Shown one piece after another: positions 1 through 54,115 of a stretch of 54,115 bases of DNA; position 1 is the first letter of the stretch, and each line of letters opens with the position of its first letter. Under the pieces are notes generated by a model that saw only the letters and a program-made list of their open reading frames with translations, had not been told where the DNA came from and ran no database searches. A program made the position numbers and the translations under genes. This DNA comes from a virus, in the IMG/VR virus record IMGVR_UViG_3300027833_001621, positions 1-54,115 of that record. One strand, written 5' to 3'.

Positions 1-146
1 TTTCGACTGCCAACATGCAATCTATATCAACTAGTGAGCCCAATTTGTTTGGTGGCTTCCACACTCTGGTGTGTCAATCAATATGTACGTGTGCTTCTAT
101 ACGAGAGCTTTTTCCACAGCGGTATTTTTAATCTGGCCCGCCAACC
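1..146. other. Left-edge stretch with no supported gene
   Basis: No coding region is convincing here. A 38-codon plus-strand frame from base 15 has no ribosome binding site and runs against the neighbouring operon. A minus-strand ATG at 16-14 could open a gene that continues off the left edge, but only five codons are visible and no Shine-Dalgarno precedes it. A short inverted repeat (CACAC/GTGTG around 62-75) has no T-run and is too small to call a terminator. No tRNA is seen. Confidence 0.4.
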
Positions 147-596
147 TTAGGTGTTGGAATGTTTTGCCTTGATATGATGTTCTAGCAATGCCTGTTTGAG
201 TTTGTCTGACCCGCCTACTCTAACATTAATGATACCGTTGTAGTAATCATCTGTTTCAAGTACTCGCCTGTCAAACTGCTCTCGTGCCTCTATGTAGGAC
301 ATTTCGCCCCTACCTTTACATAGGTATAGTATTTCTCTTGTGAAGTGTTTTTCGCCTAGTGCCTGTACGTCTGCGTTTAGTCTGTCTGAACTACCATAAT
401 AAGTTTTCCAGTCTGACTCTTTATAGCCTCGTCTTTTATTTTTTCTGCCTTTAAGTGGTGGCTTAGTGGTTTTAAATTTTGCTAGTTTTTTGCCTACGTA
501 CTTTTGTCCAGTTTTCTTATTTGTGATTAGGTAAACAAAGCCTTCATACTCATCTGGAATACTATCTACTTTTTTACCTTTATAAGTCCACTGCAT
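147..596 (-). CDS. GIY-YIG-like endonuclease family protein
   Basis: Predicted 149-residue protein with a GIY-YIG-like N-terminus: the segment FVYLITNKKTGQKYVGKK (about residues 20-37) has the two-strand pattern of GIY-YIG nucleases, with VYL in place of GIY and YVG in place of YIG. A YYGSS segment follows, and a conserved-looking stretch around residues 95-110 (SYIEAREQ) holds a glutamate that could be the metal ligand. The middle is rich in Lys and Arg, which suits DNA binding. Many such small proteins in T4-like phages are free-standing homing or Seg-like nucleases, but some have lost activity. It is the last gene of the minus-strand operon and starts 7 bases after the stop of the 70-residue gene. 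No DNA-binding helix-turn-helix or zinc domain is visible, so the target and the activity are uncertain. Confidence 0.6.
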   Translation of the reverse strand: MQWTYKGKKVDSIPDEYEGFVYLITNKKTGQKYVGKKLAKFKTTKPPLKGRKNKRRGYKESDWKTYYGSSDRLNADVQALGEKHFTREILYLCKGRGEMSYIEAREQFDRRVLETDDYYNGIINVRVGGSDKLKQALLEHHIKAKHSNT

Positions 597-603
597 GAAG
601 TAC

Positions 604-816
604 TTATTGTTTGCCTTGTTTTTCTGCCTGCTTCTTGGCTTGATACGTTTCGTGTATCTCGTCCATTCTTAATTTAGATAACTTTCTTATTTTTCGTAAC
701 CAGCTGCGACTTGACATATGTGTACGATGAGATTTACGTTTCTCAAATGCTTCGTTTGCCTTAAAATATTCTAAGTATGCCTTAGTCAATTGATCATGAA
801 TATCGTCTTCAATCAT
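604..816 (-). CDS. Small basic hypothetical protein
   Basis: I do not recognise this 70-residue protein. It is highly charged, with an acidic N-terminus (MIEDDIHDQL) followed by a basic centre (RSWLRKIRKLSKLR, about residues 37-50) and a Lys/Gln-rich tail. It is probably largely alpha-helical, with no Cys, no signal peptide and no membrane segment. Its ATG (816-814) overlaps the end of hemC by 8 bases, so it is translated as part of the gp47-gp46-hem operon and may be translationally coupled to hemC. Small basic helical proteins of this kind are common fillers of T4-like early operons. There is no sequence basis for linking it to tetrapyrrole chemistry beyond its position. Confidence 0.6.
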   Translation of the reverse strand: MIEDDIHDQLTKAYLEYFKANEAFEKRKSHRTHMSSRSWLRKIRKLSKLRMDEIHETYQAKKQAEKQGKQ

Positions 817-1552
817 AATATACAGCCTCTAACTTTATAGGATTGTCGCCACTTGCATAACCTGCAACTTTTGTAGTACAATCTCCGCCTATGCCTTTTA
901 ATAATGCTCTTTCTAATTTTGCTTGCCTGTATGTTAGATCGTGATTTATTTCTTTGATTATATCACTGGACATAAGTCCTTTAACAGTTTGCAATGCAAT
1001 TATACCTTGTCCTACAGCTGGCACAATCGACAATCTAGTATATTCTCTATCAATGCCAAGTGCTTGAAGTCCAGCTTCTGCTAGTATTATAGCATCATAA
1101 TCGCCGTTGTCAAGTTTTTCTAGTCTAGTATCTATATTTCCTCTAATAGGTTTAATAACAACATTTAGATTAGAATATAATTCTTCTAGCTGTGCTTTGC
1201 GTCTTGGGCTACTAGTGCCTAACACACAGCCGTCAAACACATTACCTAATAATACATCGTGTGGGCTGTTACGTTCTAGTACCGCACTAATTTCTAATAG
1301 CGGGTGTTCAACATCGCCCGGCATATCTTTTAAACTATGTACAGCAACGTCAATAGTACCATTTAATAATTCTTGCTCTAGTGCATTACAAAATACACCT
1401 TTGCCTCCTATTTCATGTATAGGCACATCAGGATTTAAATCTCCTGCACTTTTAATAACAACTATTTCTGTATCACAAGAAAGTTCATTGCATACTCGTT
1501 CTGCATATGCTAATGCAAGTTTACTTCCTCTTACGCCTACACGAACAATCAT
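809..1552 (-). CDS. hemC: Hydroxymethylbilane synthase (porphobilinogen deaminase), C-terminally short
   Basis: HemC polymerises four porphobilinogen units into hydroxymethylbilane, using a covalently bound dipyrromethane cofactor. Family motifs are clear: RGSKLALAYAE at the N-terminus, the catalytic-Asp motif HSLKDMP, the substrate-binding arginines in GTSSPRRKAQL and IRGNIDTRL, and GGDC near the end, whose Cys (about residue 225) should carry the cofactor. I chose the ATG at 1552 because GAGGTGG lies just upstream and the ATG overlaps the hemF stop as ATGA; an in-frame GTG two codons earlier is less likely. The product is about 247 residues against roughly 300-313 for bacterial enzymes. It ends only about 20 residues after the cofactor Cys, so most of domain 3 after the cofactor loop is missing. 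The frame ends in a clean TGA overlapping the next gene, so this looks like a settled short form rather than a recent break. Activity is likely but unproven. Confidence 0.93.
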   Translation of the reverse strand: MIVRVGVRGSKLALAYAERVCNELSCDTEIVVIKSAGDLNPDVPIHEIGGKGVFCNALEQELLNGTIDVAVHSLKDMPGDVEHPLLEISAVLERNSPHDVLLGNVFDGCVLGTSSPRRKAQLEELYSNLNVVIKPIRGNIDTRLEKLDNGDYDAIILAEAGLQALGIDREYTRLSIVPAVGQGIIALQTVKGLMSSDIIKEINHDLTYRQAKLERALLKGIGGDCTTKVAGYASGDNPIKLEAVYYD

Positions 1553-2334
1553 GACCACCTCACAGTTGGAGGTAAACTCATTAGTATAGCATCCATGTTG
1601 CCTCCGGTCTTAAAACCAAAGCGTGTTCCGCGATCATAAAGTAAATTAAACTCTACATAGCGTCCACGTTTAATTTGTAAAGTATCTCTTTCAGATTGTG
1701 TATAATCTTTATCTAATGTAGGAGTAACAATGCTTTTAATTAAATCATTAAATGTTTTACCTACATCTTTTACAAAGTCAAAGTTCATTTCTTTAGGATC
1801 ATAATATTCAAAAAATATTCCACCAACACCTCTAGTTTCTTCTCGGTGTGGCAAATAAAAATACTCGTCACATGCTTTACTAAACTTAGAATAGTAGTCG
1901 GGATTGTAGTAGTCGCATATGTTTTTTAATTTTTTATGATAAGAATCTTTATCAAACGGCATACACGGTGTAATATCCATCCCACCACCAAACCATTCCT
2001 TGGTACTTGTTTTCATATAACGAGTATTAAAATGCATTGCCGGTGCGTGTGGGTTCCACGGATGTAGTACAACACTTATACCCGTTGCACTATATCCGTT
2101 GTGTTCTTCTGTTCCTGGTATCTCTTTAGCAAACTTAGGATCAAACTCACTAACAATTTTGCTAAAGTTAACAGTTCCTTTTTCGAATACATCACCGTAA
2201 ATAGTTCGGTGTTCTTGTATCCATCCAGGTTTATTTGATCCTGTATGACTTATCATATCGCAATCTAAATTTTCAATAGTTTCGCATATTTCATTTTGAA
2301 GGTTTTTAAACCATTGACTTGCTTCATCAAACAT
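1549..2334 (-). CDS. hemF: Oxygen-dependent coproporphyrinogen III oxidase
   Basis: HemF oxidatively decarboxylates two propionates of coproporphyrinogen III to give protoporphyrinogen IX, using O2 and no metal. The 261-residue product carries nearly every family signature in order: FEKGTVNFS, GISVVLHPWNPHAPAMHFN, WFGGGMDITP, YLPHREETRGVGGIFFEYY, GRYVEFNLLYDRGTRFGFKT and a C-terminal SLPPTVRW. The conserved His, Asp and Arg residues of these blocks are present, and the length is only a little below the usual 290-300 residues, with trimming at the N-terminus. It starts at an ATG whose first base is the last base of the hemE stop (TAATG), and its own stop overlaps the hemC start (ATGA). The O2-dependent form fits a phage of an aerobic surface-water host. 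No signal or membrane segment; a cytosolic homodimer is expected from the family. Confidence 0.97.
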   Translation of the reverse strand: MFDEASQWFKNLQNEICETIENLDCDMISHTGSNKPGWIQEHRTIYGDVFEKGTVNFSKIVSEFDPKFAKEIPGTEEHNGYSATGISVVLHPWNPHAPAMHFNTRYMKTSTKEWFGGGMDITPCMPFDKDSYHKKLKNICDYYNPDYYSKFSKACDEYFYLPHREETRGVGGIFFEYYDPKEMNFDFVKDVGKTFNDLIKSIVTPTLDKDYTQSERDTLQIKRGRYVEFNLLYDRGTRFGFKTGGNMDAILMSLPPTVRWS

Positions 2335-3314
2335 TAATTAAATCGATTCCTAATTGTTTCAACAAAATGTGTTACATGTTCTGTTGGTGTAGTTTTTGTA
2401 ATGCCGTGTCCTAAGCCACACACCCAACCAGTAGTGTTAACACCTTCTAATGTTTCTAGCCATTTGTCAAGTTCGTACTCAAACAATTTACGTTCTAACA
2501 ACATGTGAGCTTCATTAAAATTACCTTGCACAAATCCATTAGTGTATGTGTTTAATGTTTTAGGTAAGTCAAGTGTACTATCAATGCCAATGCCTGACCA
2601 GTTCATCTTTTTTACTTTAGACAAACTATTAGTTGGAAGTCCTCGAGTATAGTATCCTACATTGCCAATATCTGTAATAGATTGTAACATTGGCAAGTAT
2701 ATGTTATCATGATAATTTTTACTAATGTTTTCTAAGCCGCTATCAAGTATCATAACAACTTCAGCCCCTGCTAATTTTTGTGCTCTAATACTATCTTTTA
2801 TTAGTGGAATTATTACTGTTCTAAGATATGTAGATTTAAAATCATTGCTTACTTTGTTAGGCCCAAGTGCATAGTTAAGTAAACTCCAAGGTCCGCCAAC
2901 AAATCCAATTAAACTTTTACTATGAGGAAGTGCTTCTCTTGTTGCTTCAACAGCATTGCTCTGAAAATTGATATGTTTGAGCGCACGACCAACATCGACA
3001 TACTGTTCCCAGTTTTCTTCGCTAAGGTGTGTTTCAAATTTAGGACCTGGGTCAAACTTTAATGGAAACCCTAATCCTTCTAAGTGCCATAGTATATCAC
3101 TAAACAATATAGCAATATCAAAATCAAATTGTTTAATAGGTAGCATAGCAACTTCGCTTGCTAGTTTTGGTAATTTACACATTTGTTCAAATGTAAATTT
3201 TTCTTTCATGTCCATATACCCTGATTGGTATCTGCCTGCTTGTCGCATCATCCAAATTGGCGGACATTTTTGTTCAACTCTATTTAAAGCGTTTTCAAAT
3301 TTTATGTTTGTCAT
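2334..3314 (-). CDS. hemE: Uroporphyrinogen decarboxylase
   Basis: HemE removes the four acetate carboxyls of uroporphyrinogen III to give coproporphyrinogen III. The diagnostic N-terminal motif PPIWMMRQAGRYQ (about residues 18-30) contains the substrate-binding Arg residues, ILFSDILW carries the essential active-site Asp, and GFVGGPWSLLNYAL and the C-terminal GLGHGI match conserved family blocks. At 326 residues it is slightly shorter than bacterial enzymes (about 340-355). The ATG overlaps the gp46 stop as ATGA, and its stop overlaps the hemF start as TAATG, so it is translationally coupled on both sides. No key residue appears to be lost. Function is assigned from the motifs; a role in infection is inferred. 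Confidence 0.97.
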   Translation of the reverse strand: MTNIKFENALNRVEQKCPPIWMMRQAGRYQSGYMDMKEKFTFEQMCKLPKLASEVAMLPIKQFDFDIAILFSDILWHLEGLGFPLKFDPGPKFETHLSEENWEQYVDVGRALKHINFQSNAVEATREALPHSKSLIGFVGGPWSLLNYALGPNKVSNDFKSTYLRTVIIPLIKDSIRAQKLAGAEVVMILDSGLENISKNYHDNIYLPMLQSITDIGNVGYYTRGLPTNSLSKVKKMNWSGIGIDSTLDLPKTLNTYTNGFVQGNFNEAHMLLERKLFEYELDKWLETLEGVNTTGWVCGLGHGITKTTPTEHVTHFVETIRNRFN

Positions 3315-5083
3315 TCTATAATATCGATATCATTCTCGTAACTTGTAAATCCATTTTCTTTGATAACTTTCATAACGTGATTAACACGCCCTACTAATTC
3401 ATCTTTGTGCGAGATAAGGTAAACATTCTTGTCGCCTTCTCTACCCATCTTTTTAAGAACACTTAGAGAATTTTCAACACCTGCGGTATCCATACCACTG
3501 TCAATAAGCTCGTCAATAAACATCAAGTTAATCTTTTGATATAAACTCTCCCATACATCTCTAAATGCAAAGCTCATACCAAGTATAAGCCTGTTGCGCT
3601 CGCCTCTTGATAAGTTATCAAAATCTAAATCTTGACCAAGTTGCGTAATTTCAACAGCTAAATCATTTAAGAAAACAACTTGATGCGGTAATCCTAGTTT
3701 ATCTAAGTAATAAGTAAGTCTATTGTTTAGATACGCCAAGTTCTGATCAATGATCTTCTTTCTAATGAAGCTATCTTTATTAGTTAGCAATTTTAACAAG
3801 AAATCTTGATGTTCTTTAAATTCGGTTAAGGCATTTACAGGTGTCCAGTCAATTTCTTGTATTGCAGACTCTTGTAGTTCATCAATTTGTGACTGATAAG
3901 GATCAGTTTCGTCCTTCTTTGCTTCCCATGCTTGCTTCAGACTATCAACATTTTGTCTATGATCGTATGCTTCTTTAGCTGTTTCATAAAATGTAGTAGG
4001 CTTGCCATTGATGTCGCCTATTGTAGTTAGTGCATTTAATACTTCAGATCTCTTTGTATCAACCTCAGATGCATATGTTATTGCATCTTCTAATTCTTTG
4101 TCTTTACGACCTGCAATCTCTGCTTTTTTGTCTGCATGTAACTCTTGTCCGCATGTATAACACGTTGCATCATCAAGATCTAAGATGTCTTTTTGTGCTT
4201 TTTCTACAGACTTGGTAGCACGTAGTAGTGCTGGTTCTAATGTGCTTAATTCTTTTTTAAGAGCCAAAATAGCATTGTTATGTTCAGACCAATTTGACAA
4301 CTTTTCATGCAATTCAAGTTCATTTTCAATGTCTAAATGCTCTAATTCGGCGATTGCATCTTTTAACTTCATTGTATCAGTAGTGCGTTTAGATAGCCAT
4401 GCTTTTTGATTGCTTTGTAAACTACTAATAGTAGTTTCGATCTTACTATTTGCACTTTGAATAGCATTAATCTTTAATGTTTCTTCTGTAATAGAATCCT
4501 TAGTTTGTTTAGTTTGTTCTTTTAGTGCATCGGCCTTTTCGCTAAGGATAGTAATACCAAGTAACTGTTCGATAATAGCACGTTGATCGTTTTGCCGCAT
4601 ACTCAAGAACGGTTCTGTGTATGTGTTTAGTGCAACGATATGCTTGAACATGTCATGACTCATATCTAATAAGTCGTTAATGTATTCTTGTGTCTTACGA
4701 CTATCGCCTTGCGACTCGTCTGTCATCTCTTGTTCTTGATCGTTCACATAAAACTTTAATAAGTTAGGTCCGCGACCACGTTCAACTCTATAATCTACAT
4801 TATTCTTTTCAAAGTGTAATGTAACCAACATGCCTTTACTGTTAGTTTTATTAATTAAGTTGTTAGCTCTGATGTTTGTAAGAGCTTTGCCGTACAACGC
4901 ATACGATAGTGCATTAATAATAGTAGTCTTGCCTGTGCCGTTACGTGATCCGCTATCGTCCCCGCCTTGGTCTAAGTTTTCGCCGAGTACAAGTGTTAGT
5001 TGTTGCTGATTAAAGTCAACAGCTTGGGTTTGATTGCCCACACTCATAAAGTTTCGTACTGTGAGGTCTTTAATTTTTATCAT
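3311..5083 (-). CDS. gp46: Recombination endonuclease subunit gp46 (SbcC/Rad50 family ATPase)
   Basis: This is the ATPase half of the T4-type gp46/gp47 complex, which resects DNA ends for recombination-dependent replication and helps degrade host DNA. The 590-residue protein has the Rad50/SbcC layout: Walker A GSRNGTGKT at 45-53, a long coiled-coil region on both sides of a zinc-hook CYTC near residue 308, the ABC signature LSRGERNR near 488 and Walker B LMFIDE near 520, followed by a conserved ISHKDE-like switch His near the C-terminus. Length matches T4 gp46 (about 560). Its ATG overlaps the gp47 stop (ATGA), as expected for a stoichiometric complex, and its own stop overlaps hemE. It should be expressed early from the sigma70-like promoter upstream of gp47. 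Confidence 0.96.
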   Translation of the reverse strand: MIKIKDLTVRNFMSVGNQTQAVDFNQQQLTLVLGENLDQGGDDSGSRNGTGKTTIINALSYALYGKALTNIRANNLINKTNSKGMLVTLHFEKNNVDYRVERGRGPNLLKFYVNDQEQEMTDESQGDSRKTQEYINDLLDMSHDMFKHIVALNTYTEPFLSMRQNDQRAIIEQLLGITILSEKADALKEQTKQTKDSITEETLKINAIQSANSKIETTISSLQSNQKAWLSKRTTDTMKLKDAIAELEHLDIENELELHEKLSNWSEHNNAILALKKELSTLEPALLRATKSVEKAQKDILDLDDATCYTCGQELHADKKAEIAGRKDKELEDAITYASEVDTKRSEVLNALTTIGDINGKPTTFYETAKEAYDHRQNVDSLKQAWEAKKDETDPYQSQIDELQESAIQEIDWTPVNALTEFKEHQDFLLKLLTNKDSFIRKKIIDQNLAYLNNRLTYYLDKLGLPHQVVFLNDLAVEITQLGQDLDFDNLSRGERNRLILGMSFAFRDVWESLYQKINLMFIDELIDSGMDTAGVENSLSVLKKMGREGDKNVYLISHKDELVGRVNHVMKVIKENGFTSYENDIDIIE

Positions 5084-6090
5084 AGTTCGTTGTAAATGTC
5101 CAATAGCATCTTCTTATTGAAGTTGTCTGAGTCGATTGCGGCAATTTCACCAGCAACAATTTGATCGACACTTTCAAATTGTTGAATATCTAGTTCTGTA
5201 CTAATTTCTTCTAATTGTTTTTGTGGAATTAAACTAATTTCACGACACTTGTATTGATTAATAAAAGTTTCTTTAATAAAACTTGCTTCTTCATAGCTAA
5301 TAGGTAAGTCTAAATTAACACGCAAGTACATATTAGGCTTAATAAACGAATCTGCTTCGTCTATTAGTCTACTAAGTTTAACTGTACGGTATTTAGGACA
5401 ATCTGGCCAGTCGAGGTACACAGGTTCTGCATTATTTTCTCTATCAAGTATCATCATACCACGTTCGTCATCCCATGCATCTGCATAGTTGTGCGGAAAT
5501 GCATTACCTAAGTAATGTACTACACCTTGTTGCTGACGTTTGTGGAAGTGTCCGCTAAAAACATAAGACTGATTAGCAAAGTCTTCTGCTCTAAGCTCTC
5601 CGTGATCAGGCATTTGCACCATAGCGTTCATATAGAAGCTAGGTAGTTCAAAGTGTCCAAACACATACTTGCTTTTTAGCTTGCGTAGTTTCTTCCACTC
5701 GTCTCCTACAAGCCAAGGTACAATAGTTACGTCTTCAATTGTAGTAATTTCGTCTACAAATGTAATACCTGGAATGTGTTTTGCAAATGCTGTACTATTA
5801 ACATCACGCTTGTCTTTGTAATACAAGTCATGGTTACCGTCAAAGAAGAAAAACTGCTCAAAAGCAGCCCCTAACTTTTCCATACTACGGATTGTTGCAT
5901 CCATAGTTGTAAGATTCAAACTGTTTCTGTTGTGATGCCAGTCTCCGCAGAAAATACCAGTTTCACAACCGGCAGCTTTTGCTTGATCTATGTACCAATC
6001 AATAAAGTCTTCACAGTCTTGATTGTGTACTTTACTATTGCCTTTTAGACCAAAGTGGATGTCAGTAAAGACAGCTGCTTTCTTAAACAA
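5080..6090 (-). CDS. gp47: Recombination endonuclease subunit gp47 (SbcD/Mre11 family phosphoesterase)
   Basis: The nuclease half of the gp46/gp47 complex. The five metallophosphoesterase motifs are visible: TDIHFG (D10, H12), GDWHH (D50), DGNHD (N86, H87), FGHFE (H146) and SGHFH (H181, H183), which together bind two metal ions, normally Mn. At 336 residues it matches T4 gp47 (about 340). The reading frame opens with TTG at 6090-6088: an in-frame TAG lies two codons upstream, and GGAG sits about 8 bases before the TTG, so TTG is the likely start. A rare start codon at the head of the operon could moderate expression. It lies directly downstream of a sigma70-like promoter whose -35 box overlaps the gp55 stop codon. 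Confidence 0.96.
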   Translation of the reverse strand: MFKKAAVFTDIHFGLKGNSKVHNQDCEDFIDWYIDQAKAAGCETGIFCGDWHHNRNSLNLTTMDATIRSMEKLGAAFEQFFFFDGNHDLYYKDKRDVNSTAFAKHIPGITFVDEITTIEDVTIVPWLVGDEWKKLRKLKSKYVFGHFELPSFYMNAMVQMPDHGELRAEDFANQSYVFSGHFHKRQQQGVVHYLGNAFPHNYADAWDDERGMMILDRENNAEPVYLDWPDCPKYRTVKLSRLIDEADSFIKPNMYLRVNLDLPISYEEASFIKETFINQYKCREISLIPQKQLEEISTELDIQQFESVDQIVAGEIAAIDSDNFNKKMLLDIYNEL

Positions 6091-6118
6091 ATTCTAATCT
6101 CCATTATTATATACTTGT

Positions 6119-6147
6119 ATAATACACTTGATTCAACAAGATGTCAA
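6119..6147 (-). promoter_or_regulatory. Sigma70-like promoter for gp47-gp46-hemEFC
   Basis: On the minus strand TTGACA (6147-6142) is followed by exactly 17 bases and TATTAT (6124-6119), 11 of 12 consensus bases at ideal spacing. The -35 box overlaps the TGA of gp55. The start of transcription would fall near 6112, leaving a short leader with a GGAG ribosome binding site. This looks like an early promoter read by host RNA polymerase. Confidence 0.85.
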
Positions 6148-6992
6148 GTAGTTTTGGCGTTTTTAACTTTTTCAGCAATATCATGCTCTCTTTTTTGAGC
6201 TGCTTCCCATTCTGCGTTATGTTGTCTAGTATAACTAGGATTCATATCGTTCATTTCAAGAATATCGTCTCTAATGTTTTGATTGCGCTTTTCTAAGTTA
6301 ATAACACGTACAAAACTATTAGTAACTGCCGCTGTATAATAAGCAAATGGATTGTTTGACTTTGATTCGTCAAACTGTAAGCCAATTTGTGCTAACTGTA
6401 GGATTGCTTGGCCGCGCATTTCATCATTGTAAGTGTATCCACGTACATTGCCTCTTGTTGCATACCTTTCGCACAGTTTAATCCACATCATAGCAAGTTT
6501 GTCAGTTGCTTTAGCATGTTTCATACTAAAGTTGCCGTTTTCCATACCACCTTGCCAGTGACTTTTACCAACACAATGTAATTCGCCTTCTTCGTCAAAC
6601 TTATAATGTTGAAACGGTGGAAAATTTAACTTCACTCTAGTATCTGCTACTGTTTTAGGATTCTTTTTGCGTCCTGGTTCTTCCGGAATGTGATCAAATG
6701 TCATAATACGAAAGATTATTTCTTCTTTTGTAATTTTTTTGTAGTCTACTTCGCATTGCGCCTGCTTAACCTTTTCGCCTGCCATCTTACGTTCAGCATA
6801 ATCAGCATCGCCTAGACGTTTTGCTTTGTTACGTTTAGCTTCTGCAATGGTTCTGATGTTAATTTTGTCAATATCGGGCAAAATAATATCAAATTGGTTA
6901 AAGTCGTTGTCTACAAAACTAGAAAACCTTGATTTTGATTTGTGTATCTCTTTTAAAAGATCTTTGTTGTTTAAGTAATTTACTTTTCTCAT
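6144..6992 (-). CDS. gp55: gp55-type sigma factor for late transcription
   Basis: T4 gp55 is a minimal sigma factor that directs host RNA polymerase to TATAAATA late promoters together with the gp45 clamp. The N-terminus NYLNNKDLLKEI parallels the NNKELL start of T4 gp55. The C-terminal half, with GYTYNDEMRGQAILQLAQIG and NNPFAYYTAAVTNSFVRVIN, resembles sigma region 2 of the family. I chose the ATG at 6992 because GGAGA precedes it; an upstream ATG 17 codons earlier adds residues unlike the family and has no good ribosome binding site. At about 282 residues it is roughly 100 longer than T4 gp55 (185). The extra sequence, residues 40-150 and rich in Lys/Glu, sits between the N-terminal motif and the sigma core. 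Late-promoter octamers in the adjacent structural block support the assignment. Confidence 0.85.
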   Translation of the reverse strand: MRKVNYLNNKDLLKEIHKSKSRFSSFVDNDFNQFDIILPDIDKINIRTIAEAKRNKAKRLGDADYAERKMAGEKVKQAQCEVDYKKITKEEIIFRIMTFDHIPEEPGRKKNPKTVADTRVKLNFPPFQHYKFDEEGELHCVGKSHWQGGMENGNFSMKHAKATDKLAMMWIKLCERYATRGNVRGYTYNDEMRGQAILQLAQIGLQFDESKSNNPFAYYTAAVTNSFVRVINLEKRNQNIRDDILEMNDMNPSYTRQHNAEWEAAQKREHDIAEKVKNAKTT

Positions 6993-7014
6993 ATTTTCTC
7001 CAGTGATTATATAT

Positions 7015-7043
7015 ATTATAATATACTCTGTTAATAAAGTCAA
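7015..7043 (-). promoter_or_regulatory. Sigma70-like promoter for gp55
   Basis: On the minus strand TTGACT (7043-7038), a 17-base spacer, then TATAAT (7020-7015): 11 of 12 consensus bases. It lies 23 bases before the gp55 ATG, with GGAGA between. It shares the short divergent intergenic region with the first structural gene on the plus strand. Confidence 0.85.
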
Positions 7044-7050
7044 CTAAATA
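7043..7050 (+). promoter_or_regulatory. Possible weak T4-type late promoter
   Basis: ACTAAATA matches 6 of 8 bases of the T4 late octamer TATAAATA and lies 19 bases before the ATG of the first structural gene, with AGGAGA between. It is the only candidate in the gap and overlaps the -35 box of the divergent gp55 promoter by one base. Weaker match than the other late sites in the window. Confidence 0.4.
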
Positions 7051-7069
7051 ATGTATATAGGAGACACAA

Positions 7070-7879
7070 ATGGCAAACAACCCACAAAGTAGTATAGAAA
7101 ACTTAGGCGGTAGCGTAATCAGTGCCGCTGAAGGTGTAGTTGATACAATTATAACTAAACCTATACAAAGTGTAACTGACAGTATTTCTGATACTGGCTT
7201 TGGTAAAGCATTACGAGCAATTGGATTATTACCAGGTGCTGTTCCTACAGCAGGTGTTGGATTTACAGCTGCAAATTGGGGTTCTAAAACTGACCTTGAT
7301 TGGCGTGTTAGATTATCAGTTCCGTCAACATATAAAACAAGTCCAATTTTACAACCATTACTTGAAACTGATGGATTCATGTTTCCATATACTCCTCAGA
7401 TAATTATGGAACATAGTGCTAACTATAATTCACTACATCCTACACATAGTAATTATGCCTTTCCTGCTTACCAGAACAGCCAAGTGAACGCTATGACAAT
7501 CATTGGAGACTTTTTTGTTGAAAACGAAATGGAAGGTCGCTATTGGGTAGCAGCAACACATTATTTAAGGTCTATAACAAAAATGGCTTATGGTGCTAGT
7601 TCTAATGCAGGTTCTCCACCTCCAGTTGTTAAGTTAAATGGTTATGGAGATTATGTCTTTAAAGACGTACCAGTTGCGGTACAAATGTTTACAGTTGAAT
7701 TACCAAACGATGTTGATTATATTCAAGTTGGTATCGGAGAAAATGGTACTTGGGTACCTACACGTAGTTCTTTTTCAGTTGTTGTACAACCAATATACAG
7801 TAGAAAAAGCGTAACTGATTTTAGTTTAGATGCATTTGTAAATGGCGCATATGTAGTTGATAAAAAAGGATTTATTTAA
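7070..7879 (+). CDS. Baseplate tail-tube junction protein, gp48-like
   Basis: The 269-residue product has an N-terminal helical stretch (residues 1-65) and a beta-rich core with FPYTPQIIMEHSANYNSLHP, SNYAFPAYQNSQV and GYGDYVFKDVPVAVQMFTVE. I associate this pattern with gp48/gp54-type baseplate tail-tube cap or initiator proteins of marine T4-like phages, which sit on top of the baseplate hub and nucleate the tail tube. The assignment rests on remembered family style and on position ahead of gp53, hub, gp5 and gp25; gp54 remains an alternative. It starts the late block with a strong AGGAGA ribosome binding site, and its stop overlaps the next start as TAATG. Confidence 0.6.
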   Translation: MANNPQSSIENLGGSVISAAEGVVDTIITKPIQSVTDSISDTGFGKALRAIGLLPGAVPTAGVGFTAANWGSKTDLDWRVRLSVPSTYKTSPILQPLLETDGFMFPYTPQIIMEHSANYNSLHPTHSNYAFPAYQNSQVNAMTIIGDFFVENEMEGRYWVAATHYLRSITKMAYGASSNAGSPPPVVKLNGYGDYVFKDVPVAVQMFTVELPNDVDYIQVGIGENGTWVPTRSSFSVVVQPIYSRKSVTDFSLDAFVNGAYVVDKKGFI

Positions 7880-8181
7880 TGGCAACTTATACTTCAACTA
7901 GTCCTTGGCATACTACTCCAAAAACTGAAAATCGATATTTAGATATATTGAACATCAGACCAGTGCCATCTGCAGACGATGATATATTATACACAGTACA
8001 ACCGCAATATGCTTATAGACCAGACTTACTAGCCTATGACTTATACGGATCAAAAGATTTATGGTGGGTATTTGCACAAAGAAATATGGATCTTTTAAAA
8101 GATCCAATTAACGATTTATTGCCTGGTGTTAAAATTTATCTACCCAAAGGCCCAGACTTATCACAACTATTAGGAGTGTAA
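7879..8181 (+). CDS. gp53: Baseplate wedge protein gp53-like
   Basis: A 100-residue protein that is almost entirely the gp53-type module: VQPQYAYRPDLLAYDLYGSK, DLWWVFAQRNMD, LKDPINDLLPGVKIYLP. In this family the Tyr-rich stretch followed by a DPI..L.PG..IYLP ending forms a LysM-like fold that clamps baseplate wedges together. T4 gp53 is about twice as long (196), so this is the compact version common in other myoviruses. It shares one base with the preceding gene (TAATG) and lies just upstream of the hub gene. The function is structural, within the inner baseplate. Confidence 0.8.
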   Translation: MATYTSTSPWHTTPKTENRYLDILNIRPVPSADDDILYTVQPQYAYRPDLLAYDLYGSKDLWWVFAQRNMDLLKDPINDLLPGVKIYLPKGPDLSQLLGV

Positions 8182-8187
8182 TGTAAT

Positions 8188-10587
8188 ATGGCAACAACAC
8201 CATCTGGAAATATTATTACAACATCTTTAAACAATGCGGCAACTACTGTAACCTCGGGGGTTACTAACACAGCAAATATAGTAACTGGTGAAGTAACTGG
8301 GCTTGCATCTGGAATTATAGGCGGTGCTATCAATCAGGCTATTGCACCGGTAATTGATATTGCATCAAAAGGCAAACAGGTTTATGATCTAGTAACTAAC
8401 CCAACACTAGGCGGCGCCCTAGCTTTACTAGGTAGAGGATTTCCGCCTTATAGAAATGAATTAGATAAATTTGCAAGTTACAATTATATTTTTACACTTG
8501 GTGCGTTAACAAATTTAGAATTAAATTTTCCACTAAGTTATAGAACAGTTGGTCCGCTAATTAAAATAATTAAAAGTGGCGGAACAGGCGGAAACAAAAT
8601 TCCTACAATTTATGAATTAGACGGACAAGTAGAATATTTTATTGAAGATGTTGAAATTCAAAGTCACCTCGCGCCCAATCCAGGAACAAGATTAAGTAAC
8701 GCTACTGTTATTGACTTTAAAGTAATAGAGCCATACAGTATGGGACAATTTTTTCATTCTTTAAGAACTGCGGCACTAGTAGCAGGCCATCCTAATTATT
8801 TACAAGCACCATTTTTATTAAGTGTTGGCTTCATTGGATATGACGATGATGGAAATGTGCAAGAACCTTTTTTCAGTAAAAGACATATACCTATTAAATT
8901 TGTACAAGCCGACATGGACGTTACTGAAGCAGGAGCGGTATATGATGTTAAGTGTGTGCCTTACAACGAAAGTGCGTTAACCGACGAAATTGACAAAGTA
9001 AATACTGACACTGTGATAAAAGGAAGAACAGTTGCAGAAGTATTACAAACTGGTGCTGAAAGTTTAACAGTTAAACTTAATACACTAGAAGTTGCTCAAG
9101 TTAATGCAAAACAAAAACCAGCAGAAGATTATTATGTTATTAGTTTTCCAAAAGGTGGCGCATTAGAATCAGTCGCGCCGCTCGGTGCATCAGCAACACA
9201 AGGAGCCACTGCAGGTAAAGAGCAACAATTATACGAAAGTATTCGAGGAACAGGAGCAGAAGTTCCGGATAACTTTGCCGATCAATTACAACAATTAAGT
9301 GGTACTACTACATTAGGAGCTCCTTTAGCTGCATCATTACAAGAAGCGGCTAATACCTCTATTAATGCAATAGGCTTACAAAAAGTAAACCCAGCAGATT
9401 CTTCAGGATCAGTAACACCTGGTAATGTTGCACCTGGCGATGCTGAAAGTGAAGACGAAGAAGGCACAATGGTTGCAGAAAGAATGGCAGCAGGCGATGG
9501 TGATGCAGAAACATTTACATACCGAGACGGCACAAGTATAACTAGCATGATTGAAGATGTAATATTATCTAGTGATTGGGGTCGAAATGCTATTAGACAA
9601 AAACAATCTGCTAAAGGTGAATATGAGTGGTTCAAAATACATACCCATGTTTACAATAGCTCTAGTTTATTTGGCGGCCTTGTTACAGGTGCTTCACCTA
9701 AAGTTTATGTATTTAGAGTAGTTCCATACACAGTACCGGCATCTATATTTTCTGGACCTAATACCCAAGGTGTGTTTAATGCACTGGCAGCACAATCTGG
9801 TGCAATAAAAGCATACAATTATATCTACACAGGACAAAATAGCGACATAATTAAATTCGATTTGCATTTTAATCAAACGTTTTATACAGGAATGCAAGCA
9901 ACACGTTCTCAAAAAATGATGAGTCAAATTTTTGGCGGAGCATCTTTATCAAAAGAAGAAACTGCCCAAGATTTTGCAACATCGAATACTGGAGGAACTA
10001 ATCCATTAACAGGTAATCCTGAAACTGGTGCGCCAACAACGTTATCAACTACTGTACCAAATCAAGTAAGTGGCGGCGGCGGAAGAGAAGACGCAAGTAC
10101 TTCAGTTGCTAAAACTTGGAACAACAATCTTATTAATACTGATAGAGATATGATTACAGTTGATTTAGAAATTAACGGAGATCCGTATTGGCTAATGGAT
10201 GCAGGCCTAGGCAATTATTTAGGCATTTCGAACCCACTACAGCCCGGCATAACACTCGAAGGTTCTTGCAATCCGGTAAATGGCACAATTACTACAGTAT
10301 TAAATTTTAGAACACCACTGGACTATGACGGTAAAGATGGCTTTGTAAAATATCCATTGGGCGGATTCTTGCCACTAGCTATGTTTAGCGGAGTGTATAG
10401 GACTATATATGTTACTAACCATTTTAAAAATGGTAAGTTTACGCAGACATTAAATTTAGCAAGAATAATGAATCAAGACCTAACACCGACAGCAATAGCA
10501 GGTAGTTTAATTAGTGCATTTAAGGGATCAAGTGTTGGACAAGCAATTGGTCTAGGTAACGACGAAAACGAAATGAGACCTTCATAA
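8188..10587 (+). CDS. Probable baseplate hub or central baseplate protein
   Basis: The 799-residue product has an Ala/Thr/Gly-rich N-terminus (residues 1-90, possibly helical), a first beta-rich domain (about 90-290, including FTLGALTNLELNFPLSYRTV and FFSKRHIPIKFVQADM), a low-complexity linker (about 340-440, rich in Ala, Gly, Ser and Glu), and a second domain (about 450-790) with PKVYVFRVVPYTVPAS and VDLEINGDPYWLMDAGLGN. Lying between gp53 and gp5 it occupies the place of the central hub, gp27 in T4, and the two-domain layout would suit a VgrG-like hub. I cannot align it to gp27 by eye, so this is mainly a positional inference. The stop is 1 base before the gp5 ATG. Confidence 0.5.
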   Translation: MATTPSGNIITTSLNNAATTVTSGVTNTANIVTGEVTGLASGIIGGAINQAIAPVIDIASKGKQVYDLVTNPTLGGALALLGRGFPPYRNELDKFASYNYIFTLGALTNLELNFPLSYRTVGPLIKIIKSGGTGGNKIPTIYELDGQVEYFIEDVEIQSHLAPNPGTRLSNATVIDFKVIEPYSMGQFFHSLRTAALVAGHPNYLQAPFLLSVGFIGYDDDGNVQEPFFSKRHIPIKFVQADMDVTEAGAVYDVKCVPYNESALTDEIDKVNTDTVIKGRTVAEVLQTGAESLTVKLNTLEVAQVNAKQKPAEDYYVISFPKGGALESVAPLGASATQGATAGKEQQLYESIRGTGAEVPDNFADQLQQLSGTTTLGAPLAASLQEAANTSINAIGLQKVNPADSSGSVTPGNVAPGDAESEDEEGTMVAERMAAGDGDAETFTYRDGTSITSMIEDVILSSDWGRNAIRQKQSAKGEYEWFKIHTHVYNSSSLFGGLVTGASPKVYVFRVVPYTVPASIFSGPNTQGVFNALAAQSGAIKAYNYIYTGQNSDIIKFDLHFNQTFYTGMQATRSQKMMSQIFGGASLSKEETAQDFATSNTGGTNPLTGNPETGAPTTLSTTVPNQVSGGGGREDASTSVAKTWNNNLINTDRDMITVDLEINGDPYWLMDAGLGNYLGISNPLQPGITLEGSCNPVNGTITTVLNFRTPLDYDGKDGFVKYPLGGFLPLAMFSGVYRTIYVTNHFKNGKFTQTLNLARIMNQDLTPTAIAGSLISAFKGSSVGQAIGLGNDENEMRPS

Positions 10588-10588
10588 T

Positions 10589-12004
10589 ATGGCACAACAA
10601 ACTCGCACTCCAAGATCAAATAATATTAGCCCTGGCGTTCATATTGGCAAAGTAGTAAGCCACCTCGACGGCTCATTTATGGGCGGCATCGAAGTAATGA
10701 TTGTTAAAAGAACAGAAGCCGGTTCTATAGAAAATTATGTTACATGTAAGTATGCTAGTCCGTTTGCAGGACAGTCACCTTATGACGGTGTAACAGATAA
10801 CGCCGGACACGAGTACTCACAAAAAAGTTATGGCTTTTGGGCGGTACCGCCAGATGCAGGTACAATGGTTATTGTACTAATGCCAGACGGAGATTATAGT
10901 CAAGCATATTGGGTTGCTTGTGTTCCAGATCTTGGAATGAACTTTATGACGCCAGGAAACCCCTCTACAACAGCAAATAGTGAAGATACAACAGTAGCGT
11001 TGCCTGTTGCAGAATATAACAAGCGACAAGAAGAAGGCGCTGGGCAAGATTATACTAAATTTGTAAAACCTACAAACACAGTTGAAAAAGAGCGTTTAGA
11101 AAAAGCAGGCTTAGATAAAGATTCTGTTAGAGGATATAACAGTTCTAGTGCAAGGCGAGAAGCTCCTAGTGCTGTATTTGGTTGGAGTACTCCAGGGCCA
11201 CCAGATTTAGATGGTCCAAAATATACATATGGACGACAAGGAGCATCAATACAACGACCATTTAACAGACTAGGCGGATCTAGTTTTGTCATGGATGATG
11301 GTGATATGAGTTTGCGCCGTAGAAAAGCACCAGGCGGTGATGATCCTGACAAACCTTCATATGCTAATATTACAAAAGGCGAGTCAGACGGTGATAAAAC
11401 TATTCCTGCTAATGAATTAGTTAGACTTCAAACTCGTCATGGTCATCAAATTTTATTGCATAACTCGGAAGACTTAATTTATATTTCACACGGTAGCGGT
11501 AATAGCTGGATTGAAATGACAGCTAATGGTAAAATTGATGTATATGCTAAAGACAGTATAAGTTTTAGATCAGAAAATGATATAAACTTTTATGCTGATA
11601 GAGATATTAATTTTGAATCAGGTGGTAACACAAACTTTACATCTACTGGCGGAAGTACATTTATATCGTCTACTAATAACGTAGAAATTAAAGCAGGCGC
11701 CGACGGAAAAATTACAGCAGGTAACACTACAAATATTAGTGCTAAAACTCATCATGAAACGGCACTTGGCGGCATTTATATGAATTCAGATCAATCAGCA
11801 TCAGATGCTGTAGATGCAAGTGTACCAGTTAGAATCCCTGCTCATGAACCATGGTCGGATCATGAAAATAACAATCCAAAAGAATTTGTAGCTGATAAAA
11901 CAGCTGCAAATTCGTTAGAAGAAAGAAAAGATTTTGTAAACGGGACACTAGAGGAAGCGCCTGAACAATTTGCATTAGCAGACACATTTAAGCGTTCGAC
12001 ATAA
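10589..12004 (+). CDS. gp5: gp5-type baseplate central spike without a visible lysozyme domain
   Basis: The N-terminal 130 residues look like the gp5 OB-fold (HIGKVVSHLDGSFMGGIEVMI, GFWAVPPDAGTMVIVLMPDG), the part that sits in the hub. Residues about 135-275 are a Pro/Gly/charged linker. Residues about 280-400 form a beta-helix-type spike with repeating strands such as DSISFRSENDINFYADRDIN and NTNFTSTGGSTFISSTNNV, as in VgrG and the gp5 C-terminal needle. T4 gp5 carries a T4-lysozyme domain between these parts; I see no E..D..T lysozyme motif here, so peptidoglycan digestion would need another protein. The order hub-gp5-gp25-gp6 is the usual T4-like one. Length is 471 against 575 in T4. Confidence 0.82.
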   Translation: MAQQTRTPRSNNISPGVHIGKVVSHLDGSFMGGIEVMIVKRTEAGSIENYVTCKYASPFAGQSPYDGVTDNAGHEYSQKSYGFWAVPPDAGTMVIVLMPDGDYSQAYWVACVPDLGMNFMTPGNPSTTANSEDTTVALPVAEYNKRQEEGAGQDYTKFVKPTNTVEKERLEKAGLDKDSVRGYNSSSARREAPSAVFGWSTPGPPDLDGPKYTYGRQGASIQRPFNRLGGSSFVMDDGDMSLRRRKAPGGDDPDKPSYANITKGESDGDKTIPANELVRLQTRHGHQILLHNSEDLIYISHGSGNSWIEMTANGKIDVYAKDSISFRSENDINFYADRDINFESGGNTNFTSTGGSTFISSTNNVEIKAGADGKITAGNTTNISAKTHHETALGGIYMNSDQSASDAVDASVPVRIPAHEPWSDHENNNPKEFVADKTAANSLEERKDFVNGTLEEAPEQFALADTFKRST

Positions 12005-12019
12005 TAAGGTAAATACGGT

Positions 12020-12475
12020 ATGAGTACAATAGAAAAAAGTTTATATAAACAAGTATCTGTAAAGGGTAGTAATAACTCAGACAAAATTACCACCGAAAAA
12101 AGTCCTACGTACAGAGGATTTAGTACAGTAAATGAAGAATCAAATAGTCATATACTGCATGATGTTTCGCTTATTAAGCAAGACATTATTAATCACTTTC
12201 ATATTCGCCAAGGAGAAAAACTTAGCGATCCTGAATTTGGAACAATTATATGGGACATATTATTTGAACCATTAACCGACACAGTTAAAAACGCAATCGT
12301 TGAAAATGTATCAAGAATTATAAATTATGATCCCCGTGTTCAAGTAAATCAAATTACTGTAGACGCTTATGAAAGCGGCATTCAAATCGAGTGTGAGCTT
12401 GCATATTTGCCTTATTCTATAGTAGAAAAACTACAGTTAAAGTTTGATGAGGACGCTGGGTTTTTAACACAGTAA
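12020..12475 (+). CDS. gp25: Baseplate wedge protein gp25
   Basis: The 151-residue protein shows the gp25 core: a leading KQDIINHFHIRQGEKL, then PEFGTIIWDILFEPLTD and a helix with INYDPRVQVNQI. This fold is shared by phage, type VI secretion (TssE) and pyocin baseplates, where gp25 joins the gp6 dimer to start wedge assembly and touches the sheath. Residues 1-40 are an extra polar N-terminal stretch. It lies in the expected place ahead of gp6, separated from it by a 55-base gap with a late promoter. Confidence 0.88.
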   Translation: MSTIEKSLYKQVSVKGSNNSDKITTEKSPTYRGFSTVNEESNSHILHDVSLIKQDIINHFHIRQGEKLSDPEFGTIIWDILFEPLTDTVKNAIVENVSRIINYDPRVQVNQITVDAYESGIQIECELAYLPYSIVEKLQLKFDEDAGFLTQ

Positions 12476-12499
12476 TTATATACGCACTTATCGATCTCA

Positions 12500-12507
12500 C
12501 ATAAATA
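12500..12507 (+). promoter_or_regulatory. T4-type late promoter for gp6
   Basis: CATAAATA matches 7 of 8 bases of TATAAATA and lies in the 55-base gap between gp25 and gp6, 24 bases before the ATG, with AAGGAA as ribosome binding site. No -35 box is needed at gp55-dependent promoters, and none is seen. Confidence 0.75.
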
Positions 12508-12530
12508 CTGTTATAGATAAGGAATAGCCG

Positions 12531-15500
12531 ATGTCGTCAACAGATAGACAAAATAGATTATTATTAGCAGAAGATTGGAAGAGAGTCTACCAGTCATTTA
12601 GAAACGCAGATTTTCAAAGTTACGACTTTGACAATTTACGCAGAACTATGGTCCAGTATCTAAGGGAAAATTATCCTGAAGATTTTAACGACTATGTTGA
12701 ATCCAGTGAATACCTTGCACTGATAGATCTTATTGCATTTTTAGGTCAAAATATTTCTTATCGTATTGATCTAAATGCTAGAGAAAATTACCTAGAACTT
12801 GCAGAGCGTAGAGAATCAGTTCTCCGTTTAGCACGTTTGCTTTCATACAATCCAAAGCGAAATCAACCTGCTAACGGATTACTTAAAATTCAAAACATTA
12901 GAACTAGTGAAGAAGTTAGAGACAGTAATAATGTTAACTTACAAGGTCAAACTATAACTTGGAATGATCCTGCTAACAGTGATTGGTATGAACAATTCAT
13001 CAAAGTGATGAATACAGCATTACCTGTTAATGGAACATTTGGTCGTCCTGCAAAGAAATCAGTTATTTCAAATGTTGACACTGAACAATATAGATTTAGT
13101 AGTACTAATACTGATGTTCCTACGTACCAATTTAACAAAAATATTGACGGCAGAGCTGTGCGCTTTGAAATAGTATCTACAGACATTACAGAGACTATTA
13201 AAGAAGAAGCACCGTTTCCAGGAAACAACTTTGCTATGTTATATAGAGATGATGGCAAAGGTCCTACAAGTTCGAACACAGGATTTTTTAGTCACTTTAG
13301 ACAGGGTGTATTAGACCAAGGTATATTTACAATTAATGATTATGCATCTAATCAAGCCGTTGCAATTGAAACTCCGCAAATTAATAATTCTGATGTTTGG
13401 TTATATAGTTTAGATAGTGTAGGTAACGAAAAAGAATTATGGTCTAAAGTTGAATCCCTGCAGGGCAACAATATTATATACAACAGTCTTAACAAAGATA
13501 ATAGAAATGTATATTCTGTACTAACTAGAGTTGACGATAGAGTTAGCTTAGTGTTTAGTGATGGAGTATTTGGAAATATTCCAACAGGTCAGTTTAAGAC
13601 TTATTTTAGAACTAGTTTAAACGAAAGAGTAATTATTACTCCTAAAGATTTTAGAGGAATAACAATTACAGTTCCTTATCTATCAAAGCGTAATAAAACA
13701 GAAACTCTTACAATAACTTATAGTTTACAATATACTGTTGATAACAGCACTAACAGCGAATCAACAGCATCAATTAAACAAAATGCTCCAACTACATACT
13801 ATACACAAAATAGAATGGTTACTGGTGAAGATTATCAAATTGCACCATTAGGAATTAATCAACAAATTGTAAAGGTTAAAAGTGTTAATAGAGTATCAAG
13901 CGGAATTAGTAGATACTTTGATCTAGTAGACGCTACTAGTAAGTATAGTAAAACAACACTATATGCAAATGACGGTGTTGTTTATAAAGAAACCCAAACT
14001 AAAAAGGATGGATTTTCTTTTACAACTAGAACTGATGTAGAAGGCGCTGTTGAAAACACTATTGTACCAATTTTAAGTGATAAGAAAATTAGAAATTATT
14101 ACTTTGATAAATTTAATAAAATTATAACAAGAGACTTAGGTGTTAACTGGGTACAAACTACAAAAGATACAAATTTATCTACAGGCTATTTTAAGAACAT
14201 TGAAGATGTTCCGTCAACATTAGGTAAATTTACTGGATCTATTTTAAGTATTGTTAAAGTAGGCTCATTAATTAAAGTAATTGCTCCAGGATATGTTGCT
14301 AAAGCTAATCCGGCAGATATTGACACATCAACTAATCACTTTAATTCAAAAGGCGAATTAGTTAATGGAACAGTAAAGCTATTAGGTGACACTTATTATA
14401 AATGGGTAAAAGTTGTTAGAATTAACGGAACTGGATTTGAACCAACAGATGACGGCGCAGGTGCTGTTATACTAAATGATGTTATTCCGTCTGGAGCAAT
14501 ACTATTTGAAATTAAACCACCACTAGCTAATAACTTAGAATCAGGTGTTAAACAGCAAATAATTGATCAAATATTTTCGTACAAAACATTTGGTTTACGA
14601 TTTGATCAAGTTGCTGCAGAATGGCGCATTGTTACAGAAAATAACTTATCACTAGGAACAGGATTTAGTACAGGTAAAACTGGCGATGTTACAAATCAAA
14701 ATCTTGATGCAAGTTGGTTAGTTCTATTTGAAACAAATGGCGAACGATATACTATTACATACCGTTCAATGAGATTTGTTTTTGAAAGTGATAACGAAAT
14801 GCGTTTTTACTATGATTCAAGTGACAAAATATTTGATAACAAAAGCGGAAAAATTGTTAAAGATACTATTACAGTATTAAACATTAATACACAGCCAGAT
14901 AACCCTGCACCATTTACTCAAGATTTTAATTGGGAAATTGTTGATGCATATAGAGACGTAGATGGCTATGTTGATAGTAAAAAATTAGAAGTAAGTTATT
15001 TTGATGACGACGAAGACGGCGTTGTAGATGATGCAGATTTGTTTGAAGAAATTGTTCAACCAGAAACTAACACTACTAACAAGTACATTATCTTTGAAAA
15101 AGTTACTACAGCAGACGGTGTAGAAGATTTTAATTATCTTCCAAACGATAATGATTCAATTATTATTTTAAATTCTAAAACTGAAGTTGCTCCGTTTAGC
15201 ACATACAATGATCAACAAATATTCTATTACATTGACACTGATGTATTTGAGATATTAGACAAATCGGCACTTAGATTAAATATCACAGCTGATTACAAAG
15301 CAAGAGTAGGCAGAAATAACTTAAAGTTCCGTTATATTCATGCTGCAAGTTCTGAGTCTAGAATAGATCCTAGTGCAAGTAATATTATTGATATGTATTT
15401 ACTAACTAGAAACTACGACAATAACTTTAGACTTTGGTTGCTCGAACAGTCTCAAACAAAACCGTTACCACCAAGTAGCGATCAGTTGTTTATTGAATAC

Positions 15501-16100
15501 GGTGCAGAGTTAAACAAAATTAAATCATTAACAGATGAAATTATATATCATCCAGTTAAGTATAAAATACTATTCGGTAATGAAGCGGATCAAGAATTGA
15601 AAGCTAAATTTAAAATTGTAAAGAACGCTAACAAAGTATTAAACGATAACGACATTAAGACAAAAGTAATTACAGCAATTAATCAATTTTTTGCTTTAGA
15701 CAATTGGGACTTTGGTGAAACATTTTACTTCTCTGAATTATCAGGATACGTAATTAACGAACTTGCTCCTGACGTGTCGTCATTTATTCTTATACCAGTA
15801 CAAGAAGATCAAAATTTTGGTAGCTTGTATGAAATCAAATCAGAAGCAGACGAAATTTTTATAAGTGGTGCTAGTGTAGACGATGTTGAAATTATTGATG
15901 CTATTACAGCTTCAAGATTAAAAGCATCAGGAAATGTTGTAACAAAATCTACAACAATAAATGCTGGAATACAAAGTTCAGCATTTACTGATACATCGAC
16001 CCCTATTAATACAACAACTTCTACAACTTCTACACCAAGTAGTTCGAGTAGTTCAAGTAGTTCATCAGGCAGTTCAAGTAACGGAGGATATAGTTACTAA
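12531..16100 (+). CDS. gp6: Baseplate wedge protein gp6, enlarged
   Basis: The N-terminal 120 residues are typical gp6 (baseplate J-like): YLRENYPEDFNDYVESSEYL, ALIDLIAFLGQNISYRIDLN and ARENYLELAERRESVLRLAR. In T4 gp6 forms the inner ring that ties wedges together and transmits the contraction signal. The C-terminal third contains a gp6-like helical and beta part (about 1030-1110: FKIVKNANKVLNDNDIKTKV, ALDNWDFGETFYFSEL). At 1,189 residues it is nearly twice T4 gp6 (660), the gain lying in the beta-rich middle. The last 25 residues are a Ser-rich run with Gly, encoded by imperfect AGTTCA-type repeats (about 16035-16085). The stop shares one base with the next start (TAATG). Confidence 0.88.
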   Translation: MSSTDRQNRLLLAEDWKRVYQSFRNADFQSYDFDNLRRTMVQYLRENYPEDFNDYVESSEYLALIDLIAFLGQNISYRIDLNARENYLELAERRESVLRLARLLSYNPKRNQPANGLLKIQNIRTSEEVRDSNNVNLQGQTITWNDPANSDWYEQFIKVMNTALPVNGTFGRPAKKSVISNVDTEQYRFSSTNTDVPTYQFNKNIDGRAVRFEIVSTDITETIKEEAPFPGNNFAMLYRDDGKGPTSSNTGFFSHFRQGVLDQGIFTINDYASNQAVAIETPQINNSDVWLYSLDSVGNEKELWSKVESLQGNNIIYNSLNKDNRNVYSVLTRVDDRVSLVFSDGVFGNIPTGQFKTYFRTSLNERVIITPKDFRGITITVPYLSKRNKTETLTITYSLQYTVDNSTNSESTASIKQNAPTTYYTQNRMVTGEDYQIAPLGINQQIVKVKSVNRVSSGISRYFDLVDATSKYSKTTLYANDGVVYKETQTKKDGFSFTTRTDVEGAVENTIVPILSDKKIRNYYFDKFNKIITRDLGVNWVQTTKDTNLSTGYFKNIEDVPSTLGKFTGSILSIVKVGSLIKVIAPGYVAKANPADIDTSTNHFNSKGELVNGTVKLLGDTYYKWVKVVRINGTGFEPTDDGAGAVILNDVIPSGAILFEIKPPLANNLESGVKQQIIDQIFSYKTFGLRFDQVAAEWRIVTENNLSLGTGFSTGKTGDVTNQNLDASWLVLFETNGERYTITYRSMRFVFESDNEMRFYYDSSDKIFDNKSGKIVKDTITVLNINTQPDNPAPFTQDFNWEIVDAYRDVDGYVDSKKLEVSYFDDDEDGVVDDADLFEEIVQPETNTTNKYIIFEKVTTADGVEDFNYLPNDNDSIIILNSKTEVAPFSTYNDQQIFYYIDTDVFEILDKSALRLNITADYKARVGRNNLKFRYIHAASSESRIDPSASNIIDMYLLTRNYDNNFRLWLLEQSQTKPLPPSSDQLFIEYGAELNKIKSLTDEIIYHPVKYKILFGNEADQELKAKFKIVKNANKVLNDNDIKTKVITAINQFFALDNWDFGETFYFSELSGYVINELAPDVSSFILIPVQEDQNFGSLYEIKSEADEIFISGASVDDVEIIDAITASRLKASGNVVTKSTTINAGIQSSAFTDTSTPINTTTSTTSTPSSSSSSSSSSGSSSNGGYSY
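16035..16085 (+). repeat. Short AGTTCA/AGTAGT repeat encoding a Ser-rich tail
   Basis: An in-frame low-complexity stretch of AGTTCR and AGTAGT units at the 3-prime end of gp6 encodes a run of serines followed by Gly/Asn. Such tracts change length by slippage and here would alter only the flexible C-terminus. Confidence 0.6.
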
Positions 16101-19100
16101 TGGCATACGACAAAGATCAAAACGAATTTCCACTTCCGGGTGAAGATCCGCAACGCAGACAAAGTGCTAGACATCTGCCTAAATATTTTAGAACAGATAA
16201 AAATCAAAAGTTTTTACAGTCTACATTGGACCAGCTATTACAGCCAGGCGTTTCTGAAAAAGTTAATTCGTTTGTAGGTAGAAAAACTGCAAAAGCATAT
16301 AATGATAAAACTGACAAGTATTTGCAAGATGTTTCTGCTGATAGAACTGACTATCAACTAGAGCCAGTTAGTGTTATTAAAGACGGTTTAGGAAATACAG
16401 AATTTTTAAGAGATTACATGGATTATGTACATCAAATTGAAAACTTTGGCGGCGACAACACTAATCATAGTAGAAACAATAAACAAGAATACTATACTTG
16501 GAACCCAAGTATTAATTGGGATATGTTTTCAAACTTCCGTGAATACTATTGGTTACCCACAGGCCCACAAACAGTAGTTGTTCCTGGAGATGCTAAAGAA
16601 ATTACTAGTACATATACAGTTGAACTACAAAATGCTTTAGGCGATTTATCTTATTTGTTTACTCCTGACGGAGCAACAAACAATCCTACACTAAAGTTAT
16701 ATAGGGGTGTAACGTATAGATTTGAAATTAATGCTGTTGGATCCCCTTTTACATTTAGAACTGCAAGAACACTTGAAGATGAGTTTTTATTAACTACCGA
16801 AGTGTCGCAACAAGGTGTAGAAGACGGTGTTATAGAATTAACATTAGGACCAGGCACACCAAACGAAATTTATTATGTTGCTGACAATGACATTAATATG
16901 GGCGGCCTAATTAGAGTTGCTAACCAATCAGAAGCAAGTATAATTGATGTAGAAGCAGAGATCATCGGTAAAAAATATTATACTACTAAAGATAACTGGA
17001 GTTTAACTAACGGATTAAAAGTACGTTTTGCAGGAGAAGTATTACCTGCAAAATATTCAAACTCAGAATGGTATGTTGAAGGCGTTGGAGACAAAATAAC
17101 TCTTGTAAGTGACATTGATGTTGAAGTTAGTTTTCCAGTTGGTATTGATTTGTTAGTACCATTTGATGATACTATTGACGGATTTGATGCACTCCCTTTC
17201 GGCGCAGCAACAGGTTACCCAAGAGATAAAGATTATATTACAATTAACCGTGCAAGTCCAGACGGTAACTTTTGGTCAAGATATAATAGATGGTATCATA
17301 GAGAAGTAATAGAATTATCTGCAAAAATTAATAATCTAGTTCTTGATATTGATCAAGCACAACGTGCTAACAGGCCCATTATACAATTTGATGCGGGTTT
17401 AAAATTATATAACTTTGGTACAAAAACAAAACCAGTAGTTGACTTACTTGACAACTTTACTACAGATGCATTTAGTACAATTGAAGGTAGTACAGGCTAC
17501 AATATTGATAGTGTTCAACTTGCAGAAGGAATGAGAGTATTATTCCTTAATGACACAGATCCTTTAGTTAACGGTAGAATCTTTGAAGTTAAATTTATTA
17601 ACTTTGCTGGAAGTGGTGTCAACGGACAAATTAGTTTAGTTGAAACAGAAGATAGTTTACCTGTTGAAAGTCAAACTGTTTTAATTACTAGAGGTGAAGA
17701 CTTTGCAGGTACAATGTGGTATTACGATAGTGTCACCTGGAATAAAGCACAAGAAAAAACAGCAGTAAACCAACCACCAGTTTTTGATATTTTTGATGCA
17801 AACGGAAAAAGCTATTCAGATACAACAGTTTATCCTGCATCTAACTTTAGAGGTACAAAGCTCTTTAGTTATAAAGAAGGACAAGGTGTAAATGATACAG
17901 TATTAGGTTTTCCAATTTCTTATAGAAGTATTGAAAATGTAGGCGATATTGTTTTTAACTTTAATTTTAATCAAGATACTACACAATATCAAATTGACGA
18001 TCAAACATATAATATAAATGTTAGTAATGGTTATCTAAGAAAGTATTTGCTATCTAGCAATTATCTATTAGTAGGTGCATATGTTAAAGCAAGTACATTT
18101 AGTAATCAAGATGTAGTATTGCAATATGTTAATGACGGTACAAAGATTAACTATCCAATTAATAGTTATAACAAAAGTGCATTTGTAGAAGATTTAAAAG
18201 TTAATGTAACTGTTGATAATAAAGTTGTATACGAAAATACTGATTATGAAATAGTTTCCACAGCAGACAAAGTAAAGTCGATTAGATTTTTAAATAAGAT
18301 TTCAGAAAATGCAAACATTATAATTAAAACAACATCTGCTACGTCTAAGAATGAAAATGGTTTTTATGAAATTGCTCCAAACTTAGAAAAAAATCCGCTA
18401 AATGCTGATGTTGAAACATTTACATTAGGTGAAGTTACTGATCATGTTAACAGTATTACACAAAATGCTCCAGACTTTGTTGGAGTATTCCCTGGAGTTA
18501 GTAATTTAAGAGATTTGACTAATTTAAGTGTTTATGGTAGAAAGTTTATTAAACATTCTGCTCCGTTAAACCTTGCAATGTTTTCTACATTAGATAAAGA
18601 GTCTAATGTAATTAAATCATTAAGATTTGCTAAAAAAGAATATAGTAAATTTAAAAGAATGTTTTTAGAAAATGCAGAAGTGTTACCGTTTAGTGGATCA
18701 ATAAAACAGCATGTAGATGCAATAATTTCTGAGATTACTAAAGATAAAATTAATACAATGCCTTTCTACTTTTCGGATATGATAGGCTATGGCGCATCTA
18801 TTACAACTACTATAACAATTGAAGATATTGGTACTAGGTTCTATGCACTTACAACACCGTTTGTTTTAAACGAATTAAGTACACGTTCTGTAACAGTATA
18901 TTTAAACGGCACACAGTTATTACACAATCAAGATTATGTCTTTAACACTGAAGGTTATTTAGATGTTACAGCAACTAAACAATTTGGCGACATATTAGAA
19001 ATTAACGAGTATGAAACTACAAATGGAACATATATACCGTCAACTCCAACTAAGTTAGGTTTATTTCCTAAGTACATTCCAGAATTATTCCAGGACGATA

Positions 19101-22100
19101 CATATGGTTCTGCACCAATGATGCTTAGAGGACACGATGGTAGTATAACAAAAGCATTTGGTGATTACAGAGACGACTTAGTTTTAGATTTAGAAAAAAG
19201 AATCTTTAATAATATTAAAACAGAATACGATACTACAATATTTGATATCAACGATTATCTTCCTAACACTTTTAGAAATACACAGTTTTCTAGAGTAGAC
19301 GTATATCAACCAATGATTACAGATTTTATTCAATGGTTAGAATTAATTGACGAAGATTATACTGTTCAAAAATATTATGATAGAGTAGATTCTTATTCTT
19401 GGAATTATTCAAATATGAATTCGCCTACAGGTGAGCGTTTGCCAGGATGGTGGAGAGGTGTATATAGGCAACTCTTTGACACAGATCGTCCGCATACTAA
19501 TCCTTGGGAAATGTTAGGCTTTACAATTAAACCTACATGGTGGGAAGCACAATATGGTCCTGCTCCATATACTAACGAAAACTTATTATTATGGGAAGAT
19601 TTACAAGCAGGTATTATTAGATCTGCAACAACAAATTTTTCAATTAACAAAAAATATGCTCGTCCAGGGCTATTAAACTTTATACCTGTAGATAGTAACG
19701 GTAACTTATTAAGTCCTTCAGATTCAAATGCTGTACAGCGTTTTGCGTCAGTTGGATTAGATGCTCCATTTAAGTTTGGTGACAATTCACCTATTGAAAA
19801 TGTATGGAGACAAAGTTCTGATTTTCCTTTCGCATTACTAACAAGTTGGATGATTAACTCACCAAGTTCATTACTAGCAACAGGATTTGATAGATCAAGA
19901 CAAATTAGAAATACACTAGGGCATATAGTTTATAAGCCTACAATGAAACATTTAACACTTGCTGACTTAGTGTTTCCGAATACTTCAAAAGAAGAAACAC
20001 AAGTATTAACATCTGGCATAGTAAATTATGTTGCTGCATATATGGCTAGTAGCGTAACAGCAAGTTATAGCAATTATGTTCGTAGATTAAAATCTATAAA
20101 AAATTGTTTAGCATTTAAGTTAGGCGGATTTACTGATAAATCTAAATTTAAATTAATTCTAGAATCCAGAACTCCGTTAAACAGCGGCAATGTGTTTATT
20201 CCAGAAGAAAATTATAATATATTATTGCACACTAGTTCTCCAATAAAAACAGTTAACTATAGCGGTGTTATTATAGAAAAACGTTCTACTGGGTTTGTTG
20301 TAAGAGGATACAACAAAGAAAATCCAGTATTTAAATGGTATCAGCCCTTTAGTTCAAATAAAGACGTTAATATAAACATTGGCGGAATATCAGAATCTTT
20401 TAGTAGCTGGGATGCCGGTAAGGTATATGTTAAAGGAAAAAATGTTCAATACTTAAACAATTTTTATACAGTATTAGAAACTCATACAGCAACAAGTGTT
20501 TTTGAAACAGCTAAGTTTGCAAAACTTCCTTCGTTGCCTACAGTTGGCGGCGCAGACGCAATATTTAAAGAACGCTTTAATAAATTTGATACACAAGTTT
20601 TATCTTATGGATCTAATCTAAATACAATACAAGATGTTGTAGACTTTTTACTAGGTTACGAACAGTGGTTGAAGGATCAAGGATTTAGATTTGAATACTA
20701 CGATGGTGACGAAAAAGTACTTTCAGATTGGAAAAATAGTTGTAGAGAGTTTATGTTTTGGAGTACACAAAACTGGAGCGAAGGAGCACTTATTGCACTA
20801 AGTCCAGTTGCTGACGAAATAAACTTTGAAACTGAATATTCAACAGTTGATAATATATTTGATAACTTTTATGGATATAGTTTATTAAAATCAGACGGTA
20901 CAAAGTTTGCAGAAGAGTTTACAAGAATAAGTAGACAAGAACCAAATAAATTTAAAATACGTCCTAGAAAAACTGGTGACGGTGTTTATGCTGTACAAAT
21001 ACCAATAATAAGAAAAGAACATATTGTATTATTAGATAATACAACAGTATTTGGTGATGTAATATATCAACCACCTACAGGTTACCGTCAAGATAGAATA
21101 CGTTCATTGGGTTATAGAACTGTAGACTGGGATGGTAGTTTAAACATTCCGGGCTTTATATATGATGAAGCTATTGTAACAGAATGGGAACCTTGGTCAG
21201 ACTACGGCGTTGGTGCATTAATTAAGCATAAACAATTCTATTACAGTTCAAACAATAAAGTAACAGGTACTGAATTATTTGAGTCATCTTCTTGGACACG
21301 ACTTTCTGAAAAACCAGAAAGTAAATTACTTACTAACTTTGAATACAAAACAAATCAGTTTGCAGACTTTTATGATCTTGATACAGATAACTTTGATGTA
21401 GAGCAACAAAAGTATGCACAACATCTAATAGGATATCAAAACAGAGATTACCTAGCAAACATTATTAATGACGATGTAAGTCAGTATAAATTCTATCAAG
21501 GAATGATTAAGGAAAAAGGTACATTAAACAGTCTTAATAAATTGTTTGATGTTCTTAGTGAAGCTGATAAAGAAAGTATTGACTTTTATGAAGAATGGGC
21601 AATTAAACAAAGTCAGTATGGAGCGAGTGAAGGATTTGACGAAGTTGAATTTAAATTAGACGAGGGTAAAATTAGAAATAATCCACAACCGTTTATACTT
21701 ACTAATAACATTACAGGCGAAGAAACCGATTTAATTTATAGAATATCTGATTTCCAAGTTTATAAAAAGCCTGCAAAATATAATAATAAGCCGTTCCCTA
21801 CAACTGATGATTTACCACAATTTACAAAGTCCCCGGGTTATACACATATTGAAGATGTGTCGGTTATATTAAGTAAGTACGAAGATCTTGTTTCTACAGA
21901 CTTTGGCAAGATTAAAAGCAATCAATATGTTTGGGTCGGCACCAAGAATGCACAATGGTCAGTATATCAACATGTAAACTCCGGTTATACTATTACAAGT
22001 ATTAAAGGAAACGCTACAGCGGTTAGTGTTGGCGCATCAGATAAAGACCAATTCAAAATTACAATTGATACTTCTGTATCAGATATAAAAGTTGGTGATA

Positions 22101-25100
22101 TTGTTGGAATTTATGATATTATTGAAACTGATTATACTACAGTTGATAGTACATATCCAATAGCAAATCAAACAACAGTAGATGTTGATGGATTTTTTAA
22201 AGTACTTAAAGTTAGTGTAAATGAAATTATTATTGAAACTGATAAAGTAATTTCAGACATTAATCAATGTAGAGGAATCTTAACAAAGTTTAATTCAGTA
22301 AGAGCAGAATCTTATGTACAAGCAAATGCTATTGCACAAGCAGGCATTGAAAAAGATAGCCTACTATGGGTTGATAGTGATGACAGCGGCGATTGGAGAG
22401 TTATTAAAAATAACAAACCGTTTAACTTATTGCAACGTGTCGAAGGCGAAGACAGAGTACCGTTTAATAGTTTCTCAGACAGAATAGCTGTTGATAGTAG
22501 AAACGTTACAATGGCAGTGTCAACACCGTTAAGTGGATCACTAGACGAATCACTTAATCCTGTTGCAGGCGATGGTAAAGTATTTGTTTATACTAGAGGC
22601 GGCAACAATCAAAACTTCCAATTTACACAAATTGTTGATCCGATAACACCATTAGCAGATTTACAAAAAGGATTTGGTAAAGGTCTTGGAATTAGTTCGG
22701 ATGGCAAATACTTAGTTGTTGGTTCGCCAGATAGTTCAAATGTAAAAACTAAATTCAAAGGACTTTATGATTCTACAGTTGATTATCAAAATACAGAAAT
22801 TGTTTCATACAATGATCAATTATGGGAAGCTGTAATTGATATTAATGGTGCTAATTTAGCACAACCGTTTGGTAGCTTTACATCAATGGTTGAAGTATTG
22901 TTGGATAACAATATTACTGGTGGTGAAATACAATTTAACAATTTACTAGCAGGTAATTATCCGTTTACAAATACTGATACAGATCACATATTAGTAAGAG
23001 CTGGCAAAGATCAGTACATAGCAACAGGTCCAGGAGATACTGTTTTCTTAGATTGGTATGCTACTACAACAGCAAACCAAGGACAAGATCCTGCTAATTT
23101 AACTAGAGCTCCGTTTGGAGGAGAATTACCGTCAGTAACTGAAGCGTTCTTAGAAAGCGGATTAGTAGTACAAAAGAAAATTGATGTAGTATTATATATT
23201 GATGCATTTTCAATAATACCAAGTGTAGGTGATCAAGTAGAATCACAAGGTGTATTTGGGTATGTAGAATATGTATATCAAGAAGGCCCGAGCGTTGTAA
23301 TTTATGTAGGCGGTAGTGTAGGACTTTGGCAAGAGACTGAAGCATTGTATTTAGAAACAGGAGAGTTTGTAGGACAATATGTTCGTAACGCTCCTAAGGA
23401 ATTAACACAAGTAGACACTACAGAAGATTTAGGTGGCTATTGGTGGTTTGATCTTCCTGCAACAGTAACAACAACAAATATCGTTGAAGATGAAGGTAGA
23501 GCATTAGCAATTTATAATGTTGTTCCTGCAGGTAAATCGGCAACTATAGCAGCTGGCGGAAATATTTACGATTATAATAATACTGAAATATTTGAAGGCG
23601 ATAATAATATTAACAGTTATATTAGAACATTTACTTCTGAAGGCGAACCAGGAGCATACGGAAACTTTGATGTTATTGAAAGTGACTTGTTTGTAGTCAG
23701 AGCACCTAAAACACTTACTGATATTCTTAGTAATGGTGACGATGTTAACCTATTAGTATTAAATTTACCAAACTTAAATGATCAATCGTATGTTGATATT
23801 ACACCAGCAGGAATAAATTATACTCAAACAAATAAAACCCACACGTTATATGATTTGTGGGACGGATTTATTGAATTTTCTTTAGATGAGCCAGATGACT
23901 TTGGTAATTATTATGAGCCACTAGTTGGACAATTTGTAAGAGATACTACAACAGGCGCAACAGCACAAATTACTTTCTATCAAAGAGATTCTAGAAATGC
24001 AACAATATTTGTTAAAGATGTTCAAGGTTCAAATAACTGGTCATTAGGTAGCGAAAGCGGCGAACCGTCTACTATTGAAATGTTAAGAATACCAACTAAC
24101 CCATCTCCGGTATACAATGTTACAAGAGAATTAGGAAATATTAAAACTACTTCATTAGGTAGTGATAACTTAGGCATAGGTAAACTTTGTGTATTCCAGC
24201 TTGATGCTGAAATTGCTACTGTTCCTGTAAACGATACTATAATAGGTGCAGAATATATTATCTATAAAGATACTACAATTTTAGGATTGCCAACAGATGC
24301 AAATATTCCATCCTCAATAAACTTGGATTGGAAAAATGTATATAGAGTTCCGGTAAATGCTGAAGGCGAAGCGTTAGCGTTAAACAACTATGGTATGTTC
24401 TCTGTGTACATTAGAGAAAACGTAAGTACATTTACTCCACAGGGATCTTTCATTGTTCCTGAGCAAATTGACGGATTGCGTATAGGGTCTAATATTAAAA
24501 TAGCCAAGCGTAACGAGTTGTATAAAGCGTTTATTGGCTGCGAAGGCGATGGAACAGAATCTAATCCAGGAAGAATATACTTTGTAAACAACGGAACAGA
24601 CGAAGAAGGAGTATCATACAACTGGGATCTTGCTAAAGATAAAAGATACAAGGGAGCATTTGGTAATGATAGAGATTACTATTTAAATGACATAGTATTT
24701 AATGATGGCAATTTTTACATTGCACAAACTAATATAGCAAACGGTGATAGCTTTAATATATTAGACTGGCAACTTGCTACTGATGATAAAATTAAAAGTA
24801 TTGATTACATTGGTTACATACCAAATAACACAGATCTTGTTTATAATAATGATTCGTCTTTAAAACTTGATGCAACTGGACTAACATCGTTTGGTAAAGA
24901 TTTTGATATTAGTGATGACGGCGAAGTATTAGTTGTTACAGCAGAGTACACAGACGCTCCTAACAAAGTTATTGTTTATAGAAATGTAAATGACAACTAT
25001 CAAAATTATCAAGAGTTTGAAGCAACACAAGTAAATGACGGTTTTGGCACACAAATAAGTGTAAGTCAAGACGGTTCAATGATTGCAATATCTGCTCCAA

Positions 25101-28100
25101 ATGCTAATACTGTAGATGGTGATGAAAGAGGTACAGTATATGTTTATACTTACAATCCTAAAACTAGTGTAAGAGCATTTGAACTAACACAAACACTAGT
25201 TAGTTCTAATCCAGTTAGAGGCGAAATGTTTGGCGGAAACATTGACTTTGACGGGAACATGTTATATGTAAGTGCATTTGCTGCACCTAGTGATGATGAA
25301 ACATTGTTTGATACTTATCAAGAACGTTTATATCCTGAAAGCATTACAAACGGACAAAAATATTTACTAGATCCTAATTCAGCAGGAACAGCGACAACAA
25401 CATTTGATAACGGGTTTACATCGTTTAAAAATATTATAGCTACAAATGGTGTAGTTTATGCTTATGACAGAATTGAAGATAGTTTAATATTTGGTCAAAC
25501 ACTTGATCTTAATAGTCCTAACATAAGATTCTTTGGTAAAAATATTACAGCTAAGAACAACCATTTGTATGTTGCATTACCTAGTTATGATAATGTAAAC
25601 AGTGATGGCGTGTCTACTAACAAGCCAGGATTAGTGTTAGATTATAGACGTGACGACAGTGCTAAAATATGGGAAACATATAGAGCACCATCTAAACCTG
25701 CTAATTTAGAAAAAATAAAACGTGTAATGTTGTATAACAAAAATAAGAATTCTATTATACAACATTTAGATTACATTGATCCTGTACAAGGCAAAATTGC
25801 AGGCCCAGCTGATCAAGAAATTCGTTACAAGTCTAGTTATGATCCGGCAACTTATGATGTAGGCACATCAGAGCTAGATGTTGACACTACTGAATCATGG
25901 GGAACAAGACAAGTTGGTCGAGTATGGTGGGATCTAACAACAGCTAAATTTGTAAACACATATTTAGATGGTAGTACAACTTATAAAAATAATAACTTTA
26001 ATACATTATTTGAAGGCGCTAGTATTGACATATATGAGTGGGTTGAATCTAAATTAAAACCTGAAGACTGGGATAAGTTATCTTTACAACCAGAGGGAGA
26101 AGCTAAAGGTGTTACTGGTATAACAAAGTACGGACCTGCGGCATATACTCAAAAACGTGTATACGATAGCATAGGAGAAAAATTTACTTCTTATTATTAC
26201 TATTGGGTAAAAAATAAAACAACAGCTCCTGACATTGAAGGCAGAAATATTAGTGTAGCAACTATTGCTAAATTAATTGAAAATCCAAGCGGTGCAGGAT
26301 ATAGATTTATTAGTATATTTGGTGACGATTCTTTTGCTTTACATAACTGTGAATCTTTAATTGAAGATCAGGATACAATACTAAACATTCAATACTGGAC
26401 ATTTAGTAACAAATATGACAACATACACAATCAATACCAAATCTTAGCAGAAGGACTTGATACGAGTAAACCGCATGTAGAAATAGAACAAAAATGGTTT
26501 GATAGTTTAGTAGGGTATGATAAGCAAGTGCGTCCTGTTCCAGACCCTGCATTAGCAGCTAATGAAAGATACGGAGTACTTAACAAGCCAAGACAGTCTT
26601 GGTTTATTAATAAAGTTGAAGCGGTAAAACAATTAGTTGAGCGCACAAATAAAGTTTTAAAAAGTACCTTAGTTACTGATGAAAAAGATATTTCTAAGTT
26701 GCAAGACTTTGATCCTGCACCAAGTTTAATATCACGACATTATGATGTAGCTGTAGATACTGAAGTTGATTTGCAATTTGTAGGTGTTTCTAGATTAATA
26801 CAATCAGAATTACTACCAATTATGCAAGACGGAAAAATTGTACGTGTTGACATTGTTAACTCTGGCAGGGGCTACAAAACAGCACCAACATATACTATTA
26901 CAGGACAAGGAACTGGCGCTGAGTTTGAAGTAGTAATAAACACAGCTGGTCAAATAACAGAAGTAAACATACTTAATTCGGGTTATAACTATAATGAAAA
27001 TACACAAATTAAAGTACGTCCGTTTACAGTTCTAGTAAATGCAGATAGTAATATCAGAGGCAACTGGGCGTTGTATCAAAGAGACTATACAGCTAGGGCC
27101 TGGGATAGAATTAACAGTCAGGCATACGATGTAACCAAATACTGGTACTACTGTGATTGGTATGCAACTGATTATAGTACATTTACTGAAATAGACTATG
27201 TTATTGATCAGAGCTATGGCTTACAAGGACTTGACGATAGCTTTGGCGACATTGTTAAGATTCTAAATGTAGGAACTGATGGATGGTTACTATTAGAAAA
27301 AATTGATAATCAAGATACAACAGACTATACTGTTAACTATAAAACAATTGGTAAACAAAACGGTACAATACAACTAAGTGAAAACTTATATAACTTTGAT
27401 CTAAGTAGAGTTGGTTTTGATACACAAACATTTGACACACAGTTCTTTGATAGTCAACCAATTATAGAAACAAGAATTGTATTAGAAACATTGAGAGATA
27501 GTATTTTAGTTGACGATTTGGCAACAGAGTATAATAAACTATTCTTTGCAAGTTTACGTTATGTATTCACAGAACAAGGATATGTTGACTGGGCATTTAA
27601 AACAAGTTTTGTAAAAGCACAACACAATGTAGGACGTCTAAGTAATCGTGTTACATATAAAAACGATAGCCTCGAAAGCTACGAAAAATATATTAACGAA
27701 GTTAAGCCTTACAAATCTAAAATTAGAGAATATATTTCAGATTATTCAACTCTTGAAAAGTCTGAAAGTGTAGTAAGTGATTTTGATAATCCTCCAAAAT
27801 ACAATAACGATACACAATCAATCGGAGTTAGTGATGTAAGAGTCATTAACGGACTACTAGCAGGATCACTTGATGGCTATGATACATATCCAAATAAGTT
27901 TTGGTTAGATAATGCTTCGTATAATGTTGTTGAAATATCAATTGCAGATACAGGATCAGGTTATTTAAGTGCTCCACAAATTATTATTGAAGGTAATGCA
28001 ACAGCAAAAGCTTCTTTAGGACCAGGTGGCAAACTATCATCGGTTACTATTACTAATTCAGGAAGTGATTACATTATTGCACCGACTGTAACAATTAACG

Positions 28101-31100
28101 GCACACTAGCAGATGGCGGAACACCGGCAAGAGTATCAGCTAAAATTGGTGACAGCTTAGTTAGGTCTATGCATACTACAGTTAAGTTTGATAGAGTTAG
28201 TGGAACATACTTTATTACACAGTTAAATGAAAGTGAAAATTTTGCTGGCACAGGAAGTACTACAGACTTTAATTTAAAATGGCCAATGGACATGCGTACT
28301 AACACTATTGAAATTACAATCAATGATGAGTTAGTATTAAATAGTCAATATGAATATAAGAATTATATTGATACTACAAGCAACTTTGACAAATATTATG
28401 GAAGAATAGTATTTGATCAACCGCCAGCAAATAATTCAGTAGTAACTATTAACTATAAAAAATCTATAGACTTACTAGATGCACAAGATAGAATTAGCTT
28501 ATTCTATAATCCAACTAGTGGACAAATAGGAAAAGACATTACACAGTTAATGGAAGGTGTTGATTACGGCGGCGTCCAAGTTAAGAGTTATGAGTTTGCA
28601 GGTCCTACAGGATGGGATACAGATAATTGGTATGCAGGATCTTGGGATATATTTGATCAAGAGTTTGATGATGAGTCTTTTGAAACAGACGGTTCAACAT
28701 TAGTATTTGATCTAAGTGCGCCATTACAAGCTGGTGTAAAATATAATGTTTATATTAACGGACAACGTGTTGATGATGATGCATGGGATGGAACTACAAG
28801 TGCAGATAGTCTAAACAATAAAAAGGCATTTATGGCTCCAATTACTGGAGACGGAGTAACTAACACGTTTACATTTGAAAATGAAACAGGCTATTATAAC
28901 TACCTTACTGAAATTAATCCAACATGGCAAGATAATCCACCAAGAGAAATTATAACAATTCGTAGATCTACATCAGATGGTTCGTTGTCCCCAGGACAAG
29001 ACAGTTTTGATACAGCACTACAAGGTGGCGACTTAGCATACACTACAGCACTTGGTATTAAAGCAGAAGAAATTAATGTCGATGGCGACGGATTTGTAAC
29101 ACCTACAACATCAAAAGGCCCAGAGGAAACTATTCCGGGGCAAGTACTTGATACATTAGATATTACAGTATACGAAAGACCAGTAAGCGGTTCTAGTTTA
29201 ATGCAAAGTCACATATTTAAAGGTGACGGAACTACAACAGTGTTTAATCTAAGAGAAAAACCTATCTCATATGAAAGTGTTATTGTTAAAGTTAACTATG
29301 CTGTAGTTTATGGAAAAACTAATTACAGAATTGATTTTGATACTAATCAAATAGTATTTTATGAAGCGCCGGCAGTAGGCGACAATGTTGTAGTAATGAC
29401 TATGGGAATTTCCGGAGAAGATATACTTGACTATGATGAGTTTATAGCAGATGGAACTACACAAGAATTTTTAACTAACATTAAATTTGCTGACACAATA
29501 AAAGCATATGTAACTGTAAACGGTGATAGTTTAGCTTATGAGTTAATTGAATCTGATGATAGTTACGAAGTACCGGGAAATTGTGTATTAAGATTTGTTC
29601 AACCACCAGAAGCTAATAGATTAATACAATATGGATTATTTGATAATGAAATACAGTCATTTAGTCAAGTAACAATCGACGAAATAGTAGCAGATGGTTC
29701 TTCTAGTAGTTATGAATTATCAAAGGCTCCGTTTAGTCAAGATCCGGCAGGATACCACACTATTGTTACAGTTAAATCTAGAGAAGGTTATGTTCCAGCA
29801 GTTCCAGCAGTTCCTGGAGGAGTTGCTGATCCAGAATACAACAATGCTGCAATTATTAATGTTGCAGGCGATGGTAGTGATTTCTTCAAACGTGAAGTTA
29901 CAACCAACGGTGTAAGAATTATGGGTGCTGGCACAGTAGGTGGACAAACAGCAGTTCCAGATGCGTGGTTAGAAAAAGTAGCACGTATGTTTGAACTGTT
30001 TACAGATGTAAATGGCGCAGGTATTAACGAATCATTCCAAAGAAATTTAATTAAGAATCTAAGTGGTGACGCAGGAACTTATCACGCAGGACTTCCAACT
30101 ATACAACGAGTAGCTAGAGGCGCAGGAGCAGATTATACTCCAAACTTCTTAACTGACCAAGGTGTTATTGATTGGAACCTAACAAACTTGTTTGACACTC
30201 ATGTTGCTAATGACATGGTGTGGTACCTAAACTCAACTGGTGACGGCTATGGCGACGGTGATCAAGACGCACAAGAAGTTATTGAACACGTATTCCACAC
30301 ACTACACATGCACGGGTTACCTGCAGACGATATAAAACTATATCAGTTCTTAGCCGCTGACTGGCAGACAGGTGATTTGTATGCCGCAATGGAAGAAGCA
30401 TACGATGCCGGCAAGTGGGATCCATCAGGTTATCAAGAAAATCCAGATGATTGGAAAACAATCGCAGATGCATTTGAAGTAGCCGCAAAAGAATACTTGT
30501 ACTTACTAAACTTCTGTATGTTTGAATACACAGAATTATGGGACGGTGGAAGTCTTGCTCCAGAATGGTCAGACGATATGCGTACCCAAGCAGGCATTCA
30601 AGCAAATAACCCATTAGGTTATGCGTTCCACAACACATATATTGCTCCAGTAATTAGTAAGCCATCACTTGCTACTATTAGAAGTATATTCCAAGACGGT
30701 AATACACCAGCACAGGACAATCCAGCACTAGCAGGTGCGTCAGGATATGTTGTTGATGTTGCAGGCGAAGGATCACCAGCTATACCAGAAGTACCTGGAA
30801 CAATTGTTGAGCGTGTATTAAATGCAGGTTACAGTGAAGTGTTTACTGTTGAAGAAAATGTATTAGAATACAAAATGAAAGTATGGCAAACTCCAGTAGG
30901 GTCACTATCGGGTACACGTTTAAAGGTATTCCTAAATGATACAGAAATTAGATTCTTACAAGACTGGACATTTGAAGGTGCAAGCTCCTTTAATCCAAAC
31001 ATTACTCCAGACGCACAGCCAGGAAGTACAGTAATACTTAATAGAGGTGTTGCAGCTGTAGGTGATAAACTAAAAGTATATGTTATGGATGATGGCGATT

Positions 31101-32677
31101 ATAGATTTGGCTATTGGACAGCAGATGATGAATTTATTGATACTACTGGTGGTGACAGTTCTACATCAATAATACATTTTGATAAAACATATGAAGAAGG
31201 CGAACTTATAAGAGTTTACCAATTTAGTAATCACGATGGTCAAGGAATTGACAGAGAGCATTATGATGTAGTTCAGCGTACTGAAATGACATATCAGTCA
31301 AAAGGGTATTATGACTACAGACAACTTAAAAGAGGTTTAATTAAACTAAGAGAAGAGGCAGTAAGTGTTGACTATGTATGGGTAGCACTAAACGGTCGTT
31401 GGTTAACTCCTACAGCAGATTATATACTATTAGAAAACAAACAGTATATTGAGTTTACTGATACAGTAGACGATGGCGACAGTATTGAAATTATTCACTT
31501 TAGCAATACTCCAATATCAAATAAGTTTGGTTGGAGGCAGTTTAAAGACATGTTAAACCGTACACACTATAAGCGTCTAGCAAGAGAAGATCAGTATGTA
31601 CTAGAACAACCGCTAAATTGGTATGATAGATCAATTACTGTTGTTGACAAAGTAGGTAATTTACCTAGTCCAGATCCAAAGAGCAATATTCCGGGTGTTA
31701 TTTTTATTGACGGCGAGCGTATTGAGTTCTTTAGAAAAGAAGAAAACGTGCTTAAACAACTACGTAGAGGTACATTGGGTACAGGTGTTAAGAATTTACA
31801 TGCTGCAGGTACTAGCTTCTATAACCAAAGCCAAGATAGTACTATACCATATAGTGATACTGAAGAAAATGTAGTAGCACTATCAGGCCAATATCAAGAT
31901 ATGTCAATTACATATCCAAATGACAGTATTGAAATGAGTGTAACAAGTATTGCTTACAACTTTAATAACAACACAGTATTTCCATTAGGTGGACAAGTAG
32001 CAACAGTAGACGGAGAAGGGTTCCGTCCAGGGGTTAAAGTGTTAGTACAAGATATAGAATGTGCAACAGACTATGTAAGTGCAACACAATTAACATTTAC
32101 AACACCGGCTATGGATGTTGGCTCATATGATATGGTAATTATTAATCCGATAGAAACAGAGCCAGTATATAGACCTAGCTCTACACTAGTAGTACCTAAA
32201 TACCTTCCTTATGTACAGATACTATTACCATATGCTCCTAAGCCAGTAACTTATTGGCCAGATGGATCAGTTAAGGTACAAAATCCAGCTGTATTAAATG
32301 ATTGGTATACTGAAGATTTTGATGAAGGTGGCATTCCAGGTGAAACATATTGGGAAGCACTAGATATTGAAGTATTTGCTAATGGACGTAGATTGCGTAA
32401 AAACCCAATTGAAGTGTATTCAGTAGATGAAGGACAGTTTAGTCCAGATGGTGATGTGTATTTAGAAGCAGAATATGCCGTTAACAAAAACGTTGGAGCA
32501 TATGTGCGCCTAACTACGCCGCCACAACCAAATACTGTGCTAACTATAGTTAGAAAGCAAGGTTTAATTTGGAATGAAGTAACAGACGAAACAACAGGCG
32601 ACTATAAACCACTAGGTCAGTCTAATACAAAAGTAGCAACTTTCTTACGTGGAAAGAGTATTGATCTACCGCGATAA
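16100..32677 (+). CDS. Giant baseplate or tail structural protein (5,525 residues) in the gp7 position
   Basis: A single uninterrupted frame of 5,525 codons directly follows gp6, where T4 has gp7 (1,032 residues) and then gp8-gp10. Visible parts: an N-terminal baseplate-like region (about 1-160, with FPLPGEDPQRRQSARHLPKY and EYYTWNPSINWDMFSNFREY); FG-GAP-like beta-propeller blades near 2190 and 2930-3170 (FGKDFDISDDGEVLVV, FGTQISVSQDGSMIAISAPN); two GxGY...P repeat domains near 3590-3640 and 3950-4010; a run of repeated beta modules (GDGTTTVFNLREKPI-like) from about 4040; an inserted helical domain at about 4590-4875 with a His cluster; and a TIG/IPT-like domain at about 5280-5350. No transmembrane or signal segment. 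Overlap with the gp6 stop (TAATG) implies coupled translation. I infer a peripheral baseplate/tail component that may merge several wedge and fibre roles. Confidence 0.72.
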   Translation: MAYDKDQNEFPLPGEDPQRRQSARHLPKYFRTDKNQKFLQSTLDQLLQPGVSEKVNSFVGRKTAKAYNDKTDKYLQDVSADRTDYQLEPVSVIKDGLGNTEFLRDYMDYVHQIENFGGDNTNHSRNNKQEYYTWNPSINWDMFSNFREYYWLPTGPQTVVVPGDAKEITSTYTVELQNALGDLSYLFTPDGATNNPTLKLYRGVTYRFEINAVGSPFTFRTARTLEDEFLLTTEVSQQGVEDGVIELTLGPGTPNEIYYVADNDINMGGLIRVANQSEASIIDVEAEIIGKKYYTTKDNWSLTNGLKVRFAGEVLPAKYSNSEWYVEGVGDKITLVSDIDVEVSFPVGIDLLVPFDDTIDGFDALPFGAATGYPRDKDYITINRASPDGNFWSRYNRWYHREVIELSAKINNLVLDIDQAQRANRPIIQFDAGLKLYNFGTKTKPVVDLLDNFTTDAFSTIEGSTGYNIDSVQLAEGMRVLFLNDTDPLVNGRIFEVKFINFAGSGVNGQISLVETEDSLPVESQTVLITRGEDFAGTMWYYDSVTWNKAQEKTAVNQPPVFDIFDANGKSYSDTTVYPASNFRGTKLFSYKEGQGVNDTVLGFPISYRSIENVGDIVFNFNFNQDTTQYQIDDQTYNINVSNGYLRKYLLSSNYLLVGAYVKASTFSNQDVVLQYVNDGTKINYPINSYNKSAFVEDLKVNVTVDNKVVYENTDYEIVSTADKVKSIRFLNKISENANIIIKTTSATSKNENGFYEIAPNLEKNPLNADVETFTLGEVTDHVNSITQNAPDFVGVFPGVSNLRDLTNLSVYGRKFIKHSAPLNLAMFSTLDKESNVIKSLRFAKKEYSKFKRMFLENAEVLPFSGSIKQHVDAIISEITKDKINTMPFYFSDMIGYGASITTTITIEDIGTRFYALTTPFVLNELSTRSVTVYLNGTQLLHNQDYVFNTEGYLDVTATKQFGDILEINEYETTNGTYIPSTPTKLGLFPKYIPELFQDDTYGSAPMMLRGHDGSITKAFGDYRDDLVLDLEKRIFNNIKTEYDTTIFDINDYLPNTFRNTQFSRVDVYQPMITDFIQWLELIDEDYTVQKYYDRVDSYSWNYSNMNSPTGERLPGWWRGVYRQLFDTDRPHTNPWEMLGFTIKPTWWEAQYGPAPYTNENLLLWEDLQAGIIRSATTNFSINKKYARPGLLNFIPVDSNGNLLSPSDSNAVQRFASVGLDAPFKFGDNSPIENVWRQSSDFPFALLTSWMINSPSSLLATGFDRSRQIRNTLGHIVYKPTMKHLTLADLVFPNTSKEETQVLTSGIVNYVAAYMASSVTASYSNYVRRLKSIKNCLAFKLGGFTDKSKFKLILESRTPLNSGNVFIPEENYNILLHTSSPIKTVNYSGVIIEKRSTGFVVRGYNKENPVFKWYQPFSSNKDVNINIGGISESFSSWDAGKVYVKGKNVQYLNNFYTVLETHTATSVFETAKFAKLPSLPTVGGADAIFKERFNKFDTQVLSYGSNLNTIQDVVDFLLGYEQWLKDQGFRFEYYDGDEKVLSDWKNSCREFMFWSTQNWSEGALIALSPVADEINFETEYSTVDNIFDNFYGYSLLKSDGTKFAEEFTRISRQEPNKFKIRPRKTGDGVYAVQIPIIRKEHIVLLDNTTVFGDVIYQPPTGYRQDRIRSLGYRTVDWDGSLNIPGFIYDEAIVTEWEPWSDYGVGALIKHKQFYYSSNNKVTGTELFESSSWTRLSEKPESKLLTNFEYKTNQFADFYDLDTDNFDVEQQKYAQHLIGYQNRDYLANIINDDVSQYKFYQGMIKEKGTLNSLNKLFDVLSEADKESIDFYEEWAIKQSQYGASEGFDEVEFKLDEGKIRNNPQPFILTNNITGEETDLIYRISDFQVYKKPAKYNNKPFPTTDDLPQFTKSPGYTHIEDVSVILSKYEDLVSTDFGKIKSNQYVWVGTKNAQWSVYQHVNSGYTITSIKGNATAVSVGASDKDQFKITIDTSVSDIKVGDIVGIYDIIETDYTTVDSTYPIANQTTVDVDGFFKVLKVSVNEIIIETDKVISDINQCRGILTKFNSVRAESYVQANAIAQAGIEKDSLLWVDSDDSGDWRVIKNNKPFNLLQRVEGEDRVPFNSFSDRIAVDSRNVTMAVSTPLSGSLDESLNPVAGDGKVFVYTRGGNNQNFQFTQIVDPITPLADLQKGFGKGLGISSDGKYLVVGSPDSSNVKTKFKGLYDSTVDYQNTEIVSYNDQLWEAVIDINGANLAQPFGSFTSMVEVLLDNNITGGEIQFNNLLAGNYPFTNTDTDHILVRAGKDQYIATGPGDTVFLDWYATTTANQGQDPANLTRAPFGGELPSVTEAFLESGLVVQKKIDVVLYIDAFSIIPSVGDQVESQGVFGYVEYVYQEGPSVVIYVGGSVGLWQETEALYLETGEFVGQYVRNAPKELTQVDTTEDLGGYWWFDLPATVTTTNIVEDEGRALAIYNVVPAGKSATIAAGGNIYDYNNTEIFEGDNNINSYIRTFTSEGEPGAYGNFDVIESDLFVVRAPKTLTDILSNGDDVNLLVLNLPNLNDQSYVDITPAGINYTQTNKTHTLYDLWDGFIEFSLDEPDDFGNYYEPLVGQFVRDTTTGATAQITFYQRDSRNATIFVKDVQGSNNWSLGSESGEPSTIEMLRIPTNPSPVYNVTRELGNIKTTSLGSDNLGIGKLCVFQLDAEIATVPVNDTIIGAEYIIYKDTTILGLPTDANIPSSINLDWKNVYRVPVNAEGEALALNNYGMFSVYIRENVSTFTPQGSFIVPEQIDGLRIGSNIKIAKRNELYKAFIGCEGDGTESNPGRIYFVNNGTDEEGVSYNWDLAKDKRYKGAFGNDRDYYLNDIVFNDGNFYIAQTNIANGDSFNILDWQLATDDKIKSIDYIGYIPNNTDLVYNNDSSLKLDATGLTSFGKDFDISDDGEVLVVTAEYTDAPNKVIVYRNVNDNYQNYQEFEATQVNDGFGTQISVSQDGSMIAISAPNANTVDGDERGTVYVYTYNPKTSVRAFELTQTLVSSNPVRGEMFGGNIDFDGNMLYVSAFAAPSDDETLFDTYQERLYPESITNGQKYLLDPNSAGTATTTFDNGFTSFKNIIATNGVVYAYDRIEDSLIFGQTLDLNSPNIRFFGKNITAKNNHLYVALPSYDNVNSDGVSTNKPGLVLDYRRDDSAKIWETYRAPSKPANLEKIKRVMLYNKNKNSIIQHLDYIDPVQGKIAGPADQEIRYKSSYDPATYDVGTSELDVDTTESWGTRQVGRVWWDLTTAKFVNTYLDGSTTYKNNNFNTLFEGASIDIYEWVESKLKPEDWDKLSLQPEGEAKGVTGITKYGPAAYTQKRVYDSIGEKFTSYYYYWVKNKTTAPDIEGRNISVATIAKLIENPSGAGYRFISIFGDDSFALHNCESLIEDQDTILNIQYWTFSNKYDNIHNQYQILAEGLDTSKPHVEIEQKWFDSLVGYDKQVRPVPDPALAANERYGVLNKPRQSWFINKVEAVKQLVERTNKVLKSTLVTDEKDISKLQDFDPAPSLISRHYDVAVDTEVDLQFVGVSRLIQSELLPIMQDGKIVRVDIVNSGRGYKTAPTYTITGQGTGAEFEVVINTAGQITEVNILNSGYNYNENTQIKVRPFTVLVNADSNIRGNWALYQRDYTARAWDRINSQAYDVTKYWYYCDWYATDYSTFTEIDYVIDQSYGLQGLDDSFGDIVKILNVGTDGWLLLEKIDNQDTTDYTVNYKTIGKQNGTIQLSENLYNFDLSRVGFDTQTFDTQFFDSQPIIETRIVLETLRDSILVDDLATEYNKLFFASLRYVFTEQGYVDWAFKTSFVKAQHNVGRLSNRVTYKNDSLESYEKYINEVKPYKSKIREYISDYSTLEKSESVVSDFDNPPKYNNDTQSIGVSDVRVINGLLAGSLDGYDTYPNKFWLDNASYNVVEISIADTGSGYLSAPQIIIEGNATAKASLGPGGKLSSVTITNSGSDYIIAPTVTINGTLADGGTPARVSAKIGDSLVRSMHTTVKFDRVSGTYFITQLNESENFAGTGSTTDFNLKWPMDMRTNTIEITINDELVLNSQYEYKNYIDTTSNFDKYYGRIVFDQPPANNSVVTINYKKSIDLLDAQDRISLFYNPTSGQIGKDITQLMEGVDYGGVQVKSYEFAGPTGWDTDNWYAGSWDIFDQEFDDESFETDGSTLVFDLSAPLQAGVKYNVYINGQRVDDDAWDGTTSADSLNNKKAFMAPITGDGVTNTFTFENETGYYNYLTEINPTWQDNPPREIITIRRSTSDGSLSPGQDSFDTALQGGDLAYTTALGIKAEEINVDGDGFVTPTTSKGPEETIPGQVLDTLDITVYERPVSGSSLMQSHIFKGDGTTTVFNLREKPISYESVIVKVNYAVVYGKTNYRIDFDTNQIVFYEAPAVGDNVVVMTMGISGEDILDYDEFIADGTTQEFLTNIKFADTIKAYVTVNGDSLAYELIESDDSYEVPGNCVLRFVQPPEANRLIQYGLFDNEIQSFSQVTIDEIVADGSSSSYELSKAPFSQDPAGYHTIVTVKSREGYVPAVPAVPGGVADPEYNNAAIINVAGDGSDFFKREVTTNGVRIMGAGTVGGQTAVPDAWLEKVARMFELFTDVNGAGINESFQRNLIKNLSGDAGTYHAGLPTIQRVARGAGADYTPNFLTDQGVIDWNLTNLFDTHVANDMVWYLNSTGDGYGDGDQDAQEVIEHVFHTLHMHGLPADDIKLYQFLAADWQTGDLYAAMEEAYDAGKWDPSGYQENPDDWKTIADAFEVAAKEYLYLLNFCMFEYTELWDGGSLAPEWSDDMRTQAGIQANNPLGYAFHNTYIAPVISKPSLATIRSIFQDGNTPAQDNPALAGASGYVVDVAGEGSPAIPEVPGTIVERVLNAGYSEVFTVEENVLEYKMKVWQTPVGSLSGTRLKVFLNDTEIRFLQDWTFEGASSFNPNITPDAQPGSTVILNRGVAAVGDKLKVYVMDDGDYRFGYWTADDEFIDTTGGDSSTSIIHFDKTYEEGELIRVYQFSNHDGQGIDREHYDVVQRTEMTYQSKGYYDYRQLKRGLIKLREEAVSVDYVWVALNGRWLTPTADYILLENKQYIEFTDTVDDGDSIEIIHFSNTPISNKFGWRQFKDMLNRTHYKRLAREDQYVLEQPLNWYDRSITVVDKVGNLPSPDPKSNIPGVIFIDGERIEFFRKEENVLKQLRRGTLGTGVKNLHAAGTSFYNQSQDSTIPYSDTEENVVALSGQYQDMSITYPNDSIEMSVTSIAYNFNNNTVFPLGGQVATVDGEGFRPGVKVLVQDIECATDYVSATQLTFTTPAMDVGSYDMVIINPIETEPVYRPSSTLVVPKYLPYVQILLPYAPKPVTYWPDGSVKVQNPAVLNDWYTEDFDEGGIPGETYWEALDIEVFANGRRLRKNPIEVYSVDEGQFSPDGDVYLEAEYAVNKNVGAYVRLTTPPQPNTVLTIVRKQGLIWNEVTDETTGDYKPLGQSNTKVATFLRGKSIDLPR

Positions 32678-32680
32678 ATA
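32673..32680 (+). promoter_or_regulatory. T4-type late promoter
   Basis: GATAAATA matches 7 of 8 bases of the late octamer. It overlaps the TAA stop of the giant gene and lies 19 bases before the next ATG, with AGGAAA as ribosome binding site. Confidence 0.75.
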
Positions 32681-32698
32681 CATTGACAGGAAATAAAA

Positions 32699-33313
32699 AT
32701 GACAGATAAATTTTTAGATAAACAGGGTATATTCTTAGAAGGACATGTAAAAATACATGATCCAAAGTCTGGGGAAGTACTTCTTAATAAGCGTAATGCA
32801 ATACATTATGAAAACATGAGTATTGCCCTTGCAGAAAGTTTAAGTAATGCAGGCCAGGGGTGGGTGCATGAAATGAGCTTTGGTAACGGTGGCACAAGTT
32901 TAGATCCAACAGGTATCATTACATACTTAACGCCAAACAGCACAGGTACAAATGCAAGTTTGTATAATCAAACATTTGCAAAGGTAGTTGATGACAGAAG
33001 TGTTAACAACGTTGACCCTGCAAGGAACAAGATAGACATACGCCATGTAAGCGGAACAAATTATACTGATATATTAGTTACTTGTTTATTAGACTACGGT
33101 GAGCCAAATGGCCAAGATGCTTTTGATACAGCGAGTAGTACTGAAAGTTTATATGTATTTGACGAATTAGGATTGAGAGGTTATGATCCAGATGGCACAG
33201 GACGTTTATTAACACACGTTATTTTCCATCCAATACAAAAGTCGTTAAACAGGCTTGTACAAATTGATTATACTGTAAGAGTACAAAGTTTAACAGGATT
33301 TAACGAGGGATAA
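32699..33313 (+). CDS. Virion structural protein (unknown baseplate or fibre-associated role)
   Basis: The 204-residue protein begins DKFLDKQGIFLEGHVKIHDP and contains NKRNAIHYENMSIALAESLS, a pattern I associate with unassigned structural proteins of marine T4-like phages. It is predominantly beta, with no Cys-rich motif and no membrane segment, and the C-terminus (LNRLVQIDYTVRVQSL) reads as a closing beta strand. It has its own late promoter and sits between the giant protein and the fibre genes, a position that would suit a gp8-like wedge or a fibre adaptor. Neither can be decided by eye. Confidence 0.6.
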   Translation: MTDKFLDKQGIFLEGHVKIHDPKSGEVLLNKRNAIHYENMSIALAESLSNAGQGWVHEMSFGNGGTSLDPTGIITYLTPNSTGTNASLYNQTFAKVVDDRSVNNVDPARNKIDIRHVSGTNYTDILVTCLLDYGEPNGQDAFDTASSTESLYVFDELGLRGYDPDGTGRLLTHVIFHPIQKSLNRLVQIDYTVRVQSLTGFNEG

Positions 33314-33316
33314 TAA

Positions 33317-35428
33317 ATGGCATACACTATTAACTATACAGATGTTGCAAACAAAGGTACCATTACAGTTGAAGACAGTACTATTAATAGAGAAACAACA
33401 CTTGGGTTTCCAGGACGTAACTCTACAGCATATGGTGCAACAATTGCAGAGAACTTTTTACACTTATTAGAAAGTTTTGCATCTAATAATCCACCAAGTA
33501 GTCCAGTTGAAGGGCAACTTTGGTATGATAATACATTAACTGAAGAAAAGTTAATGGTGTACAATGACACAAACTGGGTGCCAGCAAGTGGTATTTCTAA
33601 ATCAATTAATACTCCAGCTATTGCCCAACTTGGCGATTTATGGGTAGACACAGATAACCAACAATTATACTTATTTACAGGCGGTGGTTGGGTACTAGTA
33701 GGCCCTAGTTTCTCAGATGGACTAGCCACTGGAGCAAAAGCAGATCAAATTATCGGCCAAGATAACTTACTATACAATGTTTTAAGAATTGAAGTATCAG
33801 GACAAACTATTGGTATTCTTAGTGGATCAGAAATTCCGTTTATTCCTAAGTCTACTATTGCAGGATTTGCAACAATTAATCCAGGATTTAACTTAATTAA
33901 CAAAGATACCGATAATGACGGATTAAGTAATTATAAGTTTTTTGGTACAGCAGAAAAAGCAGAGAATTTAATTGTAAATAATGAAATTGTTGCTGCAGGA
34001 AACTTCCTAAGAGGTAATACTACTAGTACAACAACATTTCCATTAAACATTCAAAACAACCAAGGCATTAACTATGGTGTAAATGCAGAACTTACAGTTG
34101 GCGTTGAAGGTAATGCTGGTGTGATTCAACATAATATTGGTGGATCAAACATTGATATGCGTGTTAGAAACAATGATGCAGCTAAAACAGTTATACGTGT
34201 TGATTCGAACTTACGTGTTGGTATCAACACAGAAGCCCCAGAAGAAGCACTTGACGTTATTGGTAATATTCAATCAAGTGGCGGCATTATTATTAATGAT
34301 ACAACACAAAGTACAACTATTAATAATGGTGCATTACAAGTACGTGGCGGCGCAGGTATTAGACAAGGTCTAAATGTAGGCGGAGAAACAAAACTTTCTA
34401 ACTTACTTACAACTAATAGTATTGTTCCAGATGATAATAATATTAGAGATTTAGGTTCTTCAACAAGATATTATAGAAATACATATTCAACTAACTTTAT
34501 TGGAACACTAGACGGAACAGTAAACGGTAAAGTTAACGGTCCGTCAACATCATCGGCTAACTTAATTAACAAAACTACATTTATTATGCTTGGCGATGTA
34601 GCAACACTTGTTCCTGTTGAATTTGATGGAGCATATCAAGACCCACAATTTGATAATGGTTCAACAACAGATGAAAACGGCGTAACAACTCCGTTAGCAC
34701 CAGGCGAAGTACCATTAACAAAAACGTTTAGAACAGAAATTTCAAACCAATTTATATCAAAGAAACCTCGTGAATCAGATGTTGCATCATCTGACTTATT
34801 ATTGTTTAATGACGTAGATGGATCTACACCTGGTCTTAAGAGTGTTACTAAAGAAAACTTCTTAAAAACTATTCCAAGAACACCGGCAGGTGTACTAATG
34901 CCATATGGTGGAGATGTTGCTCCAGAGGGCGGCGACTGGATTTTATGTGACGGTAGAGAGCTTGATAAGACAGATTATCAAGCATTGTTCCAAGTACTTG
35001 GTTATAAATTTAAACCAGAGTCACAAGTTGGAAATAATAACTTTGCTGTGCCTGATATGCGTGGTAGAATGCCAATGGGTGCTGACAATATGGGCGGGCA
35101 AAGTGCTAATATTGTAACAGCAACGTCTGCAGACATTGTAGGTGCATTAGATGGTAGTGAAACAAAGTTAATTGATAAAACTAACTTGCCTGAACACCAA
35201 CACGATATGCAAGACCAAGATAATAACCAATTTTATGCTACACAAGATAGACAAGATCCGTCAACAGATACTAATGTTACAGGCATAGACGGACCTACAG
35301 CTACTAACGGCGGCCAAAAATTATCAAATAGTGGTAACGTTATTAGTTCTAACCCTGTAGGACAGGATTTTAATATTATGCCACCGACAGTAACAATGAA
35401 TTACATTATATATTCTGGAAGAGGGTAA
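33317..35428 (+). CDS. Tail fibre / tail collar protein
   Basis: The 703-residue protein has two recognisable ends. The N-terminal 135 residues form a module shared with the next two proteins, with NFLHLLESFA, GQLWYD, GDLWVDTDNQQLYLF and GGWVLVGP. The C-terminal 180 residues are a phage tail-collar domain: PAGVLMPYGGDVAPEGGDWI, LCDGRELDKTDY, FAVPDMRGRMPMGAD, LPEHQHDMQ and an ending NIMPPTVTMNYIIYSGRG. This domain occurs in T4 gp12 short tail fibres and in many receptor-binding fibres. The middle is repetitive beta sequence (about 230-420), which would suit a trimeric shaft. It is probably a short or side tail fibre that contacts the host. Confidence 0.82.
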   Translation: MAYTINYTDVANKGTITVEDSTINRETTLGFPGRNSTAYGATIAENFLHLLESFASNNPPSSPVEGQLWYDNTLTEEKLMVYNDTNWVPASGISKSINTPAIAQLGDLWVDTDNQQLYLFTGGGWVLVGPSFSDGLATGAKADQIIGQDNLLYNVLRIEVSGQTIGILSGSEIPFIPKSTIAGFATINPGFNLINKDTDNDGLSNYKFFGTAEKAENLIVNNEIVAAGNFLRGNTTSTTTFPLNIQNNQGINYGVNAELTVGVEGNAGVIQHNIGGSNIDMRVRNNDAAKTVIRVDSNLRVGINTEAPEEALDVIGNIQSSGGIIINDTTQSTTINNGALQVRGGAGIRQGLNVGGETKLSNLLTTNSIVPDDNNIRDLGSSTRYYRNTYSTNFIGTLDGTVNGKVNGPSTSSANLINKTTFIMLGDVATLVPVEFDGAYQDPQFDNGSTTDENGVTTPLAPGEVPLTKTFRTEISNQFISKKPRESDVASSDLLLFNDVDGSTPGLKSVTKENFLKTIPRTPAGVLMPYGGDVAPEGGDWILCDGRELDKTDYQALFQVLGYKFKPESQVGNNNFAVPDMRGRMPMGADNMGGQSANIVTATSADIVGALDGSETKLIDKTNLPEHQHDMQDQDNNQFYATQDRQDPSTDTNVTGIDGPTATNGGQKLSNSGNVISSNPVGQDFNIMPPTVTMNYIIYSGRG

Positions 35429-35431
35429 CAG

Positions 35432-37360
35432 ATGAGCTATAAATTAAATAAAACTAACGGCGAATTATTAGTAGATCTTGTAGACGGGCAACTAGATACT
35501 ACTTCAACAGATATTTCGTTAGTTGGTAGAAACTACAAAGGATACGGCGAAGCATTTAATGAGAACTTAATTAAGTTATTAGAAAATTTTGCTAGAACTA
35601 GCGCACCTGGAACGCCTTTAATAGGCCAACTATGGTATGATACCGCAGAACAGCGATTAAAGGTCTACACAGGTAGTACTTTTCGTTCAGCAGCAGGTGC
35701 TGTTGTTAGCCAAACACAGCCTAATTTAGTAGCAGGAGATCTTTGGATTGACAGTTTAAATAATAAACTATATTTCTTTGATGGTACTGACATTGTTTTA
35801 GTAGGACCACAGTATACAGCTAGCCAAGGTAAAACAGGAACTGAAGCATTTACAATATTAGATGAAAACGGACAAGACCAAACAGTCCTTGAGTTATATA
35901 TAAATGGATCATTAACAGGAATTTACTCTAAAACAGAATTTAGACCAAGAGTTAATATTGTTGGCTTTCCAGTAGATGCAAATGACAACAGAGTTCCACA
36001 GCGTCAACTAATACAAATTGGATTTAATCCTGCAAGTCCTAGTTTTTGGTGGCGTGGAACAGCACAAAGTTCAAGAGGACTAGTTAGTGACGCTGGCGAA
36101 GAATTCCAAGAAACTAACTTTATGAAAACTGACAGAAACACTAGTACAACTGGTTCGTTAGCGGTTAAAAACGCTGGAGGGTTAACAGTTGGGGTTAGTG
36201 ATACTGTATATGCAGCATTAAAAATTGATAATAATTACATTACTACATTAGAAACACAAAGACTTGGTAGAGATTTTACTATTAGAACTCGTAGAGGTAA
36301 CTTATTTGATAATGCATTTTATGCAGATTCAGATCTAAAGCGTGTTGGAATTTATACAACAACTCCTCAAGTAGATTTTGATGTAGTAGGCGATGGTAGA
36401 TTTTCCGGAGACTTAGAAGTTCAGGGAAATTTAACAATACAAGGTGATACAACTTATTTAAATGTGTCGTCACTAAGAGTTGAAGATAAAAATATTGAAC
36501 TAGGATTAATGAATGATAGTGCAATTGGCAACGATGCAGTTGTTGATGGCGCCGGAGTAATTATACGTTCAACAGACGGCAATAAGTCAGTTACATGGGA
36601 AAATGAAACAGGTAGCTGGACATTAAGTGAAGACTTAGATCTAGTAACTGGTAAAACATTTAATATTGATAACGTAACTAAGCTATCAGCAGATAGGCTA
36701 CATGATTCGGTATTGTATGCTACAGGACTTATACAAGTTGGTAGTTTAGCAAACCTAACAGTAGTAGGCGATGTTACAATCAATGATAATCTAATTGTAA
36801 GTAATGCACTTGCAATTACTAGTAACGGTACAATAACTATTAACAATCAACTCATTACTGGCGCAGATACACCAACTAGTGCTAGAGTTGCTAATAACCT
36901 AGGCAGCACAGAAGATTTAGACTCTAGTGTTGCTACTAAAGGTTATGTTGATCAAGAAGTTGGGGCAGAGCCGGTAACAATAGCATTAGATGCTACTGGA
37001 ATGGTAAATCCATCACCAGTGTTTTCTGATAATGTTGGACCGCACGAAGATATTAAAGATGCTATAGAATACCTATATCCGGCAGCACAAAAACAAGCTG
37101 GAACTTATGCAAGAGTATATGCAACATCATATATTGATGCACCAGTAACAGGTATTGATGTAAATTCTGCAATAACAAAAACTACAGTTAACGTATATGT
37201 TGATCCTGACGATAGTACAACACCAGAGTTTGATAGTGTACTAAAAGATATTACAGTTAGTTCAGTATCTGGTATTGCTAACTTATCACCGTCAAGAGCT
37301 AAGGTAGAGTTTCAAGTAGTAGGAGGAGTATGGCAATGGCAACGAACCATACCAGTTTAA
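35432..37360 (+). CDS. Fibre-like structural protein, paralogue 2
   Basis: The 642-residue protein shares its first 135 residues with the neighbours on both sides: SLVGRNYKGYGEAFNENLIK, LLENFARTSAPGTP, GQLWYDTAEQRLKVY, GDLWIDSLNNKLYFFDG. The remainder is beta-rich. About 300-420 resembles shaft-like phage fibre sequence (DVVGDGRFSGDLEVQGNLTI is typical of fibre repeats), followed by a Ser/Thr-rich region and an ending GGVWQWQRTIPV. No collar domain is seen, so it is not a simple copy of the preceding gene. It starts 4 bases after the previous stop, with GAGGG as ribosome binding site inside the previous gene's end. Likely a fibre segment or trimeric appendage. Confidence 0.7.
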   Translation: MSYKLNKTNGELLVDLVDGQLDTTSTDISLVGRNYKGYGEAFNENLIKLLENFARTSAPGTPLIGQLWYDTAEQRLKVYTGSTFRSAAGAVVSQTQPNLVAGDLWIDSLNNKLYFFDGTDIVLVGPQYTASQGKTGTEAFTILDENGQDQTVLELYINGSLTGIYSKTEFRPRVNIVGFPVDANDNRVPQRQLIQIGFNPASPSFWWRGTAQSSRGLVSDAGEEFQETNFMKTDRNTSTTGSLAVKNAGGLTVGVSDTVYAALKIDNNYITTLETQRLGRDFTIRTRRGNLFDNAFYADSDLKRVGIYTTTPQVDFDVVGDGRFSGDLEVQGNLTIQGDTTYLNVSSLRVEDKNIELGLMNDSAIGNDAVVDGAGVIIRSTDGNKSVTWENETGSWTLSEDLDLVTGKTFNIDNVTKLSADRLHDSVLYATGLIQVGSLANLTVVGDVTINDNLIVSNALAITSNGTITINNQLITGADTPTSARVANNLGSTEDLDSSVATKGYVDQEVGAEPVTIALDATGMVNPSPVFSDNVGPHEDIKDAIEYLYPAAQKQAGTYARVYATSYIDAPVTGIDVNSAITKTTVNVYVDPDDSTTPEFDSVLKDITVSSVSGIANLSPSRAKVEFQVVGGVWQWQRTIPV

Positions 37361-37367
37361 CAAATCA

Positions 37368-37375
37368 GATAAATA
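37368..37375 (+). promoter_or_regulatory. T4-type late promoter
   Basis: GATAAATA (7 of 8) lies in the 39-base gap after the second fibre paralogue, 25 bases before the next ATG, with AGGGG as ribosome binding site. Confidence 0.75.
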
Positions 37376-37399
37376 CTAAGTCGCAATAGGGGTTTATAA

Positions 37400-38980
37400 A
37401 TGGCATACACAATAGATACATACAGCAACGGAAGGTCTTGGAAAATTGAAGACGGTACCGTTGATCAGACTACTGATTTAAAATTAGTAGGTAAAAATTA
37501 CGCAGGTTACGGTGAAATACAAAATGAAAATATGGTATTTTTACTGGAAAACTTTGCAGGGCAAACTGAGCCACCAAGAAAGATATCAGGTCAAATTTGG
37601 TTTGATACAGGTAACTCAAAACTAAAATTTTATGACGGAATTAAATGGCGCACAACAGGCGGCGCAGAAGTTAGTTCAACAGTTCCAACAGGCCTTAAAG
37701 AAGGCGACTTTTGGTGGGATCAAAATAATGAACAGCTTTACACATATAATGGTGGCGACTTTGTACTTATTGGACCCCAGAGTGCAGGATCAGGCCAAAC
37801 ACAAATTGTAAGCCGTACAGTACGCGACACTACTGGATCAAGTAGAGGCATTATTACAGCAGTTGTAAACGATGAAGTTATATTTACTGTAAGTTCACAA
37901 GATTTTACAATTGATACAAGTGATGTAGACTCCAACATTTTAGGCTTTGATAGAATACGTCAAGGTCTTACATTAAAGAATACACTAAACAGTAGCGGTG
38001 GTATTACATCAGGTGACTGGAGACTAGTAGGAACGTCTACTAACTCAGAAAAACTTGGTGGATTAGCATCTACTTCATACGTACTAAAGACAGATGCTAA
38101 CTTTAGTCAACTAGCTCGCTTTTCAGATCTAGGTATTGCTATAGGTGATTCAAACGATTTAAAAATTAAACAAGAAATTATTACTGGTAACGGCACACAA
38201 GTAGAACGTCCGATAATTTCAAACGAAACTGGCGGCAGTATTGCATTTAAAGCTAAAAATACTTCAGGTGTTATAGTTAACTCAATACAAGTATTAGCAA
38301 ATGCAATTATTCCAGGTTACGTAAACGGTACAGAAACACAAAACAAGCCAACAGCAACACTTGCAACAATGGGTACAGCACAGTATCCTTGGCAAGAGAT
38401 GTATGCAAAAGACTACATTGGTTTAGGAACAGCTGCAAAAGGTCTAGTACTTGAAGACGATGTTGATGCATATGTATTTGACTTTACAAATGGCGTAGCT
38501 CCTCCTGCTAACTTACTAAGAAAACCAAGCAAAGCAGCAGCGGCAAATACAGTAGTTGTAAGAGATCAAGACGCTGATATCTATGCAAACTATTTCCAAG
38601 GTATTGCAACAGAAGCATTATATGCTGACTTAGCAGAAAAATATACTACAGATGCTGAATATCCAGTTGGCACAGTAATGGCAGTTAGTTTAGATGACGG
38701 TGCAGAAGCAACAATAGCAATGCGTGATACTATAGCAATTGGTGTTATATCATTAGAGCCAGCATACTTAATGAACAAAGCATGTGACGGACAAGCAATT
38801 GGCCTTAAAGGTCGTGTTCCTGTACGTGTAATTGGTCCTATTAGAAAAGGACATGCTGTATATGTTGATGAAAACGGATGTGCAAGCGATGTTGTTAACG
38901 GTGGTTGTATGGTAGGCATAGCACTTGAAACTAATCTCGATGAAGACGAGAAATTAGTTGAGTGCGTGTTGAAAGTATAA
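37400..38980 (+). CDS. Fibre-like structural protein, paralogue 3
   Basis: Third member of the fibre family, 526 residues. The shared N-terminal module is clear (KLVGKNYAGYGEIQNENMVF, LLENFAGQTEPP, GQIWFDTGNSKLKFY, GDFWWDQNNEQLYTYNGG). The C-terminal 110 residues differ from both neighbours: ADLAEKYTTDAEYPVGTVMA, a conserved GLKGRVPVRVIGPI and GHAVYVDENG. They resemble the compact LAEKY...D..Y..G.V domain often found at the ends of phage fibres, some of which act as intramolecular chaperones or peptidases; no catalytic residues can be named here. Its stop codon overlaps the next late promoter. Confidence 0.72.
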   Translation: MAYTIDTYSNGRSWKIEDGTVDQTTDLKLVGKNYAGYGEIQNENMVFLLENFAGQTEPPRKISGQIWFDTGNSKLKFYDGIKWRTTGGAEVSSTVPTGLKEGDFWWDQNNEQLYTYNGGDFVLIGPQSAGSGQTQIVSRTVRDTTGSSRGIITAVVNDEVIFTVSSQDFTIDTSDVDSNILGFDRIRQGLTLKNTLNSSGGITSGDWRLVGTSTNSEKLGGLASTSYVLKTDANFSQLARFSDLGIAIGDSNDLKIKQEIITGNGTQVERPIISNETGGSIAFKAKNTSGVIVNSIQVLANAIIPGYVNGTETQNKPTATLATMGTAQYPWQEMYAKDYIGLGTAAKGLVLEDDVDAYVFDFTNGVAPPANLLRKPSKAAAANTVVVRDQDADIYANYFQGIATEALYADLAEKYTTDAEYPVGTVMAVSLDDGAEATIAMRDTIAIGVISLEPAYLMNKACDGQAIGLKGRVPVRVIGPIRKGHAVYVDENGCASDVVNGGCMVGIALETNLDEDEKLVECVLKV

Positions 38981-38983
38981 ATA
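38976..38983 (+). promoter_or_regulatory. T4-type late promoter, perfect consensus
   Basis: TATAAATA, an exact match to the T4 late octamer, overlaps the TAA stop of the preceding gene and lies 30 bases before the ATG at 39014, with AGGAAGAAG as ribosome binding site. Confidence 0.85.
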
Positions 38984-39013
38984 ATAGTAGCACTTAATTA
39001 GGAAGAAGAAAAC

Positions 39014-39943
39014 ATGCCAGATTTAGTAAGGGGAGCCAACGATCCACAAGGCGCTTCTAGGATTACCGCAGCTAATTATAACGATCTACAATCATCTGTA
39101 GCAGACATACTTGGCGGCGGCTTTGCTGATACTGGTTATGGACAAGAACCTGTTAGTACAGCACTATTAGCAACGGATACAGTAAGAGCTGAACATATGA
39201 ATTTGTTAAGAGACGATATTAACAGAATTCAAGTACACCAAACTGGAAGTCTTAGTTCGTTATTAGAACTTGTTCCAGGAGAAAGGGTTAGTGCTAATGA
39301 CATCGGCGGCCTAGTTGATAAAGGATTTAATCAATTTGTTGCGGTTGTTAATATTTTAACAGCTAATAAAGATACAGTTGATGGAACACAAGTAACACTA
39401 GAAACAGCAACTACTAGTACACGCTTTGCAGCATGGAACGGTGAAGTAGTACATAGTTTTACAGCAACATTTGACACTCCAGAACATAGACGTGCTTATT
39501 TTAATGCAGGCGGAAAAATACAACTAAGTGCAACTATTGAAGGTGATACTACACAAAAAGGCGCAGACTGGAATTCCATATTAACAAATATGGGAACGAT
39601 TAAGTTTAGTGCTAACACAACTACAAAAACAGGATCAGCAGGATTATTGCAGCCTGTTGGTAACTACGATTTGACAACAAGTTATCAAAAAATATTTGAA
39701 CGTAGAGGGCAAGCAGATTACTACGCAGAAAATAGATTCTTTATCTATGCTAAAGAAGTAAGTAATCGAGCAATTCAATTTAGAGTAGAATTTCAGGACA
39801 ATGACCAGGGCGACCCAAATGATGATGAATTAATCCGCGGTACTTTAACTAGTATTGTTAAACAGTTAAGACCAACAGGGTCTTATGTATCTGTGGCATC
39901 ACCATCATACAGTACACAATCAGACTTATCAGCTGGAGATTAA
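39014..39943 (+). CDS. Structural protein, member 1 of a paralogous pair
   Basis: I do not recognise a named family in this 309-residue protein. It begins VRGANDPQGASRITAANYND, has a helical segment with MNLLRDDINRIQVHQTG at about 75-90, and then a beta-rich body with HRRAYFNAGGKIQLSATIEG and DWNSILTNMG. The body segment recurs in the next gene, so the two are tandem paralogues. Expression from a perfect late promoter and location at the end of the tail block argue for a virion protein, possibly a fibre tip, decoration or head-fibre-like subunit. No signal or membrane segment. Confidence 0.6.
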   Translation: MPDLVRGANDPQGASRITAANYNDLQSSVADILGGGFADTGYGQEPVSTALLATDTVRAEHMNLLRDDINRIQVHQTGSLSSLLELVPGERVSANDIGGLVDKGFNQFVAVVNILTANKDTVDGTQVTLETATTSTRFAAWNGEVVHSFTATFDTPEHRRAYFNAGGKIQLSATIEGDTTQKGADWNSILTNMGTIKFSANTTTKTGSAGLLQPVGNYDLTTSYQKIFERRGQADYYAENRFFIYAKEVSNRAIQFRVEFQDNDQGDPNDDELIRGTLTSIVKQLRPTGSYVSVASPSYSTQSDLSAGD

Positions 39944-39946
39944 TAC

Positions 39947-41044
39947 GTGGTAGCAACTGGCGGAATTATTAATAAGAGCGAATTTGTAGCGTTATCGGAT
40001 CGACTAGTCGCTGTACTAGGCAACGGCTCCGGACAAACTGGCTACGGACAATATGTGCCTTCGGCATTTTCGGCTTTACGCAATGCTGGGACACCAATAA
40101 TTGAACCCCTTCATTGGAATCAGTTACGTTTCGACATTAATAAAGCCTATAATCACCAAACTGGTGGAAACTCAGGAATAACAACAATTGACGATGGTGC
40201 TATTATCGGTGCAGATGCATCTGGCACAAGTGTTACTAGAATATCGGGTGATACATTTAGTATTAATGGTACTAACACTCTTGAAGGTATTAATGATTTT
40301 GATAGTAAAATTTCAGACATTGAATCTTCAGCTAATTCTATTGCTGCAGGACAGTTTGATCTTACTACAGGAAGACAAGCTGTAAATTCTTCAAGAACTA
40401 CGCCCTGGGGTGTTAATAATATTAATATTATGGTATATTCAGAATTTACTGTTGAGTTCGAAGGCGGATATACTACAACAAATAGTTCCGGCACTTCAAT
40501 GACAGCTAGTGCTTCAGACCATCGTAGACACTTTTTTAATGCCGGTGGTGAAATTAGATTAAGTGCAGCTCTTACTGGTACAACAGCAAAAGACACAGAC
40601 TGGGGCACAATGTTAGGTAACATGGGCCAAGTTATTTTTGGTAAAAATGCTACTACAAATGGTACAGGAACAGGCCGTGCAAGAGACGGATCAACTAACG
40701 TAGATAATGCCGGCGGCATTGAAAGTGCATTAGGTAATTATCAAGCAACAACCGGTTATCAATTAATATTCCAAAAGAACGGTTCTCAAGCAGAATACGC
40801 TGAAAACCTTGTAGCTATATATGTAAAACGAAATAATGCCGGTACTATATTAACATTCTTGTTTGAGTTTTACGATAATGACTCAGGAGATCAAACTGGT
40901 AGCGGCCCTGGTGTTGATGAAAATGTTCTAGCAAGCGGCGGAACACATACTTGCGGATTAGATTTTAAACGCCCTAATGCTTCAAACGGAGTTGATATTC
41001 CGGCACCAGCTGTAGCAGTTCAAACGGAATTACGCCTCACATAA
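39947..41044 (+). CDS. Structural protein, member 2 of a paralogous pair
   Basis: The 365-residue protein starts with GTG at 39947, supported by GGAG about 9 bases upstream and only a 3-base gap from the previous stop. It repeats the architecture of the preceding protein: LVAVLGNGSGQTGYGQ and LHWNQLRFDINKAYNHQTG near the N-terminus, then HRRHFFNAGGEIRLSAALTG, DWGTMLGNMGQVIFG and GNYQATTGYQLIFQKNG. The two therefore arose by tandem duplication. This copy is about 56 residues longer, much of it in the middle, with Gly/Thr/Ser-rich segments. Role unknown, presumably in the virion. It is the last gene of the late block. Confidence 0.6.
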   Translation: MVATGGIINKSEFVALSDRLVAVLGNGSGQTGYGQYVPSAFSALRNAGTPIIEPLHWNQLRFDINKAYNHQTGGNSGITTIDDGAIIGADASGTSVTRISGDTFSINGTNTLEGINDFDSKISDIESSANSIAAGQFDLTTGRQAVNSSRTTPWGVNNINIMVYSEFTVEFEGGYTTTNSSGTSMTASASDHRRHFFNAGGEIRLSAALTGTTAKDTDWGTMLGNMGQVIFGKNATTNGTGTGRARDGSTNVDNAGGIESALGNYQATTGYQLIFQKNGSQAEYAENLVAIYVKRNNAGTILTFLFEFYDNDSGDQTGSGPGVDENVLASGGTHTCGLDFKRPNASNGVDIPAPAVAVQTELRLT

Positions 41045-41047
41045 CAC

Positions 41048-41076
41048 TTGACAAATACTTTTTCAGGCTATATAAT
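41048..41076 (+). promoter_or_regulatory. Perfect-consensus sigma70 promoter heading the radical SAM cassette
   Basis: TTGACA (41048-41053), 17 bases, TATAAT (41071-41076): all 12 consensus bases at ideal spacing. It lies 4 bases after the stop of the last structural gene. Transcription would begin near 41083, giving a leader of about 17 bases that includes TGGAG before the ATG at 41100. No late octamer is present in this gap. Confidence 0.92.
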
Positions 41077-41099
41077 ATATATTATACCTGGAGAATTAT

Positions 41100-41447
41100 A
41101 TGGACGAAAGATTAGAACAAGCGTTAGACTTTTCAAACTACATGGTTACACTAAACAACCAGCGTAGAGTTATTCATGAACAATTTTTAGAAACTTGCGT
41201 ACATTATTTAAATGGCGGCAAATTTTCTATAACTCGAGATTTAATTACATTTTGCCAAACATTAAAATATAATGAACAAGATAGTGCAATTTTAATTGAT
41301 GATAACAACACTCCGATTGAAGTACAAGAGCTACAGAAATTTTTAGACGACATTCTTGATATTTACTTTACTACATCATATGAATATCTTGATGAGTACA
41401 ATAAAATTAAAAAGAACAGAAAAGTAGAAGGTCTTGTTAATTTATGA
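41100..41447 (+). CDS. Conserved-style phage hypothetical protein
   Basis: A 115-residue protein that I cannot assign. The N-terminus ALDFSNYMVTLNNQRRVIHE and a following helix (FLETCVHYLNGGKFSI) look conserved in style, and the protein appears all-helical and acidic at the C-terminal end before a basic KIKKNRKVEG. I recall similar short ORFs in marine T4-like phages, without function. It is the first gene after the consensus promoter, with a good GGAG ribosome binding site, and its stop overlaps the next ATG by 4 bases. Its lead position could suit a small regulator or scaffold, but nothing in the sequence shows that. Confidence 0.65.
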   Translation: MDERLEQALDFSNYMVTLNNQRRVIHEQFLETCVHYLNGGKFSITRDLITFCQTLKYNEQDSAILIDDNNTPIEVQELQKFLDDILDIYFTTSYEYLDEYNKIKKNRKVEGLVNL

Positions 41448-42304
41448 GTAAGGGTGTACTATTATTTGCACAAAATAATCACTCAATTGATTATATTAAA
41501 CAAGCAATATTTTGTGCTAAAAAAATTAAAAAACACCTTGGCATACCTGTAGCACTTGCTACAGACAATTCAGATTATCTAAAGGAAACGTATCCTTATT
41601 ACGAAAAGTATATTAGTCATGTAATAGAGTTAGATTGGTATGAATGCAAACAAAAGCGTACATATCGAGATGGTACTATGAGCAATAAAGATCTAGAATG
41701 GCGAAATCACGATCGCGCAACAGCATACAACATAACACCGTTTGATGAAACTATAGTAATGGATACTGATTTTATTATTGGTAATGATATTCTATTAAAT
41801 GCATTTGATACAGATCAAGACTTTTTAATATTTCGCCACATAACTGATGTTAATATGGATAGGCCAGACGAATATAGGTTCAATAAAATTAGTGATCGAA
41901 GTATAGACATGTACTGGGCTACGGTATTTTATTTTAAAAAGTCAGAAAGTATGCAACGGTTCTTTGATCTAATAACACACATTAAAGATAACTGGAACTT
42001 CTATAGACTTACATACCAGATTGTAAATAAAACTTATAGAAATGATTTTGCATTTAGTATTGCAATACATATGTTAAATGGCTTCCAGCGCACTAACTGG
42101 CCAAAAGTTTTACCAGGAAGACTATGGTTCACTAGTGATGCAGATGTATTAATAAAGTTAGAAGATGAAACTTATACTTTTTTATTAGATAAAAAGCATT
42201 GGGTAGGACACTATCATGCAGGTTCTATAAAAGATGCAAACATTCATATTATGAATAAATTTGCATTAGATAGATTTATTGACGAGGATTTAGTAAATGA
42301 GTAA
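41444..42304 (+). CDS. Glycosyltransferase-like protein (GT-A type), pair A member 1
   Basis: The 286-residue protein shows GT-A-like features: an N-terminal beta strand and helix (GVLLFAQNNHSIDYIKQAIF), a VALATDN strand, and DETIVMDTDFII with a DxD motif (D107-T-D109), where GT-A enzymes hold the metal and nucleotide sugar. A C-terminal HWVGHYHAGS with paired His residues could complete the metal site. The order and spacing recall GT8-like or small capsule-type transferases. Donor and acceptor are unknown. It overlaps both neighbours by 4 and 8 bases and has a paralogue immediately downstream. It is assigned by motif, not by close family recognition. Confidence 0.65.
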   Translation: MSKGVLLFAQNNHSIDYIKQAIFCAKKIKKHLGIPVALATDNSDYLKETYPYYEKYISHVIELDWYECKQKRTYRDGTMSNKDLEWRNHDRATAYNITPFDETIVMDTDFIIGNDILLNAFDTDQDFLIFRHITDVNMDRPDEYRFNKISDRSIDMYWATVFYFKKSESMQRFFDLITHIKDNWNFYRLTYQIVNKTYRNDFAFSIAIHMLNGFQRTNWPKVLPGRLWFTSDADVLIKLEDETYTFLLDKKHWVGHYHAGSIKDANIHIMNKFALDRFIDEDLVNE

Positions 42305-43136
42305 AGGATTTTGTTTATTAGCACAGAATAATTCAAATACAAACTACATTCGTCAAGCATATGCTCTTGCTCTTAGTTTACATTTGTATAATAAAGATCA
42401 AAAAATTAGTTTAATAACCAATGACGATGTTCCAACTGAATGGCAAAATGTATTTGATCAAATTATTCCTATTCCTTGGGAAGACAATGCTGAAGATAGC
42501 GATTGGAAAATACAGAATCGTTGGAAAGTTTATCATGCTAGTCCTTATGATGAAACTATTGTATTAGAAGCTGACATGATGATTACATCAGATATAACAC
42601 ACTGGTGGGAAGAACTAGCAAAACGTGAACTATTTTTTGTTAGCAATGTTAGAACCTATCGAGACGAAGTTATAACTAGCAGATTCTATAGAAAGACATT
42701 TGACGCAAACGATTTACCTAACTTATATAGTGCATTGCATTACTTTAAAAAGGGTGATACAGCAAAAGAGTTTTATAATCTATTAGAAATTATTGTAAAC
42801 AATTGGGCTTTGTTTTATTCTAAGTACGCACCAAACGAATATCAAAAATGGTGTAGCATTGATGTGTCAATGGCAATTGCTAGTAAAATATTAGGTAATG
42901 AGAAAGATATTACTGACCCTAACAGTTTTATTACATTTACACATATGAAACCACTTGTACAAGGATGGTATAATAAACCAGAAAAATGGACAAAGGTTAC
43001 TGGAAAATATTTTACTGACGGTAAATTATTCCTAGGAAATTACTTGCAAAACAGAGTACTACATTATGTTGAGGACGAATTCTTAACAGATGAATTATTA
43101 GAGAAGATGGAAAATGGAACTACACTTTTACCTTAA
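42297..43136 (+). CDS. Glycosyltransferase-like protein (GT-A type), pair A member 2
   Basis: A 279-residue paralogue of the preceding protein: MSKGFCLLAQNNSNTNYIRQ matches MSKGVLLFAQNNHSIDYIKQ, and DETIVLEADMMI matches DETIVMDTDFII. The first Asp of the DxD is replaced by Glu (E91-A-D93). This may still bind metal, or may mark altered activity. The middle has LYSALHYFKKGDTAKEFYNL and a C-terminal ITFTHMKPLVQGWYN in place of the paralogue's HWVGHYHAGS, so acceptor preference probably differs. It overlaps the previous gene by 8 bases and the next by 23. Function unknown beyond sugar transfer. Confidence 0.6.
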   Translation: MSKGFCLLAQNNSNTNYIRQAYALALSLHLYNKDQKISLITNDDVPTEWQNVFDQIIPIPWEDNAEDSDWKIQNRWKVYHASPYDETIVLEADMMITSDITHWWEELAKRELFFVSNVRTYRDEVITSRFYRKTFDANDLPNLYSALHYFKKGDTAKEFYNLLEIIVNNWALFYSKYAPNEYQKWCSIDVSMAIASKILGNEKDITDPNSFITFTHMKPLVQGWYNKPEKWTKVTGKYFTDGKLFLGNYLQNRVLHYVEDEFLTDELLEKMENGTTLLP

Positions 43137-43692
43137 CTTTAAAGATGATACAGGCGAAATTTGGAAACTAACAAATGAGTTAGATACTTCCACACCTTAC
43201 ATTGAAATTACTAGAGACACAATGTTAGAGTTTGCTAATGAAGATAAGAAGATGGACGACTATATGGTTATTCCGTCTAGTGATAAAACACTAAAATATG
43301 AAATTGTTCTTAAGCATAAAGATTTAGATATTTTTGATGTAGACAAGAGTGTACATCATCTTCCAAAAGTAACTAGTGTAGATACTAACAATGCATTTGT
43401 AATAACACAAAATTTAAAAAGTGCAACGTGGACAATTAGTTTAACACATGAACTTAGAGAATTATTGTCAAGCACTACATATTACAAAGATAAAAATCAA
43501 TACGTATATATTACACAAAAAGATAATCCAACAGTGTTGTTAGATACACTTGATATAAAAATGTATAATGTATTATATTCAGAAAGTTTTAATATGACAG
43601 AACAAAATAAAGAGGTTGCTCAGAACCCTAATGTGAGTTTATACTGTGGTAAAGTATTTGAAAACTATTTGCATATTCAGGAGACGGCATGA
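43114..43692 (+). CDS. Hypothetical protein inside the cassette
   Basis: I do not recognise this 192-residue protein. It appears mainly beta-stranded and acidic (YLNFKDDTGEIWKLTNELD, HHLPKVTSVDTNNAFVITQN, TWTISLTHEL), contains only one Cys, and has no DxD, SAM or hydrolase motif. Its ATG lies 23 bases inside the previous gene, preceded by GAGAAGATGG, and its stop overlaps the next ATG by 4 bases, so it is clearly part of the same translated unit. It could be a binding or scaffold protein for the enzymes around it; that is a guess from position only. Confidence 0.55.
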   Translation: MELHFYLNFKDDTGEIWKLTNELDTSTPYIEITRDTMLEFANEDKKMDDYMVIPSSDKTLKYEIVLKHKDLDIFDVDKSVHHLPKVTSVDTNNAFVITQNLKSATWTISLTHELRELLSSTTYYKDKNQYVYITQKDNPTVLLDTLDIKMYNVLYSESFNMTEQNKEVAQNPNVSLYCGKVFENYLHIQETA

Positions 43693-44582
43693 GTACTATA
43701 AAGGTAGTTGATCAAGATATTATATTCTTATCGTACGATGAGCCAAACGCAGAAAAAAATTATGCTGATCTGTGTAGCAAAGTTCCGTGGGCAAAACGTG
43801 TACATGGAGTAGAAGGTTCAGATGCCGCACATAAAGCATGTGCTGATTTAAGTGAAACGGAATACTTTGTTACTGTAGATGCAGATAATATTGTTGACCC
43901 AGAATTCTTAAATCAAGAAGTTGATTACGAAGCACTTGGATTGTCAGCAGAACATGTGTTTAGTTGGTGCGGTAAGTTACATGTCAACGGACTAATGTAC
44001 GGCAACGGCGGATTAAAGATGTGGACACGTAAGTTTGTACACAATATGAAAACACACGAACATTCAGAAGACGGTGACGAGCGTGGCAAAGTAGAATTTT
44101 GCTTTGACGACAAGTACTATCAGTTCAACGAAAACTTTAGTGTATCTTACACAAACGAAACACCTTGGCAAGCGTGGCGAGCTGGATTTAGAGAAGGTGT
44201 TAAAATGAGTTTAGATCAAGGATCTAAAGTAGAAGACTTGCGTAAAGTATGGTGGCAAAACTACCAGCGGTTGCTTATTTGGAGTCAAGTAGGTGCTGAT
44301 GTTAAAAATGGTATATGGAGTATACTAGGCGCACGACAAGGATGTTATCTAACAAACTGTACACCATGGGACTATGCTAACGTGCGTGACTTTGAATGGC
44401 TAAACAACTTTTGGGAAAAAGAAGTAAAGGGTGTAGATCCACTTCAAACATCTATTCATTTAGGAACTGAAATACTAAAAGGAACCGGTGCAGACATATC
44501 AACTACTCCGCTTGATGAACAACAGAGTAAGTTTTTTAAAAGCGTGTATCAAAACACTCCGAGAATAATTAGGTCTAGATGA
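43689..44582 (+). CDS. Glycosyltransferase-like protein (GT-A/GT2 type), pair B member 1
   Basis: The 297-residue protein begins DIIFLSYDEPNAEKNYADL and continues WAKRVHGVEG and AHKACADLSETEYFVTVDAD, a GT2-like nucleotide-binding start with DxD at D64-A-D66. The conserved YGNGGLKMW after residue 100 suits the acceptor-side loop of a GT-A fold, and PWQAWRAGFREGVKM follows near 160-175. I recall such proteins in marine phages annotated as glycosyltransferase or hypothetical. A paralogue is encoded at 52748. A GGAG ribosome binding site precedes the ATG, and the gene overlaps both neighbours by 4 bases. Substrate unknown. Confidence 0.65.
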   Translation: MSTIKVVDQDIIFLSYDEPNAEKNYADLCSKVPWAKRVHGVEGSDAAHKACADLSETEYFVTVDADNIVDPEFLNQEVDYEALGLSAEHVFSWCGKLHVNGLMYGNGGLKMWTRKFVHNMKTHEHSEDGDERGKVEFCFDDKYYQFNENFSVSYTNETPWQAWRAGFREGVKMSLDQGSKVEDLRKVWWQNYQRLLIWSQVGADVKNGIWSILGARQGCYLTNCTPWDYANVRDFEWLNNFWEKEVKGVDPLQTSIHLGTEILKGTGADISTTPLDEQQSKFFKSVYQNTPRIIRSR

Positions 44583-45961
44583 GCAACGAACAGCGTATAC
44601 AGATATTAGAAGAAAAACGTGAAAAAATAAACAGTGTAAGTTGTTCATTTTGTACAGCCAAGTGGCTACAAACTACTCTAATGTTACAGAATGGATATAA
44701 TCACAGTTGTCATCATCCTGCCCCGCATAAAATTCCGTTGCATGAAATTCAAGCAAATCCAGCGGCACTACACAACAGTAAGTTTAAAAAAGAACAACGT
44801 GCTAAGATGCTTAAAGGTGAGCGTCCTAAGGAGTGTGGATACTGTTGGAAAATTGAAGACTTAGATAAAAACTATTTTAGTGATAGACATTATAAAACAA
44901 GTGACTCTTGGGCTTGGGATAGATTTGAAGATATTGCTAAAAGCAATCCACAAGACGATGTGTACCCAAGTTACTTAGAAGTATCATTTAGTAATGCTTG
45001 TAACTTTGCTTGTGCATACTGTTCACCTGAGATTAGTAGCAAGTGGATGGAAGACGTAAAGCAAAACGGTCCTTATCCAACTAAACATGGCGCACACAAT
45101 TTAGATTATTTAGAACAAACAGGAAAAATGCCAATACCTAATAGAGAACACAATCCTTATGTAGAAGCATTTTGGAAATGGTTTCCTGATGCATTACCTC
45201 ATTTAAAAGTGTTGCGTATCACAGGCGGCGAGCCTACTATGTCAAAAGACACATGGAAGTTGTTAGATTATCTTATTGAAAATCCACGTAAAGGATTAGA
45301 CATTGCAATTAATACAAATGGCTGTGTAGAAGATGCACTAATTGATAGACTTATTTTTAAAGTTAATCAGCTTGCCGAAGTAGGTGTTAAAGTTGATGTG
45401 TATACTAGTTTAGAAAGTACAGGCAAACAAGCAGAATATGCTAGAGACGGTCTAGATTTTATGAAATGGCTTAAAAATGTAGATAAGATTCTTAAAGAAA
45501 CTAATGCAACAGTTGCAATGATGACAACCATCAACATATTAAGTTTACCTTCCTTTCTTGACTTTATGATGACCGTAATGGACTTCCGTAAAGAGTATAA
45601 CAATAGTTTTGACATTAATAGAATACCACTAAGCATTAATATAATGCATTGGCCACCGCATTTACAGTGTACACTACTTGATGTTGATTACCGTACAAAG
45701 ACAGCAAATACTATTGAAAAAGTATGTGAACAATGGTTAAAGTATTATACCAAAGAAAAATATGCTAGATTGTATTTAGAAGAGTTTGACCAAATAAAAA
45801 GATTGTGTGATTACTTGCGTAACACAGAGCCAGCAATAGAACATAGAGCGGACTTTGTAAGATACATACATGCATACGATAAGAGAAGAAACAAGAATTT
45901 TGCGGATACGTTTCCGCAATATATTGATTTAGTAGAGGAATGGAATGCCGAAACAGCCTGA
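44579..45961 (+). CDS. Radical SAM protein 1 with N-terminal Cys/His-rich domain
   Basis: The 460-residue protein has the radical SAM motif CNFACAYC (C141, C145, C148), which binds the 4Fe-4S cluster that cleaves S-adenosylmethionine, followed by GGEP near residue 217 for SAM binding. Ahead of it lies a domain with FCTAKW, SCHHP and ERPKECGYCW (C25, C44, C86, C89), positioned to bind an auxiliary cluster, similar to twitch/SPASM-type domains but N-terminal. A phage-style twitch-domain radical SAM protein is my best description. Reaction unknown: the family modifies peptides, nucleotides or sugars by hydrogen abstraction. It has a tandem paralogue immediately downstream and overlaps its neighbours by 4 and 17 bases. 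Confidence 0.85.
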   Translation: MSNEQRIQILEEKREKINSVSCSFCTAKWLQTTLMLQNGYNHSCHHPAPHKIPLHEIQANPAALHNSKFKKEQRAKMLKGERPKECGYCWKIEDLDKNYFSDRHYKTSDSWAWDRFEDIAKSNPQDDVYPSYLEVSFSNACNFACAYCSPEISSKWMEDVKQNGPYPTKHGAHNLDYLEQTGKMPIPNREHNPYVEAFWKWFPDALPHLKVLRITGGEPTMSKDTWKLLDYLIENPRKGLDIAINTNGCVEDALIDRLIFKVNQLAEVGVKVDVYTSLESTGKQAEYARDGLDFMKWLKNVDKILKETNATVAMMTTINILSLPSFLDFMMTVMDFRKEYNNSFDINRIPLSINIMHWPPHLQCTLLDVDYRTKTANTIEKVCEQWLKYYTKEKYARLYLEEFDQIKRLCDYLRNTEPAIEHRADFVRYIHAYDKRRNKNFADTFPQYIDLVEEWNAETA

Positions 45962-47393
45962 AGAAAACCTACAACAGTATCGAGACAGGGTACTTGACAG
46001 CAAAAGTAAGAGTTTTTGTGGAGCAAAGTGGTATAACGCTACTACCTGGTTAGGTAGTGGTACAACAGCGAGTTGTCATCATCCACCTGCACATCAAATT
46101 CCATTAGTTGAAATACAAGACAATCCGTCTGCAATCCATAATACTAAGCATAAGAAAGAAATGCGCCGTATGATGCAAAAAGGCGAGCGTCCTAGCGAAT
46201 GTGAATATTGTTGGAAAATGGAAGATATGAAAAAAGATGCTGTCAGCGACAGGACTTTTAAAAGTATTATCTATTCAGACGAACAGTTACAGCAAGCGTA
46301 CGAAGCCGATGCTGACGATAATACTAATCTTAAAACTTTTGAAATTGCATTTGACAGAACATGTAACTTAGCATGTAGTTATTGTAATGCAAGTTTCTCA
46401 ACTACATGGGCCAAAGACATTAAGAAGAATGGCGAGTACACAAACTTAGTAAGTGACGGTGCTGGTGCATTTAAGCAAGACGGTAGTTGGACACAGCCTT
46501 ACAAAAATGATGAAGACAATCCATACATACAAGCATTTTGGAAATGGTGGGATAGTGGTTTAGCAGATAGTTTAGAAGAACTACGTGTTACAGGTGGCGA
46601 ACCTTTAATGAGCGGAAACACTTGGAAGTTGTTTGATTGGTTTAATGAGCAAGATACTGATATGCGATTTGCTATTAATAGTAACTTAATTGCTAAAGAT
46701 GATATCATTGACAAGCTAATTGAGAAAACACAAGGTATGAAACATTTTGACCTGTATACTAGTTGTGAAGCGACTGGCGCACAAGCAGAATATATACGTG
46801 ACGGCTTAGATTACGAACAGTGGCTTAGAAATATTAAGCGTATGTTAGTAGAAGGTAACTGTAATGGTATTAACATTATGATGACTATTAACAGTTTGTG
46901 TTTGTTTAGTATTACTGACTTCTTAGATGAGGTATACAAACTAAAAGAACTTACACAAAGTAGAACACCAACAGTAAGTTTAAACTTATTGCGTTTTCCA
47001 AGTTTTCAAAGTCCACTAGCACTACCTAACCATATTAAAGATTATTTACATAATCAATTTAGTACATGGTGGGAAGCACATAAAGATGATATCGGTTGGC
47101 ATGAGTTTGAAAAAGCAAGTATTGAACGTTTGATAGATTACTTAGTAACTGTAGATGCTCCGCATAGACGTACAAGTAACCCTACTACACTATGGCGTGA
47201 TTTTAAAACATTCTATGCACAGTATGATGTACGTAGAAACAAAAGCCTAAGTGTATTTCCTAAAATATTAACAGATTGGGTTGAATCAATACCGGACACA
47301 GATGCAAGCATTATGGAACTTGCAGAAAAAGAAGGCTGGATACTAAAGCCTAGCTCAAGGAATATTGATGATCCCCTTGCGTCCTACGATTAA
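45945..47393 (+). CDS. Radical SAM protein 2, tandem paralogue with N-terminal Cys/His-rich domain
   Basis: A 482-residue paralogue of the preceding protein. The auxiliary cysteines align at nearly identical positions (C25 in SFCGAKW, C44 in SCHHPPAH, C86 and C89 in ECEYCW), and the radical SAM motif is CNLACSYC (C140, C144, C147) with GGEP at about residue 222. The central and C-terminal regions have diverged, with a different linker of about 20 residues between the SAM motif and GGEP and different closing segments. The pair may therefore act on related but distinct substrates, or work as a heterodimer. It starts 17 bases inside the previous gene behind a strong GAGG ribosome binding site. 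Catalysed reaction unknown. Confidence 0.85.
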   Translation: MPKQPEENLQQYRDRVLDSKSKSFCGAKWYNATTWLGSGTTASCHHPPAHQIPLVEIQDNPSAIHNTKHKKEMRRMMQKGERPSECEYCWKMEDMKKDAVSDRTFKSIIYSDEQLQQAYEADADDNTNLKTFEIAFDRTCNLACSYCNASFSTTWAKDIKKNGEYTNLVSDGAGAFKQDGSWTQPYKNDEDNPYIQAFWKWWDSGLADSLEELRVTGGEPLMSGNTWKLFDWFNEQDTDMRFAINSNLIAKDDIIDKLIEKTQGMKHFDLYTSCEATGAQAEYIRDGLDYEQWLRNIKRMLVEGNCNGINIMMTINSLCLFSITDFLDEVYKLKELTQSRTPTVSLNLLRFPSFQSPLALPNHIKDYLHNQFSTWWEAHKDDIGWHEFEKASIERLIDYLVTVDAPHRRTSNPTTLWRDFKTFYAQYDVRRNKSLSVFPKILTDWVESIPDTDASIMELAEKEGWILKPSSRNIDDPLASYD

Positions 47394-48723
47394 TCTATAT
47401 TACGATAAAATTATAGATGAAATGCCAGTGCCTAATGGTGTGTCAGACTACACATTTAGTAATGATACTTATAGAATCCCTATGAATAAGTCTAAGGCAT
47501 CACCGATTAATTTTATTACAATATTGTTTAATACATTAAAGGTACTAAACGTAGAACGAGTTAACTTATTTTCTGGTAAAGAAACAGCAAAGAATTTGTT
47601 TTATCCTTTAGAATTAAATGAAGGCACTTCTTGGTATGATGCTGAATTTGAAGACTATATTCCTGTTAAATCTATTAATAAGATTAAAAAGGGAAAAATG
47701 AAGTTATTGATATTTGCTCCAACGTTATCGCATGACTATAGTATTATGTGGAAACTACGGACAAAGCTCGATACTTTAGGTAGCAAAGGCATTACACGAG
47801 ATAAGATTTATATTGTATTAGGTGATATGAGTAGATCATACAGAAGATGCTTTGATAATCCAAACGTATACGGAATTGACTGGTGGCAAATATATGCACA
47901 ACTTGCATATAAAAGTAGATACCATCAAGAAGATTACTTTTGGGCTTTTAGAAATCCAACATTTCATCCTTTAATGCCAGAACAACTTGAGAAAGAAGAC
48001 TTTAAATTTGAAGATTGGAAACCTAAGCGCATATTTACGGCATTTACTGGTAATAGAGCATTGCACAACACAGCACTTATTAGTGAATTGATATACGCAG
48101 GACTTGATGTTCACGGTGAATATAGTTATAATTTAAATGGTGACCTAACTCCTAAAGATTATGATAATTTTAGAATAATTGATAAAACTCGTAGTGACGA
48201 TTACATTACAAAAAAGAAAGAAATAGTTAATAACTTAACATTTGTAAAAAAACTTGACAAGACACTAGAAGAAATATCAGCTCGTCCTTTAAATGTTGAT
48301 AAAGAGTATTATCAAGATAGTCTTATTTCTATTGTTAGCGGTTCTTTCTCTCCAATGTTTGATCAACACTACTTAGATGAAATTGATGTATGTGCGCCTG
48401 GGCTTGGTGTATGGCGTCAAATAGCCAAAGGGCACCCATTCATGGCGCTCGGTTGTTTAAATACTATGGGATACGTAAGCGGTGAAGGATATTTTCTTCC
48501 TAACCCGATCACAAATCAGTTTTATGATAGAGTTGCAAAAACTCCTCAAAAAGTTAAACTAATGTGTGATAGTATTAGTAGAATGGCAGAACTTAGTGAA
48601 ACTGAAATACAGGATAAGGTACAAGAATTAATACCCTTTATGGAAAAAAATAAACAGAAGTTTTTCAATATGAAGAATCAACGTAAATTTGAAAAACTAT
48701 TCGGAGAAATGAATTATGAATGA
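47368..48723 (+). CDS. Glycosyltransferase-like protein (GT-B/exostosin-like C-terminus)
   Basis: The 451-residue protein has a poorly recognisable N-terminal half (NFITILFNTLKVLNVERVNL, KLLIFAPTLSHDYSI) and a C-terminal section with LISIVSGSFSPMFDQHYLDE and WRQIAKGHPFMALGCLNTMG. That last stretch resembles the E-x-x-F/W-x-P-I-x-x-G-x-P-F-I-x-x-G signature of exostosin- and fucosyltransferase-like GT-B enzymes, where it binds the nucleotide sugar. This makes a glycosyltransferase likely but not certain. I prefer ATG 47368 to the TTG one codon earlier; AAGGA lies upstream. The start lies 26 bases inside radical SAM protein 2, and the stop overlaps radical SAM protein 3 by 8 bases. Confidence 0.5.
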   Translation: MIPLRPTINLYYDKIIDEMPVPNGVSDYTFSNDTYRIPMNKSKASPINFITILFNTLKVLNVERVNLFSGKETAKNLFYPLELNEGTSWYDAEFEDYIPVKSINKIKKGKMKLLIFAPTLSHDYSIMWKLRTKLDTLGSKGITRDKIYIVLGDMSRSYRRCFDNPNVYGIDWWQIYAQLAYKSRYHQEDYFWAFRNPTFHPLMPEQLEKEDFKFEDWKPKRIFTAFTGNRALHNTALISELIYAGLDVHGEYSYNLNGDLTPKDYDNFRIIDKTRSDDYITKKKEIVNNLTFVKKLDKTLEEISARPLNVDKEYYQDSLISIVSGSFSPMFDQHYLDEIDVCAPGLGVWRQIAKGHPFMALGCLNTMGYVSGEGYFLPNPITNQFYDRVAKTPQKVKLMCDSISRMAELSETEIQDKVQELIPFMEKNKQKFFNMKNQRKFEKLFGEMNYE

Positions 48724-49981
48724 CGATTTAAAAAATAGCCCAGGATTTTGCGTAGCACCCTGGATGCATTTACACGTTATTAATGACGGAAGATCGTTTG
48801 CGTGTTGCCAAACTCCATTGCGTGAAGAAAACAGTTTTGGTAATGTTAAGCATGAAAAGTTAATAGACATAGTCAATAGTCCTCGCGCTAAGAAAATGCG
48901 TAAGGATATGCTAGACGGAAAGCCTTTGCCTAGTGCATGTGAACGTTGTGTGTCAAAGCAACAAAATAATTTAAACACTATGCGTACTGGTTTAAATTCT
49001 AAATGGTACGATGAAACTAAAGACCTAATTGCAAAAACAGCCGAAGACGGTACACTATCAGAACTACAATTAAAATACTGGGACTTTAGATTTAGTAACT
49101 ATTGTAACCTTGCATGTACAACTTGCTCACCATTGTTTAGTACACAATGGTCTAAAGACTTTCAAAAACTACACCCAGGTGCTGACAAGTACAGTGAAAC
49201 TCAACTTATTGATCTAAAAGAAGCAAATGTTTTTTGGGATGACATTGAAGACAATTTAGAAACAATGAAAGAAATACATTTTGCCGGAGGCGAGCCGTTG
49301 ATTATGCCTGAGCATTGGCGCATTCTTGATATGCTTGACAAAAGAAAAAAATACGATATTGCATTGCGTTATAGCACAAACGGCACAACATTAGGCCAAA
49401 AGAAACAAAACGTAATGGAAATGTGGAAGAAGTTTGATTATGTACACCTAAGTATAAGTATTGACGGCGAAGGCGATGCCTTTGAGCATATTCGATATAA
49501 AGGAAAATGGAAGCAAACATTAGAAAACCTTAAAACTATTAGAGCTAGTGGTGCTGTTGATTTCTGGTTCCATCCTACTGTTAGTATTCTTAATATATTT
49601 AGACTTACTGAATTGCATCACGAACTACACATAAATGATCTAATGCCATTAGAGTCAGTGCATCCATTGCGAGGGTTCCATATGGAAAATTATTGGATTG
49701 ATAGATTCCATATCAATCCGTTGTTTACACCTGAGTATTATAGTATTACTGTATTACCCGAATTGTTAAAAGAACAAGCAGCTGATAAAATTACAAAATA
49801 TGGTAAGAAGTTAGAAGCTGATACTGGTATACCATTTAGTGGATGGCAAAATATTATAGACTTTATGTATCAACATGATAACAGTCATTTGTGGAAACAG
49901 TTTAAATGGAAGTCTAAGCAAATTGATGACATAAGAAATACAGATGTATTTGAATTAAATCCGGAATTAAGAAATGCTTAA
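48716..49981 (+). CDS. Radical SAM protein 3 with N-terminal SPASM/twitch-like domain
   Basis: The 421-residue protein starts with FCVAPWMHLHV, FACCQTPL and ACERC (C12, C30/C31, C75, C78), the cysteine pattern of SPASM/twitch auxiliary-cluster domains, here at the N-terminus. The radical SAM motif CNLACTTC (C130, C134, C137) follows, then AGGEP near residue 190 and an STNG strand. It is not a close paralogue of radical SAM proteins 1 and 2 but shares the domain order. GGAGA lies 8 bases before the ATG. It probably modifies a protein, peptide or small molecule; the substrate cannot be read from the sequence. Confidence 0.85.
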   Translation: MNDDLKNSPGFCVAPWMHLHVINDGRSFACCQTPLREENSFGNVKHEKLIDIVNSPRAKKMRKDMLDGKPLPSACERCVSKQQNNLNTMRTGLNSKWYDETKDLIAKTAEDGTLSELQLKYWDFRFSNYCNLACTTCSPLFSTQWSKDFQKLHPGADKYSETQLIDLKEANVFWDDIEDNLETMKEIHFAGGEPLIMPEHWRILDMLDKRKKYDIALRYSTNGTTLGQKKQNVMEMWKKFDYVHLSISIDGEGDAFEHIRYKGKWKQTLENLKTIRASGAVDFWFHPTVSILNIFRLTELHHELHINDLMPLESVHPLRGFHMENYWIDRFHINPLFTPEYYSITVLPELLKEQAADKITKYGKKLEADTGIPFSGWQNIIDFMYQHDNSHLWKQFKWKSKQIDDIRNTDVFELNPELRNA

Positions 49982-50813
49982 AAAAGATCCTGTTAGAAAT
50001 AATCTACCAGCTTATGCTAAGTTTATGCCTTCTCTTATTAAAACAGTAGAAGACTTAAAACCGTTTGGGTTTTTGAAAAATGATTCTTACAATATAAGAT
50101 TTAATAAAAACCAAGAGTTTGTTGAGATTAAAACTGTACAGGACACAGAGATAGATTCTTACGATAACGATCCCTGGAATTATGTGATAGGAAAACACAA
50201 CTTTAGAGGTTTATGGGATTTCAACGATTCTAAAAAGCGCATTGGATTCTTTGGATGTAGTTTTACCTTTGGTGAAGGTATTAAATATGAAGATACGTTT
50301 ATTAACATTGTAAGCGAACAATTGAAATTAAATCCGTTCAATTTTGGAGCTGCAGGAGCAGGGGTTGAACGAGTTGCAAGGCTTTTTAGTGCAGTTTCTT
50401 CTGTTATTGACCTAGACTATGCAGTAGTTACATTACCGGGATGGCATAGACAATTACACATAGATCCTGACGGCACAATGATTAGTCTTATTCCGCACTG
50501 GCCGCATAAGGGTTACGAAAATCTTACAGACTTATTAACAAATGTGTCTGAAGAATATTATGTTGTTAGAGCATCAACGTCAATTAATTGGATCTATGAT
50601 ATAGCAAAACATAAAGGAATTAAATTAATTCTATCTAGTTGGGATCATCCGCAAAACGAATTTTGTAAGTTAGCATTTCCTAATACCACTATAGGTCCAT
50701 TTCCTAATATTGATGATAAGTGTGCAAGAGATAAAATGCACCCTGGTCCAAAGTCTCAAGCGGCACATGCGGAGCAGATTATAAAGGCATTTCATGATAG
50801 AGCTTGGGTTTAG
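49974..50813 (+). CDS. SGNH/GDSL-type hydrolase
   Basis: The 279-residue protein has the SGNH layout after an N-terminal extension of about 85 residues: block I GFFGCSFTFGEG with nucleophile S96 (GCS replaces the usual GDS), a Gly in FNFGAAGAG for block II, and a C-terminal DKMHPGPKSQ giving D253 and H256 as the remaining catalytic residues. SGNH enzymes in sugar cassettes are often O-acetyl or acyl esterases, or acyltransferase-like. No signal peptide, so the substrate is cytosolic. Its position between radical SAM and unassigned genes fits a step in building or editing a decorated glycan or lipid. It overlaps its neighbours by 8 and 20 bases. Confidence 0.8.
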   Translation: MLKKDPVRNNLPAYAKFMPSLIKTVEDLKPFGFLKNDSYNIRFNKNQEFVEIKTVQDTEIDSYDNDPWNYVIGKHNFRGLWDFNDSKKRIGFFGCSFTFGEGIKYEDTFINIVSEQLKLNPFNFGAAGAGVERVARLFSAVSSVIDLDYAVVTLPGWHRQLHIDPDGTMISLIPHWPHKGYENLTDLLTNVSEEYYVVRASTSINWIYDIAKHKGIKLILSSWDHPQNEFCKLAFPNTTIGPFPNIDDKCARDKMHPGPKSQAAHAEQIIKAFHDRAWV

Positions 50814-51759
50814 AAATATCAATAACGATATTAAGTATATAAAAATTAAACCAGATGATACTGAATTAGCAAACGTATGGCTAAGCCAACTCGATAGGTT
50901 ATTAGAAACACATCAAAAAAAGATATTTCAAAAGAATTTTAGTTTGTTAGGAGTTCATAATAATAATAGAACAGTAGATCATATATGTAATGATTTAGAT
51001 AGAAGTATTGCAACGATTAATTACTATAGTGATTACAAAATAGTAAACAACTTTGGTGCATTGCGTAGTGAAAATAATCAACAATTACTAAATGACTTAC
51101 ATCATCATTTCGAAACAATGCAGGGACAACTTTGGAACCCCGGAAATGAATTAACAAAAGCAAATGGACATACTAGGTTAGCAATTTGTTATCTAAATCA
51201 TTGTTGCCACGAACTCGAAGCATGGTACGAAACAACAGATATAGAAGCAGACGGATATCGCAATGGTTACTTTTATTATAATTTATTAGGTATACAAGAG
51301 CGCATTGAATTAGAACCAAAGTTTAAAAAACAGTTTACTAAAAACGTTGAAGACGGAATGGTGTACTTACATTATGCACAAACTGGTAAAACTTGGTATG
51401 AAGCATATCTTGATAATGATGATGTAGTTACAGCTGATGGTATTTCAGAACATCGTGTAATTAGTGGCGAATTTAATTGTTACTTTGGTACAGGGTATGA
51501 ACTACCGTCTGACGGCAAGTTTACAAGTTGGTTAGAATCAAAAGGAGTTGATCCTAAAGATGAACAACTAGCACTAGGATATGCTCCGGTAGGTAAAATA
51601 CAAAACTTACCTGATTTAGAAGCACAAGAATTTTTTAAAGAGTATACAGACTTTTACAGTATCCAATTTAATCGTAAACGTATCGAGTACGACTTCCGTC
51701 ATAATGACGAAAGTTATATTAACTTGCTTACAGAAATATGGGACAAGTATGGACAGTAA
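50794..51759 (+). CDS. Unassigned cassette protein with a His-rich segment
   Basis: I do not recognise this 321-residue protein. Notable segments are LLNDLHHHFETMQGQLWNPG (about residues 98-117), LNHCCHELEAWYE (about 134-146) and ISEHRVISGEFNCYFGTGYE (about 217-236). The clustered His, Glu and Cys residues could form a metal site, and a DUF of marine phages would not surprise me. The protein is soluble, with mixed helices and strands. The ATG lies 20 bases inside the SGNH hydrolase gene, with AAGG upstream, and the end overlaps radical SAM protein 4 by 11 bases. An enzyme of the same pathway is plausible from the operon alone. Confidence 0.6.
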   Translation: MIELGFRNINNDIKYIKIKPDDTELANVWLSQLDRLLETHQKKIFQKNFSLLGVHNNNRTVDHICNDLDRSIATINYYSDYKIVNNFGALRSENNQQLLNDLHHHFETMQGQLWNPGNELTKANGHTRLAICYLNHCCHELEAWYETTDIEADGYRNGYFYYNLLGIQERIELEPKFKKQFTKNVEDGMVYLHYAQTGKTWYEAYLDNDDVVTADGISEHRVISGEFNCYFGTGYELPSDGKFTSWLESKGVDPKDEQLALGYAPVGKIQNLPDLEAQEFFKEYTDFYSIQFNRKRIEYDFRHNDESYINLLTEIWDKYGQ

Positions 51760-52726
51760 TGTACCTAATTTAGAAAGAGCAGTGGTTGAAGTATTTGGCG
51801 GCTGTAATTACAAATGTCAAATGTGTCCACAGACTACCGGAAGAGGTAAAGAATGGACTCGCAAGATGCCGTTTGAAATGTTTGAAAACATTTTAGATCA
51901 ATTGCCAGGTAAACCTGTAATTAACTTAGAAGGTTCAGGCGAACCAACAATGGCAAAGGATTTACCACGTTACATTGAAGCATGTACTAAGCGTGGCTTG
52001 CCTAGTTTTATGTACAGCAACGGAAGTTTCTTTAGCGGACACTTTATGCAAGACTGTGTAGATGCAGGCCTTAGTTTTGCAAGATTCAGTTGCATAGGCT
52101 ATGACAAAGACAAGTATAAAGAATGGATGGCCGTAGACAATTTTGAACTACTGAAAACAAATGTTATAAAGGCAAAACAGTATATTAAAGAAACTAACAG
52201 CAAGTGCGAAATCAGTAGTTATCATTTAATACTAGATAATAATCAAATAGAATATGAAGTTGATCAATATAGGAATAACTTCATAGGTCCTACAGGTACA
52301 ATAGGATACATATGGAAAATGCACAATTGGAGTGGTAATTATCAGCCATTGTATGTGCGTGATCCTAGTAAGCGTAGAACATGCGGTAGGCCGTTTGCTC
52401 CAGAGATTACAATACGTTCGGGTGGAATTGCAGGATTAAAAGGTGCTGTTACTCCTTGCTGTCAAACAATGGGACCACCTAATGAAAGTAAAAGTGTACT
52501 AGGGCATATTGAAACCACTAGCATAGAAGATATTTGGTATGGTGATGCATATAATAAGTTACGTAAAGATCACGAAATGGGAGACTTTCCGGACTATTGT
52601 CAAGGATGTGATTTCTTATATGAAGACCCTGAAGTATTAGTTTGGAGCAATGATAAAAAAGCAAGTACAGATCACATGTTAGGTACAAACTTTAGTTTGC
52701 GTGACTTTATGATTGACAAAAAATAG
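51749..52726 (+). CDS. Radical SAM/SPASM protein 4
   Basis: The best start is the ATG at 51749, giving 325 residues; a longer frame from 51704 would add 15 residues with no family resemblance. The radical SAM motif CNYKCQMC (C19, C23, C26) lies almost at the N-terminus, followed by EGSGEPTM in place of GGEP. The C-terminal 90 residues are a classical SPASM domain: TCGRPF, VTPCCQTMG, LGHIETTSIEDIWYGD and YCQGCDF. SPASM enzymes usually act on ribosomally made peptides or on sugars. It is unlike the other four in having its auxiliary domain at the C-terminus. A leaderless-type promoter lies at its 3-prime end for the next gene. Confidence 0.85.
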   Translation: MDSNVPNLERAVVEVFGGCNYKCQMCPQTTGRGKEWTRKMPFEMFENILDQLPGKPVINLEGSGEPTMAKDLPRYIEACTKRGLPSFMYSNGSFFSGHFMQDCVDAGLSFARFSCIGYDKDKYKEWMAVDNFELLKTNVIKAKQYIKETNSKCEISSYHLILDNNQIEYEVDQYRNNFIGPTGTIGYIWKMHNWSGNYQPLYVRDPSKRRTCGRPFAPEITIRSGGIAGLKGAVTPCCQTMGPPNESKSVLGHIETTSIEDIWYGDAYNKLRKDHEMGDFPDYCQGCDFLYEDPEVLVWSNDKKASTDHMLGTNFSLRDFMIDKK

Positions 52727-52741
52727 AAAAGGCTGTATACT
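52713..52741 (+). promoter_or_regulatory. Sigma70-like promoter giving a leaderless mRNA
   Basis: TTGACA (52713-52718), 17 bases, TATACT (52736-52741): 11 of 12 consensus bases. It overlaps the end of radical SAM gene 4. The expected start of transcription, about 7 bases after the -10 box, falls on the A of the ATG at 52748, so the transcript would lack a leader. Confidence 0.75.
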
Positions 52742-52747
52742 ATATAA

Positions 52748-53413
52748 ATGTATGATATCGTATTCATAAGTTATAATGAACCTAATGCAGATACAAACTG
52801 GCAATTACTAAAAGCTAGATTTGCAAGAGCAAAACGTATTGACGGCGTAAAAGGAATTCATCAGGCACACATTGCCGCCGCTAAGAAATGTTTTACTAAA
52901 ATGTTTTGGGTAGTTGATGCAGATGCACAAATTCTTGATGGATTTAATTTTGATCATAAAGTAGATGAATACGATTTAGAAACTGTACATGTGTGGCGTA
53001 GTCGTAATCCAGTAAACAATTTGTTATACGGATATGGCGGAGTAAAGTTATTACCACGTAAACTTACATTAAACATGGATACTACAAAACCAGACATGAC
53101 TACAAGTATTAGTAAGTATTTTAAAGCAATGCCTGACACATCTAATGTTACAGCATTTAACACAAATGAGTTTGAAGCATGGAAGGGTGCATTTAGAGAA
53201 TGTACTAAACTAGCAAGTAAAACTATAGATAGACAAAACGAGGATGAGACAAATGAAAGATTGCATATTTGGACAACAGTGGGAGAAGACCGTCCCTTCG
53301 GCGAGTACGCTATTAAAGGTGCTATTGCTGGCCGGGAGTATGGGCTTTCTAGCGGCGTTGATATTCGCTTAATAAACGATTTTGATTGGCTAAGGACACA
53401 GTTTGATGACTGA
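52748..53413 (+). CDS. Glycosyltransferase-like protein (GT-A/GT2 type), pair B member 2
   Basis: The 221-residue protein parallels the one encoded at 43689: YDIVFISYNEPNADTNWQLL, RAKRIDGVKGIHQAHIAAAK and WVVDADAQ with DxD at D57-A-D59, then LLYGYGGVKLLPRK and a C-terminal EFEAWKGAFRECTKL. It is about 75 residues shorter, mainly at the C-terminus. I see no Shine-Dalgarno at usual spacing before the ATG (an AGG lies about 14 bases away), which fits leaderless translation from the promoter at 52713. The end of the gene is visibly richer in G and C than most of the cassette. Donor and acceptor unknown. Confidence 0.65.
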   Translation: MYDIVFISYNEPNADTNWQLLKARFARAKRIDGVKGIHQAHIAAAKKCFTKMFWVVDADAQILDGFNFDHKVDEYDLETVHVWRSRNPVNNLLYGYGGVKLLPRKLTLNMDTTKPDMTTSISKYFKAMPDTSNVTAFNTNEFEAWKGAFRECTKLASKTIDRQNEDETNERLHIWTTVGEDRPFGEYAIKGAIAGREYGLSSGVDIRLINDFDWLRTQFDD

Positions 53414-54115
53414 TTACAACAAGATACCTTGGCAAGATATTACTGAGTTTGGACAGAAAACCCTCCTAAAGAGCCATCTTTTCACGGTTTCGTGGATCCT
53501 GGCTAGATTTTGTAATTATTCGTGCAGTTATTGCTGGCCATACGCTAGATCTAGTACCCCTGACCACCAAGATCTAGAATTGTACTTAAACACCCTAGAT
53601 AGTATCAAAGCACAGGCTCGTGCAAACGGCTTTACAGACTTCCATTTTAGTTTCTCAGGAGGCGAACCTACAGCATATAAATACTTTAATAAAGTAGTTG
53701 AGTACTATGCTAACGATGAGCTACCGGAATATCAAAGCATACATATGACAACAAATTTAAGCCCAGGACACAAATGGTGGGCTAATTTTATTGACAATAC
53801 TCAACACCTTAAACGTAGAAGTATAACAGCAAGTTATCATGCAGAGTTTGCAGATGAACAAGAGTTTGGAGATAAATGTCTTCAACTAACAGAAGGAGGA
53901 GTATATGTTACAATCAATCAAGTTATGGTTCCTGAAATGTTCGAAGAGCTTTACGAACGCCTGGAACGATTTGCCGCCAGAGGTATTAACGTCACTCTCA
54001 AGCCCCAGTCCGATCCAACCGCCTCCCACGTGGTACATGGATACACTGAAGACCAGATCACAACAATGCGACAAGGATTCCCTCAGCACTGGAACGGAGA
54101 GCAAATTGCACAAAT
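53406..54115 (+). CDS. Radical SAM protein 5, partial at the right edge
   Basis: The ATG at 53406 overlaps the previous stop by 8 bases, and the frame stays open to the window edge, giving at least 236 residues. The radical SAM motif CNYSCSYC (C36, C40, C43) is followed by WPYARS and SGGEPTAYK (GGEP at 85-88), then HMTTN and SYHAEF segments typical of the SAM-binding barrel. No auxiliary-cluster cysteines precede the motif; a SPASM domain could lie beyond the edge. Codon choice differs from the neighbours, with more C-ending and CTC/CCC-type codons (for example around 53460-53510 and 53935-54020), which hints at a different origin. Confidence 0.8.
   Translation, partial: MTDYNKIPWQDITEFGQKTLLKSHLFTVSWILARFCNYSCSYCWPYARSSTPDHQDLELYLNTLDSIKAQARANGFTDFHFSFSGGEPTAYKYFNKVVEYYANDELPEYQSIHMTTNLSPGHKWWANFIDNTQHLKRRSITASYHAEFADEQEFGDKCLQLTEGGVYVTINQVMVPEMFEELYERLERFAARGINVTLKPQSDPTASHVVHGYTEDQITTMRQGFPQHWNGEQIAQ

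Follow-up and report, generated by a model that had tools for sequence, protein, structure and literature searches.

Three heme-pathway genes, hemE, hemF and hemC, stand together in the gp47-gp46 recombination operon of a virus. They are probably working auxiliary metabolic genes, held in an optional slot of that operon, which would add heme-pathway capacity during infection; the added capacity would most likely lead toward protoporphyrinogen IX. The window, meaning the whole stretch of DNA analysed, is a linear record of 54,115 bases and a fragment of the virus genome.

On the minus strand the genes follow the order late sigma factor, gp47, gp46, hemE, hemF, hemC, orf70 and the segE-like gene (Table 1). 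An earlier, sequence-only reading of this DNA had described the three hem genes as complete, overlapping and real frames, a description that was borne out. All three are complete, with overlaps of 4 nt between gp46 and hemE (3311-3314), 1 nt between hemE and hemF (TAATG) and 4 nt between hemF and hemC (ATGA), given the hemC ATG start at 1552; hemC in turn overlaps orf70 by 8 nt. An independent contig (L002) has the same gene order and encodes proteins 97-100% identical to those of the window. Since the order is the same on this contig and the block gp46-[hem genes]-orf70-segE was found again on contigs from many metagenomes, the locus is not a chimera. Phage genes flank the hem genes on either side in many contigs. 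A PHROGs search returned no family for HemE, HemF or HemC. The counts of promoters and terminators were near chance expectation, and promoter-like sites in the window were overall as many as chance gives. One such site, a perfect TTGACA-16-TATAAT with TG before the second hexamer, lies within hemC at 1113-1086 (-) and faces orf70 and the segE-like gene.

Table 1. Genes of the hem locus in the window.
Gene and product	Position	Strand	Match or remark
segE-like GIY-YIG endonuclease family gene, closes the conserved block	147-596	-	PF19835 1.6e-35
orf70, after the hem genes (or directly after gp46 if the slot is empty)	604-816	-	no Pfam match
hemC, hydroxymethylbilane synthase (porphobilinogen deaminase)	809-1558 (GTG, 249 aa) or 809-1552 (ATG, 247 aa)	-	PF01379 2e-59
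hemF, oxygen-dependent coproporphyrinogen III oxidase, 261 aa	1549-2334	-	PF01218 7.4e-84
hemE, uroporphyrinogen decarboxylase, 326 aa, divergent phage lineage	2334-3314	-	PF01208 2.4e-58
gp46-like recombination endonuclease subunit (SbcC-like), upstream operon gene	3311-5083	-	PF13476
gp47-like recombination nuclease subunit (SbcD-like)	5080-6090	-	PF00149; synteny kept in relatives
late sigma factor, next gene upstream of gp47	6144-7043	-	phrog_12791 1.5e-78

The slot between gp46 and orf70 was surveyed in 75 relatives whose gp46 has 82% identity or more and whose sequence extends far enough downstream, the window being left out of the count. The slot was empty in 45, a state compatible with hem genes elsewhere in the same genome, and held HemC alone in 21, HemE and HemC in 4, HemE-HemF-HemC in 4 and HemE in 1, so that HemC alone was the commonest occupied state (21/30). 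The downstream orf70 was present at all 75 comparable loci. Nine changes of slot state are needed on the gp46 tree, and near-identical gp46 genes were followed by different slots, as in L009 (HemE-HemC) compared with L372 and L373 (all three genes).

The predicted enzymes were compared with curated profiles, active sites and solved structures. HemC scored 232.7 bits against the TIGR00212 equivalog, above the cut-off of 164, and 12 of 13 active-site positions are as in Salmonella, the cofactor cysteine and catalytic aspartate among them. The residues kept (E. coli numbers) are R11, S13, K83, D84, T127, S129, R131, R132, R149, R155, Q198 and C242, of which we take Asp84 to be catalytic, Cys242 to bind the dipyrromethane and the arginines to bind substrate, in accordance with their roles in E. 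coli. At the position of R176 the alignment shows no arginine in the window protein, nor in a fuller-length SAR11-like phage copy (L160). The C-terminal domain is approximately 60 aa shorter than in SAR11 HemC (about 310 aa); PF03900 matched about half of its 74 positions, below cut-off, and a complete C-terminal domain was not found. The model predicted for HemC (pLDDT 88) aligns with solved structures of porphobilinogen deaminase at TM values of 0.80-0.87.

HemF scored 310.7 bits against the NF003727 equivalog, above the cut-off of 297. Truncation was considered, the protein being ~30 aa shorter than the PDB enzymes, yet it was rejected: the C-terminus stops where that of SAR11 HemF does, at LPPxxxW, and the length is that of the nearest cellular kin.

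HemE passed the PF01208 cut-off and scored 188 bits against the TIGR01464 equivalog, below the cut-off of 303. It is about 30% identical to SAR11 HemE and 30-35% identical to the best cellular HemE sampled, and the main clade of phage HemE sits on a very long stem (2.98 changes per site) with no near relative in the tree. Since the equivalog cut-off was missed and the stem is very long, HemE may be a protein of the uroporphyrinogen decarboxylase fold with another substrate, leaving HemC and HemF in heme synthesis. This reading is very improbable in view of the active site, in which the MRQAGRY motif, FSDIL with the catalytic aspartate, the tyrosine of GPW-LLNY, the serine and the histidine of GHGI are present, and R24, R28, D73, Y148, S192 and H303 are invariant across 18 phage sequences. 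The predicted model (pLDDT 90) has uroporphyrinogen decarboxylases as its top PDB matches, with 24 chains of that enzyme ranking ahead of the first methyltransferase. Furthermore, other and more ordinary HemE genes, gained separately according to the tree, occur in the same role in L042, L173, L175 and L176. The gene in L042 (4731-5762), whose product is a full-length bacterial-type HemE (TIGR01464 404 bits), was gained independently in a phage with HemF and HemC of phage type.

The dN/dS ratios, obtained by simple Nei-Gojobori counts, were 0.10-0.16 for HemE, 0.07-0.09 for HemF and 0.15-0.24 for HemC, compared with 0.06-0.10 for gp46. Based on the active sites, predicted folds and dN/dS, all three hem genes are under selection to work. 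General loss of catalytic residues, which would have spoken against the sequence-only reading, was not seen. By most sequence tests the three genes are predicted to be functional, the exceptions being the HemE equivalog score and the HemC C-terminal domain, and we infer that the enzymes would be expressed and catalytically active. Being host-type metabolic genes on a phage genome and under selection, the three are probable phage auxiliary metabolic genes, which would change host metabolism in infection. That they are instead passengers, either host DNA acquired by chance and without phage function or bacterial contamination, is barely credible. The frequent gain and loss at the slot would suit passengers, as would a HemF gene (L169:8001-8780) whose product is 97% identical to that of SAR11 and which may be host contamination or a very recent gain. 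Against this stand the low dN/dS (0.07-0.24) and the strict overlap of the genes; moreover, phage sequences form a clade of their own, separate from the host copies, and the genes recur in independent contigs and different groups of phages.

Judging by its core genes, the window probably derives from a T4-like jumbo myophage, kin to Atu_ph07 and PA5oct. The gp46 protein is 50% identical to that of PA5oct-type jumbo phages and 45-48% identical to those of Atu_ph07 and Phosso; for gp6, the nearest proteins (34-35%) are those of Phosso, SCTP-2 and Atu_ph07. The nearest isolates by these two proteins are jumbo myophages of 286-490 kb, and a contig of a close relative (L349) is 200.8 kb, compared with the 54 kb fragment that is the window. 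These core-gene kin (Atu_ph07, Phosso, PA5oct and SCTP-2) differ from the window in having no match to HemC, HemE or HemF. Among the named phages of INPHARED, matches to HemC, HemE, HemF or HemB were on contigs that look bacterial (Acinetobacter MD-2021a, Salmonella Infantis, Listeria and others) and were rejected; since all of them look bacterial, no isolate with the hem genes was found. In CAKLQH020000003, AFYI01000004 and AFYI01000006, for example, hemF lies between ribA and aroE, and hemC beside hemD and cyaA. Bacterial contigs filed as phages are a trap for automatic claims of phage heme genes.

The phage HemF and HemC clades join SAR11, apart from other Pseudomonadota (SH-aLRT 99), in trees from quick searches without bootstrap that sampled only Pseudomonadota, for which reasons the roots are uncertain. 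In a scan for HemF across 84,980 species, the best 80 matches listed were nearly all from Pelagibacterales. The copies of pelagimyophages fall inside SAR11 as separate gains, the HemC and HemF of the window's group form a clade distinct from the copies in L160-L167, and a freshwater-type HemF group stands apart. Trees had been proposed to place all three proteins; they did so for HemC and HemF, and for HemE no near relative was found in phylum samples of 299 genomes (with a threshold too strict to inform) and 150 genomes. The cyanobacterial setting entertained in the sequence-only reading was not supported, given the grouping of HemC and HemF with SAR11, and no link to cyanobacteria was found. 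For the window phage a host resembling SAR11 is a candidate, although no phage-type HemC copy was present in 297 SAR11-family genomes and the core genes are closest to those of jumbo phages of Agrobacterium, Sinorhizobium and Pseudomonas.

The search of viral databases that had been proposed was productive, yielding 98 viral records with HemB, HemC, HemE or HemF, most of them fragments and some possibly misfiled bacterial DNA, L169 above all. At least two of the enzymes were found in 64 records, at least three in 44 and all four in 12. The gene orders differ (E-F-C, F-C-E-B, F-B-C and F-B), as do the surroundings. The E-F-C order is that of the window's group and others. In L046 (7986-11521) and kin (L047-L051, L053, L137-L140 and L144), four consecutive genes encode HemF-HemC-HemE-HemB (HemB, PF00490 4e-51) and adjoin a PRPP synthetase-like gene; L047, L138 and L144 have 5-aminolevulinate synthase (AlaS) on the same record. 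The F-B-C order occurs in the pelagimyophage-like L160-L167, and L167 has a baseplate protein with 71.5% identity to the one in Mosig, a Pelagibacter phage. Just upstream of HemE in L151 (6723-7094) is a small protein that, by eye, we take to resemble a NifU-type iron-sulfur scaffold.

Among 50 records tested for further pathway enzymes, AlaS was above the curated cut-off in 25 and ferrochelatase in 3. HemD was above cut-off in none of the 50, a result that rests on a single profile for a protein that diverges fast; with the same profile, HemD was recovered from 9 of the 12 cellular genomes examined (those of HemF relatives, 11/12 Pelagibacterales), in several of which hemD is directly beside hemC. 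The sequence-only reading had called the trio three consecutive heme-pathway enzymes, which holds for the adjacent genes but not for the steps, HemD between HemC and HemE being absent. Without HemD, the trio alone does not suffice to take porphobilinogen to coproporphyrinogen III.

Entry into the heme pathway is through AlaS, a regulated step. The enzymes HemC, HemE and HemF are slow and HemD is fast; without HemD, the HemC product cyclises to the type I isomer, which cannot be used. What the phages carry agrees with this list of slow or regulated enzymes, and we infer that phages carry the slow pathway steps and leave out the fast one. In the proposed pathway, phage HemC would convert porphobilinogen to hydroxymethylbilane, which host HemD would close to uroporphyrinogen III; phage HemE would then yield coproporphyrinogen III, and phage HemF with oxygen protoporphyrinogen IX, leaving the last two steps of the host to finish heme. 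The product would presumably be heme for respiratory cytochromes, the likely benefit being that these are kept up while host genes are shut down. The boost in flux that the sequence-only reading had inferred is therewith plausible. The evidence leans slightly toward a broader proposal, that aquatic phages have several times, and from different sources, assembled a mobile set of genes (AlaS, HemB, HemC, HemE and HemF) that leads, nearly complete, from succinyl-CoA and glycine as far as protoporphyrinogen IX, consistently without HemD although hemD adjoins hemC in SAR11. Selection would here keep the slow enzymes, the fast and last steps being those of the host.

Two other roles were weighed against a supply of heme. 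It is distinctly unlikely that imbalance itself suits the phage, with HemC in the absence of HemD draining porphobilinogen into the type I isomer and lowering host heme, or with porphyrins building up and altering the redox state or light sensitivity. The lack of HemD above cut-off in all 50 records and the 21 of 30 occupied slots with HemC alone are in agreement with such a role, as is the accumulation of porphyrins in E. coli in a study of phage 5-aminolevulinate synthase (PMC11480375). However, HemE and HemF, which move intermediates onward, are under purifying selection beside HemC, and the recurrence of AlaS, HemB, HemC, HemE and HemF together fits supply better than blockade. It is also unlikely that the genes serve some other tetrapyrrole or heme turnover, whether bilins, iron release by phage heme oxygenase, siroheme or cobalamin. 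For turnover speak a heme oxygenase gene right after HemF-HemB in L174 and the pairing of alaS with hemO and pcyX in published phages (PMC11480375), whereas no heme oxygenase was noticed within the window. HemF acts below the branch point to siroheme and cobalamin, and therefore its carriage points to protoporphyrinogen and heme. In L174 (7983-10136) HemF, HemB and heme oxygenase are side by side, placing tetrapyrrole making and breaking in one block.

Phage heme-pathway genes as such are known. A 'deep ecotype' group of pelagimyophages was noted to have coproporphyrinogen oxidase and porphobilinogen deaminase (Zaragoza-Solas et al. 2020, PMC7029224), and so shares HemF and HemC with the window; the mention is one sentence with no sequence analysis, and HemE and HemB are not named. 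The window differs from that group in being from a putative jumbo phage with a different cassette and with HemC and HemF in a separate clade, whereas the HemF-HemB-HemC contigs L160-L167 are probably of the same kind as the group. Wegner et al. (2024, PMC11480375) demonstrated activity for a phage 5-aminolevulinate synthase (valaS); pathway and rationale are the same as here, but the gene covers the first step only and is often paired with heme breakdown genes, and no mention of HemB, HemC, HemE or HemF as phage genes was found in that text. Ferrochelatase genes in uncultivated pelagiphages (PMC9599517) are likewise heme-pathway genes in SAR11 phages, although they encode the last step and belong to podoviruses, where they lie next to 2OG-Fe(II) oxygenases and come with no middle enzymes. 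The hemO, pebS and pcyX of cyanophages and pelagiphages are also phage tetrapyrrole genes but consume heme, whereas the window genes make precursors. In the literature searched, with subscription papers and preprints outside the search, no phage HemE or HemB, trio or systematic lack of HemD was found described, and no text on hemF with viral auxiliary genes was found. The sequence-only reading, which knew of no description of such a gene set, was thus too broad for HemF and HemC, AlaS and ferrochelatase, and stands for HemE, HemB and the recurring near-complete set, which were not found described.

With these results, scattered reports of single phage heme genes become a recurring, modular pathway set. 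They pose the testable question of whether phage production in abundant aquatic bacteria is limited by heme synthesis, and not by photosynthesis or nucleotide supply alone. The absence of HemD in one record after another makes a sharp prediction of which steps limit flux, and gain and loss at a single slot among close relatives is a natural experiment.

Two further features of the window lie on the plus strand. A single frame of 5525 aa at 16100-32677 (+), between baseplate and tail genes, has only weak matches to TIG, FG-GAP and carbohydrate-binding domains, and its product is probably a giant virion protein. At 44579-54113 (+) is a run of radical SAM genes with five PF04055 matches, four of them above cut-off and two with SPASM domains, standing among frames of unknown function.
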